DNA of 64,000 bases from Winogradskyella immobilis (lineage in GTDB: Bacteria; Bacteroidota; Bacteroidia; Flavobacteriales; Flavobacteriaceae), in the NCBI RefSeq assembly GCF_021887715.1, contig NZ_JAIQXX010000001.1, positions 124,001-188,000 on the forward strand, read 5' to 3'. Both the position numbers and the translations under genes were made by a program. Position 1 is the stretch's first letter. Each line of letters starts with the position of its first letter. The notes under the pieces are model-generated. The model was not told the DNA's origin, did no database searches, and saw only the letters and a program-made list of their open reading frames with translations. Below are positions 1-64,000 of this stretch, one piece after another.

Positions 1-178
1 CCTCATTGTAGTAATGTTTAAGAGCATGGAAGTAAATATTTCTATTATTTGCAAAATCGTCAGCAAAACTATTATCGCCACGATGGCAATCACTAAATAA
101 TATAAATTTAGAAGTATCATCAAACGCAATTCGTTTTGCGTTTTTATATGCACGATCTAATCTGGTTTTTGAAGACAT
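1..178 (-). CDS. metallophosphoesterase, N-terminal part only (runs off window)
   Basis: Translating the minus strand from the ATG at 178 gives an open frame to the window edge, beginning MSSKTRLDRAYKNAKRI. It contains FILFSDCHRGDNSFADD, in which the DxH metal-binding motif (D-C-H) and the following RGD of calcineurin-like phosphoesterases can be seen. Only about 59 residues are present, so substrate and domain end cannot be judged. It lies downstream of gcdH on the same strand but is separated from it by a hairpin terminator, so it is probably its own transcription unit. The family call is firm from motif I; the specific function is not known. Confidence 0.75.
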   Translation of the reverse strand, partial: MSSKTRLDRAYKNAKRIAFDDTSKFILFSDCHRGDNSFADDFANNRNIYFHALKHYYNE

Positions 179-193
179 AGAGTAAATGTAAAC

Positions 194-225
194 AAAAAAT
201 GCTTCCTAAATTAGAAGCATTTTTT
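194..225 (-). terminator. intrinsic terminator after gcdH
   Basis: The stem aaatgcttc / gaagcattt (loop of 8) is flanked by an A-run on the left and a T-run on the right, so it can work in both directions. On the minus strand it sits just past the gcdH stop codon. Confidence 0.8.
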
Positions 226-244
226 ATAAACTAAATTTTTAAAC

Positions 245-1423
245 TTATTTAAAAGCGTTTAGACCAGTAACATCAAGTCCTGTAATTAAGAGATGAATAT
301 CGTGCGTGCCTTCATAAGTAATTACACTTTCAAGATTCATAGAATGACGCATAATAGAATATTCTCCAGAAATACCCATACCACCTAGCATTTGTCGAGC
401 TTCTCTCGCAATATTAATTGCCATATCTACATTATTACGTTTTGCCATAGAAATTTGAGCTGAAGTTGCTGTGCCATTATTTCGCATGACGCCAAGTTTC
501 CATGCTAATAATTGTGCTTTAGTAATTTCTGTAATCATTTCAGCTAATTTTTTTTGTTGCAATTGAAACTGCCCAATCGGTTTGCCAAACTGTAAACGTT
601 CTTTACTATATCTAAGTGCGGTATCGTAACAATCCATTGCTGCTCCAATAGCTCCCCAAGCAATACCAAAACGTGCAGAATCTAAGCACCCAAGTGGCGC
701 ACCTAAACCAGATTTATTAGGTAATAAATTCTCTTTAGGTACTTTTACATTATCAAAAATAAGTTCTCCAGTAGCTGATGCTCTAAGTGACCATTTGTTG
801 TGAGTTTCAGGAGTTGAAAACCCTTCCATACCACGCTCAACAATTAATCCGTGTATACGACCTTCTTCATTCTTTGCCCAAACAACAGCAACTTGTGCAA
901 ATGGAGCATTAGAAATCCACATTTTAGCACCATTTAAAAGATAATGATCTCCCATATCTTTAAAATTAGTAACCATACCACCAGGATTAGAACCATGATC
1001 AGGTTCGGTAAGTCCAAAACATCCCATCCATTCTCCTGAAGCTAATTTTGGTAAATATTTTTTACGTTGATCTTCGTTGCCATATTTCCAAATCGGGTAC
1101 ATCACTAAAGAGGATTGAACAGAAGCTGTACTTCGTACACCAGAATCTCCACGTTCAATTTCTTGCATAATTAAACCATAAGAAATTTGATCTAATCCAG
1201 CACCACCATATTCTTCAGGTATGTATGGGCCAAAAGCGCCAATTTCAGCTAGTCCGTTTACAATTTGAGTTGGGAATTCTGCTTTTTGAGCATAATCTTC
1301 AATAATGGGAGAAACATCACGTTTTACCCATTCTCTAGCAGCATCACGTACTAATTTATGTTCGTCTGTTAAAAGCTCATCAAGATTATAATAATCTGGA
1401 GCTTCAAATAAATCTGGCTTCAT
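245..1423 (-). CDS. gcdH: glutaryl-CoA dehydrogenase (decarboxylating type)
   Basis: FAD-dependent acyl-CoA dehydrogenase of about 392 residues that oxidises and decarboxylates glutaryl-CoA to crotonyl-CoA in lysine/tryptophan breakdown. The whole protein follows human GCDH: DSGVRSTASVQSSLVM matches the region that binds the substrate carboxylate (Arg97-Ser98 here, Arg94-Ser95 in human), Glu90 matches Glu87, and TYEGTHDIH carries the catalytic base Glu371 next to Tyr370. These residues mark decarboxylating enzymes. The open frame extends to 1444 through a TTG, but a promoter -7 box lies at 1447-1454, so transcription should begin near 1440 and the ATG at 1423 (MKPDLFEAPDYYN) is the likelier start. 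It is monocistronic with a terminator behind it. Confidence 0.93.
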   Translation of the reverse strand: MKPDLFEAPDYYNLDELLTDEHKLVRDAAREWVKRDVSPIIEDYAQKAEFPTQIVNGLAEIGAFGPYIPEEYGGAGLDQISYGLIMQEIERGDSGVRSTASVQSSLVMYPIWKYGNEDQRKKYLPKLASGEWMGCFGLTEPDHGSNPGGMVTNFKDMGDHYLLNGAKMWISNAPFAQVAVVWAKNEEGRIHGLIVERGMEGFSTPETHNKWSLRASATGELIFDNVKVPKENLLPNKSGLGAPLGCLDSARFGIAWGAIGAAMDCYDTALRYSKERLQFGKPIGQFQLQQKKLAEMITEITKAQLLAWKLGVMRNNGTATSAQISMAKRNNVDMAINIAREARQMLGGMGISGEYSIMRHSMNLESVITYEGTHDIHLLITGLDVTGLNAFK

Positions 1424-1446
1424 TTGTTTTGTTTTTGTATACAAAA

Positions 1447-1476
1447 CAAAAGTACAAAAACGATTGTATTGCTCAA
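1447..1476 (-). promoter_or_regulatory. gcdH promoter
   Basis: On the minus strand the sequence reads TTG (1476-1474), 19 bases, then TACTTTTG (1454-1447), matching the Bacteroidota TTTG-N19-TAnnTTTG pattern. It rules out the upstream TTG start of the following gene. Confidence 0.65.
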
Positions 1477-1482
1477 TGAAAA

Positions 1483-2196
1483 TTACATTTTCAAATAAAA
1501 AGCCTTAGTTAAATTTATATAAGCTTCAGTGTATTGATGGCGAGACGTTTCAATAACTAATTTTGTTTTGTTAATTTCAGTTTTATGAAATGAAAATTCT
1601 AATAAGCTTCGCTTGATTTCGGATTCAGGGTTTCCTTTAACATGTAGTATTCGATTAGGAAATAAACCAACTTTTAAGGCTAAATCAATAAAAGAAGCTT
1701 CTTCTTTATGTGGAATAATAACTGAGAAAACACCGTCTGCTGAGAGTAATTTGCTCACAGCATATATTAAGTGTTCAAATGGCATAGCATCGTTAAAACG
1801 TGCAAGATCTCTTGAAGCATTATTTGTTTTATAATCTTCAGAATAGAATGGAGGATTACAAATGACTAGATCATAGTTGTCATCAATCTCTTCTGCAAAT
1901 TCTAATAATGAAGCATGGTAACAGAATAAACGGTCAGCCCATGGAGAGTTTTCGAAATTTTCTGAGCATTGCTCGTAAGCATCAGTATCGATCTCTAAAG
2001 CATCTATAGTTTCAATAGCGCTTCGCTGTGCTAAAATTAAAGCTAAAACGCCAGTCCCTGCACCAATATCTAAAGCAGAAAACAGATTGTTTTTAAGTGA
2101 AGTCCAAGCACCAAGTAAAACAGCATCGGTACCAATTTTCATAGCGCATCTATTTTGACTTACTTGGAATTGTTTAAATTGAAAAGGTTTATCCAT
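1483..2196 (-). CDS. trmN: tRNA1(Val) adenine(37)-N6 methyltransferase family
   Basis: SAM-dependent methyltransferase of 237 residues, close to the usual length of E. coli YfiC/TrmN6, which makes m6A37 in tRNA-Val. Motif I is DIGAGTGV (43-50) and the adenine-N6 signature is NPPF (114-117), both in the expected order in one Rossmann domain. The N-terminus MDKPFQFKQFQVSQNRCAMK and the following GTDAVLLGAW are typical of this family. The gene lies 33 bases after rimM on the same strand, with a repeat-derived hairpin between them, so it may be co-transcribed with rimM. The family is certain; the exact tRNA target is inferred from homology. Confidence 0.88.
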   Translation of the reverse strand: MDKPFQFKQFQVSQNRCAMKIGTDAVLLGAWTSLKNNLFSALDIGAGTGVLALILAQRSAIETIDALEIDTDAYEQCSENFENSPWADRLFCYHASLLEFAEEIDDNYDLVICNPPFYSEDYKTNNASRDLARFNDAMPFEHLIYAVSKLLSADGVFSVIIPHKEEASFIDLALKVGLFPNRILHVKGNPESEIKRSLLEFSFHKTEINKTKLVIETSRHQYTEAYINLTKAFYLKM

Positions 2197-2209
2197 GATT
2201 ATTAGAAAG

Positions 2210-2231
2210 TCCTTCCTTTTGGGAAGGATTT
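2210..2231. repeat. hairpin repeat overlapping the rimM stop codon
   Basis: Inverted repeat tccttcc-ttttg-ggaagga followed by tttaggatggg. The first base pairs of the rimM stop and its last codons (S-P-S-stop) are made by this sequence. It resembles small dispersed hairpin repeats of Flavobacteria; without a genome I cannot count copies. Confidence 0.5.
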
Positions 2232-2763
2232 AGGATGGGCTTATATACAAATCAATTAAACCTTCTGGCGTTTCTACAATGATTGTCTTATTATCGCGAT
2301 CAACTTTAACGATGAATTCATCATTCATAGGAATTAAAATTTCAACACCATTTTTATTTATTTCAAAGAGTGATTGCGCGGTAGAATCATTAATCCCAGA
2401 AAGTGTGCCGACGGTTCCATAATTTTTGTCTTCGATAACAAAACCAATAACTTCATGAAAATAAAACTTATTACCTTCTAATTTAGGAAGTAGTTTAAGT
2501 GGTAAGTACAATTCTGTTTTTATAAGCGCATCTGCGTCAGCTTCAGTATCTACATCTTCAAATTTAAGACGCAATAAATCAGACTTATGTAGCTGAGAAG
2601 CTTCTATAAAAAAAGGAACGAGATTACCTCTTAAATCTAAAAATATAGCATCTAAGTTGTCGTATAAATCAGGCTCGTCAGTATCTAACTTAGCCAATAA
2701 CTCTCCTTTAAAGCTATATTTCTTTACAATTTTCCCTAAATAAAAACAGTCTTCTTTTTTCAA
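2230..2763 (-). CDS. rimM: ribosome maturation factor RimM
   Basis: 177-residue protein that binds S19 in the 30S head and helps 16S rRNA processing. The N-terminal RimM domain begins MKKEDCFYLGKIVKKYSFKGELLAKLDTD, with the typical G-K-I-x-K-x-x-G pattern, and the C-terminal PRC-barrel half contains YFHEVIGFVIEDKNYGTVG and the ending IIVETPEGLIDLY. Length fits the family (about 170-185). It follows rpsP, as is common in bacteria, but here a strong terminator lies between the two, so expression of rimM is probably lower than that of S16. The last three residues come from a dispersed hairpin repeat. Confidence 0.95.
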   Translation of the reverse strand: MKKEDCFYLGKIVKKYSFKGELLAKLDTDEPDLYDNLDAIFLDLRGNLVPFFIEASQLHKSDLLRLKFEDVDTEADADALIKTELYLPLKLLPKLEGNKFYFHEVIGFVIEDKNYGTVGTLSGINDSTAQSLFEINKNGVEILIPMNDEFIVKVDRDNKTIIVETPEGLIDLYISPS

Positions 2764-2810
2764 AACAAATCTTGCATTTGTTGTTTCAGTATCACACGAA
2801 AATACTAATC

Positions 2811-2842
2811 AAAAAAAATCCCGACAGATTATCGTCGGGATT
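2811..2842 (-). terminator. strong intrinsic terminator between rpsP and rimM
   Basis: On the minus strand, ATCCCGAC - 8-base loop - GTCGGGAT is followed directly by a run of T (the A-run at 2811-2818 on the plus strand). An 8-bp GC-rich stem plus T-run is a textbook Rho-independent terminator placed inside what is normally an operon. Confidence 0.85.
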
Positions 2843-2863
2843 AAAAGTATAAAAATTAATTTT

Positions 2864-3349
2864 TTATTCTTCTTCGTTTGAAGCTTCAGTTTCTTCAGCT
2901 ACTGGAGCAGCTGCAGCAATACGTGCTTCATTAATAGCTTTTTCAGCTTTTAAAGCTTTAGTTCTAGCATCTGCATCAGCTTTAGATAAGCCATCAGTTT
3001 TTGCTTGAATTTTAGCTGCTTTTTCTTCAGCCCAAGCATTGAATTTAGCTTCTGCTTGTTCTTCAGTTAAAGCACCTTTTCTAACTCCACCAACTAAGTG
3101 ATTTTTTAACATCGCTCCTTTGTAAGATAAAATAGCTTTTGCAGTATCTGTTGGTTGTGCACCGTTCTGTAACCATTGTACAGCTCCGTCTACATTTAAA
3201 TCAACAGTTGCAGGATTAGTGTTTGGATTGTAAGTTCCTAATTTTTCTAAGAATTTACCATCTCTTTTAGCGCGAGAATCCGCTGCTACGATCCAGTAGA
3301 AAGGTTTTCCTTTTTTACCGTGTCTTTGTAATCTAATTTTTACAGGCAT
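2864..3349 (-). CDS. rpsP: 30S ribosomal protein S16, long form
   Basis: The first 80 or so residues are a clear S16: [20 protein letters not shown], then [22 protein letters not shown] and [12 protein letters not shown]. The protein is 161 residues long, about twice the E. coli form, because of an alanine-, lysine- and glutamate-rich tail (from about residue 90 to [10 protein letters not shown]). Such tails are usual in Bacteroidota S16. It is the first gene of the rpsP-rimM-trmN run and has its own promoter and a leader hairpin upstream. Confidence 0.97.
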
Positions 3350-3363
3350 AATAATTAATTAGT

Positions 3364-3403
3364 GAGGTTCTCGACCTCTGTTATTAATGAGGGCGCAAAT
3401 ATA
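3364..3403 (-). promoter_or_regulatory. rpsP promoter and leader hairpin
   Basis: Minus strand: TATATTTG (3403-3396) fits the -7 box. Between it and the rpsP ATG the leader contains gaggt-cgaga-acctc (3364-3378), a short perfect hairpin. It may be an autoregulatory S16 leader structure, but only the hairpin itself is seen. Confidence 0.55.
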
Positions 3404-3452
3404 ATATATTTTTTTCGTTTTAATAGTAAAGACTTTAATTTAGAATTTATTA

Positions 3453-3460
3453 TATATTTG
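3453..3460 (+). promoter_or_regulatory. -7 box for the lipoprotein gene at 3484
   Basis: TATATTTG, 24 bases ahead of the ATG, matches the Bacteroidota -7 consensus TAnnTTTG. No convincing -33 element is visible. Confidence 0.45.
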
Positions 3461-3483
3461 ATACAACCTTTAAATTTATCTTT

Positions 3484-3945
3484 ATGAAGAATGTATTGTT
3501 TTTAGTTTTTTTGTCATTTTTAATTTTTAGTTGTGGGAGTGATGATGATAATAATGATGATTTACCAGTTATTGTTCAATTTGTTTCTGTTAATGTTGAT
3601 GGTGTATCTAGGGTGTTCGATGATAATGTGACTATTGATTTAGTCGAAAATGCTTTAAACTATAGATTAGAAGACAATAATTCAGACGATTGGATTTCTT
3701 TTAGAATAGCAGAAAACTTAGTCGGAACAGATTTTATAGGAGATTTTATACTTAATATGGACGGGATTAATTTTATTCCTTCACCAATGAGTCCTTTAGG
3801 AGAATTTACATCGACAATATCTTTAAATAATTCTACTGGATTAACAGGTGTCTTTTCAGGAGGATTAGCAAACGAATTTGATGCTTCAATGCCACAATTA
3901 CCTGAGGTAGCCTTAACTAATGGGATTATCCAGATTGAAAGATAG
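3484..3945 (+). CDS. small lipoprotein of unknown function
   Basis: 153 residues. A hydrophobic N-terminus ends in the lipobox FSCG (Cys17), followed by an acidic run GSDDDNNDD of the kind that often routes lipoproteins to the outer membrane or surface in this phylum. The rest looks like a small beta-rich domain with no motif I recognise. The next gene (3999) is another small lipoprotein in the same direction, and the two share the general layout of a short beta domain ending around 'NGIIQI' / 'NGVFFRI', so they may be distant paralogues in one transcription unit. Function is unknown. Confidence 0.7.
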   Translation: MKNVLFLVFLSFLIFSCGSDDDNNDDLPVIVQFVSVNVDGVSRVFDDNVTIDLVENALNYRLEDNNSDDWISFRIAENLVGTDFIGDFILNMDGINFIPSPMSPLGEFTSTISLNNSTGLTGVFSGGLANEFDASMPQLPEVALTNGIIQIER

Positions 3946-3998
3946 TTAGTTAATTCATGGCTAATTATTATCCTAATTTCTAAATAATAAAATATATC

Positions 3999-4496
3999 AT
4001 GAGAAAAAACATACTTCTAATAATCGTTGTTGTATTATTATGTTTAGGTTGTTCGGACACCATTGAGTTTAATAACCCAGCATTTCAGGCTAATAGAGAA
4101 GGAGTCACTTGGAAAGCAGACTTTTTTGCGGCAGATATAGATTTTGGCAAATTTTTATTTGAAGGCCGAGATGGTATAGAGGTTTTGCAATTAATTCCGT
4201 CTGATGATCGACGTGGAGTTTATACTTTAGGTCCAGAAAGTGAATCCGCAGCTATTTTTAGAGATGCAATTGGTACAGTGTTTTCTACTGCTAATCTTCC
4301 AGATCCGAGTATTACATTGTTCCCGCCTGAAGGAGAAATAGTCGTTGAGAGCCTTGATAATTCTTCTCCTATGCGTGTAACAGGTACTTTTAGATTTACA
4401 GCTTTTTCAGAAGATGGTTTACAATCGGTTAATTTTATTAATGGTGTGTTTTTTAGAATATCTTTAGATGGAGGTTTAGAAGCCATTGAGGATTAA
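3999..4496 (+). CDS. small lipoprotein of unknown function
   Basis: 165 residues with a signal peptide ending in the lipobox CLGC (Cys18). The mature part contains VTWKADFFAADI and a later TGTFRFTAFSEDGLQSVNFI followed by NGVFFRI, a pattern seen in Bacteroidota lipoproteins that sit on the outer membrane as small beta-sandwich domains. It follows the lipoprotein at 3484 by 53 bases and is followed by a terminator, so the two probably form one unit. I cannot name a function. Confidence 0.7.
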   Translation: MRKNILLIIVVVLLCLGCSDTIEFNNPAFQANREGVTWKADFFAADIDFGKFLFEGRDGIEVLQLIPSDDRRGVYTLGPESESAAIFRDAIGTVFSTANLPDPSITLFPPEGEIVVESLDNSSPMRVTGTFRFTAFSEDGLQSVNFINGVFFRISLDGGLEAIED

Positions 4497-4518
4497 AATA
4501 TTAAAAATTTACAATTAT

Positions 4519-4546
4519 AAAGCCATGCATTTTGCGTGGTTTTTTT
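4519..4546 (+). terminator. intrinsic terminator after the lipoprotein pair
   Basis: ccatgc-atttt-gcgtgg followed by seven T. Six base pairs, one of them G-T. Confidence 0.7.
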
Positions 4547-4633
4547 GTTTACAACTGTTTATAACTTCATTTTAAAAAAGTAGACTAATTGTTTATTTTT
4601 AAAGTTCTGATTTTTTAAATCTAACTAAGCATA

Positions 4634-7600
4634 ATGTACTTAATTTTCGATACCGAAACTACGGGTTTACCTAAACGTTTTAACGCACCAATTACAGATG
4701 TAGATAATTGGCCGAGAGCCATACAAATTGCATGGCAATTACATGATGATATGGGTGTTTGTATTGATCATCAAGATTATTTAATTCAACCAGAAGGATT
4801 TAATATACCGTATGATGCCGAAAAAATTCATGGTATATCTACGGAATTAGCGCAAGAACAAGGAGTACCTTTAGCCGAGGTATTAGAAAAATTTAATGAG
4901 GCTTTATCAAAAACAAAGTTTGTTGTTGGGCAAAATGTAAAGTTCGATTTAAATATTATGGGAGCGGAGTTTGTTCGGGAAGATGTTGCTAATCCTTTAC
5001 AAGAATTACCTGTTTTAGATACCTGTACAGAACATACGGCAAGTTTGTGTCAAATTCCTGGTGGACGTTATGGGAAATTTAAGTTACCGACCCTAACTGA
5101 GTTACATCAATTTCTATTTAATAAGCCTTTTTCTGAAGCACATAATGCGACAGCAGATGTAGAGGCAACAACCCGTTGCTTTTTTGAATTGGTGCGACGC
5201 GAGCAATACACCAAAGAGCAACTCGATGTACAGCCCGATTATTTTCAGAAGTTTTCTCAAGGGAATCCAGATACAATTCAGCTTATTGGATTAAAACATG
5301 TTAATCTAAAGCGAGAAAGTGCAAAGATTAATGAACGACTTCAAAAAGAACAAGCAGAAGCTGTTCCTACGGAAACCAATAAAGAAGCAGTTTCAAAGTT
5401 AGCTGATGTAGATTTTGTGCATTTGCATAATCACTCACAGTTTTCCATTCTTCAGTCTACCATCAGTATTAAAGACTTAGTAACAGCAGCAGCTAATGAA
5501 AACATGCCAGCCGTAGCTTTAACAGATCATGGTAATATGATGGGTGCTTTTCATTTTGTTAGTGCTGTTGGTAATCATAATAAAGGTGTGAAAGCACAAC
5601 ATGCTGAAGCTGAAGAAAACGGAGAAGAAAAGAAAGGGAAACTTATAAAACCAATTATTGGTTGTGAGTTTTTTGTATGTGAAAATCATGCAGATAAAAC
5701 CAGAAAAGATAATGGTTATCAAGTTGTGTTAATGGCTAAGAATAAAAAGGGCTATCACAATTTAGCGAAGTTATCTTCTGCGGCGTTTACAGATGGGTTT
5801 TATTATGTGCCAAGGATAGATAGAAAACTCATAGAACAATATAAAGAAGATCTTATTTGCTTAACAGGAAACTTATATGGCGAAGTGCCAAGTAAGGTTT
5901 TAAATGTTGGTGAGAATCAAGCTGAAGAAGCTTTATTGTGGTGGAAAGCCACTTTTCAAGAGGATTTATATCTTGAATTAATGCGCCATAATCAGGAAGA
6001 TGAAAATCGTGTCAATCCTGTATTGATTCAATTTGCAAAAAAGCATGATGTTAAATTGGTTGCAACTAATAATACCTATTATGTAGAACAAGAAAATGCT
6101 AATGCGCACGATATTTTACTCTGTGTAAAAGACGGAGAAAAGCAAGCGACTCCTATTGGTCGTGGTCGTGGTTATCGTTACGGACTACCAAATCAAGAAT
6201 ACTATTTTAAGTCTTCGGAAGAGATGAAAGCACTGTTTAGAGACGTGCCAGAAGCGATAGTGAATGTGCAAGACGTAGTCGATAAAATTGAACCTTACGA
6301 ATTAGCTCGTGATGTATTATTACCTGCTTTCGATATTCCAAATGAATTCAAGCATGAAGATGACGAAGCTGATGGAGGTAAACGTGGTGAAAATGCTTAT
6401 TTAAAACATCTCACATACGAAGGAGCGAAAAAACGCTACGGAGACATTACACCGGAAATAAAAGAACGTCTCGATTTTGAATTGAGTGTTATTGAAAATA
6501 CAGGTTATCCTGGTTATTTCTTAATTGTAGAAGATTTTATTCGCGAAGCCAGAAATATGGACGTTTCCGTTGGTCCTGGTCGTGGTTCTGCAGCAGGTTC
6601 TGTAGTGGCTTATTGTTTATGGATTACCAATATAGACCCAATTAAATACGATTTACTTTTTGAGCGTTTCTTAAATCCGGATCGTGTAAGTATGCCAGAT
6701 ATCGATATCGATTTTGATGATGAAGGTCGTGGTCGTGTAATGGATTATGTGATTGACAAATATGGCTCTAATCAAGTAGCACAGATCATCACTTATGGAA
6801 CGATGGCTGCGAAATCTTCGATTAGAGATACAGCCAGAGTTTTAGATTTGCCTTTAGGTGATGCAGATCGTATTTCTAAGTTAATTCCTACCATGTCCAA
6901 GCTCGGAAAGATATTTGGACTTTCAGAAAAAGACTTAGCGAAGAAATTTAGAGCTGAAGATTTAGAAAAAGTAAATGAACTTCTTAATATTTCAGATGGT
7001 GAAGATTTACAAGCCGAAACCGTAAATCAGGCAAGAGTATTAGAAGGCTCAGTTCGTAATACAGGTATTCATGCTTGTGGTGTTATCATTACACCAAGTG
7101 ATATTACCAATTATGTGCCTGTAGCCTTGGCTAAAGATTCCGATTTATATGTTACCCAATTTGACAACTCTGTTGTTGAAGACGCAGGTTTGTTGAAGAT
7201 GGATTTCTTGGGGCTGAAAACCTTAACCTTAATTAAGGATACAGTTAAAATTGTAAAAGCAAAACATGATATTCTTTTAGATCCTGATAACTTTCCGTTA
7301 GACGATGAAGAGACTTATGCTCTTTTCCAACGTGGTGAAACCGTTGGGATCTTTCAGTATGAATCTCCAGGCATGCAAAAACACATGAAGAATCTTAAAC
7401 CTACGGTTTTTGATGATTTAATTGCCATGAATGCACTCTATCGTCCTGGTCCTATGGAGTACATTCCAAGCTTTATTGCGCGTAAGCATGGTGATGAAGA
7501 GATTGAATACGATTTACCAGAAATGGAGGAGTACCTTAAGGAAACTTATGGTATTACGGTTTACCAAGAGCAAGTAATGTTGTTGTCTCAGAAATTGGCA

Positions 7601-9019
7601 GATTTCACTAAAGGTGAAGCTGATGTCTTGAGAAAAGCTATGGGTAAAAAGCAGATTGCGGTTTTGGATAAAATGAAACCAAAGTTTATTGAACAAGCGA
7701 GTGCAAAAGGATTAGATGCTAAAAAATTGGAAAAAATCTGGAAAGATTGGGAAGCCTTTGCAAGTTATGCCTTTAATAAATCGCACTCAACCTGTTATGC
7801 TTGGATTGCCTACCAAACGGCTTATTTAAAAGCACATTATCCTGCAGAATATATGGCAGCCGTATTGTCTAATAACATGAATGACATTAAATCTGTCACC
7901 TTCTTTATGGAAGAATGTAAACGAATGCGTTTACCCGTATTAGGACCAGACGTTAACGAGAGTTATTACAAATTTTCGGTAAATAAGGATAATGCCGTCC
8001 GTTTTGGAATGGGAGCAATTAAAGGTGTTGGTCATGGAGCAGTTATGACGATTGTCGAAGGTCGAAAAGAAGGCGGAAATTACAAATCGATTTTTGATTT
8101 GGCGAAACGTATAGATTTGCGTGCTGCTAATAAAAAGGCATTTGAAGGATTAGCTAATGCAGGTGGATTTGATTGTTTTACAGATACGCATCGTGCACAA
8201 TATTTTGCGCACGATGGTGATGGTATTACCTTTTTAGAAAAAGCGGTAAAGTATGGAGCCAAACACCAAGAGAACGAAAACTCAGCGCAAGTAAGTTTGT
8301 TTGGTGCGGCAAGTGATGTGCAAATTTCGGAGCCTAATGTGCCGCCATGTGAAGATTGGGGAACGATGGAAAAACTATCTCGTGAAAAAGAAGTCGTTGG
8401 TATTTATATCTCAGGGCATCCATTAGATGATTTTAAAATAGAAATGCAAACCTTCTGTAATGGAAATATAAGTGTATTTAATGATTTAGAAAGTGTTCTA
8501 AATCGCGAAATCACATTTGGAGGAGTTGTTACAGAAATTCAACATCGTATAAGTAAACAAGGTAAAGGTTGGGCTATGTTTACTATAGAAGATTATACAG
8601 ATAGTTTTGATTTTAGAATTTTTGGTGAAGATTATTTAAAGTATAGACATTTCTTGGTTCAAAATTCTTTTGTTTACGTTCGTGCATTTATAAAAGAAGG
8701 TTGGGTAAATAGAGATACAGGTAAAAAAGGAGAGCCTAGAATACAGTTTAACAACTTTCAGTTATTGCATGATGTTATGGATACTTATGCTAAAAAGTTA
8801 TCTATACAAGTTAATATAGAAGATTTAGAAAAAGATAAAATTACAGATCTCCAAGATTTATTAGGAATGCATGATGGTAATAATACTCTCAACTTTTTGG
8901 TTTATGATAATAAAGAGAAATTGAAATTACAGATGATTAGTAGAAAACAAAAGATTAAAATTTCTCAAGAATTACTTTATGCTCTTGATGATAAAGAAGT
9001 AAAGTATAAACTAAATTGA
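4634..9019 (+). CDS. dnaE: DNA polymerase III alpha subunit with fused N-terminal proofreading exonuclease
   Basis: Replicative polymerase of 1461 residues. Residues 1-180 are a DEDDh exonuclease (DnaQ-like): D6 and E8 in FDTETTG, D105 in NVKFDL, H170 and D175 in HNATADVE. From residue 260 a PHP domain begins (DFVHLHNHSQFS), then the polymerase III palm with the catalytic aspartates in PDIDIDFDD (D689, D691) and the fingers region VGPGRGSAAGSVVAYCL. A helix-hairpin-helix and an OB-fold region (EITFGGVVTEIQHRISKQGK) close the protein. E. coli DnaE is about 1160 residues; the extra 300 is mainly the exonuclease. Having both activities on one chain is a known Bacteroidota arrangement. All catalytic residues are intact. 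Confidence 0.96.
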   Translation: MYLIFDTETTGLPKRFNAPITDVDNWPRAIQIAWQLHDDMGVCIDHQDYLIQPEGFNIPYDAEKIHGISTELAQEQGVPLAEVLEKFNEALSKTKFVVGQNVKFDLNIMGAEFVREDVANPLQELPVLDTCTEHTASLCQIPGGRYGKFKLPTLTELHQFLFNKPFSEAHNATADVEATTRCFFELVRREQYTKEQLDVQPDYFQKFSQGNPDTIQLIGLKHVNLKRESAKINERLQKEQAEAVPTETNKEAVSKLADVDFVHLHNHSQFSILQSTISIKDLVTAAANENMPAVALTDHGNMMGAFHFVSAVGNHNKGVKAQHAEAEENGEEKKGKLIKPIIGCEFFVCENHADKTRKDNGYQVVLMAKNKKGYHNLAKLSSAAFTDGFYYVPRIDRKLIEQYKEDLICLTGNLYGEVPSKVLNVGENQAEEALLWWKATFQEDLYLELMRHNQEDENRVNPVLIQFAKKHDVKLVATNNTYYVEQENANAHDILLCVKDGEKQATPIGRGRGYRYGLPNQEYYFKSSEEMKALFRDVPEAIVNVQDVVDKIEPYELARDVLLPAFDIPNEFKHEDDEADGGKRGENAYLKHLTYEGAKKRYGDITPEIKERLDFELSVIENTGYPGYFLIVEDFIREARNMDVSVGPGRGSAAGSVVAYCLWITNIDPIKYDLLFERFLNPDRVSMPDIDIDFDDEGRGRVMDYVIDKYGSNQVAQIITYGTMAAKSSIRDTARVLDLPLGDADRISKLIPTMSKLGKIFGLSEKDLAKKFRAEDLEKVNELLNISDGEDLQAETVNQARVLEGSVRNTGIHACGVIITPSDITNYVPVALAKDSDLYVTQFDNSVVEDAGLLKMDFLGLKTLTLIKDTVKIVKAKHDILLDPDNFPLDDEETYALFQRGETVGIFQYESPGMQKHMKNLKPTVFDDLIAMNALYRPGPMEYIPSFIARKHGDEEIEYDLPEMEEYLKETYGITVYQEQVMLLSQKLADFTKGEADVLRKAMGKKQIAVLDKMKPKFIEQASAKGLDAKKLEKIWKDWEAFASYAFNKSHSTCYAWIAYQTAYLKAHYPAEYMAAVLSNNMNDIKSVTFFMEECKRMRLPVLGPDVNESYYKFSVNKDNAVRFGMGAIKGVGHGAVMTIVEGRKEGGNYKSIFDLAKRIDLRAANKKAFEGLANAGGFDCFTDTHRAQYFAHDGDGITFLEKAVKYGAKHQENENSAQVSLFGAASDVQISEPNVPPCEDWGTMEKLSREKEVVGIYISGHPLDDFKIEMQTFCNGNISVFNDLESVLNREITFGGVVTEIQHRISKQGKGWAMFTIEDYTDSFDFRIFGEDYLKYRHFLVQNSFVYVRAFIKEGWVNRDTGKKGEPRIQFNNFQLLHDVMDTYAKKLSIQVNIEDLEKDKITDLQDLLGMHDGNNTLNFLVYDNKEKLKLQMISRKQKIKISQELLYALDDKEVKYKLN

Positions 9020-9137
9020 TAAATCTAACCAATACAACCATAGTCAAATCCAATACTTAGATTGTAAGGTTTAGACTTTTTTTTGACTAATATTGTATAT
9101 TAAAACAAAGTAGAATACAATTAAAAGAATAAATATT

Positions 9138-9455
9138 ATGGCATTAGAAATAACAGACGCAACATTTGAAGAAGCAGTATTAAACAGTGACAAACCAGTA
9201 ATGGTTGATTTCTGGGCAGCTTGGTGTGGGCCATGTCGTATGGTTGGACCAATCATTGATGAAATTAGTACTGAATATGACGGTAAAGCTGTTGTAGGTA
9301 AAGTAGATGTTGATGCAAACCAAGAATTTGCAGCTAAATATGGTGTAAGAAATATACCTACAGTATTAGTGTTTCAAAATGGAGAGGTTGTAGGTCGTCA
9401 AGTAGGAGTTGCTCCTAAAAATGCTTATGCAGAAGCTTTAGACGCACTTTTATAG
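9138..9455 (+). CDS. trxA: thioredoxin
   Basis: 105 residues, cytoplasmic thiol-disulfide reductant. Active site WCGPC in VDFWAAWCGPCRMVGP, cis-proline in RNIPTVLVF, and no signal peptide. It has the length and ending (EALDALL) of classical thioredoxin. It follows dnaE by about 120 bases and has its own terminator, so it is likely monocistronic. It would supply electrons to the MsrA/MsrB enzymes encoded further along. Confidence 0.96.
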   Translation: MALEITDATFEEAVLNSDKPVMVDFWAAWCGPCRMVGPIIDEISTEYDGKAVVGKVDVDANQEFAAKYGVRNIPTVLVFQNGEVVGRQVGVAPKNAYAEALDALL

Positions 9456-9478
9456 TCAAAAACTCTAAAAGAAATGAT

Positions 9479-9509
9479 AAAAGGTTTGCCGTAATGGCAA
9501 ACCTTTTTT
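9479..9509 (+). terminator. trxA terminator
   Basis: aaggtttgcc-gtaat-ggcaaacctt followed by more T; a 10-bp perfect stem 24 bases after the trxA stop. Confidence 0.88.
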
Positions 9510-9543
9510 AGTTTACGCTAATAAATAAAACCACCGTCGGATA

Positions 9544-12129
9544 ATGCATTTTAAATCCTTGATTTCCATTAAATATTTATTGAGCACTTTTATAGTAGTT
9601 TGTATCTTGTCTTGTACTTCTGAAAAGAAGACAGAACTTGCGCTAGAAAAAGGAATTTCTCTAGAACTGGCCCAATATAGGAAACAGCAAGTTCAAAATA
9701 TTATATACAACCTTGATTTTAAAATCCCCGAGGATAAGCAGACTCCTATTGCATCGATTTTAAATTTAGAAGTCAATTTAACAGATTTAGAACAGCCTTT
9801 ATTTTTAGACTTTAATGTAGATAAATCACGTATACTTAGTGTTTCAGTTAATGGAAAATCAACTAAAATTAAACACGAAGAAGAACATGTAATTATAGAT
9901 CAAAATCATTTAAAAATAGGAGCTAATACTTTAGAGATTAATTTTAATGCAGGTGAGTTATCATTAAATAGAAATGATGATTATCTCTACACTTTATTTG
10001 TGCCAGATCGTGCAAGTACAGCGTTTCCTTGTTTTGATCAACCCGATTTAAAAGCAACGTATAAACTAAATATTACAGCACCAATTGGCTGGCAAGTACT
10101 TTGTGGCGCGCCAATAGAAACAAAGGCAGAAACAGCCGGATTAGCAACTTATAAGTACGAAGCTACAGATAAAATGAGCACCTATTTGTTTTCGTTTGTA
10201 GCTGGTGATTTTAAAGAAGATATTCAGCAATTAGGAGAATTAGAAATGAAGATGCTTCATCGTGAGACTAGTGAAGAAAAGATTGATGCAAGTACGGATG
10301 AGATTTTTAAATTGCACCATAATGCAGTTAATTTTTTAGAAGATTATACACAGCAAAAATTCCCGTTTAAAAAATTAGATTTTGCATGCATCCCAGGATT
10401 TCAATACGGAGGTATGGAGCATGTTGGAGCTATACAATACAGATCTACTTCATTGTTTTTAGATAATAATGCAACAGATAGTAGAAAATTAGGACGTTGT
10501 AAGCTTATTGCGCACGAAACTGCGCACATGTGGTTTGGTGATTTGGTGACTATGAAATGGTTTAATGATGTATGGATGAAAGAAGTCTTTGCCAATTTTA
10601 TGGCAGATAAGATTGCAAATCCAACATTTCCAGAGATCAATCATGCTTTGCAATTTATGACCACGCATTATCCAAGTGCCTATAGTGAAGACCGAACAAA
10701 AGGGGCAAATCCTATACGTCAAAAATTAGACAATTTAAAAAATGCAGGTACGCTTTATGGGCGTATTATCTATAACAAAGCTCCAATAATGATGCGTCAG
10801 TTAGAAGCCGTTATAGGAGAAGAAAAATTTAAAACGGGCATTCAAGAATATATAAAAACATTTGCAAATGGTAATGCGGATTGGAACGAACTCGTTAATA
10901 TTTTAGATAGTAAAACAGATGTTGATATGAAAGCATGGAGTGATGTTTGGGTGAATCAACCTGGGCGTCCTATTATAAATGGAGATGTAACCTATGCCAA
11001 TGGAAAAATTAGCAATTTTAAAATTAGTCAATCCGCAGAAAATGGCAGTGCTAATTTATGGACGCAATCTTTTGACATAGGCTTAATATATCCTAATGAA
11101 ACTAAAGTTATTTCTGTACAATTAAATGAAAAAGACACACATTTAAAAGAAGCTGAAGGTTTGCCAATACCTGAAACAATTATATACAATTATAATGGAT
11201 TTGGTTATGGTATTTTTCCAACAGACGCTAATAAAATAGAAAGCATTCCGGCGATAAAAAATGAAGTAGCGCGTGGTTATAGTTATATCAATTTATATGA
11301 AAATACACTTAGTGGAGCTATTCATCCAGATACAGCATTTAAAGTTTTGTCTAATGGATTTATTAATGAAGATGAAGAGCTAATAGCTAGTATGATTTCG
11401 GGTTATGCACGAGATATTTTTTGGAAGTATTTAAGTGAAAAAGAACGTTTAACTCATATCCTAAGTTTAGAATCGAGACTAAAGAACAGATTGCACGAGC
11501 AACTTTCTGTAGGAATGAAAAAGACGGTTTTTAATTTCTATAGAGGTTTAGCTTATTCCGATTCAGGAAAAGAGTTTTTATACCAGTTATGGTCTAAAAA
11601 GATTAGTATACCAAATTTAAAACTGAATGAGACGGATTATACAGGTATAGCAAGTTCACTAGCTATATTTGAGCATAAGGATAGTAAAGTTATTTTAGAA
11701 ACCGCTAAAAATGCAATTTCTAACCCAGATCGTAAAGCGCGTTTTGAATTTTTATTGCCGTCATTATCTTCTGATGAGGCAGAAAGAAATGCATTTATGC
11801 AAAGTTTATCAGATGCTAAATATCGCGAAAAAGAATCATGGGTATTAGCTGCTTTAGGAAATATTCATCATCCGTTACGTCAAACATCAGCACAGCAGCA
11901 TTTAAAAATGAGTTTAGAACTATTAGAAGAAATTCAGTTAACTGGAGATATCTTTTTTCCGAAGGGTTGGCTAAATAGTACTATTGGTAATTATAGTTCG
12001 CCTTATGCATATACTGTGTTAGAAACATTTTTAAATGAAAACCCAGATTTTAATCCAGTACTAAAAAATAAATTATTGCAGTCTGCAGATGGATTGTACC
12101 GTGCTAAAACTATAAATTTGGTAAAGTAA
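9544..12129 (+). CDS. M1 family aminopeptidase, lipoprotein
   Basis: 861-residue zinc aminopeptidase exported as a lipoprotein (lipobox ILSC near residue 23). The zinc site is HETAH (324-328) with the third ligand Glu347 exactly 18 residues after the second His, inside MKWFNDVWMKEVFANF. The exopeptidase motif that is usually GxMEN reads GGMEH here (289-293), so the final Asn is His. The N-terminal beta domain (residues 40-220) and the C-terminal helical domain fit M1 enzymes. The stop codon overlaps the start of the DUF58 gene by one base (TAATG), so the two are translationally coupled. Role: trimming of peptides at the cell envelope, inferred from the family. Confidence 0.9.
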   Translation: MHFKSLISIKYLLSTFIVVCILSCTSEKKTELALEKGISLELAQYRKQQVQNIIYNLDFKIPEDKQTPIASILNLEVNLTDLEQPLFLDFNVDKSRILSVSVNGKSTKIKHEEEHVIIDQNHLKIGANTLEINFNAGELSLNRNDDYLYTLFVPDRASTAFPCFDQPDLKATYKLNITAPIGWQVLCGAPIETKAETAGLATYKYEATDKMSTYLFSFVAGDFKEDIQQLGELEMKMLHRETSEEKIDASTDEIFKLHHNAVNFLEDYTQQKFPFKKLDFACIPGFQYGGMEHVGAIQYRSTSLFLDNNATDSRKLGRCKLIAHETAHMWFGDLVTMKWFNDVWMKEVFANFMADKIANPTFPEINHALQFMTTHYPSAYSEDRTKGANPIRQKLDNLKNAGTLYGRIIYNKAPIMMRQLEAVIGEEKFKTGIQEYIKTFANGNADWNELVNILDSKTDVDMKAWSDVWVNQPGRPIINGDVTYANGKISNFKISQSAENGSANLWTQSFDIGLIYPNETKVISVQLNEKDTHLKEAEGLPIPETIIYNYNGFGYGIFPTDANKIESIPAIKNEVARGYSYINLYENTLSGAIHPDTAFKVLSNGFINEDEELIASMISGYARDIFWKYLSEKERLTHILSLESRLKNRLHEQLSVGMKKTVFNFYRGLAYSDSGKEFLYQLWSKKISIPNLKLNETDYTGIASSLAIFEHKDSKVILETAKNAISNPDRKARFEFLLPSLSSDEAERNAFMQSLSDAKYREKESWVLAALGNIHHPLRQTSAQQHLKMSLELLEEIQLTGDIFFPKGWLNSTIGNYSSPYAYTVLETFLNENPDFNPVLKNKLLQSADGLYRAKTINLVK

Positions 12130-13058
12130 TGGATATACAAAACGAATTACATAAAGCATCAGGGTTTAAAAATTTAGAACTATTAGCCAAACAAGTGGTT
12201 GAAGGTTTTATAGCTGGTATGCATAAAAGTCCATTCCATGGGTTTTCTTCAGAATTTGCAGAGCATAAAATTTACAATCAAGGAGAAAGTACTAAGCATA
12301 TCGATTGGAAACTCTTTGCGCGTACAGATCGTTTGTATACTAAGCGTTATGATGAAGAAACCAATCTCAGATGCCATCTTATTTTAGATAATAGTAGTTC
12401 AATGCATTATCCAGAAACAAGTGGAACTAATATTGATAATTTAAATAAGGTAGCATTTTCCGCTTTGGCTTCGGCCTCTATAATGCATATTTTAAAAAAA
12501 CAGCGCGATGCTGTTGGCTTGAGTATATATAGCGATAATTACGATTTTTATTCACTTGAAAAAGGGAGCGAACGTCATCACCAAATGTTGTTAAGTCAAC
12601 TCAGCAATGCTGTAATATCAAAGCCTAAAGGAAAAACGACAGAAACGTATAGGTATTTGCATCAAATTGCAGAAAAAATGCATCGACGTTCATTAATATT
12701 TGTATTTACAGATATGTTTCAAACGGCTGAAGAAGATGAAAAACTGTTTGAAGCGCTTCGTCATTTAAAACATAATAAACACGAGGTGGTTTTATTTCAT
12801 GTATTTGATAAAGACAAAGAATTGACGTTTAATTTCGATAATCGTCCTAAACGATTCACAGATGTAGAAACTGGAGAAACTATAGATTTATATCCAGATA
12901 ATATTAAAGAGAATTACGAAGAAGCTGTAAAAACCTATTTTGATAATTTGAGATTAAAATGTGTACAGTACAGAATAAAGTATGTCGAGGCAGATATTAA
13001 TGCAGGCTTTAATACGGTATTGACAACATATATGATAGAGCGACAAAAATTTGTGTAG
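12129..13058 (+). CDS. DUF58 domain protein (VWA-like)
   Basis: 309 residues. HKIYNQGESTKHIDWKLFARTD and YTKRYDEETNL are the DUF58 signature, followed by a von Willebrand A-like fold with a MIDAS-type DNSSSMHY near residue 90 and VFTDMFQ further on. DUF58 proteins usually sit beside a MoxR ATPase; none is in this window, and instead the gene is coupled to an M1 aminopeptidase. No signal peptide or membrane segment is seen, so it is probably cytoplasmic. Function is not established for this branch. Confidence 0.85.
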   Translation: MDIQNELHKASGFKNLELLAKQVVEGFIAGMHKSPFHGFSSEFAEHKIYNQGESTKHIDWKLFARTDRLYTKRYDEETNLRCHLILDNSSSMHYPETSGTNIDNLNKVAFSALASASIMHILKKQRDAVGLSIYSDNYDFYSLEKGSERHHQMLLSQLSNAVISKPKGKTTETYRYLHQIAEKMHRRSLIFVFTDMFQTAEEDEKLFEALRHLKHNKHEVVLFHVFDKDKELTFNFDNRPKRFTDVETGETIDLYPDNIKENYEEAVKTYFDNLRLKCVQYRIKYVEADINAGFNTVLTTYMIERQKFV

Positions 13059-13085
13059 ATAAACACTATATTTTTATGTTTTTTG

Positions 13086-13116
13086 TTTGCTGAATTAAAA
13101 ATGCAATGTATATTTG
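13086..13116 (+). promoter_or_regulatory. tRNA-Asp promoter
   Basis: TTTG (13086-13089), 19 bases, TATATTTG (13109-13116): a full match to the Bacteroidota sigma-A promoter, 18 bases before the tRNA. Confidence 0.85.
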
Positions 13117-13134
13117 CCCTCGCAATTAAGCAAC

Positions 13135-13208
13135 GGTCTGGTAGTTCAGTTGGTTAGAATGTCGCCCTGTCACGGCGAAGGTCGCGGGTTCGAGTCCCGT
13201 CCAGACCG
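13135..13208 (+). tRNA. tRNA-Asp (GTC)
   Basis: 74 nt. Acceptor GGTCTGG pairs with CCAGACC and leaves discriminator G; anticodon loop CCTGTCACG gives anticodon GTC; T-arm GCGGGTTCGAGTCCCGT is normal. The CCA end is not encoded. Confidence 0.97.
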
Positions 13209-13218
13209 CTAAAATTGC

Positions 13219-13248
13219 AAAAGCTTCAATTTTTTTGAAGCTTTTTTT
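13219..13248 (+). terminator. tRNA-Asp terminator
   Basis: aaaagcttcaa / ttgaagctttt around a short T loop, followed by a T-run. Confidence 0.85.
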
Positions 13249-13630
13249 AGCAATACAAAGATGTTGTGTTGTTCCAAGAGTAATCTTGGAGTAGTTGTAA
13301 GATTTCCAATAAATTTGGAAACTTGCCGATGAAAGGCTTTCCTTTTTTCTCTCGATAACTATCGGGAATAAGAAAATCGGGATGCTTTTTTTGTTTTGTA
13401 GAAGTTTATAATAACCATTGTGTTGAGTAATTCTTTGTAATGTTTCTTTTTAGTGATCCTTACTAGCTCTAGCTTCTATGGATTTACTTTATGTTTCATT
13501 AAACGTGTTACTCAATGCTATATATTATTAAGACACCGTTTTTTAATAAAAGTCACTAATTATATTACAATGATGTAAAATTAGGTTGTTTTTATACTGT
13601 TTTTTTGTAAGGCATATCTCAATAAAAGCG
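13249..13630. other. intergenic region with small hairpins, no gene seen
   Basis: No open frame of interest. It holds two short hairpins (ccaaga-gtaa-tcttgg near 13276 and tttccaa-taaat-ttggaaa near 13303) and, at 13350-13367, tctcgataactatcggga, which is 16/18 identical to the perfect palindrome at 48211-48228. This looks like decayed repeat DNA. Confidence 0.5.
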
Positions 13631-13698
13631 TTTTATCGATAAAATAATACATTTAATCGATAATTGTTTGTTGGCTGATTTTTAATCCTATATATTTG
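13631..13698 (+). promoter_or_regulatory. paired ATCGAT palindromes and promoter ahead of the peptide gene
   Basis: TTTTATCGATAAAA (13631-13644) is a perfect 14-bp palindrome. A second ATCGAT site (TTAATCGATAATT, about 13653-13665) lies 21 bases further, centre to centre. Just after it come TTTG (13667-13670), 20 bases, and TATATTTG (13691-13698), a good promoter. Two sites two helical turns apart and directly upstream of the -33 box suggest binding of an activator. Confidence 0.6.
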
Positions 13699-13758
13699 AG
13701 GTTCTTAAATAAGCCCCAAAATCACTTATTCAAGAAAATTTTAATCCATTTTACTTTC

Positions 13759-13803
13759 AAAACACAATTTTGTGTTTTAAAAACGTCCCTCGTTTTTTTT
13801 AGT
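13759..13803 (+). promoter_or_regulatory. leader palindrome and terminator-like hairpin
   Basis: The leader of the peptide gene contains aaaacacaa-tt-ttgtgtttt (13759-13778) followed at once by aaaaacg-tccct-cgttttt and more T, shaped like a weak intrinsic terminator. It could be an attenuator; only the hairpins are seen. Confidence 0.4.
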
Positions 13804-13919
13804 ATAAATTTTAGGTTTTACCTAAGATAGTTAATAATCCATTCCCTTCCCTCAACGTCATCGTTTGTATGGCACATTTATTAATTGACTATTGTTTTAA
13901 CCCTAAAAATAGAATACTT

Positions 13920-14093
13920 ATGAAAGCTTTAAAAATTACATTATTACTAGCAGCTGTATTATTGTTAACCGTATCTGGTGTACAATCTAAAGAAGCCATT
14001 GCTCAAGATGAGAATACGACAATTAAAAAATCACATAATAAAAGCTTGTTAGCTATTGATAGAAAATTGACTAAATTAAAAGGCGCTGCATAA
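13920..14093 (+). CDS. small predicted secreted peptide, function unknown
   Basis: 57 residues beginning MKALKITLLLAAVLLLTVSG: a strong Sec signal peptide, with a probable cleavage after AIA in SKEAIAQDEN. The mature peptide would be about 29 residues, basic at its end (HNKSLLAIDRKLTKLKGAA). An ATG 51 bases upstream is also in frame, but it would place non-hydrophobic residues before the signal peptide, so the ATG at 13920 is preferred. The gene has its own long regulatory leader and its own terminator, and it stands directly ahead of a sensor kinase. It could be a secreted signal, a toxin-like or envelope peptide; this is inference from size and place only. Confidence 0.55.
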   Translation: MKALKITLLLAAVLLLTVSGVQSKEAIAQDENTTIKKSHNKSLLAIDRKLTKLKGAA

Positions 14094-14121
14094 ATAACTT
14101 ATATAATTTAATAAAATATTA

Positions 14122-14147
14122 GCTCTTATTTACTTAAGAGCTTTTTC
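14122..14147 (+). terminator. terminator after the peptide gene
   Basis: agctctta-tttact-taagagct, a perfect 8-bp stem, followed by tttttc. Confidence 0.8.
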
Positions 14148-14199
14148 TGTTGAAAGCATTTTATTATATTGGAATCTGTATAAATTATAGAATCCGATT

Positions 14200-16224
14200 T
14201 TGAATAAGATTCCTTTTATTATTATTTCATTCTTACTTTTAAATGTATGTAAAAGTCAAGAAAAATCTAAACAACTTGATTCTATATATAGTTTCATAGA
14301 GTTATCTAAAAACTCAGATTATAGTATAGAAGAAAGGCTTAAATATGCTATTAGTTCTTCTTCAATTGCTACTTCAGTTAATAATGATTCAATCCTTTTG
14401 CTTACTAATAGGAACTTAGCTTTTCTATATTTAAATGCTGAAAAATATGAAAAGTATGTTAGAATGAATAGATCTAATTTGAATCTGGCATATAAATTGA
14501 AAGATACTTCGGCAATTACTGTAGCTTCAGGTAATTTAGGCTCTTATTATAAGTTTATTAGACAAAACGACAGCTCTTATTTTTTTTATTTAAATTCTTT
14601 GAAGTATCTGAAATCTAACGAAATTACAGAGAAAAGAGGTACTGCATTTCATATTATTGCTGAAATAAAAGAAGAAGAAAGAGATTTTACTGGAGCTGAA
14701 GAAGATGCTATAAAAGCTGTTAGGATATTTGAACAACTACCAGAAAATGAAGATAATCTTTACAATTTATGGAGTGTGTACAATTTGTTAGGGATTATAT
14801 CTAGAGAACTTAAGAATTTTGAAGAATCAATTGAATTTAATGATAGAGCTATTGATTTTGCAAAGCAAATGGAAGATGGATTTTATAATGAAATTTATAC
14901 TATAAATAATAAGGCATATGTATATAGGCAAATGGGTAATTATAAAGTTGCAGTAGACTTATATAATAGTTTATTGCCTCTTAGACCTAAATACGAGGAG
15001 TATGATCCTTCTTTTTATGCCATCATTATAGCTAATATAGCCGATACTAGAATTGAATCGGGTGATACAAATTATAATGAGATAGGTGATATATTTAGAG
15101 AAGCATATAAGATAAGTGAAGATTTGGATGACGAATATGCTAAAATGAGTGTTGATGTAGTTTTATCTAAGTTCTATCTAATATTAGAGCAAAAAGATTT
15201 GGCGCATAAACATGCTAAAGAAGCTTATGATTTAGGGAAGAAATTGTCGGAGAATGAAGCGGTTTTAGAATCTCTTCTTTTATTATCAAAAATTGAAGCA
15301 GGTGAACTGGGAAAAGCACATTTAAATGAACATATAAAGCTTACAGATAGCCTATTGCAAGTAGAACGAGCTGTAAGAAATAAATATGCACGTATAGAGT
15401 TAGAAACCGACCAGATAGAAAAAGAGAATAAACAAATCTCTAAAGAAAACCGTTATCTCTTAATTTTATCAGGCGCATTATTACTGCTTGGGCTCTTAAC
15501 TTATGTAGTCATTACCCAACGTGCTAAAAACAGGCAATTACGTTTAGTGCAAGCGCAACAAGAAGCCAATGAAGAGATTTATAACTTAATGCTTAATCAA
15601 CAAGACAAAGTAGAAGAAGCAAGAGCTCAAGAAAAAATAAGAGTATCAAAAGAGTTGCATGATGGCGTTTTAGGCCGTCTGTTTGGCACGCGTCTTAGTT
15701 TAGATAGTCTCAATTTTGTAGAAGGCAAAGAAGCCATACAAAATAGAGCCAATTATATTGGGCAACTAAAAACCATAGAAGAAGACATCCGTAAAATTTC
15801 GCATGAGATGAATGCCGATTTTGTATCGGGTTCTGGTTTTATGGATATTGTTTCAGAACTTATTGAAAACCAAACTAAAGCTTATGGTTTAACGTACAAT
15901 TTTAATTATACCGACGATATAAATTGGGATATGGTAACTAATAAAACCAAGATTAATAGTTATAGAATTGTACAAGAGTCGATGCAAAATATTTATAAAC
16001 ATGCAGAAGCAAAACATATAAATATTAGCTTTTTACTTAAAAATAATGTAATTTGCTTATACATTGCTGATGACGGAAAAGGCTTTGATACCTCAAAAGG
16101 AAAAAAAGGTATTGGACTTAAAAACATGACATCTAGAGTTGCAGATATTGACGGTAAAATAGAATTTGCATCTCAAGTAAATAAAGGCACAGAAGTTAAA
16201 GTTAAGATTCCCTATATCACTTAA
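14200..16224 (+). CDS. TPR-containing sensor histidine kinase (HisKA_3 type)
   Basis: 674 residues from a TTG start (no ATG fits). A signal peptide (to about residue 19, ending CKSQ) is followed by TPR-like helical repeats to about 385 in the periplasm, one membrane segment (about 419-439, LLILSGALLLLGLLTYVVI), a coiled coil, and the kinase. The phospho-acceptor is His487 in KELHDGVLGRLFG, the NarL-class HisKA_3 box; the ATPase domain shows QESMQNIYKHA, DDGKGFD and GIGLKNM. It is followed 89 bases later by its response regulator. The periplasmic TPR region probably senses a protein or peptide; the small secreted peptide encoded just upstream is one candidate ligand. Confidence 0.9.
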   Translation: MNKIPFIIISFLLLNVCKSQEKSKQLDSIYSFIELSKNSDYSIEERLKYAISSSSIATSVNNDSILLLTNRNLAFLYLNAEKYEKYVRMNRSNLNLAYKLKDTSAITVASGNLGSYYKFIRQNDSSYFFYLNSLKYLKSNEITEKRGTAFHIIAEIKEEERDFTGAEEDAIKAVRIFEQLPENEDNLYNLWSVYNLLGIISRELKNFEESIEFNDRAIDFAKQMEDGFYNEIYTINNKAYVYRQMGNYKVAVDLYNSLLPLRPKYEEYDPSFYAIIIANIADTRIESGDTNYNEIGDIFREAYKISEDLDDEYAKMSVDVVLSKFYLILEQKDLAHKHAKEAYDLGKKLSENEAVLESLLLLSKIEAGELGKAHLNEHIKLTDSLLQVERAVRNKYARIELETDQIEKENKQISKENRYLLILSGALLLLGLLTYVVITQRAKNRQLRLVQAQQEANEEIYNLMLNQQDKVEEARAQEKIRVSKELHDGVLGRLFGTRLSLDSLNFVEGKEAIQNRANYIGQLKTIEEDIRKISHEMNADFVSGSGFMDIVSELIENQTKAYGLTYNFNYTDDINWDMVTNKTKINSYRIVQESMQNIYKHAEAKHINISFLLKNNVICLYIADDGKGFDTSKGKKGIGLKNMTSRVADIDGKIEFASQVNKGTEVKVKIPYIT

Positions 16225-16313
16225 CACTGAAATGCGCAGTATAGATAATTTAATAGCAAAAGAAATTCTATTTGCAAATTCCGTGTGACCCTATATAATA
16301 AATTTATAGACGC

Positions 16314-16982
16314 ATGAAACATTTAAACATTTTAATGGTTGATGATCACCCTATAATCATCGAAGGTTACCAAAACGTACTTATGGCTACTAAAGATGAG
16401 GATCAAACCTTGCTTATAGATACAGCCAATGACTGCGATATGGCGCAAATAATGATTACTAGAGCTGCTAAAACTACACCGTACGATGTTTGTTTTTTTG
16501 ATATTAGTTTACCAGGTTCTGAAGATGGTAGATATGCTTCTGGTGAAGACTTAGCAATGCTTGCTAAAAAACTTCTTCCGGAGGCTAAGATTATTATATT
16601 AACCATGTTTAATGAAACCTTTCGTATACATAATATTATTAAAGAGATTAATCCGGATGGCTTTTTAATAAAAAGCGATTTAACTTCTATGGAACTTGCA
16701 GATGCGTTTCAACAGATTTTAAAATCTCCACCATACTATAGTAGTACGGTTAATAATTATGTAAAAAAGACAATTACTAGCGAAATATATGTAGACGATA
16801 TCAATCGTAAAATACTTCATTTATTATCTCAAGGAATTAAAACACGTAGTCTTTTAGAATATATTCCACTATCGATGAGTGCCATAGAAAAACGTAAAAA
16901 ACAACTCAAAATTTTGTTTTCTGTATACGACGGCAAAGACGAAACTTTATTACACGAAGCTAAAGAAAAAGGATTTTTATAG
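16314..16982 (+). CDS. response regulator, partner of the kinase at 14200
   Basis: 222 residues. The receiver domain has the acidic pair in MVDDHP, phospho-acceptor Asp63 in CFFDISLPG, a Thr in ILTMF and Lys in LIKSD. The C-terminal part (about 155-222) is in the place of a LuxR/NarL helix-turn-helix, but ILHLLSQGIKTRSLLEYIPL and SMSAIEKRKKQLK is a weak match to the usual signature, so DNA binding is likely but with an unusual recognition helix. The receiver has an insertion between Asp63 and the Thr (SEDGRYASGED). Targets are unknown. Confidence 0.85.
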   Translation: MKHLNILMVDDHPIIIEGYQNVLMATKDEDQTLLIDTANDCDMAQIMITRAAKTTPYDVCFFDISLPGSEDGRYASGEDLAMLAKKLLPEAKIIILTMFNETFRIHNIIKEINPDGFLIKSDLTSMELADAFQQILKSPPYYSSTVNNYVKKTITSEIYVDDINRKILHLLSQGIKTRSLLEYIPLSMSAIEKRKKQLKILFSVYDGKDETLLHEAKEKGFL

Positions 16983-17034
16983 TTTTTTAACCTAAAGCAT
17001 AACTTGTTGTAGCTACTGTTATTTCTACAAACTA

Positions 17035-17067
17035 CGGTTTTTCCGCATCAAGTTTGCGGTTTTTCCG
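17035..17067. repeat. two direct copies of cggtttttccg
   Basis: cggtttttccg occurs at 17035-17045 and 17057-17067, 22 bases apart, and ccgca-tcaagtt-tgcgg between them can form a hairpin. Located after the response regulator gene; role unknown. Confidence 0.4.
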
Positions 17068-17157
17068 TAACTAAAAAATAAAAAGGATGCATACATTTAC
17101 CACAATCAACAATAATTGATTAATCCCTTTACAATTTGTTGAATTAATAGCAAGTTA

Positions 17158-17199
17158 AACCTAATAGATGACCGACCGAAAAGATTCTATTAGGTTTTT
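17158..17199 (+). terminator. terminator downstream of the response regulator
   Basis: aacctaataga ... tctattaggtt with a 16-base loop, then a T-run. It points away from the kinase/regulator pair and stands just before the stop of the convergent DUF456 gene. Confidence 0.65.
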
Positions 17200-17203
17200 T
17201 TGT

Positions 17204-17701
17204 TTACCACCATGGTCCAGTATGTGTGCCGAGTTTTGTTATAAAGAATCCAAAATATACTATAGCAACTATAAACTTTAAAAATGTAGATGTAATAAAC
17301 CCTAAGAAAGAACCAAAAGCAGCTTTTGATGCTCTGTTTACATCTTCCTTGTGGAGCATTTCGCCTATAAAAGCACCAACAAAAGGACCGATAATGATGC
17401 CAAATGGTATCGGTGATATTAGCCCAATAACTAAACCAAGAGTTGTGCCAACCATTCCTGATTTGCTTCCGCCAAAACGTTTAGTGCCAATAGCAGGAAT
17501 AACATAATCTAGCAACCATATAAAAATAGCAAAGATTAATGTTGTAAAAATAAGTGTTTTTGAGAGCTCTATGCCATTTGTAAAATGTAAGACTAAAAGC
17601 CCAACCCAACTCGTTAACGGACCAGGTAAAACAGGAAGAAAACTACCTACTAGGCCTAAAACCATTAAAAACAGTGAAATAATCACTAAAAAAATATCCA
17701 T
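17204..17701 (-). CDS. DUF456 family membrane protein
   Basis: 165 residues, almost wholly membrane: four to five hydrophobic segments, with the DUF456 features GSFLPVLPGPLTSWVGLL near the N-terminus and a Gly-rich GLVIGLISPIPFGIIIGPFVGAF in the middle. Family members are small inner-membrane proteins with glycine-zipper-like repeats and no established function. It is convergent with the response regulator gene and divergent from the BlaI gene downstream. Confidence 0.88.
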   Translation of the reverse strand: MDIFLVIISLFLMVLGLVGSFLPVLPGPLTSWVGLLVLHFTNGIELSKTLIFTTLIFAIFIWLLDYVIPAIGTKRFGGSKSGMVGTTLGLVIGLISPIPFGIIIGPFVGAFIGEMLHKEDVNRASKAAFGSFLGFITSTFLKFIVAIVYFGFFITKLGTHTGPWW

Positions 17702-17761
17702 AATACTAACTACTTAATTTAACTATTGGACGCAATCTGAAACACATTGTTACAATTTTTT

Positions 17762-17803
17762 AAACTAAAAACTTAGTTTAAACTAAAATTTTAGTTATAT
17801 TTG
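17762..17803 (+). promoter_or_regulatory. double BlaI-type operator and promoter
   Basis: aaactaa-aaac-ttagttt (17762-17779) and the perfect palindrome aactaaaattttagtt (17781-17796) stand side by side, and TATATTTG (17796-17803), a -7 box, begins on the last base of the second. A repressor bound here would block the promoter of the BlaI/M56 pair. The half-site ACTAA differs from that of the second BlaI locus (TACA/TGTA). Confidence 0.7.
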
Positions 17804-17833
17804 AAAAATATATACAATTAATTTATAGAGGAC

Positions 17834-18193
17834 ATGAAACAATTAACAAAGGCAGAAGAAGAGATTATGCAAGCTTTATGGCAGTTAGAAAAAGCGAATG
17901 TAAAAACAATTATAGAAGGACTTCCAGAACCTAAACCTGCCTATAATACGGTATCTACTATTGTTAGAATTTTAGAGTCTAAAGGCTTTGTAGATTATGA
18001 AAAACAAGGTAAAGGACATGTTTATTTTCCTATTGTAGCTAAAGAAATGTATAGCAATCAATCCATAAATAAATTGGTAGACAACTATTTTCAAGGTTCT
18101 TTTAAAAGTATGGTGTCTTTTTTTGTAAAAAAGAATGATGTAGACTTAAATGACATCGAGGCCATTTTAAATGAGATTAACAAAAAAGACTAG
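17834..18193 (+). CDS. BlaI/MecI/CopY family repressor
   Basis: 119 residues: an N-terminal winged helix (MKQLTKAEEEIMQALWQLEK, then PKPAYNTVSTIVRILESKGFVDYEKQGKGHVYFP) and a short C-terminal dimerisation helix region. The length and the LTKAEEEIM start are typical. It ends two bases before the M56 gene, so the pair forms the usual repressor/antirepressor-protease unit, and the two palindromes upstream fit autoregulation. In classic systems the M56 protease triggers cleavage of the repressor after sensing an envelope signal; the signal here is not known. Confidence 0.92.
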   Translation: MKQLTKAEEEIMQALWQLEKANVKTIIEGLPEPKPAYNTVSTIVRILESKGFVDYEKQGKGHVYFPIVAKEMYSNQSINKLVDNYFQGSFKSMVSFFVKKNDVDLNDIEAILNEINKKD

Positions 18194-18195
18194 AT

Positions 18196-19797
18196 ATGTT
18201 ACATTATATACTACAAGTTACAGCGTTTCAAGTCTTCTTTTTACTGGTTTATGACTTGTTTTTAAAGCGAGAGACCTTTTTTAATTGGAATCGATTTTAT
18301 CTTTTAGGAACAGCAACATTGTCGTTAATACTTCCATTTATAAAGCTTAACGCAATCAAGGCACTAACTCCAAAAGATTTTGTAATTAACCTACCAGAAG
18401 TTGTTATTGGTAAAATAACACCAACGGTATACCAAGCTGAAGTAGCTGACTTAGCAGGAATTACTTTAGCTCAACCTCAAACTCCATTATGGCAAACCTT
18501 ACTTTGGGTTGGAGTAATAATAGCAGCACTAATTTTTGTGTTTAAAATAATAAAACTATACCTGTTAAGATTTAAAAATCCAAGGCGATGGAGAGATAAC
18601 GTGCTTGTTGTAAATCTATTAAACAGCAAATTGGCGTTTTCTTTTTTCAACAACATTTTTATAGGAGATAAAATAGGTAAAGAAGAACAGCCTATGGTGT
18701 TAAAGCATGAGCTAGTACATGTTAAAGAAATGCACACTATAGATCTGCTGTTTTTTGAAACCTTAAAAATTCTCATGTGGTTTAACCCATTAGTTTATAT
18801 GTATCAAAATAGAATTAAAACACTGCATGAGTATATCGCGGATGCTAAAGCCGTAAAACAAAACAATAAAGTTGAGTATTACCAAAGTTTGTTAAATCAG
18901 GTATTTGAAACCAATAATCTATCATTTACCAACACTTTTTTCAATAAAACATTAATTAAAAAACGAATAGCGATGTTACAAAAATCAAAATCTAAACAAA
19001 TTAAATTATTAAAATATGCATTATTAATTCCTGTAATATTTGGGATGTTATTTTATGTGTCTTGTACTAAAGAAATAGGAAACAATCCAGAGAATGAAGT
19101 AATAGATATAAATGAACTATCGTATTCTATACCATTATTAAGTGAAGAGCCAATTGAACTTTCATTTGAAATTCAATCAAAAAAAGATGCTTATGAAGCA
19201 TTTTTAGAAACAAATTATTCCGAATATGTGAGTTGGGCAGAAGTGAATAAAGATCAAAATAACATTACATTTTCAATACATCCTATAGGAGAAAAATTGC
19301 CAGAAAATGTTGCTGAGATTGCAGTGAACAGTTTTAAAAAAGAAAAAGGTATGAAAACCTATATGCGATTATTTTGGGATGAAGGAAATTTAAAGAATGC
19401 ACAAAAGAATAGTGGAGAAGCATATGATGATAATATAGAAGTCCCATTTAGTGTCATTGAAAATGTGCCAGTATTTCCAGGTTGTGAAGGTGTTGCGACT
19501 GAAAAAGATCGTAAAAAGTGTATGTCTGAAAGTATTGCTAAACTTATTAATAAAAAATTCAATACTGAGTTAGCAGCTAATTTAGGCTTAACAGGAAGAC
19601 AAGTTATACGTTGTGCATTTAAAATAGATAAAGAAGGAAATATTGTCGAAATATTAGCTAGAGCTCCACATGAAGGCTTAGCAGAAGAAGCTGAGCGTGT
19701 TTTAAATTTACTGCCTAAAATGCAACCAGGCAAACAAAAAGGGAAAACCGTTACAGTACCATATGCTTTACCTATTGTTTTTCAAATTCAAGAATAA
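18196..19797 (+). CDS. M56 (BlaR1-like) membrane metalloprotease with C-terminal TonB-like domain
   Basis: 533 residues. Membrane segments near the N-terminus frame a cytoplasmic zinc-protease domain with HELVH (171-175) and the downstream ligand region HEYIADAKAV; a last membrane segment (ALLIPVIFGMLFYVSC) leads to a periplasmic part. Residues about 420-533 form a TonB-C-terminal-like domain: NVPVFPGC, RKKCMSESIAKLI, FKIDKEGNIVEI, LLPKMQPGKQKGK and VPYALPIVFQI. It follows BlaI by two bases. There is no penicillin-binding sensor domain, so the TonB-like domain may be the sensor or partner-binding part. Two more proteins with the same domain follow. Confidence 0.88.
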   Translation: MLHYILQVTAFQVFFLLVYDLFLKRETFFNWNRFYLLGTATLSLILPFIKLNAIKALTPKDFVINLPEVVIGKITPTVYQAEVADLAGITLAQPQTPLWQTLLWVGVIIAALIFVFKIIKLYLLRFKNPRRWRDNVLVVNLLNSKLAFSFFNNIFIGDKIGKEEQPMVLKHELVHVKEMHTIDLLFFETLKILMWFNPLVYMYQNRIKTLHEYIADAKAVKQNNKVEYYQSLLNQVFETNNLSFTNTFFNKTLIKKRIAMLQKSKSKQIKLLKYALLIPVIFGMLFYVSCTKEIGNNPENEVIDINELSYSIPLLSEEPIELSFEIQSKKDAYEAFLETNYSEYVSWAEVNKDQNNITFSIHPIGEKLPENVAEIAVNSFKKEKGMKTYMRLFWDEGNLKNAQKNSGEAYDDNIEVPFSVIENVPVFPGCEGVATEKDRKKCMSESIAKLINKKFNTELAANLGLTGRQVIRCAFKIDKEGNIVEILARAPHEGLAEEAERVLNLLPKMQPGKQKGKTVTVPYALPIVFQIQE

Positions 19798-19925
19798 TAG
19801 TTGTTAGCTCTCTTTTAGTTTTTTAAAAAAAGAATATAGAATTTAAACATAGCATTTTAGACAATCTCGCATAAATTATTATCTTAGATATTATTTTCAA
19901 CAAATCAATATTAAAACAGATTAAG

Positions 19926-20423
19926 ATGTTATTAAATCTAGGATTAAAGAGAAAAAGAGGTGTAAGCTATAGATTAATATTTATGCTTTTTATAGGCGGA
20001 TTCACTGCTTTAAATGCTCAAAAAAAGAAAAAAGAAGTGCCTTTTGATATGGTAGATGAGGCGCCATTATTTATTGCATGTAATAAAAGAAATACAGAAG
20101 AAGAACGTAAAGAATGTGTAAGAGCTGAGATTGATAAGGTAGTACATGGCAATTTTAATTTTAATTTATGTAATGAGTTAAATTTAAAAGGCCATCAACG
20201 TGTTGTTGTATTATTTAAATTTGGAAAATATAGAGGTGTTAAAGATATACAGGTTAGCGCACCGCATCCAGCTTTAAAAGCAGAAGCAGAGCGTGTTGTA
20301 AAATTATTGCCAGAATTTACACCAGGCAGGCATAAACGTAGAAATGTAGAAGTTATCTATACATTACCTATAATGTTTAATGTCTTGCCAGAAGACGAAA
20401 ATAAAGATGAAAACAAAAATTAA
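19926..20423 (+). CDS. exported TonB C-terminal-like domain protein
   Basis: 165 residues: a signal peptide (about to residue 36, ending LNAQ) and then a single TonB-C-terminal-like domain resembling that of the M56 protein upstream, with FIAC, EERKECVRAEIDKVV, VVLFKFGKYRGVKDIQV, VVKLLPEFTPGRHKRRNVEV and YTLPIMFNV. The paired cysteines (FxxC and RKxC) are kept. It has no TonB membrane anchor with proline-rich stretch, so it is not a full TonB. It overlaps the next gene by 17 bases. Confidence 0.8.
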   Translation: MLLNLGLKRKRGVSYRLIFMLFIGGFTALNAQKKKKEVPFDMVDEAPLFIACNKRNTEEERKECVRAEIDKVVHGNFNFNLCNELNLKGHQRVVVLFKFGKYRGVKDIQVSAPHPALKAEAERVVKLLPEFTPGRHKRRNVEVIYTLPIMFNVLPEDENKDENKN

Positions 20424-21561
20424 TAGAGTAATAAGTAAACTTTTAGTACTATTAGTATTTATACAATTTAATGCCGAGGCACAGTCTTCGGCATTATTAG
20501 TTGCAGACAGTTTATATGCTCATGGAAATTACACAAAGGCAATAACGGCATACAAAACATATAATAATAAGAAAGAAGTATATCATAAAATAGCTAAGGC
20601 TTATATAGCCATTGGTAATTATGATGCAGCTTTAGAACATTACAAATTAAGTGTAGAAACAAATCCTAATGATGCGTTGTTAAAATTTGATTATGCCAAA
20701 TTATTAAGTAGAGCAAAAAAGTATGAGGATGCATCCAAGATTTTTAATGAGCTTATTCTTAAAGATGATACAAACCCCAACTATCATTATGAAGCAGGAA
20801 TTATATTAGAAAAACAAAGAGATACTCTAGCCTTACAACGCTATTTAACTGCATATGAGTTGGATAATAGTCATCAAAAAGCAATTTTTAAAATCGCCAA
20901 ACACCATCTTCAAAAACGTAATTTTGAAACCTCACACAGTTATATAGATACAGGTTTAAAAACGTATGCTAATAACTTAGAATTAATAAGCCTTAAAGCA
21001 CAAAATTATTACCATCAAGAATATTATACAATTGCAATTCCATGGTTTCAAAAACTTTTAGATTTAGGAGAGAACTCTGAGTTTATTCATGAAAAATTAA
21101 GCCTTTGCTACAGTCAAAATTCAGATTATGTACCTGCAATTAAACATAGAAAATTGGCTTTAGCGTTTAACCCAACAGATAGTATTGCTATGTATGTTAT
21201 TGGTAAGTACTACGAGATTTTAAATGATTTTGAAAATGCTGAAAAGTTTATTTCTGCTGCGTTAGAATTAATGGATGCGCCATTAAATGTAGAATATAGA
21301 ACATTAGGTGTCGTTTTAAATCGTTTAGAGAAACGAGAAGAAGCGATAAAAGCATTTAAAAAAGCGTTAAAAGAAGATCCTTCTGATCTATTTGCCGAAT
21401 TTTTTATCATTCGTACAAAAGATGAATATTATGCAGATAAATTAGCCGTAATAAAACTCTATGAAGATTTTGTTGATAAGCACGAAAAAAATCCTTTTAA
21501 GCCATTTGCCGAAGGACGAATTAAAGAACTGAAAGAAGAAGAATTCTTAAAAAAAGATTGA
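20407..21561 (+). CDS. exported TPR protein
   Basis: The preferred start at 20407 gives MKTKINRVISKLLVLLVFIQ, a normal signal peptide ending in NAEAQ; the frame also opens at 20380, but that would put a charged segment first. About 385 residues made almost entirely of tetratricopeptide repeats (for example ALEHYKLSVETNPNDALLKF, KAIFKIAKHHLQKRNFETS and EAIKAFKKALKEDPSDLFA). It overlaps the TonB-like gene before it and lies between two TonB-like genes, so it probably works with them as a periplasmic scaffold. Function is unknown. Confidence 0.85.
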   Translation: MKTKINRVISKLLVLLVFIQFNAEAQSSALLVADSLYAHGNYTKAITAYKTYNNKKEVYHKIAKAYIAIGNYDAALEHYKLSVETNPNDALLKFDYAKLLSRAKKYEDASKIFNELILKDDTNPNYHYEAGIILEKQRDTLALQRYLTAYELDNSHQKAIFKIAKHHLQKRNFETSHSYIDTGLKTYANNLELISLKAQNYYHQEYYTIAIPWFQKLLDLGENSEFIHEKLSLCYSQNSDYVPAIKHRKLALAFNPTDSIAMYVIGKYYEILNDFENAEKFISAALELMDAPLNVEYRTLGVVLNRLEKREEAIKAFKKALKEDPSDLFAEFFIIRTKDEYYADKLAVIKLYEDFVDKHEKNPFKPFAEGRIKELKEEEFLKKD

Positions 21562-21656
21562 TAGTGTATTAACAGAAGACGCGTATTTTTACAGACCAAT
21601 AACTATAGTAATAATAATCTAAAAATATCGTACTTTTCGGTTTCATAATTATATAG

Positions 21657-22133
21657 ATGAAACGCTTACTCTATCTCTTTTGTGTTGTTGTCCTATATTC
21701 TTGCAATTATTTTGAAAATAAGAAAATCTATTCTGAAGATTTGCTTAATGAGGAGTTGCAGACCATAGATTGGAATTCAGTAGATGAATATCCGAGCTTT
21801 TCATTGTGTGATTCACTTTCAGCAAAAGTTGAACGAAAAACGTGTTTTACAACAACTTTACTAAAACATGTTAATCAATATTTAGCCTTACAAAAGATAG
21901 TGGTATCTCAAGATATTGAAGATACAATAGCTTTAAAGTTAGCTATAGATAAAAAAGGAGTAATTAAGATTTTAGATGTAAAGGCTAAAACAGAGACACG
22001 ATCTGCTATACCTAAAATTGATAGCTTATTACGCTATAGTATAACAACATTGCCTAAAATATTTCCAGCGATAAAAAGAGGGCAACAAGTAGATACAGAG
22101 TTTGTATTGCCTGTAGCGATTTTAATAGAATAA
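21657..22133 (+). CDS. lipoprotein with divergent TonB C-terminal-like domain
   Basis: 158 residues; lipobox LYSC (Cys16). The mature protein follows the two TonB-like proteins upstream: SFSLC and ERKTCFTTTLLKHV stand for the FPGC/RKKC pair, then LKLAIDKKGVIKILDV, TTLPKIFPAIKRGQQVDTEF and LPVAILIE. Identity is lower, but order and spacing are kept. It is the third copy of the fold in this locus and is anchored as a lipoprotein. It ends four bases before the stop of a convergent gene. Confidence 0.75.
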   Translation: MKRLLYLFCVVVLYSCNYFENKKIYSEDLLNEELQTIDWNSVDEYPSFSLCDSLSAKVERKTCFTTTLLKHVNQYLALQKIVVSQDIEDTIALKLAIDKKGVIKILDVKAKTETRSAIPKIDSLLRYSITTLPKIFPAIKRGQQVDTEFVLPVAILIE

Positions 22134-22137
22134 CTTT

Positions 22138-22989
22138 TTACAAATTAAATTTATAACCTATAGAAATATCTGTGGAAAAATTACCATTATTTTCTCTGTT
22201 TAAACCAAACAATTCACCATAAATAAAAGTAATATAACCGTTTTTAGAAACTTTAAAATCTGCACCAACTCCAAAAATAAGAGGAATATCAAATTCATTT
22301 TCTTTAATATTTGTTAACTCAATAATACCATTCATCTCTTCAGGAAGTAGATTATCTCTAAAATTATATGTGGCAAATTTAGTTTGGATATATAGGTTAA
22401 ACTTAGATTTTTTAATAACTCTATAGCGGTAGCCTAATGAGAATTCTGTGGTAGAAAAATCAAATTCATCTGATGAAAAACTGTGACGTGCTTGTAAAAA
22501 ACCAGAGTGTCTAGGATTATCTGTGTCTCCATACAATTCTAACTCAGCTCCAGCTAAGAGTGATGTGGAATTTTCAGGATTAATAATAAAAGGGTTATTT
22601 GTAACGCCACCAGAAAAACCTAATCTAAAATTCACAGGGTATGTTTTGTTACCATCTTCGGTTTCAATACTTTTTTTGTAATTATAAAAGCTAATAAAAT
22701 TTTTGAAGCTACGTTTTGTAAATTTCACACGATGTAATGAAACATCAGCATCACTAGTCAGCTCTTTTAAAATGGTTTTGTAATCGTCTTCTTTTAATTC
22801 TATATAGGTATTTTCTTGTGTTCTAACAAAGTAGCGGTAATTGCCATTTTCTGAGGACCAAAGTAATCCTAAAGTTCCTTTAGTTGCTGTTTTCAACTCT
22901 AAAGTTTCGCTATTAATAGTATAGGTTTCTTGGCTATAAATACTGTTAGTTACAAATAACAATAAGAAAATTAAAACAACTTTTTTCAT
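22138..22989 (-). CDS. predicted outer-membrane beta-barrel protein
   Basis: 283 residues with a signal peptide ending NSIYSQ. Residues 20-110 form a non-barrel N-terminal region (ETYTINSETLELKTATKGTL); from about 120 onwards alternate hydrophobic strands such as VNFRLGFSGGVTNNPF, LAGAELELYG, GFLQARHSFSS and FSLGYRYRVIKKSKFNLYIQ end in an aromatic-containing strand (ISIGYKFNL) as in small outer-membrane barrels. I recognise no named family. It is convergent with the TonB-like lipoprotein gene. Confidence 0.75.
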   Translation of the reverse strand: MKKVVLIFLLLFVTNSIYSQETYTINSETLELKTATKGTLGLLWSSENGNYRYFVRTQENTYIELKEDDYKTILKELTSDADVSLHRVKFTKRSFKNFISFYNYKKSIETEDGNKTYPVNFRLGFSGGVTNNPFIINPENSTSLLAGAELELYGDTDNPRHSGFLQARHSFSSDEFDFSTTEFSLGYRYRVIKKSKFNLYIQTKFATYNFRDNLLPEEMNGIIELTNIKENEFDIPLIFGVGADFKVSKNGYITFIYGELFGLNRENNGNFSTDISIGYKFNL

Positions 22990-23031
22990 GAGCGTTAAGA
23001 TTTGGTTTTAGTAAAACTACAAAAATATCTG

Positions 23032-24168
23032 TTATCGTTTTACAGTTTTAAATGTTCTTCCTTTCCATTGATAAGATGTAAAACTAGAAGTTATAGCAAT
23101 ATAACTATTAAAAAAAGGATAAAGCAAGCTTGCAAAGACATAAGATAATAAAATAGGCTCTTGCTTAAAAAAGCGTGATGCTTTAAATAAAAGTAAGAGG
23201 TCTATACTTGCCTTTATTAAAAAAATGAGTAATGCTGTTTTAAGCGATATAAGATAAAATAGAGTTAAAGGGATTAAAGTTATAATAGAGAAATTAGTGA
23301 TAAAAACAATTAAACCAATAATTCTTGGCAACCATGCTTTGTAATTTACCGTTTTAGAAGCCCAACGTAAACGTTGATTGATTAAGGCTTTTAAATTAGT
23401 ATTGACAGCAGTGGTGACAATGGCTTTATCAGACTTTAGGTAATGCACATTTTCTTTTTGGAATTTGATAAATTTTTCTAAAAGAAAAATATCATCTCCA
23501 CTAGCAATACTAGTATTTCCATCAAAGCCATTTACAGTGTTAAATGCAGATATCTGGTAGGCAAAATTAGCTCCATTACATAAAAATGGCTTTTTTTGTC
23601 CAAAACCTCCTATAGTAGCAGCTTGTAAACTCAAAGTATCCATAATTTGAAAACGAGTAAAAAACGAAGACGATCCAATAAATTTAACAGGTCCGGCAAT
23701 AGCAATACATGTTTGTGTTTGTATAAACTCATCATAACAATCTAGCCAGTATTTTGGCAGTATACAATCAGCATCAGTTGTTATTATCCAATCGTATTTT
23801 GCGTATTTAATAGCAGTAGTAATTGCATCTTTTTTAGGTGAATTAGATGACCTTATGTTATTAATGATGTTAAAATCGATAGTGGTGTTTTTTAGAGATT
23901 CATTGATTAATCTTATCGAGGAATCATTTGAATCATCATCAACAAATACGATTTCGAAATATGTTTTTTTATAATTTAAATTTACTATAGATTGTAATAA
24001 TTGAGGTAACATTTCAGCTTCATTTCTAAACGGAATAACAATTGAAAACTTAGTTTCATTAGATAAATCTTGGAGTGAAAATGACTCTACTTTATTAAAA
24101 CCAATATTTAACCAAATCATAAGACTCAAGTATATAATAATAATTGTAATGATACATATAGAGAGCAT
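23032..24168 (-). CDS. family 2 glycosyltransferase, membrane bound
   Basis: 378 residues: an N-terminal membrane segment, a GT-A domain with FRNEAEMLPQLLQSI, the nucleotide-binding VFVDDDSNDSS, the metal-binding TTDADC and the processive-type QRLRWASK (QxxRW), then three to four C-terminal membrane segments. This is the build of processive or lipid-linked GT2 enzymes that use UDP/GDP sugars at the inner leaflet. Its start codon overlaps the stop of the flippase-like gene upstream (TAATG), so they are co-translated and probably act on the same envelope glycan or glycolipid. The sugar is unknown. Confidence 0.87.
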   Translation of the reverse strand: MLSICIITIIIIYLSLMIWLNIGFNKVESFSLQDLSNETKFSIVIPFRNEAEMLPQLLQSIVNLNYKKTYFEIVFVDDDSNDSSIRLINESLKNTTIDFNIINNIRSSNSPKKDAITTAIKYAKYDWIITTDADCILPKYWLDCYDEFIQTQTCIAIAGPVKFIGSSSFFTRFQIMDTLSLQAATIGGFGQKKPFLCNGANFAYQISAFNTVNGFDGNTSIASGDDIFLLEKFIKFQKENVHYLKSDKAIVTTAVNTNLKALINQRLRWASKTVNYKAWLPRIIGLIVFITNFSIITLIPLTLFYLISLKTALLIFLIKASIDLLLLFKASRFFKQEPILLSYVFASLLYPFFNSYIAITSSFTSYQWKGRTFKTVKR

Positions 24169-25139
24169 TATCTTTTAGATTTTGGAAGGTTAAAATTAAT
24201 CACAAAATAGCTGCCAAATACACTAGGGAGTATAAAATTTAGTAGCCACATTAATGTGGTTATAGAGAGTATAATAAACTCATCAATTCCTAAGTAGCTA
24301 AATATAAAAACGGCAGCTCCAGATTTTATAACCACATCAAATAAGGCTAAAGAAGGAATAATGGATGCCAAAATATACATGCTGCATATGGCTGTCATTG
24401 CCGTAAAATAATCGATATCTATATTAAAAAATAAGAGTAGATAATAAAATTGAAAAGAGAAAATAACATATCGGATAAGTGAAAAACTAAAATTTTTTAG
24501 ATGTATTTCTACGGAAACCTCTTTTTTAATAAAGGTAATAATACGAGTTATAGAAAACCCTTTTATATGTATTGGTATTCGTTTTAAACTTAAAAAGGCA
24601 AATATACCAATAGAGACAATAATTATACTAAATAGTATTAATTTATAAGTGCTAATGCCAATATTATAATTATTTATAAAGAGAATAAAAGCCAAACTTC
24701 CAAAGATTGTGGTTACGGTCATTTGTGCAGTATTACCAATAAAATTTAAGAGTACAATTTGTTTTCTATATGATTTTTTAAAATAAATAGCTTTAGCTCC
24801 ATATTCTCCAATTCGGTTTGGTGTAATTAATGAAGCAGTTAAACCTCCTAAACTTTGCTCTAAAGCACTGAAAAACGAAATTGGTTTAATGGATTTTACC
24901 AAATTTTGCCATTTTAAAATTTCAAAAAACCAATTAAAACAGCTTAAAAAGATTAAAAAAAAGACGTTTTCGAACGAAAACAGCCCATTTTTGTTTAAAA
25001 TCGTTATAAATGTGTCAAAATCTAAATGTTCATTTTTAAGCAATTTTAAATAAATGAAATAACCAACTCCGAATACAATACTGAGTTTAATTATTACAAA
25101 AAAGAATTGTTTAGATTTGTGATAACGACTATCAAACAT
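24168..25139 (-). CDS. lysylphosphatidylglycerol synthase TM-region / flippase-like membrane protein
   Basis: 323 residues with about eight hydrophobic segments. The family signatures are LGGLTASLITPNRIGEYGAKAIYF in the first half and later IIPSLALFDVVIKSGAAVF, as in UPF0104/LPG_synthase_TM proteins, which are linked to lipid or glycolipid flipping. It has no lysyl-transferase domain. It is coupled by a one-base overlap to the GT2 gene, supporting a joint role in making or moving a glycolipid. It is transcribed away from ruvC. Confidence 0.85.
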   Translation of the reverse strand: MFDSRYHKSKQFFFVIIKLSIVFGVGYFIYLKLLKNEHLDFDTFITILNKNGLFSFENVFFLIFLSCFNWFFEILKWQNLVKSIKPISFFSALEQSLGGLTASLITPNRIGEYGAKAIYFKKSYRKQIVLLNFIGNTAQMTVTTIFGSLAFILFINNYNIGISTYKLILFSIIIVSIGIFAFLSLKRIPIHIKGFSITRIITFIKKEVSVEIHLKNFSFSLIRYVIFSFQFYYLLLFFNIDIDYFTAMTAICSMYILASIIPSLALFDVVIKSGAAVFIFSYLGIDEFIILSITTLMWLLNFILPSVFGSYFVINFNLPKSKR

Positions 25140-25207
25140 ATAATCTGATCTTAAATTTTAAAGACTTTACAAATTAAGATTATTATTGGTGATATAGCAA
25201 TTTATTA

Positions 25208-25762
25208 ATGAGTGTAGAAAAAATTATTTTAGGTATAGACCCGGGAACCACTATTATGGGTTTTGGACTTATTAAAGTGATAGGAAAAAAAATGGAGTTT
25301 CTTCAACTTAATGAATTACAACTTAAAAAATACGATGATCATTATCTAAAGTTAAAACTCATTTTTGAACGTACTATAGAACTTATAGATACGCATCACC
25401 CAGATGAAATTGCAATTGAAGCTCCTTTCTTTGGGAAAAATGTACAGAGTATGTTAAAATTGGGTCGAGCTCAAGGTGTAGCTATGGCAGCAGGTTTATC
25501 TCGAGAAGTACCTATTACAGAATATTCTCCAAAAAAAATAAAAATGGCGATTACAGGTAACGGAAATGCCAGTAAAGAGCAAGTGGCAAAAATGCTTCAA
25601 AGCCTGTTGCAGCTAAAAGAACTGCCAAAAAATTTAGATTCCACCGATGGTTTAGCAGCAGCGGTATGTCATTTCTATAATCAAGGTAGAGTTGAAATAG
25701 GTAAAAGTTATACAGGCTGGTCTGCTTTTGTAAAACAAAATGAAGATAGAGTAAAGAAATAA
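25208..25762 (+). CDS. ruvC: Holliday junction resolvase RuvC
   Basis: 184 residues; endonuclease that resolves Holliday junctions with RuvAB. The RNase-H-like acidic residues are all present: Asp11 in GIDPGTT, Glu71 in IAIEAPFFGK, and Asp144/Asp147 in LDSTDGLAAA. The family's GRAQGVAMAAG and YSPKKIKMAITGNGNA, with the loop used in junction binding, are clear. RuvA and RuvB are not in the window. The gene stands alone, between a divergent membrane-protein gene and a convergent DM13 gene. Confidence 0.96.
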   Translation: MSVEKIILGIDPGTTIMGFGLIKVIGKKMEFLQLNELQLKKYDDHYLKLKLIFERTIELIDTHHPDEIAIEAPFFGKNVQSMLKLGRAQGVAMAAGLSREVPITEYSPKKIKMAITGNGNASKEQVAKMLQSLLQLKELPKNLDSTDGLAAAVCHFYNQGRVEIGKSYTGWSAFVKQNEDRVKK

Positions 25763-25823
25763 AACTCCATCTTCATTTTATAATTTAAGGGTAAAGTCAA
25801 TAAGACTTTGTTTAATAAAATTC

Positions 25824-26234
25824 TTATTTATTTAAAGGAGCACCACCCCAGAACTTTGCGTATTTCTCACAGTGCACAAGTATAGTTTTGTAATCACTAA
25901 CATTAATATTAGATGGAATTAAGTATTTATTGGTGCCTTTAAAAGATTTTAGTTCGGCTATAAATACAGACTGACCCTTTGCGCTGGCATTGTCTCCATC
26001 AATATCTTTTAAGTTTAGTTTAGAAAGAAATATCTTTAAATCTGGCCCTTTCTTAGCTGAAAAATCATCTCCCATTACCACATATGTTTTAGCATCTTCT
26101 TTTACAATTTTCCAAGAGCCTTTAAAAGAAACAAAATAGCTGTCAGCTTCCCATTTGCCACTATGAGTAGTTTGAGCATTTAAAGAAGCAATTCCTGTAA
26201 TTAATAAAGCGAATAATAATATTGTGTTTTTCAT
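25824..26234 (-). CDS. DM13 domain protein, exported
   Basis: 136 residues with a Sec signal peptide (MKNTILLFALLITGIASLNA). The mature protein is one DM13 domain: HSGKWEADSY at the start, KTYVVMGDDFSAKKGPDLKI, then FKGTNKYLIPSNINVSDY and the ending ILVHCEKYAKFWGGAPL, which holds the single conserved Cys thought to act in electron transfer. The family is called electron-transfer related by prediction only. It is monocistronic, convergent with ruvC and divergent from hemW. Confidence 0.85.
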   Translation of the reverse strand: MKNTILLFALLITGIASLNAQTTHSGKWEADSYFVSFKGSWKIVKEDAKTYVVMGDDFSAKKGPDLKIFLSKLNLKDIDGDNASAKGQSVFIAELKSFKGTNKYLIPSNINVSDYKTILVHCEKYAKFWGGAPLNK

Positions 26235-26338
26235 GATACATTTTATTTAAATCATTAGTCGATAACAAAAATACATCATTACTAATAAAAAAATACAACT
26301 TACATTTATATATTTAATAATTATATATTAGACATTTA

Positions 26339-27466
26339 ATGAGCGGCATCTATATCCATATCCCATTTTGTAAACAAGCTTGCCATTATTGTGATTTTCA
26401 CTTCTCTACGTCTTTAAAAAAGAAAGATAAACTTATTAATGCATTAGTAGGCGAACTAGAATTAAGAAAAAATGAATTTAACAATATAACTGTAGAAACC
26501 ATTTATTTTGGAGGCGGCACACCTTCAATATTAACAAATGAAGAACTACAGTTAATATTAAACACCATATATAAAAATTATAACGTCTCAAAAGATCCAG
26601 AAATTACCTTAGAGGCTAACCCAGATGATTTGTCTAAAGATCGTATCATCCAATTATCAAGCAGTCCAATAAATCGCCTTTCGGTTGGTATTCAATCCTT
26701 TTTTGAAGCTGATTTAAAATTGATGAATCGTGCGCATAATGCACAAGAAGCAAAAGATTGTTTGTCAGTAGCTACGCAATATTTTAGTAATATATCTATC
26801 GACTTAATTTATGGTATTCCTGGAGCGACCAATACACAATGGATCGAAAATATTAAGATGGCATTAAATTATAATGTGCCTCATATTTCTAGCTATGCTT
26901 TAACCGTAGAGCCAAAAACAGCACTAGCTACATTTATCCAAAAAGGTATAATTACAGATGTAGATGATGAGCAAGCTCACGACCAATTCCACATTCTAAA
27001 AGATAAATTAGAAGCTTCAGGATATACGCATTACGAGCTTTCTAATTTTGGAAAACCTAATTATTATAGTAAAAATAATTCAGCCTATTGGCAAGGTAAA
27101 CCATATATGGGAATTGGGCCTTCTGCGCATTCATTTAATGGCACTCAACGCGGATGGAATTTACGTAACAATTCAAAATATATAAAAACAATTACAGAGA
27201 ATAAGTTGCCGATAGAAATAGAAACTTTAACTAATATCGATAGATATAACGAATATATAATGACAGGTTTACGAACTATGTGGGGAGTGTCTTTGGGTAA
27301 AGTGGAAGCAGATTTTGGTCAATCGTATAAAAAACACCTTTTAGAAGCTTCACAGTCTTTTATAAATCAAGATTTGTTGTATCTTGATGCTGAGCATTTA
27401 CACGTTACTAAAAAAGGACAATTTTTAAGTGATGGTATTGCTAGTGAATTGTTTATGCTGAACTAG
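26339..27466 (+). CDS. hemW: HemW-type radical SAM protein (heme chaperone)
   Basis: 375 residues. The [4Fe-4S] motif CKQACHYCDF (Cys11, Cys15, Cys18) follows GIYIHIPF, and GGGTPSIL, LEANPDD, RLSVGIQSF and YGIPGAT are the family's SAM- and substrate-binding stretches. The C-terminal HemN-like helical domain is complete. HemW delivers heme to respiratory proteins and is often mislabelled as oxygen-independent coproporphyrinogen oxidase; the length and the motif fit HemW rather than HemN. Confidence 0.92.
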   Translation: MSGIYIHIPFCKQACHYCDFHFSTSLKKKDKLINALVGELELRKNEFNNITVETIYFGGGTPSILTNEELQLILNTIYKNYNVSKDPEITLEANPDDLSKDRIIQLSSSPINRLSVGIQSFFEADLKLMNRAHNAQEAKDCLSVATQYFSNISIDLIYGIPGATNTQWIENIKMALNYNVPHISSYALTVEPKTALATFIQKGIITDVDDEQAHDQFHILKDKLEASGYTHYELSNFGKPNYYSKNNSAYWQGKPYMGIGPSAHSFNGTQRGWNLRNNSKYIKTITENKLPIEIETLTNIDRYNEYIMTGLRTMWGVSLGKVEADFGQSYKKHLLEASQSFINQDLLYLDAEHLHVTKKGQFLSDGIASELFMLN

Positions 27467-27495
27467 TTTCAACACCTTTATAAATTTAATTAATC

Positions 27496-28245
27496 TTGAT
27501 AGCAACAATAGAATTAAAAACTAAAAAAGTAAAAATAGATTTATCAAAACCTTTAGATATTTCTATTCCTATCCAAGATGGCAACAAAAATGTTAATGCC
27601 TGGTATATAGATCCACCTAAAATAACACCAGAACGTATTGATAATGATATTGTAAGCGTTGCTGAAGGTGCTGTAGTTAATTTTAACTCTATTACGTTTA
27701 ATCCGCATTCTCATGGAACCCATACAGAGACGGCAGGTCATATAACAAAAGAAGTACATTCCATTAATAAACATTTAAAGCAATTTTTTTTTCAGGCTGA
27801 GGTGATAACGGTAGCGCCAGAAAAATTAGGTGATGATTATGTCATTTCTAAAAAACAGCTACAATTTGCTATCGGAAATAAAAAACGAGAAGCGATTATT
27901 ATACGTACTATTCCTAATACAAAAGACAAAAAAAGTAGGCAATATTCTAACACCAATCCTACTTATTTATTAGAGGAATCCGCTATCCATCTTAGAGAAA
28001 AAGGAGTAAAACATTTGCTCATAGATTTACCAAGTGTAGACAAAGAAAAAGATAATGGAGAATTGTTATCCCATAATGCGTTTTGGAATACTAAAGGCAA
28101 CTTACGTTTAGATGCTACCATTACAGAATTTATATATGTGCCTAATAAAGTAGAAGATGGTCACTATATGTTAAATTTACAGATAGCACCTTTTGAAAAC
28201 GATGCTTCACCGAGTAAACCTATTTTGTATAAAATAATAGAATGA
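27496..28245 (+). CDS. cyclase/KynB-family metal hydrolase
   Basis: 249 residues from a TTG start 29 bases after hemW; no in-frame ATG stands near. The metal site HSHGTHTETAGHI corresponds to the family's HxGTHxDxxxH with Glu in place of Asp. RTIPNTKDKKSR and LLIDLPSVDKEKDNGELLSHNAFW are the rest of the active-site region. Family members include arylformamidase (KynB) and isatin hydrolase. No tryptophan-pathway genes lie near, so the substrate is not known. It probably shares a transcript with hemW and the YjbR gene. Confidence 0.8.
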   Translation: MIATIELKTKKVKIDLSKPLDISIPIQDGNKNVNAWYIDPPKITPERIDNDIVSVAEGAVVNFNSITFNPHSHGTHTETAGHITKEVHSINKHLKQFFFQAEVITVAPEKLGDDYVISKKQLQFAIGNKKREAIIIRTIPNTKDKKSRQYSNTNPTYLLEESAIHLREKGVKHLLIDLPSVDKEKDNGELLSHNAFWNTKGNLRLDATITEFIYVPNKVEDGHYMLNLQIAPFENDASPSKPILYKIIE

Positions 28246-28275
28246 TAGAAATCCTACTTTCTTAAGAAAGAAAAT

Positions 28276-28641
28276 ATGAATATCGAAGATTACAGAAATT
28301 ATTGCATGAATAAAAAACAGGTAACCGAGCATTTTCCTTTTGATAATGATACGTTGGTTTTTAAAGTTTGCAATAAAATGTTTGCGTTAGCATCACTTAA
28401 AAAATGGGAAGAAGGTAATGCGTTTATCAATCTTAAATGCGACCCAGAGTATGCACAAGAACTTCGTGCTGAACACGAAAGTATACAACCAGGTTACCAT
28501 ATGCATAAACAACAATGGAATAGTGTTTATATTCATACAGGTGAACTTTCAATACAATTAATTACTAAGTTAATTGATCATTCCTATGATATGGTAGTAA
28601 AAGGATTACCTAAAAAGGTGAGAGAAACATTAAATAAGTGA
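28276..28641 (+). CDS. MmcQ/YjbR family protein
   Basis: 121 residues, the normal length. MNIEDYRNYCMNKKQVTEHFPF, then NKMFALASLKKWEEGNAFINL and CDPEYAQELRAEHESIQPGYHMHKQQWNSV are typical of the YjbR (CyaY-like fold) family, with the late helix LITKLIDHSYDMVVKGLP. Often called DNA-binding on the strength of its fold. It follows the cyclase-family gene by 30 bases and is convergent with the AraC gene. Confidence 0.9.
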   Translation: MNIEDYRNYCMNKKQVTEHFPFDNDTLVFKVCNKMFALASLKKWEEGNAFINLKCDPEYAQELRAEHESIQPGYHMHKQQWNSVYIHTGELSIQLITKLIDHSYDMVVKGLPKKVRETLNK

Positions 28642-28652
28642 TAATCATTTTA

Positions 28653-29504
28653 CTAATTGCTGAGCGTACGCTTTTTAAATGCATTTGGGCTCATCTGTTT
28701 TAAAGATTTAAACTGCCTATTAAAATTTGAAATATTATTGAACCCAGATTGTTCTGCAATTTCAGAGATAGTATAATCTTGGTTAGTTAATAATAACTTA
28801 CAGGCGTTCTCAATTTTCAATTCATTTAAAAATTGAAAATAGGTTTTATTGGTTCGTTTTTTAAAGTATTTGCAAAATGCATTTTTAGTCATTGAAGCAA
28901 TCGTGGCGACGTTATCTAGCGTAATGTTTTCATTGAAATTATTCATGGTATATTCCATAATAGCACGCATACGTTTGCCTTCTGTATCACTATATTTTTT
29001 GTTATATATAAACGACGATAAATTCTGATAAGAAGCTTTAGAAACTATTTGTAAAATGTTTAATAGTGAGATAAATTGAGATAGTCTTGAAGCTTTTTGA
29101 AGCTTTAAAAATAAATTACGAAGCTTCTTTTTAGACGTATTAACTTTAAAACCGTGAGACGCACGTTTAAAAAATGGGCGGAGTGTTTTTAATTCTTCGA
29201 GGCTAAAAAAATCACTACCAAAAGCATCTTCGGTAAAAAACAAACTCAGCATATGCGATTTTTTATTGGTTTTAATATCACTTTTAAAGACGTGAGGTAA
29301 ATTACTTCCAATCACTAATATATCGCCAGATTTGTAATAATTAATAGTATCACCAACAATTAAAGTGCCTTCGCCTTCAACAATTAAACTGATCTGAATT
29401 TCTTCATGCTGATGAAATTTATCATAAAATACAAACTCGTAATCCTCTTGATAAATAAGAGCAGTTTGTTCGGGTTTAGGAATTATAAAAGGTAATACTT
29501 TCAT
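28653..29504 (-). CDS. AraC family regulator, probable regulator of the hydroxyproline cluster
   Basis: 283 residues. The N-terminal cupin-like sensor domain has FHQHEEIQISLIVEGEGTLIV and GDILVIGSNLPHVFKSD; the C-terminal double helix-turn-helix (about 185-283) has ITLDNVATIASMTKNAFCKYF and YTISEIAEQSGFNNISNFNRQFK. It is divergent from the deaminase gene, with 153 bases between them, the usual position for the regulator of a catabolic cluster. The ligand is inferred to be hydroxyproline or a pathway intermediate. Confidence 0.9.
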   Translation of the reverse strand: MKVLPFIIPKPEQTALIYQEDYEFVFYDKFHQHEEIQISLIVEGEGTLIVGDTINYYKSGDILVIGSNLPHVFKSDIKTNKKSHMLSLFFTEDAFGSDFFSLEELKTLRPFFKRASHGFKVNTSKKKLRNLFLKLQKASRLSQFISLLNILQIVSKASYQNLSSFIYNKKYSDTEGKRMRAIMEYTMNNFNENITLDNVATIASMTKNAFCKYFKKRTNKTYFQFLNELKIENACKLLLTNQDYTISEIAEQSGFNNISNFNRQFKSLKQMSPNAFKKRTLSN

Positions 29505-29657
29505 GTGTTTATAAACTATCAGCTATATAAAAATACGCAAATACTATTCATAGAAATAAAAAAAATAGCATAATAGGATAATATAGTATAATTAATGGAT
29601 AAAAAGAGATTATAAAAATGAATATTTCTTAAGGTAACTTTACAAAAAAATAAAACG

Positions 29658-30614
29658 ATGAGTTTACAATGGAATGGCGTAATGCCAGCCGTGTTTACAT
29701 GGTTGAAAGAATCAAAATCAGGCGCTCTTGAAATTGACCTTGATGCAACACAAAAACAAGCAGCAAGTATTTTAAAAACTCAAGGAAAGGGAGGAAGCAG
29801 AATGAGCGGACTTGTCGGTTCTGGAACTCTTGGTGAGAATAGCTACCTAAGCACCAAGCAGCGTCTTTCGTTACTTAAATCCCTTTCTGAGGTTGCTAAA
29901 GAATACAATGTCCCGTTGATTAGCGGAGCAGCAGCAGAAACTAAGGAAGAACTTGCTAAAATCGTTGAAGGACTTGCAACAGTTGGAGTTGATACAGTCA
30001 TGGTTATGCCACCAAAAACTAAGGAGGTTCCTTCTGAAAAAGAAATGTATGAGTACTATACATTTTCTGAAGCAACTGCAAAAGATGTAGGCATAACAAT
30101 TATGCCTTACAACAACCCTGATGCAGCTGGTTATCATGCGCTCTCAACTGAGCTCCTTCTAAAGCTTGCTAAGCTTCCTAATGTAACTGCACTAAAAATA
30201 TCAACTATCGATGTTTCAATTATTGAAACGATGATGTTAGCTAACAAAGATTTAAAAATTTTGGCAGGAGTAGATACAGTCACTGTACATGCAGGACTCG
30301 CTGGAGCTAGTGGCGGAATTACAGGTGTAGGTTGTATCTTTCCAAAAGCAAGTGTTACTATGCAGGAGTATATTTTAAATGGAGAATGGGCTGAGGCAAA
30401 CAAAATTTCTCAGGCTTTAAATTCATTATCATATCTTGATGCTCAGCCGTTGCTTATGGAATATCTTAAGCTTGCTATGGGAATTCATCATAATGATATT
30501 GCTGGAGGTCTTCGTACTTTTGGTAAGAAATTAACTCAACAGCAAATTGATGATGTCCGAGCAAGATATATTCTGGCAAAAGAAAGACTTGAAGTTCTTG
30601 ACTTAATAGGTTAA
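29658..30614 (+). CDS. DHDPS-family deaminase/hydro-lyase, probable 1-pyrroline-4-hydroxy-2-carboxylate deaminase
   Basis: 318 residues, (beta/alpha)8 lyase of the DapA family. GLVGSGTLGEN (51-61) is the substrate-carboxylate loop, Tyr151 in MPYNNP and Lys180 in VTALKIS are the Tyr and Schiff-base Lys. It is not lysine-pathway DapA: it stands first in a cluster with hydroxyproline epimerase, FAD dehydrogenase and semialdehyde dehydrogenase, so the likely reaction is loss of ammonia from pyrroline-4-hydroxy-2-carboxylate to give 2-oxoglutarate semialdehyde. Codon use is odd: by my count 19 of 40 leucines use CTT and 10 TTA, whereas the next gene uses CTT 4 times and TTA 28 times of 44. That suggests the gene came from another genome. 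Confidence 0.85.
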   Translation: MSLQWNGVMPAVFTWLKESKSGALEIDLDATQKQAASILKTQGKGGSRMSGLVGSGTLGENSYLSTKQRLSLLKSLSEVAKEYNVPLISGAAAETKEELAKIVEGLATVGVDTVMVMPPKTKEVPSEKEMYEYYTFSEATAKDVGITIMPYNNPDAAGYHALSTELLLKLAKLPNVTALKISTIDVSIIETMMLANKDLKILAGVDTVTVHAGLAGASGGITGVGCIFPKASVTMQEYILNGEWAEANKISQALNSLSYLDAQPLLMEYLKLAMGIHHNDIAGGLRTFGKKLTQQQIDDVRARYILAKERLEVLDLIG

Positions 30615-30655
30615 GCCTTTCAAATATTAAAAAAACATTTAAAAAATAAGTAAGA

Positions 30656-32239
30656 ATGATTACAGGAAAAAATTATATAGGCAATCAACTTATAGCTGAA
30701 GGCAATAAAACATACAAAACTTTTAATCCTCAATTAAATATTGAAAATACAACGGTGTTTACTGAGGCGACTTTAAATGAAATAGATCAAGCAGTACAGT
30801 TAGCATCTAAAGCATTTAAAACATATCGTGATATTTCGGGGCAAAAGAAAGCAGAATTTTTAAATGCTATCGCTGATGAGATAGAAGCTTTAGGTGATGA
30901 ATTGATAGAAACGTACCGATCAGAAAGTGGGTTGCCAGAAGGCAGAGCCAAAGGAGAACGAGGAAGAACAATTGGTCAGTTACGTGCTTTTGCAGCACAT
31001 ATTTCAGAAGGCTCTTGGGTAGAAGCTAGTATTGATAAAGCCCAACCAGAACGTCAACCTTTACCAAAAGTAGATTTGCGTAAAATGTTAATTCCATTAG
31101 GGCCAATAGTTGTGTTTGGTGCTTCTAATTTTCCATTAGCATTTTCAACGGCTGGTGGAGATACAGTTGCGGCATTAGCAGCAGGATGTCCAGTAATAGT
31201 TAAATCTCACCCAATGCATGCCGGCACAGGTGAGCTGGTTGCTTCTGCAGTGGTAAAAGCTGCTCAGAAAACAGAAATGCCTAACGGAGTGTTTTCTAAT
31301 ATAAACAGTAGCGGTATAGAAGTAGGTCAGCAATTAGTAAAGCATCCTCAAATTAAAGGGGTCGGATTTACGGGCAGTATTAGAGGTGGTCGTGCACTCT
31401 TTGATATAGCAGCACAGCGCAAAGAACCTATTCCTGTTTTTGCAGAAATGGGAAGCATAAACCCGGTAGTTCTATTGCCTGAAGCTTTAAAAGAAAAAGG
31501 AAAAGATTGGGCAAAAACCTATGCAGGATCTATTACTTTAGGTTCTGGCCAATTTTGTACCAATCCAGGATTAATTATAGGTCTTAAAGGTGAAGATCTA
31601 GATGTGTTTACTTCAGAATTAGCTGAAGAAATATCTAAAATTAAACCTACTTGTATGTTGCACCCTAACATTAGTAATGCATATCAATCTAATAAAGCTA
31701 AGGTGTTACAACAACCAGAGTTAAACGTACTAGCCGAATACGGTGACGAAGTACAATCTAATTTTGCACAGCAAGTAGTTTTAAAGGTAAAAGGATCCAC
31801 ATTTTTAGAGAATAAAACACTGCATCAAGAAGTATTTGGGCCATTTTCAATAATCGTTGAATGTGAAGATGATGAAGAATTAGAAGATATTTTAAATCAA
31901 TTAGAAGGTCAACTTACAGGAACTATTATAGGAAACAATACCGATATTACTTCAAATAAAAAAATAGTTTCTGCATTACAAAATAGAGTAGGACGCATTA
32001 TTTTTAATGGTGTTCCTACTGGCGTAGAAGTTTGCCCATCGATGCAGCATGGAGGTCCGTATCCTGCATCAACAGATTCAAGATTTACAGCAGTTGGTGT
32101 AGATTCAATAAAACGTTGGGTGCGTCCATTTACATTTCAAAACTGGCCAAATAGTATTTTGCCAGATGCACTTAAAAATGAAAACCCTTTAGAGATTTTA
32201 AGGTTAGTGGATAATGTAAAAACTAGAGTTAAATTATAA
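30656..32239 (+). CDS. 2-oxoglutarate semialdehyde dehydrogenase (aldehyde dehydrogenase family)
   Basis: 527 residues. Catalytic Cys301 in GSGQFCTNPG and general base Glu264 in FAEMGSINPVVL; the nucleotide loop is GFTGSIRGGRALFD and the substrate-channel region is PLGPIVVFGASNFPLAFS. The GASNFP and FCTNPG forms and the length of about 525 residues mark the NADP-dependent 2,5-dioxovalerate dehydrogenase branch. It oxidises the product of the preceding deaminase to 2-oxoglutarate for the TCA cycle. It starts 41 bases after the deaminase gene and ends 10 bases before the epimerase gene, in one operon. Confidence 0.9.
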   Translation: MITGKNYIGNQLIAEGNKTYKTFNPQLNIENTTVFTEATLNEIDQAVQLASKAFKTYRDISGQKKAEFLNAIADEIEALGDELIETYRSESGLPEGRAKGERGRTIGQLRAFAAHISEGSWVEASIDKAQPERQPLPKVDLRKMLIPLGPIVVFGASNFPLAFSTAGGDTVAALAAGCPVIVKSHPMHAGTGELVASAVVKAAQKTEMPNGVFSNINSSGIEVGQQLVKHPQIKGVGFTGSIRGGRALFDIAAQRKEPIPVFAEMGSINPVVLLPEALKEKGKDWAKTYAGSITLGSGQFCTNPGLIIGLKGEDLDVFTSELAEEISKIKPTCMLHPNISNAYQSNKAKVLQQPELNVLAEYGDEVQSNFAQQVVLKVKGSTFLENKTLHQEVFGPFSIIVECEDDEELEDILNQLEGQLTGTIIGNNTDITSNKKIVSALQNRVGRIIFNGVPTGVEVCPSMQHGGPYPASTDSRFTAVGVDSIKRWVRPFTFQNWPNSILPDALKNENPLEILRLVDNVKTRVKL

Positions 32240-32249
32240 ATACAAATCA

Positions 32250-33257
32250 ATGAGAAAAACATTTTTTTGTATTGACGCCCATACCTGTGGAAACCCGGTA
32301 AGAGTTGTTTCTGGTGGCGGCCCAAATTTAAAAGGTGATACCATGAGCGAAAAACGCCAACACTTTTTAAAAGAATACGATTGGATTAGAAAAGGATTAA
32401 TGTTTGAGCCTCGTGGGCATGATATGATGAGTGGCTCTATTTTATATGAGCCTCATAATCCAGAAAATGATTTTGCCGTCTTGTTTATAGAAACATCAGG
32501 GTGTTTGCCTATGTGTGGTCATGGTACCATTGGTACCATTACTATTGCTATTGAAGAAGGTTTAGTGTTGCCAAAAACACCTGGAAAAATAAAAATGGAA
32601 ACACCAGCCGGATTAGTATTAATTGATTACCAACAAACCGATAAAAAAGTAGATTGGGTAAAATTGACTAATGTAAAAAGCTATTTAGCGGCTGAAGGTT
32701 TAACGGTAGATTGTCCTGAATTAGGTGAAATTATATTTGATGTCGCTTATGGCGGTAACTATTACGCTATTGTAGACCCACAAAACAATTTCTCTGGTGT
32801 ACATAATTTTACAGCAAGTAAAATTGTGCAATATTCTCAGGTGGTTAGAGGTAGAATCAATGAAAAATACCCAGACATGTTTATTCATCCAGAAGATAAC
32901 ACCATACGAGATGTATCTCACATGTTATGGAGTGGAGATCCGATAGATTCAACATCGTCAGGGAGAAATGCTGTGTTTTATGGAGATAAGGCTATAGATC
33001 GTTCGCCATGCGGAACAGGTACTTCTGCACGGTTAGCACAATTGTATGCTAAAGGTATGCTAAAGGAAAAAGAAGCGTATATTCATGAGAGTTTTATAGG
33101 GAGTAAATTTATAGGTTGTGTAGAAAAAGTAACGACTTTAGATGGAAAAGTAGCTGTGATACCAAGCATTAAAGGTTGGGCTAAAATTTATGGTTATAAT
33201 ACTATTATTATTGATGATGAAGACGATCCTTATGCACATGGCTTTCAAGTTATTTAA
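32250..33257 (+). CDS. 4-hydroxyproline 2-epimerase (proline racemase family)
   Basis: 335 residues. Both catalytic cysteines of the racemase/epimerase type are present: Cys89 in MCGHGTIG and Cys254 in SPCGTGTSARLA. (The dehydratase branch has Thr at the second site.) The N-terminus FFCIDAHTCGNPVRVV and the EPRGHDMMSG loop are typical. It turns trans-4-hydroxy-L-proline into cis-4-hydroxy-D-proline, the substrate of the FAD enzyme encoded five bases downstream. True proline racemase is less likely given the neighbours. Confidence 0.9.
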   Translation: MRKTFFCIDAHTCGNPVRVVSGGGPNLKGDTMSEKRQHFLKEYDWIRKGLMFEPRGHDMMSGSILYEPHNPENDFAVLFIETSGCLPMCGHGTIGTITIAIEEGLVLPKTPGKIKMETPAGLVLIDYQQTDKKVDWVKLTNVKSYLAAEGLTVDCPELGEIIFDVAYGGNYYAIVDPQNNFSGVHNFTASKIVQYSQVVRGRINEKYPDMFIHPEDNTIRDVSHMLWSGDPIDSTSSGRNAVFYGDKAIDRSPCGTGTSARLAQLYAKGMLKEKEAYIHESFIGSKFIGCVEKVTTLDGKVAVIPSIKGWAKIYGYNTIIIDDEDDPYAHGFQVI

Positions 33258-33262
33258 AAACT

Positions 33263-34513
33263 ATGAATAAAGAAATAGTAATCATAGGAGGTGGAATTAT
33301 AGGGTTATGTTCAGCATATTACCTTCATAAAGAAGGTCATAAAGTTACCGTTATTGATAAATCCGATATCACTAAAGGAGCTTCTTTTGTAAATGCAGGT
33401 TATATTACCCCAAGTCACCTTATTCCACTTTCATCTCCTGGAATGATTACTAAAGGCTTAAAATGGATGTTTAATTCTTCGAGTCCATTCTATGTGAAAC
33501 CACGTTTAGACATGGATTTTTTAAAATGGGCTTGGGCATTTAAAAGATCTGCTACAGCTTTTAAAGTTGAAAAAGCCATTCCTGTAATTAAAGATATTAA
33601 TCTTTTAGGAAGAAAATTATATGAAGATATTAAGACTTCGGATGCGTTTGATTTTCATTATGAACATAAAGGTTTGCTGATGTATTATCAAACTGAAAAG
33701 GCTGGAGAAGAAGAATGGATTGTTGGACAAAGAGGAATTTTAGAAGGTTTTGATGTGAAGCATCTGTCTAAAGATGAAGTCAAAGCTTATGAGCCTGATT
33801 TAGATTTAAACATAAAAGGCGCCATATATTATGGGTGTGATGCGCATATGACACCACAAGAATTTATGAGAAAAATACATGCATTCTTGAAATCTCAAGG
33901 CGTTACATTTTACACTAACGAAAGTGTAGAGGATATTATAATTTCTGGAAATAAGATTACTGAAATTAAAAGCTCTAAGAGAACACTAAAGGCTGATGAA
34001 TTTATATTGGCTGCTGGCTCTTGGAGTGGATTATTGGCTAAAAAATTAAATCTAAAATTATCTATTCAGGCAGGTAAAGGTTATCGTATCAATGTAGAAA
34101 GACCTACAGGAATTACCATGCCAGCAATACTTATAGAACGTAAAGTTGCTGTGACACCTATGCAAGGGTTTACTCGATTTGCAGGCACTATGGAATTAGG
34201 AGGTATTAATCATAAAATTAGAACAAATAGAGTAGAAGCAATTGCTAATGCAGCAGAATCGTATTATAAAGATTTAAAAATAAAATCTTCGGAGATTACC
34301 AATGCGGCATGTGGGCTAAGACCGTGTTCTCCTGATGGATTGCCTTATATAGGAAAATCAAAAGCGTATAAAAATTTAACGATAGCTTCAGGTCATGCCA
34401 TGATGGGTTGGAGTCTTGGGCCAGCAACAGGGAAATTGGTTTCGGAAATTATTTCAGAAAAACAAACATCTTTAGACATAAAACCCTTTCATCCTGACAG
34501 AAAGTTTAATTAG
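33263..34513 (+). CDS. FAD-dependent D-amino acid dehydrogenase, probable D-hydroxyproline dehydrogenase
   Basis: 416 residues of the DAO/DadA family. The FAD-binding GGGIIGLCSAYYL and the adenine-binding acid VTVIDKSD are at the N-terminus; FAGTMELGG, RPCSPDGLPYIGKS and GHAMMGWSLGPATG are the C-terminal flavin contacts. It would oxidise cis-4-hydroxy-D-proline to 1-pyrroline-4-hydroxy-2-carboxylate, feeding the deaminase. It appears to be a one-subunit form rather than the three-subunit form of rhizobia. It is the last enzyme of the operon. Confidence 0.88.
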   Translation: MNKEIVIIGGGIIGLCSAYYLHKEGHKVTVIDKSDITKGASFVNAGYITPSHLIPLSSPGMITKGLKWMFNSSSPFYVKPRLDMDFLKWAWAFKRSATAFKVEKAIPVIKDINLLGRKLYEDIKTSDAFDFHYEHKGLLMYYQTEKAGEEEWIVGQRGILEGFDVKHLSKDEVKAYEPDLDLNIKGAIYYGCDAHMTPQEFMRKIHAFLKSQGVTFYTNESVEDIIISGNKITEIKSSKRTLKADEFILAAGSWSGLLAKKLNLKLSIQAGKGYRINVERPTGITMPAILIERKVAVTPMQGFTRFAGTMELGGINHKIRTNRVEAIANAAESYYKDLKIKSSEITNAACGLRPCSPDGLPYIGKSKAYKNLTIASGHAMMGWSLGPATGKLVSEIISEKQTSLDIKPFHPDRKFN

Positions 34514-34547
34514 TGTTATTATTGCGTATTACATAGAATAGCTAAAA

Positions 34548-35111
34548 ATGATAACAGAAAAAGAATTAAAACAGCGCAGTCGTAATCAATGCGAATTATG
34601 CAGTTCAGCTGAAGACTTATTAATTTATATAGTGCCAAAAGCAAACGAGCTAATGTTGTATGCTTGCGCAAATTGTATAGAACAGATGAATGATGAAGAT
34701 AAAATTGATGTAAATCATTGGCGTTGTCTTAACGATAGTATGTGGAGTGAATATGATGCTGTAAAGATTATGGCTTGGAGAATGCTTAATAGAATTGATG
34801 CAGATTGGCCACAAGATTTAATAGGTATGATGTATCTAGAAAATGAAATTTTAGAATTAGCAAAAGCTGCAGGAGATGGAGAAGCAGATGAAAATGAAAT
34901 TGTACATAAAGATGTAAATGGTGTTGTTTTAAATCATGGAGATTCTGTGGTTTTAATCAAAGATTTAAAAATTAAGGGTTCAAGCATGGTAGCTAAACAA
35001 GGTACTGCTGTAAGAAATATTAGATTAGACAGAGATAATGCAGAGTATATTGAAGGTAAAGTTGGTCCAACATTAACTGTAATTATTACTAAATATGTAA
35101 AGAAGATTTAG
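34548..35111 (+). CDS. PhnA/YjdM family zinc-ribbon protein
   Basis: 187 residues. An N-terminal zinc ribbon (CELC ... CANC) leads to the PhnA C-terminal domain: [38 protein letters not shown] and the ending [15 protein letters not shown]. Despite the name, PhnA is not part of phosphonate breakdown in most genomes and its role is unclear. It follows the hydroxyproline dehydrogenase by 34 bases in the same direction, so it may be read through from that operon, though no functional link is known. Confidence 0.9.
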
Positions 35112-35219
35112 GACTTCTAATTCAGATGTAATTGTCTATGTCTTACGACCTAATTAATGTGCAATTATAGTTAACATGAGTGAATAACAATTGCTAATGA
35201 TCTTAAACACAAATTTGTT

Positions 35220-35630
35220 TTATTTTTTTGTAGGTGTAATTGTAAATAATTCAATCCCTTTCTTATCAATTAATAATCTTAAAATGCCATCGTCATTTCT
35301 GTAAGGCAAGTGTATTTTTTTATCAGGATTACTTAGGGCAATAAATTTACTGTCTATTTTATATTCAAAAATTGAATCTCCAAAGTACTCCATTCCAAAT
35401 GCTGAATCAATTCTTACTATACCATCTATTGGTGAAAAATCAAATTTATAATCACTACCTTCTAAAATTACTATTAATTCTTTTTGATCTATAGCATCTT
35501 TTGAAGACTCTGGAGTCATTCGAAAATCAACTATAGAATACTTTCCGTTTAATGTAATCTGTTTCTCATTTTTTGTTTTAGCACAAGATATAGTTAGAAT
35601 AGAAAATATGATTAAAATGATTTTTTTCAT
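35220..35630 (-). CDS. small lipoprotein of unknown function
   Basis: 136 residues; lipobox TISC (Cys16). The mature part reads QITLNGKYSIVDFRMTPESS and later ILEGSDYKFDFSPIDG and LIDKKGIELFTITP, suggesting a lipocalin-like or small beta-barrel fold common in Bacteroidota lipoproteins, but I cannot place it in a named family. It is convergent with the PhnA gene. Confidence 0.7.
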   Translation of the reverse strand: MKKIILIIFSILTISCAKTKNEKQITLNGKYSIVDFRMTPESSKDAIDQKELIVILEGSDYKFDFSPIDGIVRIDSAFGMEYFGDSIFEYKIDSKFIALSNPDKKIHLPYRNDDGILRLLIDKKGIELFTITPTKK

Positions 35631-35694
35631 AAAACTCGATTTAATATCAAAGATGATTATTTAATAATAACTAAAATTATAATTTTTATTGATT

Positions 35695-35733
35695 AACACC
35701 AAACACCAAACACCAAACACCAAACACCAAACA
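35695..35733. repeat. tandem heptamer repeat (aacacca)
   Basis: Five head-to-tail copies of aacacca with no spacers of other sequence. Further single copies (aacaccaaacacct, 35761-35774; taacacctaaca, 35805-35816) follow the two dispersed repeats beside it. It is not a CRISPR: units are 7 bases and there are no unique spacers. Confidence 0.9.
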
Positions 35734-35804
35734 TGTCACACTGAGCTTGTCGAAGTGCCAAACACCAAACACCTAATATGTCACACTGAGCTTGTCGAAG
35801 TGCC
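35734..35804. repeat. two copies of an intergenic TGAGC-N3-GTCGAA repeat
   Basis: tgtcacactgagcttgtcga followed by agtgcc occurs at 35734-35759 and again at 35779-35804, separated by heptamer units. The ends CAC...GTG are self-complementary, so each can fold. The same core occurs at 39046, 39091 (inverted), 45356 and 48423. Confidence 0.85.
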
Positions 35805-35810
35805 TAACAC

Positions 35811-36278
35811 CTAACAAGACATATCTGCTATAATCTTCCACTCTCCATCGATCTTCTTAAAAATGATAATGAACACACCATCAGCATCTCCAACTTCCCG
35901 TTTTAGATGATATTCGCCCATAACCCAATAGTTGTTGCCTTCAATTTTAGAAATATCGTTGAGCACAAAATTTAGCGTGCCTGTATCGGCTTTAGTTGGG
36001 TAATTTCTTTTGTAATTATCTAGTGTATTTTGCCAACCTTTGGTTAAGCCATTAGCACCATAAAATTTAAGCTCGTCACTTTTCCAGTAACCATCCATAA
36101 ACGCTTCAAGATCTCCATTGTTCCATGCGGTTTCTTGAACTTCTAATACTTTAAGAATATTAGCCTTGTCATTTTCGTAAGACGAAGAGGAATGCGAATC
36201 GGTGTCAATATCTGCTTTGATGCTAATGCATCCAAAAGATAGTATAGTTGCTATAACTAAAACATAAACTTTTTTCAT
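35811..36278 (-). CDS. exported NTF2-like (DUF4440/SnoaL-type) protein
   Basis: 155 residues with a signal peptide (MKKVYVLVIATILSFGC, possibly a lipobox at FGC). The NTF2-like domain reads VLEVQETAWNNGDLEAFMDGYW, then LTKGWQNTLDNYKRNYP and the final strands IFKKIDGEWKIIADMSC, the pattern of DUF4440/YybH proteins. No catalytic residues can be assigned. Its stop codon is formed by the tandem heptamer repeat, and a perfect 11-bp-arm palindrome stands directly before its start codon. Confidence 0.82.
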   Translation of the reverse strand: MKKVYVLVIATILSFGCISIKADIDTDSHSSSSYENDKANILKVLEVQETAWNNGDLEAFMDGYWKSDELKFYGANGLTKGWQNTLDNYKRNYPTKADTGTLNFVLNDISKIEGNNYWVMGEYHLKREVGDADGVFIIIFKKIDGEWKIIADMSC

Positions 36279-36279
36279 G

Positions 36280-36302
36280 AGACTAAATTTAAAATTTAGT
36301 CT
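36280..36302. promoter_or_regulatory. perfect palindrome at the start of the NTF2-like gene
   Basis: agactaaattt-a-aaatttagtct: 11-bp arms and a one-base centre, ending one base before the start codon. Its half-site ACTAAA resembles the operator half-site of the BlaI locus at 17762-17796. It may be an operator; a role as a leader hairpin is also possible. Confidence 0.55.
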
Positions 36303-36313
36303 AAAAATACTAA

Positions 36314-37414
36314 TTAAAGTGCACTTTTCTGATTCTTAAAAAAGGCGTCTGCTTGTAATTGCATTAGCTCTTTTGCTTTTTTACGCTTATAATTCATAAC
36401 TTCTTCTTCATCAGCAATTTCATTATATACTTTATTGTTAATGGCGTTATCTGTTTTTAAAAGGAGTTGACGTTCATTAACTTTTTGAGTAGTCCACGTT
36501 TTAATTGTTGTTTCTTGGTCTTGTAAGCGATAATCAAATTCACCTTTTGGGGATAAAAGTTTAGCAAAGATAGGAGACGTTTCAATGGCTAAAAACAAAA
36601 GAAAAATAAAGAAAGACGGCAGCCAAGGTAGTTCGCCCAATGCATTAACACGTGCCATTAAACCATCAAAATTGTCAATAATAGGTTGTGAATCGGCAAC
36701 ATTGGTTTTTTGAGTAGTTTGAAGATTTACAATCTCAGTTTCTATAGCTTCAATTTTAGTGTTATTATCAGCTTTAAGCTGTTGTAGTTCGGCTAAAGCC
36801 GCATCGTGTTTTTCTCGCTTTTCTTTATATACAGGACCTTTTCCTAAAAGTTTAGTGCCGGCTGTACCTTCAGCTTCTGAAATGTATGTGTCATATAAAG
36901 TATTGACTTCAGTCTCTTTGGTAGCTATTTCAGTTTGTAGTGTCGTAATATTATTTTGTAATTCTTCAATTTTAGGTGTGTATTGTTCTGCAATCTGATT
37001 TTGATTGGCTAAGGTTAAATCATTTTTTTGTTCTAATAAAACCTGATTGATTTCTTTTTCAAAAATCTTTAATTCTAAAGGCTTAGAAATAACTATAGCA
37101 ATAATTATAGCGAGGAAAATACGAGGAGTAGCTTGTAGAATCTCATCCATGACACTATCGCGTTTTTTTATAGTAGATACAATATAACGATCGAGATTAA
37201 ATATGAGTAAACCCCATATTAAGCCAAAGAAAATAGCAGAATACAAATTGTCAAAAACGGTGTATAACGCATAGCTTGAAGCTATAGTAGCCATAACAGC
37301 AGTAAAGAAAACAGTAGCGCCAATACCAGCAAATTTATTTTGCTCACCTACAGAACATTTTTTAAGTATATCGGTGTCAGCGCCAGAGCAAATAATGAAG
37401 AATTGCTTTAACAT
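36314..37414 (-). CDS. DUF4407 membrane protein with coiled coil
   Basis: The ATG at 37414 (MLKQFFIICSGADTDILKKC) is preferred over the frame's earlier start at 37450. About 366 residues: the DUF4407 start with two membrane segments (AGIGATVFFTAVMATIASSY, IFFGLIWGLLIFNLDRYIV), a third before a long coiled coil (about 130-235, rich in Q, E, T, K and L) and a fourth near 255 (LPSFFIFLLFLAIETSPIF). FNLDRYIVSTIKKRD is a family mark. The function is not established; the shape suggests a membrane protein with a large soluble coiled-coil arm. Confidence 0.87.
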   Translation of the reverse strand: MLKQFFIICSGADTDILKKCSVGEQNKFAGIGATVFFTAVMATIASSYALYTVFDNLYSAIFFGLIWGLLIFNLDRYIVSTIKKRDSVMDEILQATPRIFLAIIIAIVISKPLELKIFEKEINQVLLEQKNDLTLANQNQIAEQYTPKIEELQNNITTLQTEIATKETEVNTLYDTYISEAEGTAGTKLLGKGPVYKEKREKHDAALAELQQLKADNNTKIEAIETEIVNLQTTQKTNVADSQPIIDNFDGLMARVNALGELPWLPSFFIFLLFLAIETSPIFAKLLSPKGEFDYRLQDQETTIKTWTTQKVNERQLLLKTDNAINNKVYNEIADEEEVMNYKRKKAKELMQLQADAFFKNQKSAL

Positions 37415-37556
37415 AATGATTGTTTTTTGATTGACCCTTAGACAATACACTTCTATAAACTTAGTGTAACGCTTAGGATTGGTTGACTATTAGAACGCTA
37501 AAAGTTGTTATTTGTTACAAAATTTCAAAAATACCTTACTGTATTTTATAAAGGTA

Positions 37557-38615
37557 TCAGTTATAAACTAGGAAATTTTCAATTTCATAAAAGGCATTAG
37601 AGCGTTTTAAAATGTTACCTTCATGGTCGACTAATAGGTATGTCGGAAATACTGAGATTAGCATGTTTTCAGACAAACGATTATCATAATCGTTAGTTTC
37701 TCTGTAATTTTTCCAAGGATAATCAGCGTTTTTTAAATAATTACTCCATAAATATTGATCAGAATCTGTTGAAATACCAACAAGTTCAACATTATGTTTT
37801 TTTAGGAGATCTAATTTTTCTTTCTTAATCAGTTTATGATCTTTAATACATGGCGGACAGTTTACAAACCAAAAATCTATGAGATGCTTTTTATTGGAAT
37901 CTAATGTAATGTTTGACAGCTCATTTTTAATGTTTAAAAATTGAAACTGTGATATATCAATTTTATTTACAGTTAAGATGTTTTCAAACTTATCAAAATA
38001 ATTAAATAGGTGGGTTTTTATGGCATCGCTTTGTGTTTTAGTAACATCATATATTGTTTGTATTTTTTCTCTGTTTCCTTGATTTCTGAAGAAATAGTTT
38101 TGAGACATTTCTATAGATAAAGGACTGTTAATGTTCTTCTTTAATTCGCTTAAAAGAAAATTGTCAATGGTAGTACTATCCGTTTTATTTTTATAGAGCT
38201 CACTTAATTTAGCTCTAAATTCTTGTGCTTTATAATGTAAGTCAGTTCCGATTATAGTATCTAATTTAAAGCCATCATTAAAAGTGCCTTTAACGATGAT
38301 GTTTTTACCTTTTAACCATAATTGCCCATCAAGTCCGGCATGTTGTTTGCCTTTTGAGTAAAACCAGATGTTATAGAGGTCATTAATACTATCGTTAAAC
38401 TTAATATGAAGCGTATCGGAATACGGTAAAAATTGAAACTCTCGATCTTGTGTAATATTAGAGACAAAGACACTATCTATGACTTGATCGGTTTTAATAT
38501 AAATATTTAAATCCCCTAATTTAGAAGATTCGCTTTCTTTTTGTTGGCAAGAGAATAAACATATAAAAGCCATAACCATTACGATACGGCTTTTTCTAAA
38601 ATGAATAGTTGACAT
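37557..38615 (-). CDS. TlpA/thioredoxin-fold lipoprotein
   Basis: 352 residues; lipobox FSC near residue 23. The C-terminal third is a thioredoxin-like domain of the TlpA/ResA kind with active site CPPC in DFWFVNCPPCIKDHK, then VELVGISTDSD and the cis-Pro region VFPTYLLVDHEG. The N-terminal 200 residues are a DUF4369-like beta domain (DLNIYIKTDQVIDSVFVSNI ...) as in many Bacteroidota TlpA lipoproteins. It probably reduces or isomerises disulfides in the periplasm. It lies 12 bases after the IE-rich small lipoprotein, so they share a transcript. Confidence 0.85.
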   Translation of the reverse strand: MSTIHFRKSRIVMVMAFICLFSCQQKESESSKLGDLNIYIKTDQVIDSVFVSNITQDREFQFLPYSDTLHIKFNDSINDLYNIWFYSKGKQHAGLDGQLWLKGKNIIVKGTFNDGFKLDTIIGTDLHYKAQEFRAKLSELYKNKTDSTTIDNFLLSELKKNINSPLSIEMSQNYFFRNQGNREKIQTIYDVTKTQSDAIKTHLFNYFDKFENILTVNKIDISQFQFLNIKNELSNITLDSNKKHLIDFWFVNCPPCIKDHKLIKKEKLDLLKKHNVELVGISTDSDQYLWSNYLKNADYPWKNYRETNDYDNRLSENMLISVFPTYLLVDHEGNILKRSNAFYEIENFLVYN

Positions 38616-38627
38616 ATAATGGTGTTG

Positions 38628-38930
38628 TTAATTGTTGCTAACGTCTTCGATAATTTCTACAATAGATTCTTCTTTTTCTATTATGTATTCAATCACTTCG
38701 ATAATTTCAACTTCAGAGCCTTTAATTTCTAAAAGAGGATTGCTTTCTATAGTTTCGACGATTTCTACAATTTCTCTAACGTTAATATTATTTTTATATT
38801 GATCTTCTTGTTCAACAATAGTTTCAAGTTCTTCTATAATTAAATTTTCTTCTATTGTGACTTCGGTAGTTTCTGAGCAAGTATAGAATGCCATACTTGC
38901 TAGTGTTAATGTAATGATTTTTCTTTTCAT
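38628..38930 (-). CDS. small acidic Ile/Glu-rich lipoprotein
   Basis: 100 residues. The first 18 residues are a lipoprotein signal (MKRKIITLTLASMAFYTC). The mature part is strongly acidic and low in complexity, with runs such as EIVEIVETIE and EIIEVIEYIIEKEES, in which Ile/Val and Glu alternate in a beta-strand or amphipathic-helix pattern. No homologous family is recognised. The gene is a real frame rather than a shadow: it has a signal peptide, ends cleanly and is spaced 12 bases from the TlpA-like gene. Confidence 0.6.
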   Translation of the reverse strand: MKRKIITLTLASMAFYTCSETTEVTIEENLIIEELETIVEQEDQYKNNINVREIVEIVETIESNPLLEIKGSEVEIIEVIEYIIEKEESIVEIIEDVSNN

Positions 38931-39043
38931 AGTTTTGATTTTGATGAATATTAGATTTAAAATAAGATTACATTATTAGTTAACATGAGTTCGATGTAAG
39001 GATTCAGTAATTGGCTGTTTATAACAATAAAAATGGAGTGTTA

Positions 39044-39108
39044 CCTTGAGTGCAGTCGAAAGGTTTTTAAAATTCCACTTTTCAAATAGGTTTCGACTGC
39101 GCTCAACC
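39044..39108. repeat. inverted pair of TGAGC-N3-GTCGAA repeats
   Basis: ccttgagtgcagtcgaaagg (39044-39063) faces ggtttcgactgcgctcaacc (39089-39108). Sixteen bases pair with one G-T, forming a long hairpin with a 29-base loop, followed by a T-run on the plus strand. It stands in the gap behind the large M56 gene. Confidence 0.85.
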
Positions 39109-39174
39109 AGATCTTTTTTTAAATTAATTGATAGTCAATCCTAAAATTAAATAGTTATATCAAACTCACATTAT

Positions 39175-42100
39175 TTATAATGAATTAGTCGCAGCGTATT
39201 CATTTATAATTTCAAGATGTGTTTTCATTATTAGTTTTTCTTTAGAATCCAGGTTGATCACTTTTTCGAAAGTATTAGTCGTAGCATAGTCATTTAAAGC
39301 TTTAAGACTTTTAGCAATTTGCTCTTTTGAGACCTTAGATTTCTCTGCAGGAACGTAATCATATATATTTTTAAGACGTTTAAGACGTTCTTTCATAGCA
39401 ACTTCTCTTAATATATCTTTTATAGACTTCCCTTTTATTTCGCTATTTTTTGTATTAATGCCTTTTGTATAATTAATAGATGCTTGTTGATTGATAGGAT
39501 TAGGTCCACCTTTTCCTTTTTTTGATGAGTTTACTTTTTTAATTTCTACAGCATCAGACTTTTTAGTGTTTATTAATAAAGGGCCAGCCATCTGTTTTTC
39601 TAATTTAGAATGATCGAACACATAGTAATATGTGCCAGCTTTAATTTTGTTAGTCCCTTTTACAGCAAAAGATTCATCTACGGTACCATCCCAATTATTA
39701 TTATAATTCTCCTTAGAGTAAATAAGTGCTCCCCATTTATTATATACCCTAAATTTATTTTTAGAGAATTCATCTATACATTTAATTTTAAATGTATTAT
39801 TATTTTGTATTAAAAAAGAAGTTGGGATTTGTAGGCAATTCTTAGATTTTTCTGCCTCAGATAACTTCCAGGCATAAACAACATTACCTGGTTGAGTATG
39901 TGTTTTAAAAAGCTGTGAGTAGACTTTTTGCAAAGCTTCACGGCTCATTTTAGAAATACGTTTATCATAAAAATATAATGTATTTTTATCACCCTGTTTA
40001 AAGTTTACATTGGCTTCTTGATTATTTTTAAGATAGTTTTCTATCGAGGTAATATCACTAACTTTATTGTTAAGCATATAAATTAATGGTTGAGTCTGAT
40101 TTTTACTTGCTCTTAGTATTAACTGTCTAATTTTATAATCTACAGAACCTTCCTTGATTAGTTTCTCTGGTTTTTTATCTATAAAAACGATTTCTATAGG
40201 GTCGGCATTTGGACCTCCTTTAGAAGTTTTATTACCAGAAGCTTTTTTAATTTTTGTGATATCTACTGCTTTGCCAAATTTGTTGTAATATGTTTTTTTG
40301 CCATTTTCTTTAGTGTAATAATATTGTTCGCCGTTGACCTCTATATAGCCTGCTAAGTCTGAAGGAATCTCATAAATTTCAATTTCTTTATCAGAGCCTT
40401 CTATCTTACCTTTATTGATGCTTTTTGGATTGGCTTTTACATATATTTGATGTGTTTTTATTATCTCTTTTTCATACTTCTTCACAAACTTTTTTGCAGC
40501 TTCAGTTGATGGAAAAAGTGTATTTGTGCTAACAACTTTACCATATTTATTGTAAAATTTAATTTCACCATTCTCCTTGTAATAATAATGGTCTTTACCC
40601 TTAATTTCTATAGGACCATGTTCTATTCCATCTTGCAATTTAACTTCTTCAATTTCAGGAGTCTCATTTGCCTTCTTTTTTGTTTTTTTGTTTTCCTTTA
40701 CTTCAATGACTTTGGGTCTAGCAGGCGGTTGCGGTGGCGGAATATTTGGAAATGGCTCAGCATTTTTCTTTTGCTCAGCAGTCATTATGCTGTATATATG
40801 GTTATATTTTTTTAAATCTTTAGATTTAATCATTGTGTTTAATTTCTTAGGGCTATCCTCTGGTGCTTTTAAACCCTCGTTAACTTTTTTAGCCCAGGTA
40901 TTATATTCTGCAATTTGTTTGGCGGTAGCTTTTTCTTGAGTAATTGTAATTAAAGCAGGGCTAATTTTTTCATTACCTTTTACTTTAATATTTAATAATT
41001 GTATGCTCTTTGCTTCAGGATGATCATTTAAATAAGATTTTATATTGTTATTTAAAGTATTTCCTATTATTGTCTGTGTTGGATGTCCTGGTGTTTTTGC
41101 AGAAAATGAAGTTACAGGGTTACCACTTTTAGATGTTAATTCTAATTGTTTAACAACCTCTATAGGTAAAGTGCATTGTTGGCATGGTGTACCATTTATT
41201 AGTATGGATGGGATTAAATCTTTACCAGGATAGTCTTCAACAAAAACTTTAGCATCTCGTAAGGCAATACCTTTTAAATTACTCCCTATCGCTTTCCATA
41301 TTTGATTTACAAATGTTTCGCTGACTAAATCTTTAGTTTCTAAATTTAAGCCAGACGCTTTAGAGTTGGTTAGGGCATTAAAATCATCTTTAATGGTTTT
41401 TAATGAAGTCGGTTTATTATTTAAAAACAAATTATCGAATTCGTCTATATATAATGTTGGGGTGTTTAGACTAGTATCTAAAATTTCATCATATACAGAT
41501 TTGATAATGTCTTTATCTATTACAGTAGGAGCTGATAGCTCATACCTAGAGATAAGTTCTGGTGTAAATCTATCATAAAGATTTTTTAGATAATCGTAAG
41601 TAGTTACAAATTTATGTAAGCTAGCAGAATCATTTTTATTTTTAAATGTACTTCTTTCTTCTTCATAATGAGTATATATGTTTTGATAATGAGAAATATT
41701 ATCTTCTATATTAGATAAGAAAGCTTCTTCCCGTACTAAATGACAAACATAACTTTGTTGCATTTTAGCAAGTTCTGATATTGGTGTTAATGAGTAAGTT
41801 GTAAAATCAGATGCACTATAATTGTTTAACTCATTTTTATTAATGACCCGATCATTTATTTTAAGAACATATATAGCTTCATTTTTAAAGTCATTCAGAG
41901 TTTTTGGTGTTAGTTTTTTTCTTTCAAATGGTATAGGAGCCACATACAGTTTTTCTTTTTTTAGTTGCTCGGTTAAATCATAAAACTTTTTAATAACAGA
42001 GTTTCCATTTTCATCTGTAACATTAAAATTATTTTTTACATAATAGTTAATTTCTGCAATTTTGTTTAAATCAACTGAATCTGACAATACTGTATTTGGT

Positions 42101-43008
42101 CCACTAACTTCTTCTACAATTAACTCTGGTTCTTTTTCTATCTCTATAATTTCTCTAGAGCTAAAACTGTAAAATAAAACAGCTAATAATGGCAATACAA
42201 GCAAGCTTGTAATCCAAGTTTTTGTTTTTGATGTTGTTGTTTTCATAACTGTAAATCGTTTTTTGATGGATGAATAATTTATGGCATTAGCTAACTGATA
42301 ATTCTCATTTTGTGATGAAAATGTTAGTAATATATTTTGATAATTAGTGGCTTCAATACCTTTATTTAATACGGCTTGGTCTGCTAAAAACTCGTGATTC
42401 AATTTTATATTCTTCTTATATAAATAAGCCAAAGGATGAAACCAAAAAATCACTTGAAATAACTCAATAAAAAGCACATCGATGCTGTGTTTTTGTTTGG
42501 CATGAGTTTCTTCATGGAGTATTACCGCTTTTGGCAATGACTTGTTTTCAAAAGTCGATTTATTAAAAAAGATATAGTTGAAAAACGTGTGCGGATTTAT
42601 GGCTTTTTTTAGTAGAACATAGGTAAAAGACCACTGTTTAATTTTTTCATTTTGCCTAATAGTAAAGAACAAAGTTCCTAAGTTTTTTAGAAAACGTAAT
42701 CCAAAAATAACCACTCCAATTATATAAATCGTCCACAATATTCTATCTAAAGTAAAAAACGGAGTTTCCTCTATAATAGTTTCTTGTATTAGCGGAAGTG
42801 TATATGATGAAAACTCAAAACTATCGTCTATTGGGGCAACATATACATATTCTGTAAGACGCAATAAAGGAATAATTATAGCTGCTAATATTGAGGTAAT
42901 TAAATAAAACCGCTTAAATGTATGCATCTGTTCACGTTCTAAAACAAAAACGTAGATAAGCCAGAAGATGATTAATATGGCCGTTAGTTTTAAGATGTAT
43001 AAACCCAT
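39175..43008 (-). CDS. very large M56 (BlaR1-like) metalloprotease with an internal CHU_C-like domain
   Basis: 1277 residues; ordinary BlaR1-type proteins have 500-600. Residues 1-285 are the M56 core: four membrane segments, zinc motif HEETH (165-169) and ligand region NHEFLADQAV. About 990 residues follow outside the membrane. They hold two copies of a YYYxENG...FYNKxGKxV unit (near 805 and 905), two KGGPN tails, and at about 1055-1140 a segment that matches the gliding-motility-type C-terminal (CHU_C, T9SS type B) domain: FRVYNKWGALIYSKENY, NNNWDG and KAGTYYYVFDH. That domain normally ends a protein; here about 135 more residues follow. It lies 55 bases after its BlaI repressor gene. Confidence 0.85.
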   Translation of the reverse strand: MGLYILKLTAILIIFWLIYVFVLEREQMHTFKRFYLITSILAAIIIPLLRLTEYVYVAPIDDSFEFSSYTLPLIQETIIEETPFFTLDRILWTIYIIGVVIFGLRFLKNLGTLFFTIRQNEKIKQWSFTYVLLKKAINPHTFFNYIFFNKSTFENKSLPKAVILHEETHAKQKHSIDVLFIELFQVIFWFHPLAYLYKKNIKLNHEFLADQAVLNKGIEATNYQNILLTFSSQNENYQLANAINYSSIKKRFTVMKTTTSKTKTWITSLLVLPLLAVLFYSFSSREIIEIEKEPELIVEEVSGPNTVLSDSVDLNKIAEINYYVKNNFNVTDENGNSVIKKFYDLTEQLKKEKLYVAPIPFERKKLTPKTLNDFKNEAIYVLKINDRVINKNELNNYSASDFTTYSLTPISELAKMQQSYVCHLVREEAFLSNIEDNISHYQNIYTHYEEERSTFKNKNDSASLHKFVTTYDYLKNLYDRFTPELISRYELSAPTVIDKDIIKSVYDEILDTSLNTPTLYIDEFDNLFLNNKPTSLKTIKDDFNALTNSKASGLNLETKDLVSETFVNQIWKAIGSNLKGIALRDAKVFVEDYPGKDLIPSILINGTPCQQCTLPIEVVKQLELTSKSGNPVTSFSAKTPGHPTQTIIGNTLNNNIKSYLNDHPEAKSIQLLNIKVKGNEKISPALITITQEKATAKQIAEYNTWAKKVNEGLKAPEDSPKKLNTMIKSKDLKKYNHIYSIMTAEQKKNAEPFPNIPPPQPPARPKVIEVKENKKTKKKANETPEIEEVKLQDGIEHGPIEIKGKDHYYYKENGEIKFYNKYGKVVSTNTLFPSTEAAKKFVKKYEKEIIKTHQIYVKANPKSINKGKIEGSDKEIEIYEIPSDLAGYIEVNGEQYYYTKENGKKTYYNKFGKAVDITKIKKASGNKTSKGGPNADPIEIVFIDKKPEKLIKEGSVDYKIRQLILRASKNQTQPLIYMLNNKVSDITSIENYLKNNQEANVNFKQGDKNTLYFYDKRISKMSREALQKVYSQLFKTHTQPGNVVYAWKLSEAEKSKNCLQIPTSFLIQNNNTFKIKCIDEFSKNKFRVYNKWGALIYSKENYNNNWDGTVDESFAVKGTNKIKAGTYYYVFDHSKLEKQMAGPLLINTKKSDAVEIKKVNSSKKGKGGPNPINQQASINYTKGINTKNSEIKGKSIKDILREVAMKERLKRLKNIYDYVPAEKSKVSKEQIAKSLKALNDYATTNTFEKVINLDSKEKLIMKTHLEIINEYAATNSL

Positions 43009-43063
43009 AATTTTATGTTTCGTTTATATGTTTTTGAAAAGTTTTAATAGAGCTATAGATAAT

Positions 43064-43429
43064 TTACTTCTTCTTTATTTCTTTATCTATTAAGGCTTTT
43101 AAATCCTCTAATTCAGATTTAGATAAATCTGTTTTTGTGGTAAAGAATGATGCAAATTGCGATGCGCTATCGTTAAAAAAAGTTTTAATCAACCCATTAA
43201 CATGTTTAGAAAAATAATCTTCCTTTTTAACTAAAGGAAAATACTCACGAGACTTTCCATAAGTTACATACGCTACAAAACCTTTATCTATCATTCGTTT
43301 TAATAGTGTTGCTGTAGTGGTTGTTGCTGGCTTAGGTTCAGGGTAAGCGTCGAGTAAATCTTTCATAAAAGCTTTTTCTAGCTTCCATAAATACTGCATC
43401 AATTGTTCTTCGGTTTTAGATAGTTGCAT
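43064..43429 (-). CDS. BlaI/MecI/CopY family repressor (second locus)
   Basis: 121 residues from the ATG at 43429 (MQLSKTEEQLMQYLWKLEKA). The frame opens earlier, at 43468, but that start would lie inside the operator and upstream of the expected transcription start, so it is rejected. The winged helix PKPATTTTATLLKRMIDKGF with VTYGKSREYFPLVKKEDYFS is typical, and the C-terminal helices form the dimer. It is the partner of the 1277-residue M56 protein downstream. Confidence 0.92.
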   Translation of the reverse strand: MQLSKTEEQLMQYLWKLEKAFMKDLLDAYPEPKPATTTTATLLKRMIDKGFVAYVTYGKSREYFPLVKKEDYFSKHVNGLIKTFFNDSASQFASFFTTKTDLSKSELEDLKALIDKEIKKK

Positions 43430-43450
43430 CTCTACGTTTTTAGAATTAAC

Positions 43451-43493
43451 TCTACAAATGTAGAACAATAATTATAATTCTACAAATGTAGAA
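43451..43493 (-). promoter_or_regulatory. two MecI-type operators laid over the -7 and -33 promoter boxes
   Basis: Plus strand: tctacaaatgtaga (43451-43464) and ttctacaaatgtagaa (43478-43493), both with the TACA-N2-TGTA core of BlaI/MecI operators. On the minus strand the first contains TACATTTG (43462-43455), a -7 box, and the second TTTG (43486-43483), a -33 box, 20 bases apart. So each operator covers one promoter element. Confidence 0.82.
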
Positions 43494-43626
43494 GTGTTAA
43501 ATTTAGGATAATGAAACTAGGAGGCTCATAAGAATATGCTTTTACGTACTTTTTCGTTTTAAGATAAGTTGTTAAATAGTTGCTCAGAGAATCACCCAAT
43601 TATATATTTAAATCAGAAATACGAAA

Positions 43627-44547
43627 ATGATTTTACTTATAAAATGCAAATACTTGTTCTATGCACTTTTGTTTTATAGTTGTTTTAGCTTTAGCCAAAT
43701 AACTATAAAAGGTATAGTAAAAGATAAAGAAACAAAACAGCCTTTAGCTTATGCTAATATTGGATTGAAATTGTCTAAAGAAGGGGCCATATCAAATGAA
43801 AAGGGAGAGTTTTTAATTGAAACCAAATCACAAATTAAAAACGATACATTAATCATATCCTATTTGGGTTATAAATCAATACAACTACCTATTACATCAC
43901 AAATTGAATTTAAAGAATTTTTAATGACTCCTGCTAATCTGGAGTTAGATGCTGTAGTTCTAGATAATTATATATACAAGAAGAAAGTAAAATTAGGTTT
44001 AGATGTTGTACATAATAAGTTAGAATATAATTTTAATAATTACCAAAAAGGGAATGAAATAGGGAGGCGAATTGAAGTTGAAACACCCATTCTAATTGAA
44101 AAAATTGACCTTTTTATAAAAGAAAACACATTTACATCTATAAAAGTTAGATTAAATTTTTATGAGTTGAATAAGTATAGACAACCTACTGAACGAATAG
44201 AGTTAGACCAGCCAATCATTGTAGATATTAATAAAAAAGGCAAGTTTACCATTGATGTTTCGGATTATAATCTAAAAATAGATCACCATTTTTTGATCAC
44301 TTTTGAAGCTATTGATAAAGTCGGCGAAGGCCAATTTACACTTCAAGGAGAGTATTCTTTCAGCAAAACAAAGAATCAGATGCTTAAAGAAATGGTTGAG
44401 CAAGGTATTGATATAAAGGATGAAAAATATATATCTACGCCTTTTAATTCTGGGTGTTATATACGGCAACATAATCAAGATAATTGGGTAGTAAATGAGC
44501 CGCATACTGTTGCTATAAAAGTTCATGCCAGAGAAGCTGAATTTTAA
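43627..44547 (+). CDS. exported protein with CarboxypepD_reg-like domain
   Basis: 306 residues with a signal peptide ending CFSFSQ. Residues 24-105 are the CarboxypepD_reg-like beta-sandwich: ITIKGIVKDKETKQPLAYAN, SNEKGEFLIE and LIISYLGYKSIQLPI. This domain usually precedes a TonB-dependent receptor, but here no receptor follows; instead there are about 200 residues of a second domain (IGRRIEVETPILIEKIDLFI ... ) seen in free-standing Bacteroidota proteins. Role unknown, at the cell envelope. Confidence 0.82.
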   Translation: MILLIKCKYLFYALLFYSCFSFSQITIKGIVKDKETKQPLAYANIGLKLSKEGAISNEKGEFLIETKSQIKNDTLIISYLGYKSIQLPITSQIEFKEFLMTPANLELDAVVLDNYIYKKKVKLGLDVVHNKLEYNFNNYQKGNEIGRRIEVETPILIEKIDLFIKENTFTSIKVRLNFYELNKYRQPTERIELDQPIIVDINKKGKFTIDVSDYNLKIDHHFLITFEAIDKVGEGQFTLQGEYSFSKTKNQMLKEMVEQGIDIKDEKYISTPFNSGCYIRQHNQDNWVVNEPHTVAIKVHAREAEF

Positions 44548-44658
44548 ATTGAGAGTAAATTAAGCTTCATTAGAAGCTATAAATTTCAACTTAATTTCTT
44601 TGTTTGTAGATTTAACTAATTCTTTATTATTTTTGAGTCTTTAAAATCATTATACCTC

Positions 44659-45288
44659 ATGAAGAAGAGATTTATCTACCTTTTAGTTCTTGTTGTTTTA
44701 GTTTCCTGTAGTAAAAAACTATTTAGCGAGAAATGGACAAAACAAGAAGCACCAGAAGAATTTAAAGCACGTTTTGAAACGACTCAAGGTAACTTTGATA
44801 TTATCTCAAAACGAGAGTGGTCTCCAGAAGGTGTGGACCGATTATATACTTTAATTAAAAAAGGGTTTTATGATGACATTGCTGTGTTTAGAGTTGTGCC
44901 AAATTTTGTAGCACAATTTGGAATTCATGATAATGATGAAGTCAATAAAAGTTGGGATAGTTATAAGTTAAATGATGAACCTGTAGTTTTAAAAAACGAT
45001 TCTCTAACTATATCTTTTGCAAGAGGAGGAAGACGAACTCGGGGTACACAAATATTTATTAACCTTAAAGATAATAACCGCTTAGATGACATATCCTCGG
45101 GAGGAGTTGTTGGGTTTCCTGCTATTGCCAAAATTACTTCTGGCATGGACAATGTTTTAAAGTTTTATGGTGAATATGGAGATAAATTAGGTAGACGACA
45201 AGACTCAATTCACAGGTATGGAAATGCGTTTATAAGAAAAAATTATCCTGAAATAGATTTTATTAAAAAAGCATATATCATTAAATAA
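44659..45288 (+). CDS. cyclophilin-type peptidyl-prolyl isomerase, lipoprotein
   Basis: 209 residues; lipobox VSC (Cys15). The cyclophilin fold shows ARFETTQGNFDI, LIKKGFYDDIAVFRVVPNFVAQFG, then SISFARGGRRTRGTQIFINL and the later VGFPAIAKITSGMDNVLKF. The catalytic Arg in FRVVPNF is kept and QIFINL stands for the usual QFFI. It would help protein folding at the periplasmic face of a membrane. It is monocistronic, convergent with the DoxX-like gene. Confidence 0.9.
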   Translation: MKKRFIYLLVLVVLVSCSKKLFSEKWTKQEAPEEFKARFETTQGNFDIISKREWSPEGVDRLYTLIKKGFYDDIAVFRVVPNFVAQFGIHDNDEVNKSWDSYKLNDEPVVLKNDSLTISFARGGRRTRGTQIFINLKDNNRLDDISSGGVVGFPAIAKITSGMDNVLKFYGEYGDKLGRRQDSIHRYGNAFIRKNYPEIDFIKKAYIIK

Positions 45289-45352
45289 TGTGAATTTGGC
45301 TTAAAAATTCAATATTTAGCCACAAGATTTAAATAAAAAACAGGATTTGTCA

Positions 45353-45372
45353 CCTTGAGCGCAGTCGAAAGG
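45353..45372. repeat. single TGAGC-N3-GTCGAA repeat
   Basis: ccttgagcgcagtcgaaagg, with complementary CCTT/AAGG ends, in the gap between two convergent genes. Identical to the copy at 39044 except for one base. Confidence 0.85.
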
Positions 45373-45421
45373 TCATTAAAGCTTTCTTATTTTAAACAGA
45401 ACCTGATAGAGAGATTAATTT

Positions 45422-46672
45422 TTATCTATTATATGGGCGTTCATTAATCCAACGAAATTTCCGAGAGATAAGCGTTATACTATCTAATTCTTTTTTAGAT
45501 AACACTACAGTGATACTATCATTTTCTAGAGTTCCGCTTAACTTAAGGTAGTTGGGTTTTATATAGCTGAATTCTAGATTAAGACTATCTTTAGAAACGC
45601 TATCGTCATACATCGTAATTTTATTTGCTATGGTATCTGTAACAAAAATATAACCAGATAAATCATCATTCATAGACTTAATTACGGCGCCTCCTTTATT
45701 TTCTATTAAGAGATATCTCCAGCGTTCGGCTTCTGTAATTATAGGAGGAAGCGTATCATTGTTTTTTATAAAAGTTTCGGTTTCCCATATGCCATAAAGA
45801 TGCGGGCGATGGTTTTTATCACTAATGTTTAATTCGCCTAAACATCCTAAAATACAGCTAGCAACTAAAATAATAGGAACTAGTATTTTTTTAACATTGC
45901 CTATAATTCTATGATAATCTTTAGAGGTATTAGGATGGTAAAAATTAGAGTGTTCAACAGCTTTATTTTTTATAAAAACATTAGTAAAGCGACTAATGTC
46001 CGTCATAAAAATAATTAAGGCCATAAAGATAAGGTGAATTGAAAACAGTTTAACAGGAATGTCAAACATTAAATTCATCATAGCCACTTGTGTCATCACT
46101 CCCATAACAATAAAAGCTCCAAGCGTAGAGGTACGTCTAGAGACAAGAAGTACTCCGCCTAAAATTTCCATAACACCAGCAAACATACCAAAACCTTTAG
46201 AGTAACCCATGTAAGTCCATGCGAGGCCCATTGGTGAAAATTCACCTAAAGGTTGTAATAGTCTTACAAAAGATGGAGGCCCAAATTGAATCTGAAATAC
46301 TTTTACAACTCCATAGAGTAACATTGCTGCAAATATGAATACTCTTAAGATAACGATTAGCCAATAAAACGCTTTGTTATAATCTTTTATATGGCGCTGA
46401 AAAAAAGACCAGATTATAGTTAATAATATAGCAAGAGCGAAATTGACAAAGAGTGTAATATAGGCATAAGTGTTATCGCCACTTCCGTAGCCACTAACAT
46501 CAAAGTTGTAGTTAAAACCAAGAATAGCCTTACCTATCCAACGAAAAGGAGTTTCAAGTAGCCCGCTCGTAAACATTAAAACGATATACAGAACGACATA
46601 AGAAAAAATAAACCGAAATATGAGTTTGCTTTTCTCAGTCCATTGTTCTTTATAAGTTTGATGTAATAACAT
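45422..46672 (-). CDS. DoxX-like multi-pass membrane protein
   Basis: 416 residues. The first 260 residues hold seven or eight membrane segments, with the DoxX-like part RVFIFAAMLLYGVVKVFQIQF, then FGMFAGVMEILGGVLLVSRRT and GAFIVMGVMTQVAMMNLMFD. After a further membrane segment (IILVASCILGCLG) comes a soluble C-terminal domain of about 120 residues (PHLYGIWETETFIKNNDTLP ... ) that looks lipocalin-like and would face the periplasm. DoxX proteins are linked to thiol and redox balance. It starts five bases after the M20 peptidase gene in the same direction. Confidence 0.83.
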   Translation of the reverse strand: MLLHQTYKEQWTEKSKLIFRFIFSYVVLYIVLMFTSGLLETPFRWIGKAILGFNYNFDVSGYGSGDNTYAYITLFVNFALAILLTIIWSFFQRHIKDYNKAFYWLIVILRVFIFAAMLLYGVVKVFQIQFGPPSFVRLLQPLGEFSPMGLAWTYMGYSKGFGMFAGVMEILGGVLLVSRRTSTLGAFIVMGVMTQVAMMNLMFDIPVKLFSIHLIFMALIIFMTDISRFTNVFIKNKAVEHSNFYHPNTSKDYHRIIGNVKKILVPIILVASCILGCLGELNISDKNHRPHLYGIWETETFIKNNDTLPPIITEAERWRYLLIENKGGAVIKSMNDDLSGYIFVTDTIANKITMYDDSVSKDSLNLEFSYIKPNYLKLSGTLENDSITVVLSKKELDSITLISRKFRWINERPYNR

Positions 46673-46676
46673 TTAT

Positions 46677-48065
46677 TTACTGTTTTAAATCTGTAAAATA
46701 TTTATAAAAATAAGGAATAGTTTCAATGCCTTTAAGATAATTCCAAATGCCAAAATGTTCGTTAGGAGAGTGAATAGCATCACTATCTAAACCAAAGCCC
46801 ATTAAAATAGTTTTGCTCCCTAATTCTTCTTCAAATAAAGATACAATAGGAATACTACCTCCGCTACGTTGAGGTATTGGGGTTTGTCCAAAAGTAGTCT
46901 CATAAGCATTAGAAGCTGCCTGATAAGCAACAGTATTTATAGGTGTTACATAACCTTGCCCACCATGATGAGGTGTAACGTTTACTGTCACTCCTTTTGG
47001 AGCAATAGTTTCAAAATGAGTTTTAAACAACTGAGTAATCTCCTTCCAATCTTGATTTGGTACTAAACGCATAGAGATTTTTGCATATGCTTTACTTGCA
47101 ATTACTGTTTTAGCTCCTTCGCCAGTATAGCCTCCCCAAATACCGTTAACGTCAAGAGTTGGTCTTATAGAATTACGCTCATTAGTACTATATCCTTTTT
47201 CGCCATATACAGCCTCTATATTTAAAGCTTCTTTATAAGCGTCTAATGAAAATGGTGCTTTTGCCATTTGCGCACGTTCTGCACTAGAAAGTTCTTCTAC
47301 TTTACCGTAAAACCCTGGTATGGTAATATGATTATTTTCATCATGGAGTGAAGCAATCATCTTAGTAAGTATATTAATAGGGTTGGCAACAGCACCTCCA
47401 TATAAACCAGAATGGAGATCACGGTTTGGTCCTGTAACTTCTACTTCAACATAACTTAATCCTCTTAATCCTGTTGTAATGGATGGTACGTCATTAGCAA
47501 TCATACCGGTATCAGAAATAAGTATAATATCGTTACTTAATTTCGTTTTGTTTTCTGCTACATATTTTGCAAGATTAACACTTCCAACTTCTTCTTCGCC
47601 TTCAATCATAAACTTTACATTACATGGTAACTCATTTTGCGAGACCATAAATTCTAAAGCTTTAACATGCATGTACATTTGACCTTTATCATCGCAAGCA
47701 CCTCTTGCAAAAATTGCGCCATCAGGATGCAGTTCAGTAGATTTTATGATAGGCTCAAATGGTGGTGAATCCCATAGTTCAATAGGATCAGCAGGTTGAA
47801 CATCGTAATGTCCATAAACCAAAACCGTAGGAAGATTGGTGTCTATAATCTTTTCGCCATAAACAATAGGATGTCCATCTGTTGGAGTAATCTCAACGAG
47901 ATCACAACCTGCTTCTTCGAGTCTAGATTTTATAGCTTCAGCAGTTTTAAGTACATCATTTGCATAAGCGGAATCTGCACTTACTGAAGGAATTTTTAAT
48001 AGATCAATCAGCTCGTTAATAAAACGTGTTTTATTTGCTTGAATATAGGCTTCAATAGATTTCAT
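46677..48065 (-). CDS. M20 family dipeptidase
   Basis: 462 residues, cytoplasmic di-zinc peptidase. Zinc ligands and base can be seen in VYGHYDVQPAD, FARGACDDKGQM and IEGEEEVGS; the lid/dimer domain lies in the middle (about 190-340) and the last ligand His is in LDSDAIHSPNEHFGIW. This is the CNDP-like M20 branch common in Bacteroidota. It is co-transcribed with the DoxX-like gene downstream. It starts close to the tRNA-Leu promoter on the other strand. Confidence 0.93.
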   Translation of the reverse strand: MKSIEAYIQANKTRFINELIDLLKIPSVSADSAYANDVLKTAEAIKSRLEEAGCDLVEITPTDGHPIVYGEKIIDTNLPTVLVYGHYDVQPADPIELWDSPPFEPIIKSTELHPDGAIFARGACDDKGQMYMHVKALEFMVSQNELPCNVKFMIEGEEEVGSVNLAKYVAENKTKLSNDIILISDTGMIANDVPSITTGLRGLSYVEVEVTGPNRDLHSGLYGGAVANPINILTKMIASLHDENNHITIPGFYGKVEELSSAERAQMAKAPFSLDAYKEALNIEAVYGEKGYSTNERNSIRPTLDVNGIWGGYTGEGAKTVIASKAYAKISMRLVPNQDWKEITQLFKTHFETIAPKGVTVNVTPHHGGQGYVTPINTVAYQAASNAYETTFGQTPIPQRSGGSIPIVSLFEEELGSKTILMGFGLDSDAIHSPNEHFGIWNYLKGIETIPYFYKYFTDLKQ

Positions 48066-48130
48066 AATATGGTTTCTGTTTGAAACAAAAATAATAAAAA
48101 CAAGCGGTATTATTTCTTAATTAAAATCAA

Positions 48131-48160
48131 TTTGAATATTGAAACTATTGTTTATATTTG
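48131..48160 (+). promoter_or_regulatory. tRNA-Leu promoter
   Basis: TTTG (48131-48134), 18 bases, TATATTTG (48153-48160). Transcription should start near 48167, so the broken tRNA copy at 48194-48243 lies in the leader. Confidence 0.8.
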
Positions 48161-48193
48161 CATCCCGATTATTAATAGATATAATCGAAAATG

Positions 48194-48243
48194 TATTGCT
48201 AGCGTGGTGGTCCCGATAGCTATCGGGATGATAGACACGCAAT
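48194..48243 (+). other. broken copy of the tRNA-Leu 5' part split by a palindrome
   Basis: GCGTGGTGG (48202-48210), then tcccgatagctatcggga plus t, then GATAGACACGC (48230-48240). The outer parts match the real tRNA stretch GCGTGGTGG-AATTG-GTAGACACGC (48260-48283). The outermost bases gtattgc ... gcaatac are complementary, so the whole forms a long hairpin. It looks like a decayed tRNA duplicate into whose D-loop a palindromic repeat went. Confidence 0.6.
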
Positions 48244-48255
48244 ACTAAAAAGAAT

Positions 48256-48337
48256 GCGGGCGTGGTGGAATTGGTAGACACGCTAGACTTAGGATCTAGT
48301 GCCGCGAGGTGTGGGAGTTCGAGTCTCCCCGCCCGCA
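48256..48337 (+). tRNA. tRNA-Leu (TAG)
   Basis: 82 nt with acceptor GCGGGCG / CGCCCGC and discriminator A; anticodon loop ACTTAGGAT gives TAG. Variable arm GTGCCGCGAGGTGT and T-arm GGGAGTTCGAGTCTCCC fit a class II tRNA. CCA is not encoded. Confidence 0.96.
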
Positions 48338-48346
48338 CAGAGAGTT

Positions 48347-48381
48347 AAGACTCTTCATTAATTTGAAGGGTCTTTTTTTTT
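48347..48381 (+). terminator. tRNA-Leu terminator
   Basis: aagactcttca / tgaagggtctt, 11 pairs with one G-T, then nine T. Confidence 0.88.
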
Positions 48382-48419
48382 ATATAAAATTATGAGATGA
48401 AGAGGAGACGAGAAGTTTA

Positions 48420-48439
48420 CCCTGAGCGAAGTCGAAGGG
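48420..48439. repeat. TGAGC-N3-GTCGAA repeat between the two tRNA-end copies
   Basis: ccctgagcgaagtcgaaggg, self-complementary at its ends (CCCT/AGGG), directly touching the duplicated tRNA end at 48439. Confidence 0.85.
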
Positions 48440-48497
48440 AGTCTCCCCGCCCGCACAGAGAGTTAAGACTCTTCATTAATTTGAAGGGTCTTTTTTT
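48439..48497 (+). repeat. duplicate of the tRNA-Leu 3' end and terminator
   Basis: The 58-59 bases from gagtctccccgcccgcac through the terminator T-run repeat 48321-48380 almost exactly, 118 bases downstream. The copy holds the tRNA's 3' T-arm half, acceptor strand and the whole terminator hairpin. It is the footprint of a tandem duplication or an integration at the tRNA end. Confidence 0.88.
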
Positions 48498-48657
48498 ATA
48501 TGATTCTACAATGTGTATTCCTAAATTTAATTTAACCCAATATTCTATATTAGAAAAACCTTACAAATAACATTTTATTTATTTTGAGTTTTTTGTAACA
48601 AAACTAGATGTTATTCAGTCTTATAAGTATAAAATAAATCAATTATTATTATCTTTG
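48498..48657 (+). promoter_or_regulatory. gap with the promoter of the GAF-domain gene
   Basis: Mostly AT-rich sequence with no gene. TATCTTTG (48650-48657) is a -7 box 19 bases before the ATG at 48676; no clear -33 box is seen. It shows that the in-frame ATG at 48655 lies inside the promoter and cannot be used. Confidence 0.6.
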
Positions 48658-48675
48658 CAATATCATAAATTAACA

Positions 48676-51051
48676 ATGGTGGACTTAAACGATAATTTAG
48701 AATCTCCTTTTTTTCTAAAGTTGAGCTTTAATAAGTATCTCAATCAGTTTGAAAAATTAATACAATCTGATAATGAAATAGTTAGGGTTAATGCGCGCCG
48801 TAAGTTAGATATTGCAAAGCAAAACCCAATACTTAGAGATGGGTTTAGTGATTTATCATATTTAAAAACCTATAAAGAAGAGATACAAGAAATTCTTCAA
48901 GATGTTTTTAATCCACTATTAACACTTAATGAAATTAAGACAGCTTCGGCTCCTTTTCATCAGGTTATTTTTAATTCTACCGAACGTTTTGATAATATTA
49001 TAAATGTAGCTGGAAAAGATTTTGAGCTCGAAATAAAAAACATGCCAAAAGATGATATGTACATTATTATGTGTACGATTATTCTTAGCAGATGTTATGG
49101 TTATAATATTAATATAAAACGACCATTCTTTTACGAAATACCAGATGCTAAAGGTATAATGCATTACTATAAAATTCTACTTAATGCAGATTTTATAGAA
49201 ATAATCCCTAAAGAAGGAACTCCTAAAATAACAGAAGAAGATTTTGATACGCTTTTAGATAATTTTGAAAACATTGAACTTTGGAAAGAAAAGTTCCCTC
49301 AAAACAGTTACATAGTTAAGGGATTTGTAATTTCTAATATTTTTGATGTTACAGACGATCAATCCATATCAAATGTTAAGTCTACACTTATTGGTGAAGA
49401 AAAAAGAAATGATGAAAGTTTTATGGAAGATTTCCATGAAATTTTCAGATCTCTATTAGATTTAAAAGATATTAAAGTAGGCTTTTCTATATATAATAAA
49501 GAAGAAGATACTTTTGAGCGTGTTTATGGTGCAGGGATGAATAGCTATTTACTAAATCAATTAGATGCTAATCGTTGTACAGGCGCATTATGTGGAAGAT
49601 CTTATAATACATTGTTAAAGGAAAAGAAGTTCTATACTGTATCTGACGTAGATAAGTATTATAAGATTTCTAAAGGTAAAGCACCTCAGTATAAAACATT
49701 GCAAGATCAAAATATAAAAAGTGCCATTTTAGCACCAATAGCTAATGATGAAGGCTTAATGGGGATTTTAGAAATAGTATCTCATGAGCCTAAAGTACTA
49801 AATAGTATTAACGCCAATAAGTTGGTTGATGTAATGCCTTTTATTGTATCTGCGGTAGAACGTTCTAAAAACGAAGAAGTCAACCTTATTGAAGCGATTA
49901 TACAAAAAGAATGTACATCGATTCATCCAAGTGTACATTGGAAGTTCGAAAAAGAAGCTCGTAATTTCATTAAAGATCAATTAAAAGGTCAAAAACCTAG
50001 TTTTAATAAAATAGCATTTGACGATGTGTATCCGTTATACGGGCAGATAGATATTAAAGGATCTTCTAATGCTAGAAATTGGGCAACACAACAAGATATA
50101 AAAACACAATTAACTGCTGCAAAAGATATTTTAGAAGAAGTTAATCAGGTACAACAATTGCCAATTTATGAGCAATATATATATCAAATCGATGAGTACT
50201 TAAACGAAATTGATTTACATTTTCAGGTAGATAGCGAACAACAAATCTCTCTCTTTTTTAATAATGATATTCATCCTATTTTAAGACATATTGGTAAATC
50301 TAATATCATGGCTTCTGAAATAGCTATTTATTTTGAAAATATTCACACTAAGGTAAATGCAGTCTATCATCATAGAAAAAAATACGACGATACTATTGCA
50401 TATATAAATAAAGAAATGGCTTCGCTTTTAGATAAAAAGCAGCAAGATGCACAATTAATGTATCCGCATTACTTTGAACGTTATAAAACGGATGGTGTAG
50501 AACACAATATGTATGTTGGTGAGTCTATTACTAAGGAAGAAAGTTTTAATTTAATGTACCTTTATAATTTAAGACTTTGGCAATTGCAAGTTATGTGCGA
50601 GATGGAGAATGCCTATTATAATATGCGTTCTAATTTCCCTGTAGCATTAGATGTAGCTTCAATGATATTAGTGTTTAATCAACCATTATCTGTTAGTTTT
50701 AGAATGGACGAGAAACAGTTTGATGTTGATGGTACATATAATGCGCGTTACGAAATTGTGAAAAAACGTGTAGATAAAGCCTACATAAAAGGGACAACCG
50801 AACGTGTTACTCAAAAAGGGAAAATAAGTATTATCTATTCTCAGAAAGAAGATGAGAAAGAATATATAAGATATATTAAGTTTTTACAATCTAAGCACTT
50901 ATTAGATACAGATGTAGAAATAGTAGAGCTACAAGATTTACAGGCGGTAACAGGACTTAAAGCATTGCGAGTAAGTGTGCTTTATCATAGAGATGATAAT
51001 GATAAAGAATTCTATACTTATGATGATTTAATGAAAGAGATTAATGCTTAA
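48676..51051 (+). CDS. large GAF-domain protein of unknown function
   Basis: About 791 residues from the ATG at 48676 (MVDLNDNLESPFFLKLSFNK). The middle (about 245-395) is a GAF domain: EIFRSLLDLKDIKVGFSIYN, later LKEKKFYTVSDVDKYYKISK and AILAPIANDEGLMGILEIVS. The 240 residues before it and about 390 after it are mostly helical and without a domain I recognise; no kinase, cyclase or DNA-binding motif is seen. It lacks signal peptide and membrane segments. It is convergent with the HD/Pycsar-effector-like gene, three bases apart. A cytoplasmic sensor role is inferred from the GAF domain alone. Confidence 0.8.
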   Translation: MVDLNDNLESPFFLKLSFNKYLNQFEKLIQSDNEIVRVNARRKLDIAKQNPILRDGFSDLSYLKTYKEEIQEILQDVFNPLLTLNEIKTASAPFHQVIFNSTERFDNIINVAGKDFELEIKNMPKDDMYIIMCTIILSRCYGYNINIKRPFFYEIPDAKGIMHYYKILLNADFIEIIPKEGTPKITEEDFDTLLDNFENIELWKEKFPQNSYIVKGFVISNIFDVTDDQSISNVKSTLIGEEKRNDESFMEDFHEIFRSLLDLKDIKVGFSIYNKEEDTFERVYGAGMNSYLLNQLDANRCTGALCGRSYNTLLKEKKFYTVSDVDKYYKISKGKAPQYKTLQDQNIKSAILAPIANDEGLMGILEIVSHEPKVLNSINANKLVDVMPFIVSAVERSKNEEVNLIEAIIQKECTSIHPSVHWKFEKEARNFIKDQLKGQKPSFNKIAFDDVYPLYGQIDIKGSSNARNWATQQDIKTQLTAAKDILEEVNQVQQLPIYEQYIYQIDEYLNEIDLHFQVDSEQQISLFFNNDIHPILRHIGKSNIMASEIAIYFENIHTKVNAVYHHRKKYDDTIAYINKEMASLLDKKQQDAQLMYPHYFERYKTDGVEHNMYVGESITKEESFNLMYLYNLRLWQLQVMCEMENAYYNMRSNFPVALDVASMILVFNQPLSVSFRMDEKQFDVDGTYNARYEIVKKRVDKAYIKGTTERVTQKGKISIIYSQKEDEKEYIRYIKFLQSKHLLDTDVEIVELQDLQAVTGLKALRVSVLYHRDDNDKEFYTYDDLMKEINA

Positions 51052-51054
51052 GAT

Positions 51055-52254
51055 TTAAACGGCACCTGAGAACTGAAATGCAATAGCAAAAGCAGCAACA
51101 CTAACAATTATACCTACAATAAATACAGTGTAGGTTATTCTAAGAATATTATATTTTCGGTTTAATACTAGTCCTAAAAAGTATAAATCTTTTTTCATAG
51201 AAGAATAGAGATAGTCCTTGTCTTGCATCATTTCTCCCATAGCCCATTCAAATTCATCTAATTTCATTTTGTGGAAATTTCCAAAGAATAATAAATTCAC
51301 TTTTTTATTGGCAACATCTTCTTTAGTAAATTTTCCGCTAGTAACGTTAGGTCGTGTTGCTAAAACAGATAAAATCATAGATGCTACTGTAAACAATACA
51401 AAAATAACAGTAGGCCAAATTAAGTATGTATTAGAAGCATTATCTAATTTAGAAACTAAATTAGAGAGAACTAAAGATACAATAATAGCATTAACCGAAA
51501 GTAAAATATTGGCCTTTGTATCAGCAATGTCACTCAGTGTAATATGGTTTTTTAGAGTGACTCTAAACATGGTTTCTATACCACGTTCTGGTAAACCAAG
51601 CTTGTTTTTCTTAAAAGTTAGTTCTTCTTTTTTTTGAGTTAGTTTCTTTTTATCGTCTTTAGTTTTCTTTTCTAATTTTATTAATTGCGATAAATTTTTG
51701 CCTTTGGTTTTGTCCCAAATAGAAGAAGCCGCATCCGAGTAAAATCGATGCTTAGTAGCTAAAAAGTCAATATTTTCATTCAACCAATCAGATTCAGATA
51801 GTTTTCGTTTGCAGGTCAATTCCCATTCTTTCCTTAAAAGATCTGAGATTTCAAAATAATTTTTACTGCCAATATGAGAACAATCGGCATCTTTGATAAT
51901 CTTTTCTAATAGATCTGCTGGAGAATGATGTATTTCAGTAGCTAAAATTATTTTAGAAACCATTTTAATACCATCAGCATTATAATTATGTGTATTTAAA
52001 AATGCTTCAGCTATAGCAATACTAGCTTTTTCATGTTTATCTATAGTTTTAGTATATCCAGTATCATGAAACCAAGCCGCAAGTATTAAATATTCCTTGT
52101 CTTTATCATCAATATTAGACAGTTCAGCAAGCTCTATTGATTTAGAAACTACACGTTGTGTATGCGGTAAATTATGATATATAAATGGAGTGTCTAATTC
52201 GTCATTTAAAAGACTGACGACATGTTTCTCTGCTTTTGATATAATGTTTTCCAT
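51055..52254 (-). CDS. HD phosphohydrolase fused to a Pycsar-effector-type transmembrane domain
   Basis: 399 residues. Residues 20-185 are an HD domain: His31 in LPHTQRVV, His63-Asp64 in AAWFHDTGYT, later ATEIHHSP (His109/110) and an acidic IIKDADCSH (Asp122/124), so the metal site looks intact. After a lysine-rich linker (185-217) comes the domain known from Pycsar effectors (PycTM): RGIETMFRVTLKNHITLSDI, ADTKANILLSVNAIIVSLVL and two more membrane segments (278-298, 372-394). PycTM proteins answer cCMP or cUMP by damaging the membrane. No pyrimidine cyclase gene stands near, so here the HD part may itself act on a nucleotide. Confidence 0.85.
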   Translation of the reverse strand: MENIISKAEKHVVSLLNDELDTPFIYHNLPHTQRVVSKSIELAELSNIDDKDKEYLILAAWFHDTGYTKTIDKHEKASIAIAEAFLNTHNYNADGIKMVSKIILATEIHHSPADLLEKIIKDADCSHIGSKNYFEISDLLRKEWELTCKRKLSESDWLNENIDFLATKHRFYSDAASSIWDKTKGKNLSQLIKLEKKTKDDKKKLTQKKEELTFKKNKLGLPERGIETMFRVTLKNHITLSDIADTKANILLSVNAIIVSLVLSNLVSKLDNASNTYLIWPTVIFVLFTVASMILSVLATRPNVTSGKFTKEDVANKKVNLLFFGNFHKMKLDEFEWAMGEMMQDKDYLYSSMKKDLYFLGLVLNRKYNILRITYTVFIVGIIVSVAAFAIAFQFSGAV

Positions 52255-52424
52255 AAAAAAAATAATAGACTAATTTAAGAATAATTTATTACCTAATCAG
52301 TCGGTAATGCAGTAACTTAGCTAACAATTTGTTTTGATGGAATTTATAAGAAGGTTTTTCGACAAAATTCAGGTCACAACACTTAAAAAAATGACTAAAC
52401 TTTATGCTAAATTGGAAACATATC

Positions 52425-52856
52425 ATGGATTTTACGGTAAACGGTAATCCAAAACCAGATAGAAGAGTAGAAAAATCTGAAGTAGAATGGAAGAATCAAT
52501 TAACACCAGAACAATATAGAATAACAAGATTAAAAGGAACGGAGGCACCACATTCAGGAGCATTATGTAGCACACATGATGCAGGTATATATAGTTGTAT
52601 TTGCTGTGATACAAAACTCTTTGATTCTACAATAAAATACGAAAGTAAATCAGGTTGGCCTAGTTTTACACAACCCATAAAAGAGAATGCCATTAAATAT
52701 AAAAAAGATACCTCATATGGGATGATACGCGTTGAGGTGATGTGTAATACTTGTGACGCTCATTTAGGACATATTTTTCCGGACGGACCAGAACCAAGTG
52801 GTCTGCGTTATTGTGTAAATTCAGAGTCTATTAAAATTGAAAAAATAAATGACTAA
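52425..52856 (+). CDS. msrB: peptide-methionine (R)-S-oxide reductase MsrB
   Basis: 143 residues from the ATG at 52425 (MDFTVNGNPKPDRRVEKSEV); the frame also opens 21 bases earlier. Two zinc CxxC pairs (CICC and CNTC), the GWPSFTQPI loop, HLGHIFPDGPEPSGLRYCVNS with the catalytic Cys (RYCVNS). It repairs R-form methionine sulfoxide with thioredoxin as reductant. There is no signal peptide. It overlaps msrA by eight bases. Confidence 0.95.
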   Translation: MDFTVNGNPKPDRRVEKSEVEWKNQLTPEQYRITRLKGTEAPHSGALCSTHDAGIYSCICCDTKLFDSTIKYESKSGWPSFTQPIKENAIKYKKDTSYGMIRVEVMCNTCDAHLGHIFPDGPEPSGLRYCVNSESIKIEKIND

Positions 52857-53391
52857 AAATATTCAAATAGCAACAGTTGGTGGAGGTTGTTTTTGGTGCA
52901 CAGAAGCGGTCTTTTTAGAGGTTAATGGAGTAGAGAAAGTAATTTCAGGATATTCAGGAGGAAATGTTCCTGGGCATCCAACATATCGTGAGGTTTGTTC
53001 AGGCTTAACTGGGCATGCGGAGGTAATACAAATTACATTTGATGCGGATATTATTTCTTATGAAGACATTCTTATCATTTTTATGACAACACACGATCCT
53101 ACAACATTAAATCGTCAAGGTGCGGATAGAGGTACGCAATATCGTTCAGTCATTTTTTATCATAATGATGGTCAGAAAAATATTGCTGAGATTGTAGTAA
53201 ATGAATTAAGCTCTCATTTTGAAAATAAAATAGTTACTGAAGTTAGTGCTTTAGATGTGTTTTATGAAGCAGAGAAAGAGCATCATAATTACTATAATCA
53301 AAACCAAACTCAAGGTTATTGTAGTTTTGTAATTACGCCAAAACTGCAAAAATTACGAAAGTTGCATGCTGATAAACTAAAAACGTCTTAA
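52849..53391 (+). CDS. msrA: peptide-methionine (S)-S-oxide reductase MsrA
   Basis: 180 residues. The active site GGGCFWCTEAVF, the substrate loop YSGGNVPGHPTYREVCSGLT, GHAEV with the catalytic Glu and HDPTTLNRQGADRGTQYRSV are all as expected. It repairs the S form of methionine sulfoxide, so with MsrB both forms are covered. It starts within msrB and ends 15 bases before selO: one operon. Confidence 0.96.
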   Translation: MTKNIQIATVGGGCFWCTEAVFLEVNGVEKVISGYSGGNVPGHPTYREVCSGLTGHAEVIQITFDADIISYEDILIIFMTTHDPTTLNRQGADRGTQYRSVIFYHNDGQKNIAEIVVNELSSHFENKIVTEVSALDVFYEAEKEHHNYYNQNQTQGYCSFVITPKLQKLRKLHADKLKTS

Positions 53392-53406
53392 GCAAAAAAT
53401 GACAAG

Positions 53407-54969
53407 ATGCAATTAAATATCAGTGATACTTTTAATAAAGAACTGCCAGCAGATCCTGTTATGGAAAATACACGGAGAAAGGTTTTTGAGGCAACACATT
53501 CTTATGTAACTCCTCAAATACCACTAGATCCAAAGATTGTTCATGTATCAAAAGACATGCTAAACGACATAGGTTTAGATGAAAAAAGCATGACGTCTGA
53601 AGATTTTTTTAATATATTTTCTGGTAAAAAGGTATACCCGCAAACTAAACCCTATGCTATGGCTTATGCAGGTCATCAATTTGGTAATTGGGCAGGGCAA
53701 TTGGGAGACGGAAGAGCTATAAATCTATTTGAGGTTAGTCATAACAAAAAACGTTGGGCATTACAATTAAAAGGAGCAGGAGCAACACCGTATTCAAGAC
53801 AGGGAGATGGTTTGGCAGTACTAAGATCTTCGATTAGAGAATATTTATGCAGTGAAGCTATGCATCATTTAGGCGTACCAACAACTCGCGCATTAAGTTT
53901 AATGTTATCTGGTAATAAAGTACTTAGAGATATCCTTTATGATGGTAATGCTAATTATGAAAAAGGTGCAATAGTTACACGCTTAGCTCCGAGTTTTATA
54001 CGTTTTGGAAATTTCGAATTATTTGCAGCTCGTAAAGAGCTAAAAAATTTAAAAGTATTAACAGATTATACAATTAAACATTTCTACCCTGAATTGGGTA
54101 AGCCTTCAAAAGCTACTTATATCGCTTTTTTTAAAACGGTTTCGGAACGTACTTTAAAAATGATTGTAGATTGGCAACGTGTAGGTTTTGTGCATGGAGT
54201 AATGAATACCGATAATATGTCTATTCTAGGTTTAACCATAGATTATGGGCCATACGGTTGGTTAGAAGGTTTTGATTTTGGTTGGACGCCAAATACTACG
54301 GATGCACAAAATAAAAGATACAGATATGGTAATCAACCTAATATTGGATTATGGAATTTATACCAATTGGCAAATGCATTGTATCCATTAATTGAAGATA
54401 CAACTCCTCTAGAAGATATATTAAACACATATAAAACAAATTTTGATATAGAATCGCTACAAATGATGCGTTCTAAATTAGGGTTAGAGTTAAAAGAGAA
54501 TTCCGATAAGCAACTGATTTCAGATTTAGAAGATTGTCTTTTACTTTTAGAAACCGATATGACTATCTTTTTTAGATTATTGTCTAACTACAAAAAAGGG
54601 AATTCAGAAAAAGGGATTGAATGTATAAAAGATGCATTTTATAAGCCCGAAGAATTTTCAGAAGTCATACAAGAAAAATGGAAAGGTTGGTTTAGTGCTT
54701 ACGACTCAAGATTAGGGAAAGAAACAATTTTAGATGAAGAGCGTTTACAAAAAATGAATGCTGTAAACCCTAAATATGTTCTTAGAAATTATATGGCTCA
54801 GTTGGCTATAGATAAAGCAGACGAAGAAGATTATAGCTTAATAGAAACGTTTTTTAATATGTTACAAAACCCATATAAGGAACAACCAGAATATCAACAT
54901 TGGTTTGCAAAACGACCAGATTGGGCAAGGCATAAGGTAGGCTGTTCAATGCTATCGTGTAGTTCTTAA
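53407..54969 (+). CDS. selO: protein adenylyltransferase SelO (YdiU)
   Basis: 520 residues. The pseudokinase-fold AMPylator SelO is shown by YAGHQFGNWAGQLGDGRAIN, LKGAGATPYSRQGDGLAVLR, SIREYLCSEAMHHLGVPTTR, and the active-site MNTDNMSILGLTIDYGPYGW with Asn and Asp for metal binding. The C-terminus is ...GCSMLSCSS, the conserved tail with a redox-active Cys (Sec in animals). SelO is known to transfer AMP to proteins of redox metabolism. Its place right behind msrB-msrA fits a role in oxidative stress. Confidence 0.94.
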   Translation: MQLNISDTFNKELPADPVMENTRRKVFEATHSYVTPQIPLDPKIVHVSKDMLNDIGLDEKSMTSEDFFNIFSGKKVYPQTKPYAMAYAGHQFGNWAGQLGDGRAINLFEVSHNKKRWALQLKGAGATPYSRQGDGLAVLRSSIREYLCSEAMHHLGVPTTRALSLMLSGNKVLRDILYDGNANYEKGAIVTRLAPSFIRFGNFELFAARKELKNLKVLTDYTIKHFYPELGKPSKATYIAFFKTVSERTLKMIVDWQRVGFVHGVMNTDNMSILGLTIDYGPYGWLEGFDFGWTPNTTDAQNKRYRYGNQPNIGLWNLYQLANALYPLIEDTTPLEDILNTYKTNFDIESLQMMRSKLGLELKENSDKQLISDLEDCLLLLETDMTIFFRLLSNYKKGNSEKGIECIKDAFYKPEEFSEVIQEKWKGWFSAYDSRLGKETILDEERLQKMNAVNPKYVLRNYMAQLAIDKADEEDYSLIETFFNMLQNPYKEQPEYQHWFAKRPDWARHKVGCSMLSCSS

Positions 54970-55001
54970 AGTTTTGTTTAAATCGCTATATGAATTGAAG
55001 G

Positions 55002-55126
55002 AATTATAATGAGAAAGCGGAAAACAAAATATAGATACAGCTTGGTTTTGTCCAGAAGTATTAGAATTAGCTACAAGTATAAAAAATAGAGTAGCCTTTT
55101 GGTGAGAAGTTAAAATTGAAAAATAG
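55002..55126 (+). pseudogene. remnant of a DUF427 gene
   Basis: Between selO and the next gene two frames together spell YNEKAENKI, then (after a shift at about 55032) DTAWFCPEVLELATSIKNRV, then AFW, a TGA stop (55103), and EVKIEK with a final TAG (55124). This follows the DUF427 ending (AAWYYPxPxxAAxxIKxxVAFWKxVKxE). Only the last 40-45 residues are left, with one frameshift and one internal stop. No start or N-terminal half is found. It is thus a broken gene inside the redox operon. Confidence 0.6.
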
Positions 55127-55649
55127 AATAGATAAAATAGCATTAGGAGGTGGTTGTCATTGGTGCACTGAGGCAATCTTTCAATCATTAAAAGGTGTTG
55201 AGTTTGTAGAACAAGGTTATGTAGCCTCAATAGACAAAAACAATACATTTTCAGAAGCGGTTATTGTGTATTTTAACGCGCAAATGATTACATTGCAGAT
55301 GTTAATAGAAATTCATTTACACACGCATAAAAGTACCAGTAATCATTCAATGAGAGCTAAGTACCGTTCAGCAGTTTATACGTTTTCGTTAGAACAAGAA
55401 CAAGAATCAAAATTAGTAATAAATGATTTTCAAAATAAATTTGAAAATAAATTAATAACACAAGTAATACCGTTTTCGGAATTTAAAGCCTCTAGAGAAG
55501 CCATTCAAAATTATTATCAAAAAAATCCAAACAAACCATTTTGTGAGACATTTATTAATCCAAAACTTCGATTTTTGATAGATAAATACTCAATTGCGCT
55601 TAATAAGGAAAAAGTAGCGCATTTAAATGATCAACATATCAACATATGA
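55116..55649 (+). CDS. divergent MsrA-like protein (GCHWC type)
   Basis: 177 residues from a TTG start inside the DUF427 remnant. [20 protein letters not shown] keeps the catalytic Cys, but the usual Phe before Trp is His. Compared with the MsrA at 52849 the substrate loop (GNVPGHPTYREVCSGLTG) is missing about 11 residues, and the HDPTTLNRQGxDxGxQYRS stretch is reduced to [15 protein letters not shown]; a Glu in the position of GHAE's Glu seems kept (FSEAVIV). The ending [11 protein letters not shown] matches MsrA's YCSFVITPKL. It is probably a paralogue with changed substrate. It overlaps the next gene by four bases (ATGA). Confidence 0.78.
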
Positions 55650-56869
55650 AAAGTACTAAATTAAAAATAACAAATAGAAAAGGTTTAGTTTTAAATGCAC
55701 AATTAGAATTACCTGCAAATCAAAAACCTAATTACTATGCTATTTTTGCGCATTGTTTTACATGTAGTAGTAGCTTAAGTGCTGTGCGTAATGTAAGTAG
55801 AGCATTAACTAAAGATGGTTTTGCTGTTGTGCGTTTCGATTTTACAGGTTTAGGACGTAGTGAAGGTAAATTTGCTGACAGTCATTTTTCAGCTAATGTT
55901 GAAGATTTAATTGATGTTCATAGCTATATGTCTTCTAATTTTAATGCTCCTTCGCTATTGGTAGGGCATTCTTTAGGTGGTGCTGCAGTCTTAGTAGCCG
56001 CATCACAAATTGAAGCTGTAAGAGCAGTAGCTACAGTAGGAGCGCCTGCAACTGTAAGCCATGTAAAACACTTATTTTCTCATGGTATTGAAGAAGTTAA
56101 AGAAAAGGGAGAAGTAGAGGTAAATATTGGAGGGAGACCATTTGTAATTAATCAAGATTTTGTCGAAGCTTTTGATAAAACGGATTTGCCTCAAACGGTA
56201 AAGGGATTAAGAAAACCACTTTTAATTTTACATTCACCAACCGATACTACAGTTGGTGTAAACAATGCACAAGAGTTATATCATAATGCGCATCACCCAA
56301 AAAGTTTTGTAAGTTTAGATGGAGCAGATCATTTATTAACTAGAGATACGGATAGTAATTATGTAGGATCAGTAATAGGAACATGGGTAAAACGTTATTT
56401 CCCTAGTGTAGACCATAGAATGATCAGTACTGAAGGAGAACAATTAGTTGGTCATCTTAATATTTTAGAAGATAATTTTACAACATCCATACAGACAAAA
56501 AAGCATACAATGATTGCTGATGAGCCTGCTTCTGTAGGCGGAAGTGATTTTGGACCATCTCCTTACGAGTACTTAAACGCAGCATTAGCAGCATGTACCG
56601 TAATGACATTAAAAATGTATGCTGCACGTAAAAAATGGGATTTAGAAGAAGTATTTGTTTACATATCACACTCCCGTGTTCATAGTAACGATTTAGAAAT
56701 AGAAGTAGATCAACCAAAATATTTAGACCATATCAGTAAGAAATTGAAATTTGTTGGTAACTTAGACGCTTCGCAAAAAGAAAGATTAAAAGAAATAGCA
56801 TCTCGTTGCCCAGTTCATAAAACAATAGAAAGTAACGTTATTTTTAACACACAAATAATACAACATTAA
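55646..56869 (+). CDS. alpha/beta hydrolase fused to OsmC domain
   Basis: 407 residues. Residues 1-255 are an alpha/beta hydrolase with nucleophile Ser109 in GHSLGGAAV and the late [12 protein letters not shown] (Asp) and DGADHLLT (His). Residues 270-407 are an OsmC/Ohr-like domain with two reactive cysteines, Cys317 in [14 protein letters not shown] and Cys388 in [10 protein letters not shown], which reduce organic peroxides. The fused form is known in Bacteroidota and others. In this operon it would add peroxide removal to methionine sulfoxide repair. Confidence 0.92.
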
Positions 56870-56871
56870 AA

Positions 56872-58041
56872 TTGCAAACTTTAATTACTCAACAGACATT
56901 AAAAGATCGATTTTTAGCGGTTAGATATACAACAGAAACTATTTGTAAATCCTTAGAAAGAGATGATTATTCGGTACAACCAGAAGCATCAGTATCTCCG
57001 CCTAAATGGCACCTAGGACATACAACTTGGTTTTTTGAACAATTTGTATTGTCACAATTTAAACCAGGTTATAAAAATTTCCATAAAGATTTTTCCTATT
57101 GTTTTAATAGTTATTATAATAATGTTGGTAGTCGTATACTAAGAGTTAATCGAAGTAATATGACGCGTCCAACAGTTGACGAAATATATAATTATAGAAG
57201 CTATGTCAGTTCTCATCTGGCTGAATTTTTAGAAACTGAAATTTCTGAAGAGATTAAAGGTTTAGTAGAAATGGGACTGCAGCATGAAGAGCAACACCAA
57301 GAGTTACTAGTTTATGATATAAAATATATTTTCGGACATCAACCTTTATTTCCTGTATTAGACACAGAAATTCAGTTAAAGTCAGAAGAAGATGATATAG
57401 AATTTATTTCAGTTAAAGAAGGTATTTATGAGATAGGTCATAAATGTAATGAAACATTCTGTTTTGATAATGAGTTAGGAGTACATAAAGTTTACCTTAA
57501 TGATTATAAAATTGCAAATCGACTAGTTACAAATGCTGAATATATTGAGTTTATTGAAGCTGGAGGTTATAGTAATTTTAACTATTGGCATGCAGATGGC
57601 TGGACACACATTAATGAAAATAATATTACCTCACCAATGTATTGGCATAAGCAAGATGGTAAATGGATGTATTATACCTTAAAAGGACTTAAAGAAATAG
57701 ATGCCAATTTACCTGTTAACCATGTTAGCTTTTATGAAGCATGGGCATATGCAGAATGGAAAGATTTGCGTCTACCAACAGAATTTGAATGGGAAATCGC
57801 TTCAAGTCAACTAAATTATGGTCAGCTATGGGAGTGGACAAATAGTGCTTACTTACCATATCCAAAATATGCCAAAGCTGATGGAGCTATTGGAGAATAT
57901 AACGGTAAATTTATGGTTAATACAATGGTATTACGAGGATCTTGTTTAGCTACAGCATCTAATCATAGTAGACCTACATATAGAAACTTTTTTACTCCAG
58001 AAAGTCAGTGGCAATTCTCGGGTATTAGATTGGCTAAATAA
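56872..58041 (+). CDS. egtB: EgtB-type sulfoxide synthase (ergothioneine biosynthesis)
   Basis: 389 residues from a TTG start two bases after the hydrolase-OsmC gene. The N-terminal DinB-like part has WHLGHTTWFFEQF (His50) and the iron motif HxxxHxE in LQHEEQHQELL (His138, His142, Glu144); the C-terminal FGE-like domain shows VNHVSFYEAWAYAEW, RLPTEFEWE, LWEWTNSAY, LRGSC and SGIRLAK. It joins the sulfur of cysteine or gamma-glutamylcysteine to trimethylhistidine in an oxygen-dependent step. The neighbour EgtD makes trimethylhistidine. Which thiol it takes cannot be read from the sequence. Confidence 0.92.
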   Translation: MQTLITQQTLKDRFLAVRYTTETICKSLERDDYSVQPEASVSPPKWHLGHTTWFFEQFVLSQFKPGYKNFHKDFSYCFNSYYNNVGSRILRVNRSNMTRPTVDEIYNYRSYVSSHLAEFLETEISEEIKGLVEMGLQHEEQHQELLVYDIKYIFGHQPLFPVLDTEIQLKSEEDDIEFISVKEGIYEIGHKCNETFCFDNELGVHKVYLNDYKIANRLVTNAEYIEFIEAGGYSNFNYWHADGWTHINENNITSPMYWHKQDGKWMYYTLKGLKEIDANLPVNHVSFYEAWAYAEWKDLRLPTEFEWEIASSQLNYGQLWEWTNSAYLPYPKYAKADGAIGEYNGKFMVNTMVLRGSCLATASNHSRPTYRNFFTPESQWQFSGIRLAK

Positions 58042-58044
58042 TAT

Positions 58045-58983
58045 ATGGATTGCAGCTTTGCAGAAGATGTGCGTTCTGGGTTAACTGCTGAAAAAAAATA
58101 CTTATTATCAAAGTACTTTTACGACGATAATGGGAGTCGTATTTTTCAGGAGATTATGAATATGCCTGAGTATTACCTTACAGATGCTGAATTTGAAATT
58201 CTATCCATACAAGCTAAACAAATTATAGAAGCATTAGACTTTTCTAGACCATTTAATATTGTAGAACTTGGTGCTGGCGATGGTTTTAAAACATTTAAAC
58301 TTTTAGAGTATTTAGTAAAAGAACGTATCGAAGTAAATTATGTGCCTATTGACATTTCTCAAGAAGCCATGGATATGTTAATAGCTCAACTAAAAAAAAG
58401 ACTTCCAAGTCTTAATGTTATCCCAAAAATTGGCGACTATTTCGAGATACTAAAAGCATTTAAAAAAGATAATCACCCAAGTTTGTTATTGTTTTTAGGT
58501 GCCAATATTGGTAACTATTCAGATAAAAATGCAATAGAACTTTTAAAGTTATTTAACGATAACATGAAAAAAGGGGATAAACTTTTGATAGGTATAGACT
58601 TAAAGAAAAATCCAATAACTATTCATAATGCTTATTTAGATGTTCATGGCATAACAAGACGTTTTAATTTAAATTTGTTATTAAGAATTAATAGAGAATT
58701 AGGAGCTAACTTTAATATAAATAATTTCGATTTTTATTGCTATTATAATCCAGACAATGGAGAACTAAATAGTTATATAGTAAGTTTAAAACAGCAGCAA
58801 GTTGATATTAAAAAGATAGGTCTCTCTGTTCATTTTAATTATAACGAACTTATTTGGACAGAACTTTCTAAGAAATATGATTTTAACGAAATAAATAATT
58901 TAGCCTCAGAATCTAAGTTTTCTATTGTTCAGAATTTTTTAGATACTAAGCATTACTTCACAGACAGTCTTTGGAAAAAATAA
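58045..58983 (+). CDS. egtD: L-histidine N-alpha-methyltransferase EgtD
   Basis: 312 residues, three bases after egtB. SAM-binding VELGAGDGFKTFKLL, then YVPIDISQEAM, and LFLGANIGNYSDKNA are the EgtD signatures, with YYLTDAEFEIL near the N-terminus. It methylates histidine three times to hercynine, the substrate of EgtB. No egtA, egtC or egtE gene is in the window, so gamma-glutamylcysteine may not be used, or those genes lie elsewhere. Confidence 0.93.
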   Translation: MDCSFAEDVRSGLTAEKKYLLSKYFYDDNGSRIFQEIMNMPEYYLTDAEFEILSIQAKQIIEALDFSRPFNIVELGAGDGFKTFKLLEYLVKERIEVNYVPIDISQEAMDMLIAQLKKRLPSLNVIPKIGDYFEILKAFKKDNHPSLLLFLGANIGNYSDKNAIELLKLFNDNMKKGDKLLIGIDLKKNPITIHNAYLDVHGITRRFNLNLLLRINRELGANFNINNFDFYCYYNPDNGELNSYIVSLKQQQVDIKKIGLSVHFNYNELIWTELSKKYDFNEINNLASESKFSIVQNFLDTKHYFTDSLWKK

Positions 58984-59029
58984 AGTCAATCATATTATGT
59001 ACTTTTATTAAGTAATTAAAATTAACCCA

Positions 59030-62000
59030 ATGAAAAAGTATTATAAACCAATTGTTTTAGTGGCGTTAATATTTATAGTCACATCTTGTGCAACACTAAA
59101 AGTAAAAGTCAACGATTCTGCGGTTAAGAGCTATCCAGAAGAAAAAGAGTTAGTACATTCATTTTATCTTTTAGGAGATGCCGGAAACTCATCTATAGAG
59201 AATAGTACAAGTGCCATACAACAATTTAAGTCCGCATTAAGTAACGCTCCAAAACAAAGCACAGCTATTTTTTTAGGAGACAATATTTACGATAATGGTT
59301 TTCCAGAAAAGAACAACGAAGATAGAGCTCTAGCAGAGCACCGTCTTCAAGTACAAGTAGACGCGGTTAAGGATTTTAAAGGTAATACTATTTTCATTCC
59401 AGGAAATCACGATTGGTATAGTGGATTAGATGGTTTAAAACGTCAAGAAAAATTTGTTGAAGCAGCATTAGGAAAAAACACATTTTTACCAGAAAATGGT
59501 TGCCCAATTGAAAAGGTAGATATTAGTGATGATGTTGTTATGATAATAGTGGACTCCGAGTGGTATTTAGCAGATTGGAATAAGCATCCTAAAATTAATG
59601 ATGATTGTGAAATTATAACGCGAAATGGTTTTTTCGATGAGTTAGAAGGATTGATAAAAAAAGCTAGAGGAAAGACGACTCTGATAGCAATGCATCATCC
59701 AATGTTTTCTAATGGACCTCATGGAGGGCAATTTTCGTTTTCGCAACATATGACTCCTCTACCAGTTTTAGGAACTCTTAAAAATGTAATAAGAAAATCA
59801 GGTGGAGTTTCACCTCAAGATATACAGAATAAAATATATAATACATTTAAAAAACGTGTAATTACATTATCTCAAGAAAATGATAAGGTCATCTTTGTTT
59901 CGGGCCATGAACATAGTTTACAATATATCGTTCAAGATAATTTACCGCAAATTGTAAGTGGATCTGGCTCAAAAGAAAACCCTACAAAAATGACAGCTAA
60001 TGGGTTGTTTTTGGCAAGTCACCAAGGATATGCAAGATTAGATGTTTTCTCAGACGGATCATCTCATGTAAGATTTTATAATGCAGAAGATAAGAGTATT
60101 GTTTTTCAGACTCAAGTATTAAACCCTGATAAAGACATTACATCTACAAATTATAATTCATCGTTTGCGCCAACTAAAACGACATCGATTTATAGTGAAG
60201 AAGAAACGAGCAAAAGCAGATTCTACAAAAAACTTTGGGGTAAACGCTATAGAGAATATTTTAGCACAAATGTAGAAGTGCCTACGATAAGTTTAGATAC
60301 ACTATTTGGTGGTTTAAAACCTGTTAGAAAAGGAGGCGGTCATCAATCTAAATCTTTACGATTAGAAGATGCTAAAGGGCGAGAGTACGTAATGCGTGCC
60401 TTACGTAAAAACGCAGTACAATACCTTCAGGCAGTTGTATTTAAAGATCAATATATTGAAGGTCAGTTTAACAACACTTACACAGAAGGATTATTACTAG
60501 ATGTTTTTACGGGCTCGCATCCATATGCACCATTGGCAGTTGGTAGATTAGCAGATGCTGCAGGCGTATACCACACAAACCCTGTTTTGTATTATGTGCC
60601 TAAACAAAATGCATTAGGAGAATTTAATGAAGATTTTGGAGATGAATTGTATATGCTCGAAGAACGAGCAGCGGATAATCATGGAGACAAAGCAAGCTTT
60701 GGGTTTTCTAATGAGCTTATAAGTACTAATGACATGTTAAAGAAGCTTCAAAAAAATGAAGATCATGTACTAGATGAAGTCTCATATATACGTGCGCGTT
60801 TATTTGATATGCTTATTGGCGATTGGGATAGACATCAAGATCAATGGCGTTGGGCAATATTTAAAGAAGATGGTAAAACAATATATAGACCAGTACCAAG
60901 AGACAGAGATCAAGCATTTTCAGTTATGTCCGATGGTGCATTGTTGAGTTTTGCTACCACAATAATTCCAGATATTAGATTACTTAGATCTTATAAAGAA
61001 GATATTAAAAGTGTTAAATGGTTTAATTTAGAGCCTTATCCATTAGACATTGCTTTAATAAATAAGTCAGATCAAGGTATATGGAATGATCAGGTAAAAC
61101 GCATTATAGATAATGTAACGGATGAAGTTATTGATGAAGCATTTGCAAATATGCCAAAGGAGGTTAATGATGAAACTATTGGCGAAATAAAAAGAAAATT
61201 AAAAGGAAGACGTTCAAACCTTCAAAAAATTTCAGACTCTTATTATAACCATATAAATAAATATGCCATCATAAAAGGAACAAATAAAGATGACATATTT
61301 GATGTTGAGCGTTTGCCAAATGGTAAAACTAGAGTGTTAGCATACCGAAATATAAAAGGAGAAAAAGGCGAATTGTTTTTTGATAGAACCTTTATAAAAG
61401 ATCAAACTAAAGAAATATGGATTTATGCATTAGATGATAAAGATATTTTTAATGTAAAAGGAGATGGAGACAAGGTAATTCGATTACGATTAATAGGAGG
61501 GCAAAATAAAGATACTTATAATATTGTAAACGGAAAACGCGTAAAACTCTATGATTATAAATCTAAGGAAAGTAAGTTTACAACCAATAAAGGGATAAAA
61601 AAGTTGACTGATGATTATGAGGTTAACACCTATGATTATACTAAATTTAAAAACAACTCAAATCAGTTTATACCAACTATTGGAGCCAATCCAGATGATG
61701 GATTTAGATTAGGTTTTGTAAATACGTACACCGTATCCACTTACAATTTTCAGCGTAATCCATTTATTTCTAAACACACGTTGTCTGGAGCATATTATTT
61801 TGCTACAAGCGGTTATGATTTTGCACTTAATAGTGAGTTTTCTAGAATTAAAGGAAATTGGAGTTTAGGTGTTAAAGTCGCTTATACAAGTCCTAATTTT
61901 AGCAGAAACTTTTTTGGTTTAGGTAATAGTACACCTAATTTTGAACCCGATGACGTTGTTAATTTAGATTTTAATCGTGTTAGGATTAGAAATTTTAATG

Positions 62001-62728
62001 TATCTCCAGCATTGATTTGGAGAGGACGATCAGGAGCTGCATTTAAAGTAGGTGCTAGTTATGAATCTATTGAAATAGAAAATACACAAGGCCGATTTAT
62101 AGAAACAGCAAGTATGTTACCAGCAAGAATCTTTGATGGACAAGATTTCTTAGGAGTTAATGCAATATATTCATATAGAAATAAGGATAACGAAGCCTTT
62201 CCTACGTTAGGAATGGAATTTAATTTAGAAGCAGGTTATAAAGCAAATATAGACGAGTCTAATAGTTACGGCTATGTTATACCTTCGCTTGGTTTCGATT
62301 ACAAGTTAATACCTAGTGGTCAATTGGTATTAGCAACAAAAGTTAAAGGTCACATTAATATAGGAGACGATTTTGAGTTTTATCAAGCAGCTTCTATTGG
62401 CGCTAATAACGGTTTGCGTGGTTATAGAAATGAACGTTTTACAGGTAAAAGAGCATTTTATCAAACTACAGATGTCCGTTTAAATCTAAGGAAAACTAAA
62501 ACAGGAATATTACCTTTAAACATTGGTGTTTATGGAGGTTTTGATTACGGGCGTGTATGGATCGATGATGAGTTTGTAGCCAACCCACTTTTTAATTCTG
62601 ATACTTGGAACACATCTGTCGGCGGTGGAATTTTTATCAATGCAGCAAATAAAATAACAGGAAATATCTCAGCATTTAGTAGTGATGACGAATTACGATT
62701 AGCCTTTGCTTTAGGATTTGGGTTCTAG
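59030..62728 (+). CDS. lipoprotein fusing metallophosphoesterase, CotH-kinase-like segment and Omp85-type barrel
   Basis: 1232 residues; lipobox TSC near residue 20. About 40-360 is a calcineurin-like phosphoesterase with all motifs: LLGDAGN, FLGDNIYDNG, IPGNHDWYSG, AMHHPMFSNG and SGHEHSLQY. About 430-640 resembles a CotH-type atypical kinase: GGGHQSKSLRLEDAKGREYV, then the catalytic-loop-like GDWDRHQDQWRW (Asp598-Trp608) and YRPVPRDRDQAF (Asp625, Asp627), close to CotH's WDxHxxN...W...PxDxDxxF. From about 880 to the end is an outer-membrane barrel with the Omp85 loop motif GLRGYRNERFTG and a terminal Phe (ALGFGF). The two enzyme domains would thus be tied to the outer membrane. Only the kinase part is a tentative call. 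Confidence 0.82.
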   Translation: MKKYYKPIVLVALIFIVTSCATLKVKVNDSAVKSYPEEKELVHSFYLLGDAGNSSIENSTSAIQQFKSALSNAPKQSTAIFLGDNIYDNGFPEKNNEDRALAEHRLQVQVDAVKDFKGNTIFIPGNHDWYSGLDGLKRQEKFVEAALGKNTFLPENGCPIEKVDISDDVVMIIVDSEWYLADWNKHPKINDDCEIITRNGFFDELEGLIKKARGKTTLIAMHHPMFSNGPHGGQFSFSQHMTPLPVLGTLKNVIRKSGGVSPQDIQNKIYNTFKKRVITLSQENDKVIFVSGHEHSLQYIVQDNLPQIVSGSGSKENPTKMTANGLFLASHQGYARLDVFSDGSSHVRFYNAEDKSIVFQTQVLNPDKDITSTNYNSSFAPTKTTSIYSEEETSKSRFYKKLWGKRYREYFSTNVEVPTISLDTLFGGLKPVRKGGGHQSKSLRLEDAKGREYVMRALRKNAVQYLQAVVFKDQYIEGQFNNTYTEGLLLDVFTGSHPYAPLAVGRLADAAGVYHTNPVLYYVPKQNALGEFNEDFGDELYMLEERAADNHGDKASFGFSNELISTNDMLKKLQKNEDHVLDEVSYIRARLFDMLIGDWDRHQDQWRWAIFKEDGKTIYRPVPRDRDQAFSVMSDGALLSFATTIIPDIRLLRSYKEDIKSVKWFNLEPYPLDIALINKSDQGIWNDQVKRIIDNVTDEVIDEAFANMPKEVNDETIGEIKRKLKGRRSNLQKISDSYYNHINKYAIIKGTNKDDIFDVERLPNGKTRVLAYRNIKGEKGELFFDRTFIKDQTKEIWIYALDDKDIFNVKGDGDKVIRLRLIGGQNKDTYNIVNGKRVKLYDYKSKESKFTTNKGIKKLTDDYEVNTYDYTKFKNNSNQFIPTIGANPDDGFRLGFVNTYTVSTYNFQRNPFISKHTLSGAYYFATSGYDFALNSEFSRIKGNWSLGVKVAYTSPNFSRNFFGLGNSTPNFEPDDVVNLDFNRVRIRNFNVSPALIWRGRSGAAFKVGASYESIEIENTQGRFIETASMLPARIFDGQDFLGVNAIYSYRNKDNEAFPTLGMEFNLEAGYKANIDESNSYGYVIPSLGFDYKLIPSGQLVLATKVKGHINIGDDFEFYQAASIGANNGLRGYRNERFTGKRAFYQTTDVRLNLRKTKTGILPLNIGVYGGFDYGRVWIDDEFVANPLFNSDTWNTSVGGGIFINAANKITGNISAFSSDDELRLAFALGFGF

Positions 62729-62729
62729 T

Positions 62730-63533
62730 TTATTTTAATATAAAACTATAAAGATTTCCGCCACCATGTTTGGTTTTTTCATCAGCAATATAGACTTCCG
62801 TATTGTTTTTAAAACAAATACTTTCTTTTTGAGATGAGTGCTCGAAAGATAGTTTTTCAATACTTCCAGAGAAAAAATTATCATTTTTAAAATCACGTAA
62901 TACCCAGACTTTATTATGGTTTAATAGCATAATAGTTTTACCATCATCACTTATATCAGCAGCAGTTATTAAACTTTTCTTTTCTTTAAAATTGTATTCC
63001 GATACAATTTCAGCAATATGTTCTCCAGCTTTATTCGGAATTTTTAAAACCTTGAATTTTTTAGATTCTTTACTAAATACATAAAAGTGATTTTGAAATA
63101 AAAAGAAGGCCTCAAAATCTTTTGGAGACATATTCTCAGGAAGTTTAAAATGGATAACTTTTGGTATAACAGATTGAGGTGATTGCTCTTCTAATACATT
63201 GATTTTTATAATTGAAAACTGTTTTCGTTTTTTAGCATTGTTTCCAAAATCACCAATATATAGATTGCCTTTAGTATCAGATGTTAAATCTTCCCAATCT
63301 TTATTTTTAGCATTAATATTAATTTCTTTTTCAATTTTACCAATGGTATTTAAACCATATAACGTTGATGCATTACCACTATCATTTAACATCCATATTA
63401 GATCTGAATTAGAAACCGTTTCAATCCCAGAAACTTCATTTAATGTTTTAGGTAAATCTGCTACAACTGTTAAATTTCCAGTGTCGCAACTCATGGTGGC
63501 CAATAATAAAATAGACAATAACCTGTACATCAT
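62730..63533 (-). CDS. beta-propeller lipoprotein (SdiA-regulated/NHL-like)
   Basis: 267 residues; lipobox TMSC (Cys16). Repeated blade-like strands: LNEVSGIETVSNSDLIWMLN, DSGNASTLYGLN, DLTSDTKGNLYIGDFGNN, ITAADISDDGKTIMLLNHNK and ESICFKNNTEVYIADE. This is the layout of SdiA-regulated-like propellers of Bacteroidota. No catalytic residues are evident. It is convergent with the phosphoesterase/barrel gene, one base apart. Confidence 0.78.
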   Translation of the reverse strand: MMYRLLSILLLATMSCDTGNLTVVADLPKTLNEVSGIETVSNSDLIWMLNDSGNASTLYGLNTIGKIEKEININAKNKDWEDLTSDTKGNLYIGDFGNNAKKRKQFSIIKINVLEEQSPQSVIPKVIHFKLPENMSPKDFEAFFLFQNHFYVFSKESKKFKVLKIPNKAGEHIAEIVSEYNFKEKKSLITAADISDDGKTIMLLNHNKVWVLRDFKNDNFFSGSIEKLSFEHSSQKESICFKNNTEVYIADEKTKHGGGNLYSFILK

Positions 63534-63734
63534 ATAAAGCGCTTAATTAATGTTAAAAGTACATGATTTTTTTCATTTGAAAATTTATAAAAATAAAAGA
63601 TTATATAGACTAGTAAAGCAGTTGCTGATTTGAAATAAAATTTCATATACATTTATAAATTAAATTTTGTTTCTTACAGAAGAAATTTACGATTAAAGTT
63701 AATTCTTCTCAATGTTTATGCATTGAGATTTCAA

Positions 63735-63742
63735 TACATTTG
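63735..63742 (+). promoter_or_regulatory. -7 box for the flavoprotein gene
   Basis: TACATTTG, 29 bases ahead of the ATG at 63772, fits TAnnTTTG. The -33 box is weak. Confidence 0.5.
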
Positions 63743-63771
63743 TCATTCCTTTGAAATCAGGGATCTTATAG

Positions 63772-64000
63772 ATGAAGCAATATAATGTTATAATTATTGG
63801 AGGAGGAGCTGCAGGTTTTTTTGCAGCAATTAATACAGCAGAATTAAATCCATTACTTAAAGTTGCTATTTTAGAACGCGGAAAAGAAGGTTTGCAGAAA
63901 GTTAAAATTTCTGGAGGAGGTCGATGTAACGTAACACATGCTGAGTTTATACCTTCAGAACTAACTCAGAACTATCCAAGAGGCGAAAAAGAATTATTAG
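63772..64000 (+). CDS. HI0933-family NAD(P)/FAD flavoprotein, N-terminal part (runs off window)
   Basis: Starts [20 protein letters not shown], the FAD-binding GxGxxG motif, followed by [20 protein letters not shown] and RCNVTHAEF. The [12 protein letters not shown] stretch is the mark of the HI0933/YhiN family of flavoproteins, whose role is still poorly known. About 76 residues are visible before the window ends. Confidence 0.88.

Follow-up and report, generated by a model that had tools for sequence, protein, structure and literature searches.

Domain organization of the locus

The window analysed here is a 64,000-nucleotide stretch of Winogradskyella immobilis DNA. On its forward strand, an open reading frame with an ATG start (59030-62728) encodes a 1232-residue lipoprotein with three parts: a purple acid phosphatase domain, a kinase-fold domain that belongs to no Pfam family, and an Omp85-type barrel. 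The lipoprotein signal peptide (59030-59089, +) ends in the lipobox VTSC, with Cys20 as the lipobox cysteine, and the last residue of the chain is a phenylalanine. An all-beta linker with GxxxxDxF and GGxxxDTY repeats (residues ~745-870; 61262-61639, +) is evident in the secondary structure of the models; by eye, these repeats have an RTX-like or calcium-repeat-like look. A whole-protein sequence search in the PDB returned noise, and its three best matches (E ~0.07) were HDAC6 chains aligned on a short DWDxH stretch. A promoter and terminator scan gave counts no different from those of shuffled sequences.

An earlier note, made from the sequence alone, described this gene product as a three-part outer-membrane lipoprotein, and the lipobox, a PF00149 match and models of a kinase fold and a 16-strand barrel now agree with that description. 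GDWDRHQDQWRW begins at residue 597, RDRDQAF at residue 624 and GLRGYRNERFTG at residue 1128. The residues singled out in that note, D598, D600, H602, D625 and D627, were correctly numbered, and all five are invariant in an 81-row alignment of the window protein and 80 relatives at 58-74% identity, which goes beyond what chance would give. A 58-row alignment lost one member (L052), for which the wrong open reading frame had been picked, and residue conservation is given below over 55 more diverse rows. Of the 37 phosphatase-bearing rows that were not trimmed to their start, 17 have the strict lipobox pattern, and inspection by eye raises this to about 23; none of 19 phosphatase-less rows has it.

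The phosphatase domain

The N-terminal domain (residues ~40-345; 59147-60064, +) matches PF00149 with an E value of 1.5e-6, above the cut-off. The complete metallophosphoesterase motifs previously read in the first third of the chain are present, and the predicted fold narrows the class further: it superimposes on human TRAP (2bq8) with a Z score of 28.9 over 270 aligned residues at 3.0 Å. By fold, then, the modelled domain is a purple acid phosphatase. D50, D84, Y87, N126, H222, H293 and H295 are all present in the window protein, a D/D/Y/N/H/H/H set that we take to be the seven metal ligands of purple acid phosphatases. These seven positions are invariant across the 81 rows. Among 136 rows with the phosphatase, 127 have the full set, and in the other nine the site is altered or truncated.

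The kinase-fold domain

The middle domain (residues ~415-742; 60272-61255, +) was modelled with a pLDDT of 88.3 and a pTM of 0.88 (model m3c85ebdba803). As modelled, it is a two-lobed kinase fold at the superfamily level, with a glycine-rich loop and the putative catalytic and metal-binding aspartates in order, and the succession of a helix at 583-596, the D600 loop, two strands and D625 in the model is that of a kinase C-lobe. Among the matches listed, the closest structures are type II phosphatidylinositol 4-kinases (PI4K-II beta, 9hhm_B: Z 15.5, 246 aligned residues, 4.0 Å; PI4K-II alpha: Z 15.2), CotH (5jda: Z 14.9, 254 aligned residues, 4.1 Å) and CtkA (3akk_D: Z 13.7), followed by HipA (11.5), Fam20A (10.7) and Golgi casein kinase (10.3), the last a Fam20 protein itself. 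The top Foldseek match is CtkA (E 2.5e-6).

A kinase-like middle part had been proposed together with a fold comparison against CotH, Fam20 and HipA that might have refuted it. That comparison favoured kinases: for residues 385-870, each of the best 50 rows in both of two fold comparisons is a kinase, another protein with the kinase fold, or a complex containing such a protein. The assignment to CotH-type kinases in particular fared less well. PF08757, the CotH family, has no matches in the W. immobilis genome, though the control gives matches in 3 of 14 genomes, and it matches none of 45 members, the window domain included; CotH was therefore rejected as the family, and the tie with PI4K-II makes it no better a choice than the other folds. 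The HipA, PI3/PI4 kinase and Fam20 Pfam families likewise match neither the window protein nor the 45 members at an E value of 1, a search in which HMMER filters can hide very weak matches. More broadly, the kinase models of Pfam and NCBIfam give no match to the 45 diverse members. A profile of the middle domain finds CtkA in the PDB only weakly (E 0.46, with an unrelated chain level at 0.47).

The structural ranking also bears on the nature of the substrate. One possibility, which we regard as rather doubtful, is that the head group of an outer-membrane lipid is phosphorylated at the membrane face and that the phosphatase reverses this. The two PI4K-II scores, ahead of that of HipA, are in keeping with a lipid kinase, and an effect on the lipid composition of membranes is reported for PlpD, an Omp85 enzyme (PMC11116518). 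However, the CotH score is tied with those of PI4K-II within the error of the tool, and Foldseek ranks CtkA first.

The expected kinase motifs are well conserved. The glycine-rich loop GGGHQS (residues 435-440; 60332-60349, +) has G435 and G436 each in 52 of 55 rows. In the strand YVMRALRK (residues 453-460; 60386-60409, +), position 456 is arginine in 53 rows and lysine in two, and K460 is present in 52; R456 likely occupies the place of the usual ATP-binding lysine. The catalytic-loop motif, D593...GDWDRHQDQW606 (60806-60847, +), was located by conservation and by the weak profile alignment to CtkA, with D593 and D598 in 55/55 rows, D600 in 51 and H602 in 52. Two strands further on, RDRDQAF (residues 624-630; 60899-60919, +) is a likely metal-binding motif on the basis of its conservation (D625 55/55, D627 52/55). 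The weak CtkA alignment pairs the window catalytic loop with DRHNGNW and places Q605 where CtkA has an asparagine. Given this glutamine and the probable arginine at the usual lysine position, the donor or the reaction may differ from that of familiar kinases. Other kinase-fold enzymes adenylylate or glutamylate.

In 150 of 156 rows the kinase core (R/K456, D600 and D625) is intact, and in six it is altered. This count left out L001-L003, L004, the duplicates L155-L157 and open reading frames shorter than 700 residues, among them the stand-alone kinase genes of L152 and L159 described below. The loss of D600 in 6/156 rows indicates that a non-catalytic role exists in the family.

The Omp85-type barrel

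The C-terminal part (residues ~877-1232; 61658-62725, +) had been described as an Omp85-type barrel ending in phenylalanine, an identification that is weak by sequence and clear by model. NCBIfam Omp85_fam matches the window protein at 2.2e-13 but with 50 bits against a 200-bit cut-off, PF03865 (ShlB) matches the C-terminal part below cut-off (E 0.009), and PF01103 matches three other genes in the same genome and not this one. The model, in contrast, has 16 strands and resembles TamA (4c00: Z 24.7, 291 aligned residues, 3.2 Å) and BamA (Z 22.4-24.3). The RGY/RGF motif of Omp85 loop 6 is present as GLRGYRNERFTG (62411-62446, +), between model strands 11 and 12, which by Omp85 topology would place the N-terminal domains on the periplasmic side. 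From residue 745 to 876, the model shows no helix-strand pattern of the POTRA kind; POTRA domains are present in most Omp85 subfamilies, though not in all.

The opposite orientation is very unlikely; here the barrel would export the N-terminal domains, as was reportedly once proposed for patatin-Omp85 proteins, and these would scavenge extracellular phosphate compounds for nutrition. Bacteroidota have many surface lipoproteins, and motifs resembling calcium repeats can be picked out by eye in the beta linker. Against this, no acidic surface-export signal is seen by eye after Cys20, and a kinase makes little sense outside the cell. The enzyme domain of PlpD, moreover, proved to stay in the periplasm (PMC11116518).

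Distribution, variants and the split arrangement

Of the 395 Bacteroidota genomes sampled, at least 129 contain a sequence that matches over the kinase region, and a plasmid search gave five records, all from Bacteroidota. The 155-row locus set includes the window, two further entries for its own gene (L004 and L156) and two duplicates (L155 and L157, of L005 and L027). On a kinase tree that left out L052, L154 and the L152 barrel, the presence of the phosphatase changes at least five times. The second copy in the W. immobilis genome has a broken phosphatase site and an intact kinase core, as do L158 and L161. Among the 17 phosphatase-less loci (L135-L139 and L142-L153, of which L137 begins at a contig end), a separate phosphatase gene lies beside the kinase gene only in L152, and such a neighbor was rejected as a general rule.

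L152 and L159, which represent two species from a single genus, encode a kinase lipoprotein, a phosphatase lipoprotein and a barrel in three adjacent co-directional genes. This arrangement lends independent support to the idea of a joint function of the parts. The separate barrel genes pass PF01103 (7.3e-13 and 1.9e-11), and the barrel is a 388-residue protein without enzymes.

It may also be asked whether the enzyme-like domains are pseudo-enzymes that only bind, in which case the barrel would be an insertase or exporter like BamA or TamA and the chain a scaffold. The closeness of the barrel to these proteins and the altered sites mentioned above (6/156 for the kinase, 9/136 altered or truncated for the phosphatase) fit such a role. 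It is nevertheless improbable, given that most rows by far retain the catalytic residues across wide divergence, that the model shows no POTRA pattern, and that the two split species have their barrel as a stand-alone protein.

Linked genes

An HD-PycTM gene, which encodes an HD domain (PF01966, 9.1e-7) and a PycTM membrane domain (PF18967, 2e-37), lies at 51055-52254 on the reverse strand, 6.8 kb from the kinase-barrel gene with seven genes between them. Among the matches listed, 115 genomes have both a relative of this gene and the kinase-barrel gene, and in 102 of them, from 21 families, the two lie no more than 15 kb apart, where about one such genome would be expected; the PycTM query also counts relatives with the HD part alone or the PycTM part alone. 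Immediately downstream of the kinase-barrel gene, on the reverse strand (62730-63533), is a gene for a beta-propeller-like lipoprotein, a distant relative of the SdiA-regulated family; the propeller protein of the window itself matches no Pfam family above cut-off. Propeller homologues are near the kinase-barrel gene in 93 of the 151 loci listed, 62 of these within 200 bp, and the close and distant versions are related (hhalign probability 98.5).

The gene for PPK1 is a third, less constant neighbor. Among the matches listed, 84 genomes have both PPK1 and the kinase-barrel gene, and in 23 of these the two lie no more than 15 kb apart (~0.9 expected, nine families); for PPK1 and a PycTM relative, the same holds in 27 of 76 genomes (11 families). 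The kinase-barrel list used for these linkage counts left out G081, a phosphatase-only match, and the co-locations are not independent events, since they come from related genomes. In the W. immobilis genome, a PPK1 gene overlaps a PycTM gene by about four bases, some 9 kb after the second kinase-barrel copy, and in three loci (L138, L143 and L130) the HD-PycTM, PPK1 and kinase-barrel genes form one co-directional row. In the two split species, the PycTM relative and PPK1 are on other contigs, neither near the three-gene set. As a general rule, the PPK1 link was rejected: 61 of the 84 genomes have no PPK1 gene nearby among the matches listed, from which a second PPK1 may have been missed.

These neighbors raise the question of polyphosphate handling, in which PPK1 would make polyphosphate, the HD-PycTM protein would sense or gate it, and the outer-membrane protein would use or trim it, the kinase fold taking its phosphate or binding its end and the phosphatase acting as a polyphosphatase. 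The co-locations, the overlapping genes and the co-directional rows are what such a pathway would lead one to expect, and a polyphosphate donor would solve the absence of periplasmic ATP. We nonetheless consider it unlikely: most of the genomes compared have no PPK1 gene nearby among the matches listed, this analysis gave no sign of polyphosphate outside the inner membrane, and PPK1, present in 354 of 395 genomes, serves other needs. HD-PycTM relatives, by comparison, are in 163 of 395 genomes and mostly tied to the kinase-barrel gene.

The kinase-barrel protein and its linked genes may conceivably have a role in defence. PADLOC models of PycTM and 2TM effectors hit the HD-PycTM protein (best 2.6e-16). 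The wide spread of the kinase-barrel gene, mostly in one or two copies, argues against a mobile defence island. Around its catalytic loop, the middle domain weakly resembles PDC-M03A (E 1.2e-4), which PADLOC treats as a candidate defence family, and one PDC-M03A model matches 16 of 45 members; no paper on this family was found in open-licence PubMed Central full text.

A proposed phosphotransfer module

The explanation that best accommodates these data, with a probability of roughly 60%, is an outer-membrane-anchored, periplasm-facing phosphotransfer enzyme that is part of a conserved module. The barrel would fix the chain in the outer membrane. The kinase-fold domain, of the PI4K-II/CotH/HipA/Fam20 group, would phosphorylate an envelope substrate from the periplasmic side, with D600 as the catalytic residue and D625 and D627 as metal ligands, and the purple acid phosphatase may strip phosphate from that substrate or a related one. 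The constant core would be the kinase and the phosphatase an optional opponent, whether fused, separate, decayed or absent. Putative partners are the (HD-)PycTM membrane protein, the SdiA-regulated-like propeller lipoprotein and, for part of the phylum only, PPK1. We infer catalysis, the two reaction directions, the periplasmic site of action and a shared substrate; the folds, conserved residues, barrel topology, gene linkage and split arrangement come from prediction or comparison. The earlier note proposed that the two activities may target the cargo or lipid that the barrel handles. The leading substrate candidates are an outer-membrane lipid head group or an envelope protein, and the candidate phosphate donors are ATP or polyphosphate. 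ATP is scarce in the periplasm, which counts against the phosphotransfer reading. Because the lipid and polyphosphate readings are narrower versions of it, their odds are not meant to add up to one.

As the gene keeps the same unusual company in relatives, the protein is probably part of a system, so far undescribed, that controls the cell envelope by means of phosphate. In its fullest form, this could be a trans-envelope phosphate-signalling module of Bacteroidota, in which PPK1-made polyphosphate and HD-PycTM feed or gate the outer-membrane kinase, polyphosphate serves as donor, lipids or proteins are marked, the phosphatase erases the marks and the propeller lipoprotein is a partner, but this is a long shot.

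Gram-negative protein and lipid kinases are generally thought to act inside the inner membrane, where ATP is. We know of no kinase built into an outer-membrane barrel, and if the trans-envelope reading is true, this would be the first, and the system the first for reversible phosphorylation of the outer membrane. A widespread, conserved kinase fold in an outer-membrane barrel, on one chain with a phosphatase and sometimes linked to polyphosphate synthesis, makes the question of outer-membrane phosphorylation directly testable. It would also provide a first functional frame for an Omp85 subfamily that has borne the name of a different enzyme since its listing in 2014, as well as for the HD-PycTM proteins that accompany the kinase-barrel gene.

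Comparison with known systems

The N-terminal domain shares its predicted fold and its seven ligands, including the tyrosine, with TRAP and other purple acid phosphatases, but it sits in a bacterial outer-membrane lipoprotein and is fused to a kinase fold. CotH has a fold in common with the middle domain, whereas the window protein is not matched by the CotH family model; CotH kinases act outside the cytoplasm and are not known to have a barrel or a phosphatase. Type II PI4K, CtkA, HipA, Fam20A and Golgi casein kinase also have this fold, at ~10-14% identity, and CtkA has a DRH-type catalytic loop like that of the window domain, with asparagine in place of the glutamine. To our knowledge, none of the type II PI4K, CtkA, HipA and Fam20 kinases is barrel-bound. 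Pycsar effectors have the membrane domain PF18967 in common with the linked HD-PycTM protein, which differs in its HD domain and in being mostly tied to the kinase-barrel gene.

The closest described relatives are Omp85 proteins. The earlier note knew of no described function for such a three-part chain, and searches of open-licence PubMed Central full text turned up no publication about the kinase domain or about the module. The fusion of a phosphoesterase to Omp85 was nevertheless listed in 2014, as the 'Metallo' subfamily of Heinz and Lithgow (PMC4104836), with PF00149 ahead of an Omp85 barrel, as here, and without POTRA, of which the model of the window protein shows no pattern either. The domain is called a metalloprotease there, conserved only at the genus level, and the kinase-fold domain goes unmentioned ('kinase' occurs 0 times in the main text), nor does the section on this subfamily deal with gene neighbors; the 'Metallo' members and the window family are probably the same proteins. 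In PlpD, the patatin-like Omp85 protein of Pseudomonas aeruginosa, the barrel is likewise reported to anchor an enzyme at the N terminus, but PlpD carries a single patatin-like, lipid-cleaving enzyme and is a homodimer (PMC11116518), whereas the window protein combines a predicted kinase with a predicted phosphatase.

Predicted architecture of the kinase-barrel protein

The kinase-barrel gene is an intact open reading frame (window 59030-62728, + strand) encoding a 1232-residue protein with a lipoprotein signal and Cys20. An earlier note, made from the sequence, had read phosphatase, kinase-like and Omp85-type barrel parts in this chain, and its motif positions and residue numbering proved correct on the 1232-residue translation. 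The metallophosphoesterase family PF00149 (1.5e-6) is the sole Pfam family found over the entire chain; the Omp85 barrel match in an NCBIfam search is subthreshold, and the middle domain matches no Pfam or NCBIfam family above cut-off, either in the window protein or in 45 diverse members. The region of the catalytic loop (residues 583-622) weakly resembles PDC-M03A, a candidate defence family in PADLOC with a model that matches 16 of 45 kinase-barrel members.

AlphaFold2 was supplied with the window protein and 80 relatives. Its full-chain model (residues 33-1232) has a mean pLDDT of 82.4 and a pTM of 0.78; for residues 385-870 modelled separately the values are 88.3 and 0.88. Eight of the nine best structural matches of the N-terminal part are purple acid phosphatases, the other being GAP50, and the alignment of this part with human TRAP (2bq8) covers 270 residues (Z 28.9, 3.0 A, 19% identity). 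For the middle domain, Foldseek places the Helicobacter pylori kinase CtkA first (E 2.5e-6), followed by PI4K-II alpha and HipT. The VIA-align Z scores are 15.5 for PI4K-II beta, 14.9 for CotH, 13.7 for CtkA and 12.0 for PI4K-III beta, with HipA (11.5), Fam20A (10.7) and the Golgi casein kinase 4kqa (10.3) in lower rows. Since a difference of 1 Z or less is a tie, PI4K-II and CotH are indistinguishable as the nearest fold, and the kinase-like assignment is borne out by the predicted fold in both comparisons, although such a fold does not by itself establish enzymatic activity. The C-terminal part is modelled with 16 strands and resembles TamA (Z 24.7) and BamA (rows from 22.4 to 24.3). The motif GLRGYRNERFTG falls in loop 6, between barrel strands 11 and 12, and the model agrees with the proposed Omp85-type barrel. 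In BamA and TamA, loop 6 enters the barrel from outside and the N-terminus is periplasmic; by analogy with this Omp85 topology, both the phosphatase and the kinase domains should face the periplasm.

Conservation of the two active sites

Across 81 rows with 58-74% identity to the window protein, D598, D600, H602, D625 and D627 are invariant, as are all seven phosphatase ligands. In a wider set of 55 rows, D593, D598 and D625 are kept throughout (55/55), D600 in 51, D627 in 52 and K460 in 52, while residue 456 is arginine in 53 and lysine in two, and residue 605 is glutamine in 51 and asparagine in four. Both sites are intact in 127 of 156 rows, window protein included. The kinase core is intact in 16 rows that lack the phosphatase and in seven with an altered phosphatase (one a truncated N-terminus); four rows combine a missing phosphatase with an altered kinase, and in two both sites are altered. 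Overall, the kinase core (R/K456, D600, D625) is kept in 150 of 156 rows and the phosphatase ligands in 127 of 136.

A second copy in the host (C11:231250-234684, 48% identity to the window protein) has a decayed phosphatase site, its motifs reading NTG, GNIVS, GHHEW and GHDKN, and an intact kinase core (GDWDRH and PRDRDQAF); the same combination occurs in L158 and L161, copies from two further genomes of this family. The kinase site is altered in L135, L136, L141, the plasmid-borne L163 and L164, and one copy at locus L150 (7542-10130), which stands in tandem with an intact copy. In all of these D600 is replaced by N, E or G, and on sequence they are possible pseudokinases. Kinase and phosphatase are thus conserved independently of each other, a pattern consistent with roles as writer and eraser, presumably on a common substrate.

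Distribution and domain organization

Matches to the protein at E 0.001 occur in 177 of 395 sampled Bacteroidota genomes, some of them to the phosphatase or another part only; at least 129 of the 395 have a match across the kinase region. In the named-genome collection, at least 589 stretches match a pattern and at least 580 encode a relative, of which the best 80 were kept for alignment and modelling. The titles of these 80 name either genera that we take to be flavobacterial or unplaced Bacteroidota. Five relatives were found on plasmids, all from Bacteroidota, and the annotation under the match, where present, is hypothetical protein.

The two prevailing architectures are phosphatase-kinase-barrel (about 1200-1400 residues) and kinase-barrel (about 840-930 residues, beginning at query residue ~370-400). 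A tree built from 55 kinase domains, 36 of them fused to a phosphatase and 19 not, requires at least five changes of the phosphatase label, against a shuffled mean of 16.2. The phosphatase was therefore acquired or lost several times, while the kinase-barrel core remained constant.

At L152 the three parts are separate, adjoining, co-directional genes, encoding a kinase-part lipoprotein (519 residues), a phosphatase lipoprotein (403 residues; PF00149, 2.3e-8) and a barrel (388 residues; PF01103, 7.3e-13). The order is identical at L159, from a genome with the same genus label. By domain-fusion logic, this split arrangement is the strongest indication of a single function shared by the three parts. 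Genes beside the trio (L152:21-4661, L159:9497-14149) resemble, by eye, those for an ABC exporter and a channel of the TolC type.

Linked neighbours

The kinase-barrel gene is accompanied by a gene encoding an HD domain and a PycTM membrane domain (window 51055-52254, - strand). A relative of this gene is present in the examined flank of 109 of 155 locus rows, within 400 bp in 45 and in several orientations, and in 26 of the 39 distant loci (L115-L153); relatives in some families, as at L123, have the PycTM part alone. Among the matches listed, the two genes lie within 15 kb in 102 of the 115 genomes that have both (21 families) and within 6 kb in 88 (20 families). Random placement in a 4.2-Mb genome would give about 1 and 0.4 of 115, respectively, an expectation that disregards operon structure, and the genomes counted are related by descent. 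Because the linkage persists over 21 families while order and orientation change, it argues for a functional link.

A polyphosphate kinase gene, PPK1, is a less frequent neighbour. Among the matches listed, 84 genomes have both PPK1 and the kinase-barrel gene, and in 23 of them (9 families) the two are no more than 15 kb apart; for PPK1 and a PycTM relative the figure is 27 of 76 (11 families). Of the genomes listed, 22 have a kinase-barrel gene with both PPK1 and PycTM within 15 kb, perhaps at different copies. In the host, about 9 kb beyond the second copy of the kinase-barrel gene, a PPK1 gene and a short PycTM gene overlap by a few bases (C11:244009-246629); a second PPK1 is on contig C26. 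The L152 and L159 genomes carry their PycTM relative and PPK1 on other contigs, which counts against a module. SixA-like histidine phosphatase genes occur near the kinase-barrel gene in nine loci, often adjoining PPK1; one is L150:12208-12699 (PF00300).

In 93 of 151 loci the kinase-barrel gene has a beta-propeller-like lipoprotein gene (window 62730-63533, - strand), or a distant SdiA-regulated relative of it, in its vicinity, within 200 bp in 62. The propeller gene is downstream and convergent in 74 of 78 close loci, whereas in 12 of 15 distant loci it is upstream and co-directional; hhalign relates the propellers of the close loci to those of the distant ones (98.5%). PF06977 is found in the L150 propeller (3.1e-16); its match in the close L067 does not reach the cut-off, and none is listed for the window propeller.

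Other genes in the window include MsrB, MsrA, SelO and a second MsrA-like gene in succession (52404-55649), placing the adenylylating enzyme SelO and methionine sulfoxide reductases between the HD-PycTM and kinase-barrel genes. An FGE-sulfatase/DinB and histidine-specific methyltransferase gene pair (56872-58983), presumably akin to the EgtB/EgtD-type thiol-histidine pathway, ends 46 bases before the kinase-barrel gene. A 791-residue protein (48676-51048), with a weak GAF match and no Pfam family above cut-off, has relatives in 47 examined kinase-barrel loci, five of them distant. Farther away, a 1277-residue protein (39178-43008, - strand) oddly pairs a BlaR1-type M56 peptidase with a C-terminal CHU_C type IX secretion domain.

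Proposed function and comparison with known systems

We propose that the predicted kinase would act at the outer membrane, facing the periplasm, that the phosphatase on the same chain would oppose it, and that the protein may work in a module with a membrane protein bearing an HD phosphohydrolase-like domain. The phosphate donor is the weak point of a periplasmic kinase: the PPK1 link suggests polyphosphate, yet in most of the genomes listed PPK1 is not among the neighbours. Either a lipid or a protein could be the substrate, the former in view of the modelled PI4K-II-like fold at a membrane face, the latter in view of the domain's likeness to CtkA, CotH, HipA and Fam20.

A periplasmic enzyme carried by an Omp85 barrel has a precedent in PlpD, as described in PMC11116518. 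An Omp85 subfamily with PF00149, there termed a metalloprotease domain, appears as 'Metallo' in Heinz and Lithgow (PMC4104836), whose main text does not contain the word kinase. Searches of open-licence full text, a body that excludes most subscription journals and all preprints, yielded no paper describing a kinase-Omp85 chain or its gene module. Because 'Metallo' is already listed and the kinase-Omp85 chain was not found in that literature, we assign the kinase-barrel protein to a known Omp85 subfamily and regard its enzymatic core as previously unrecognized; the module may deserve a higher standing if biochemistry bears it out.
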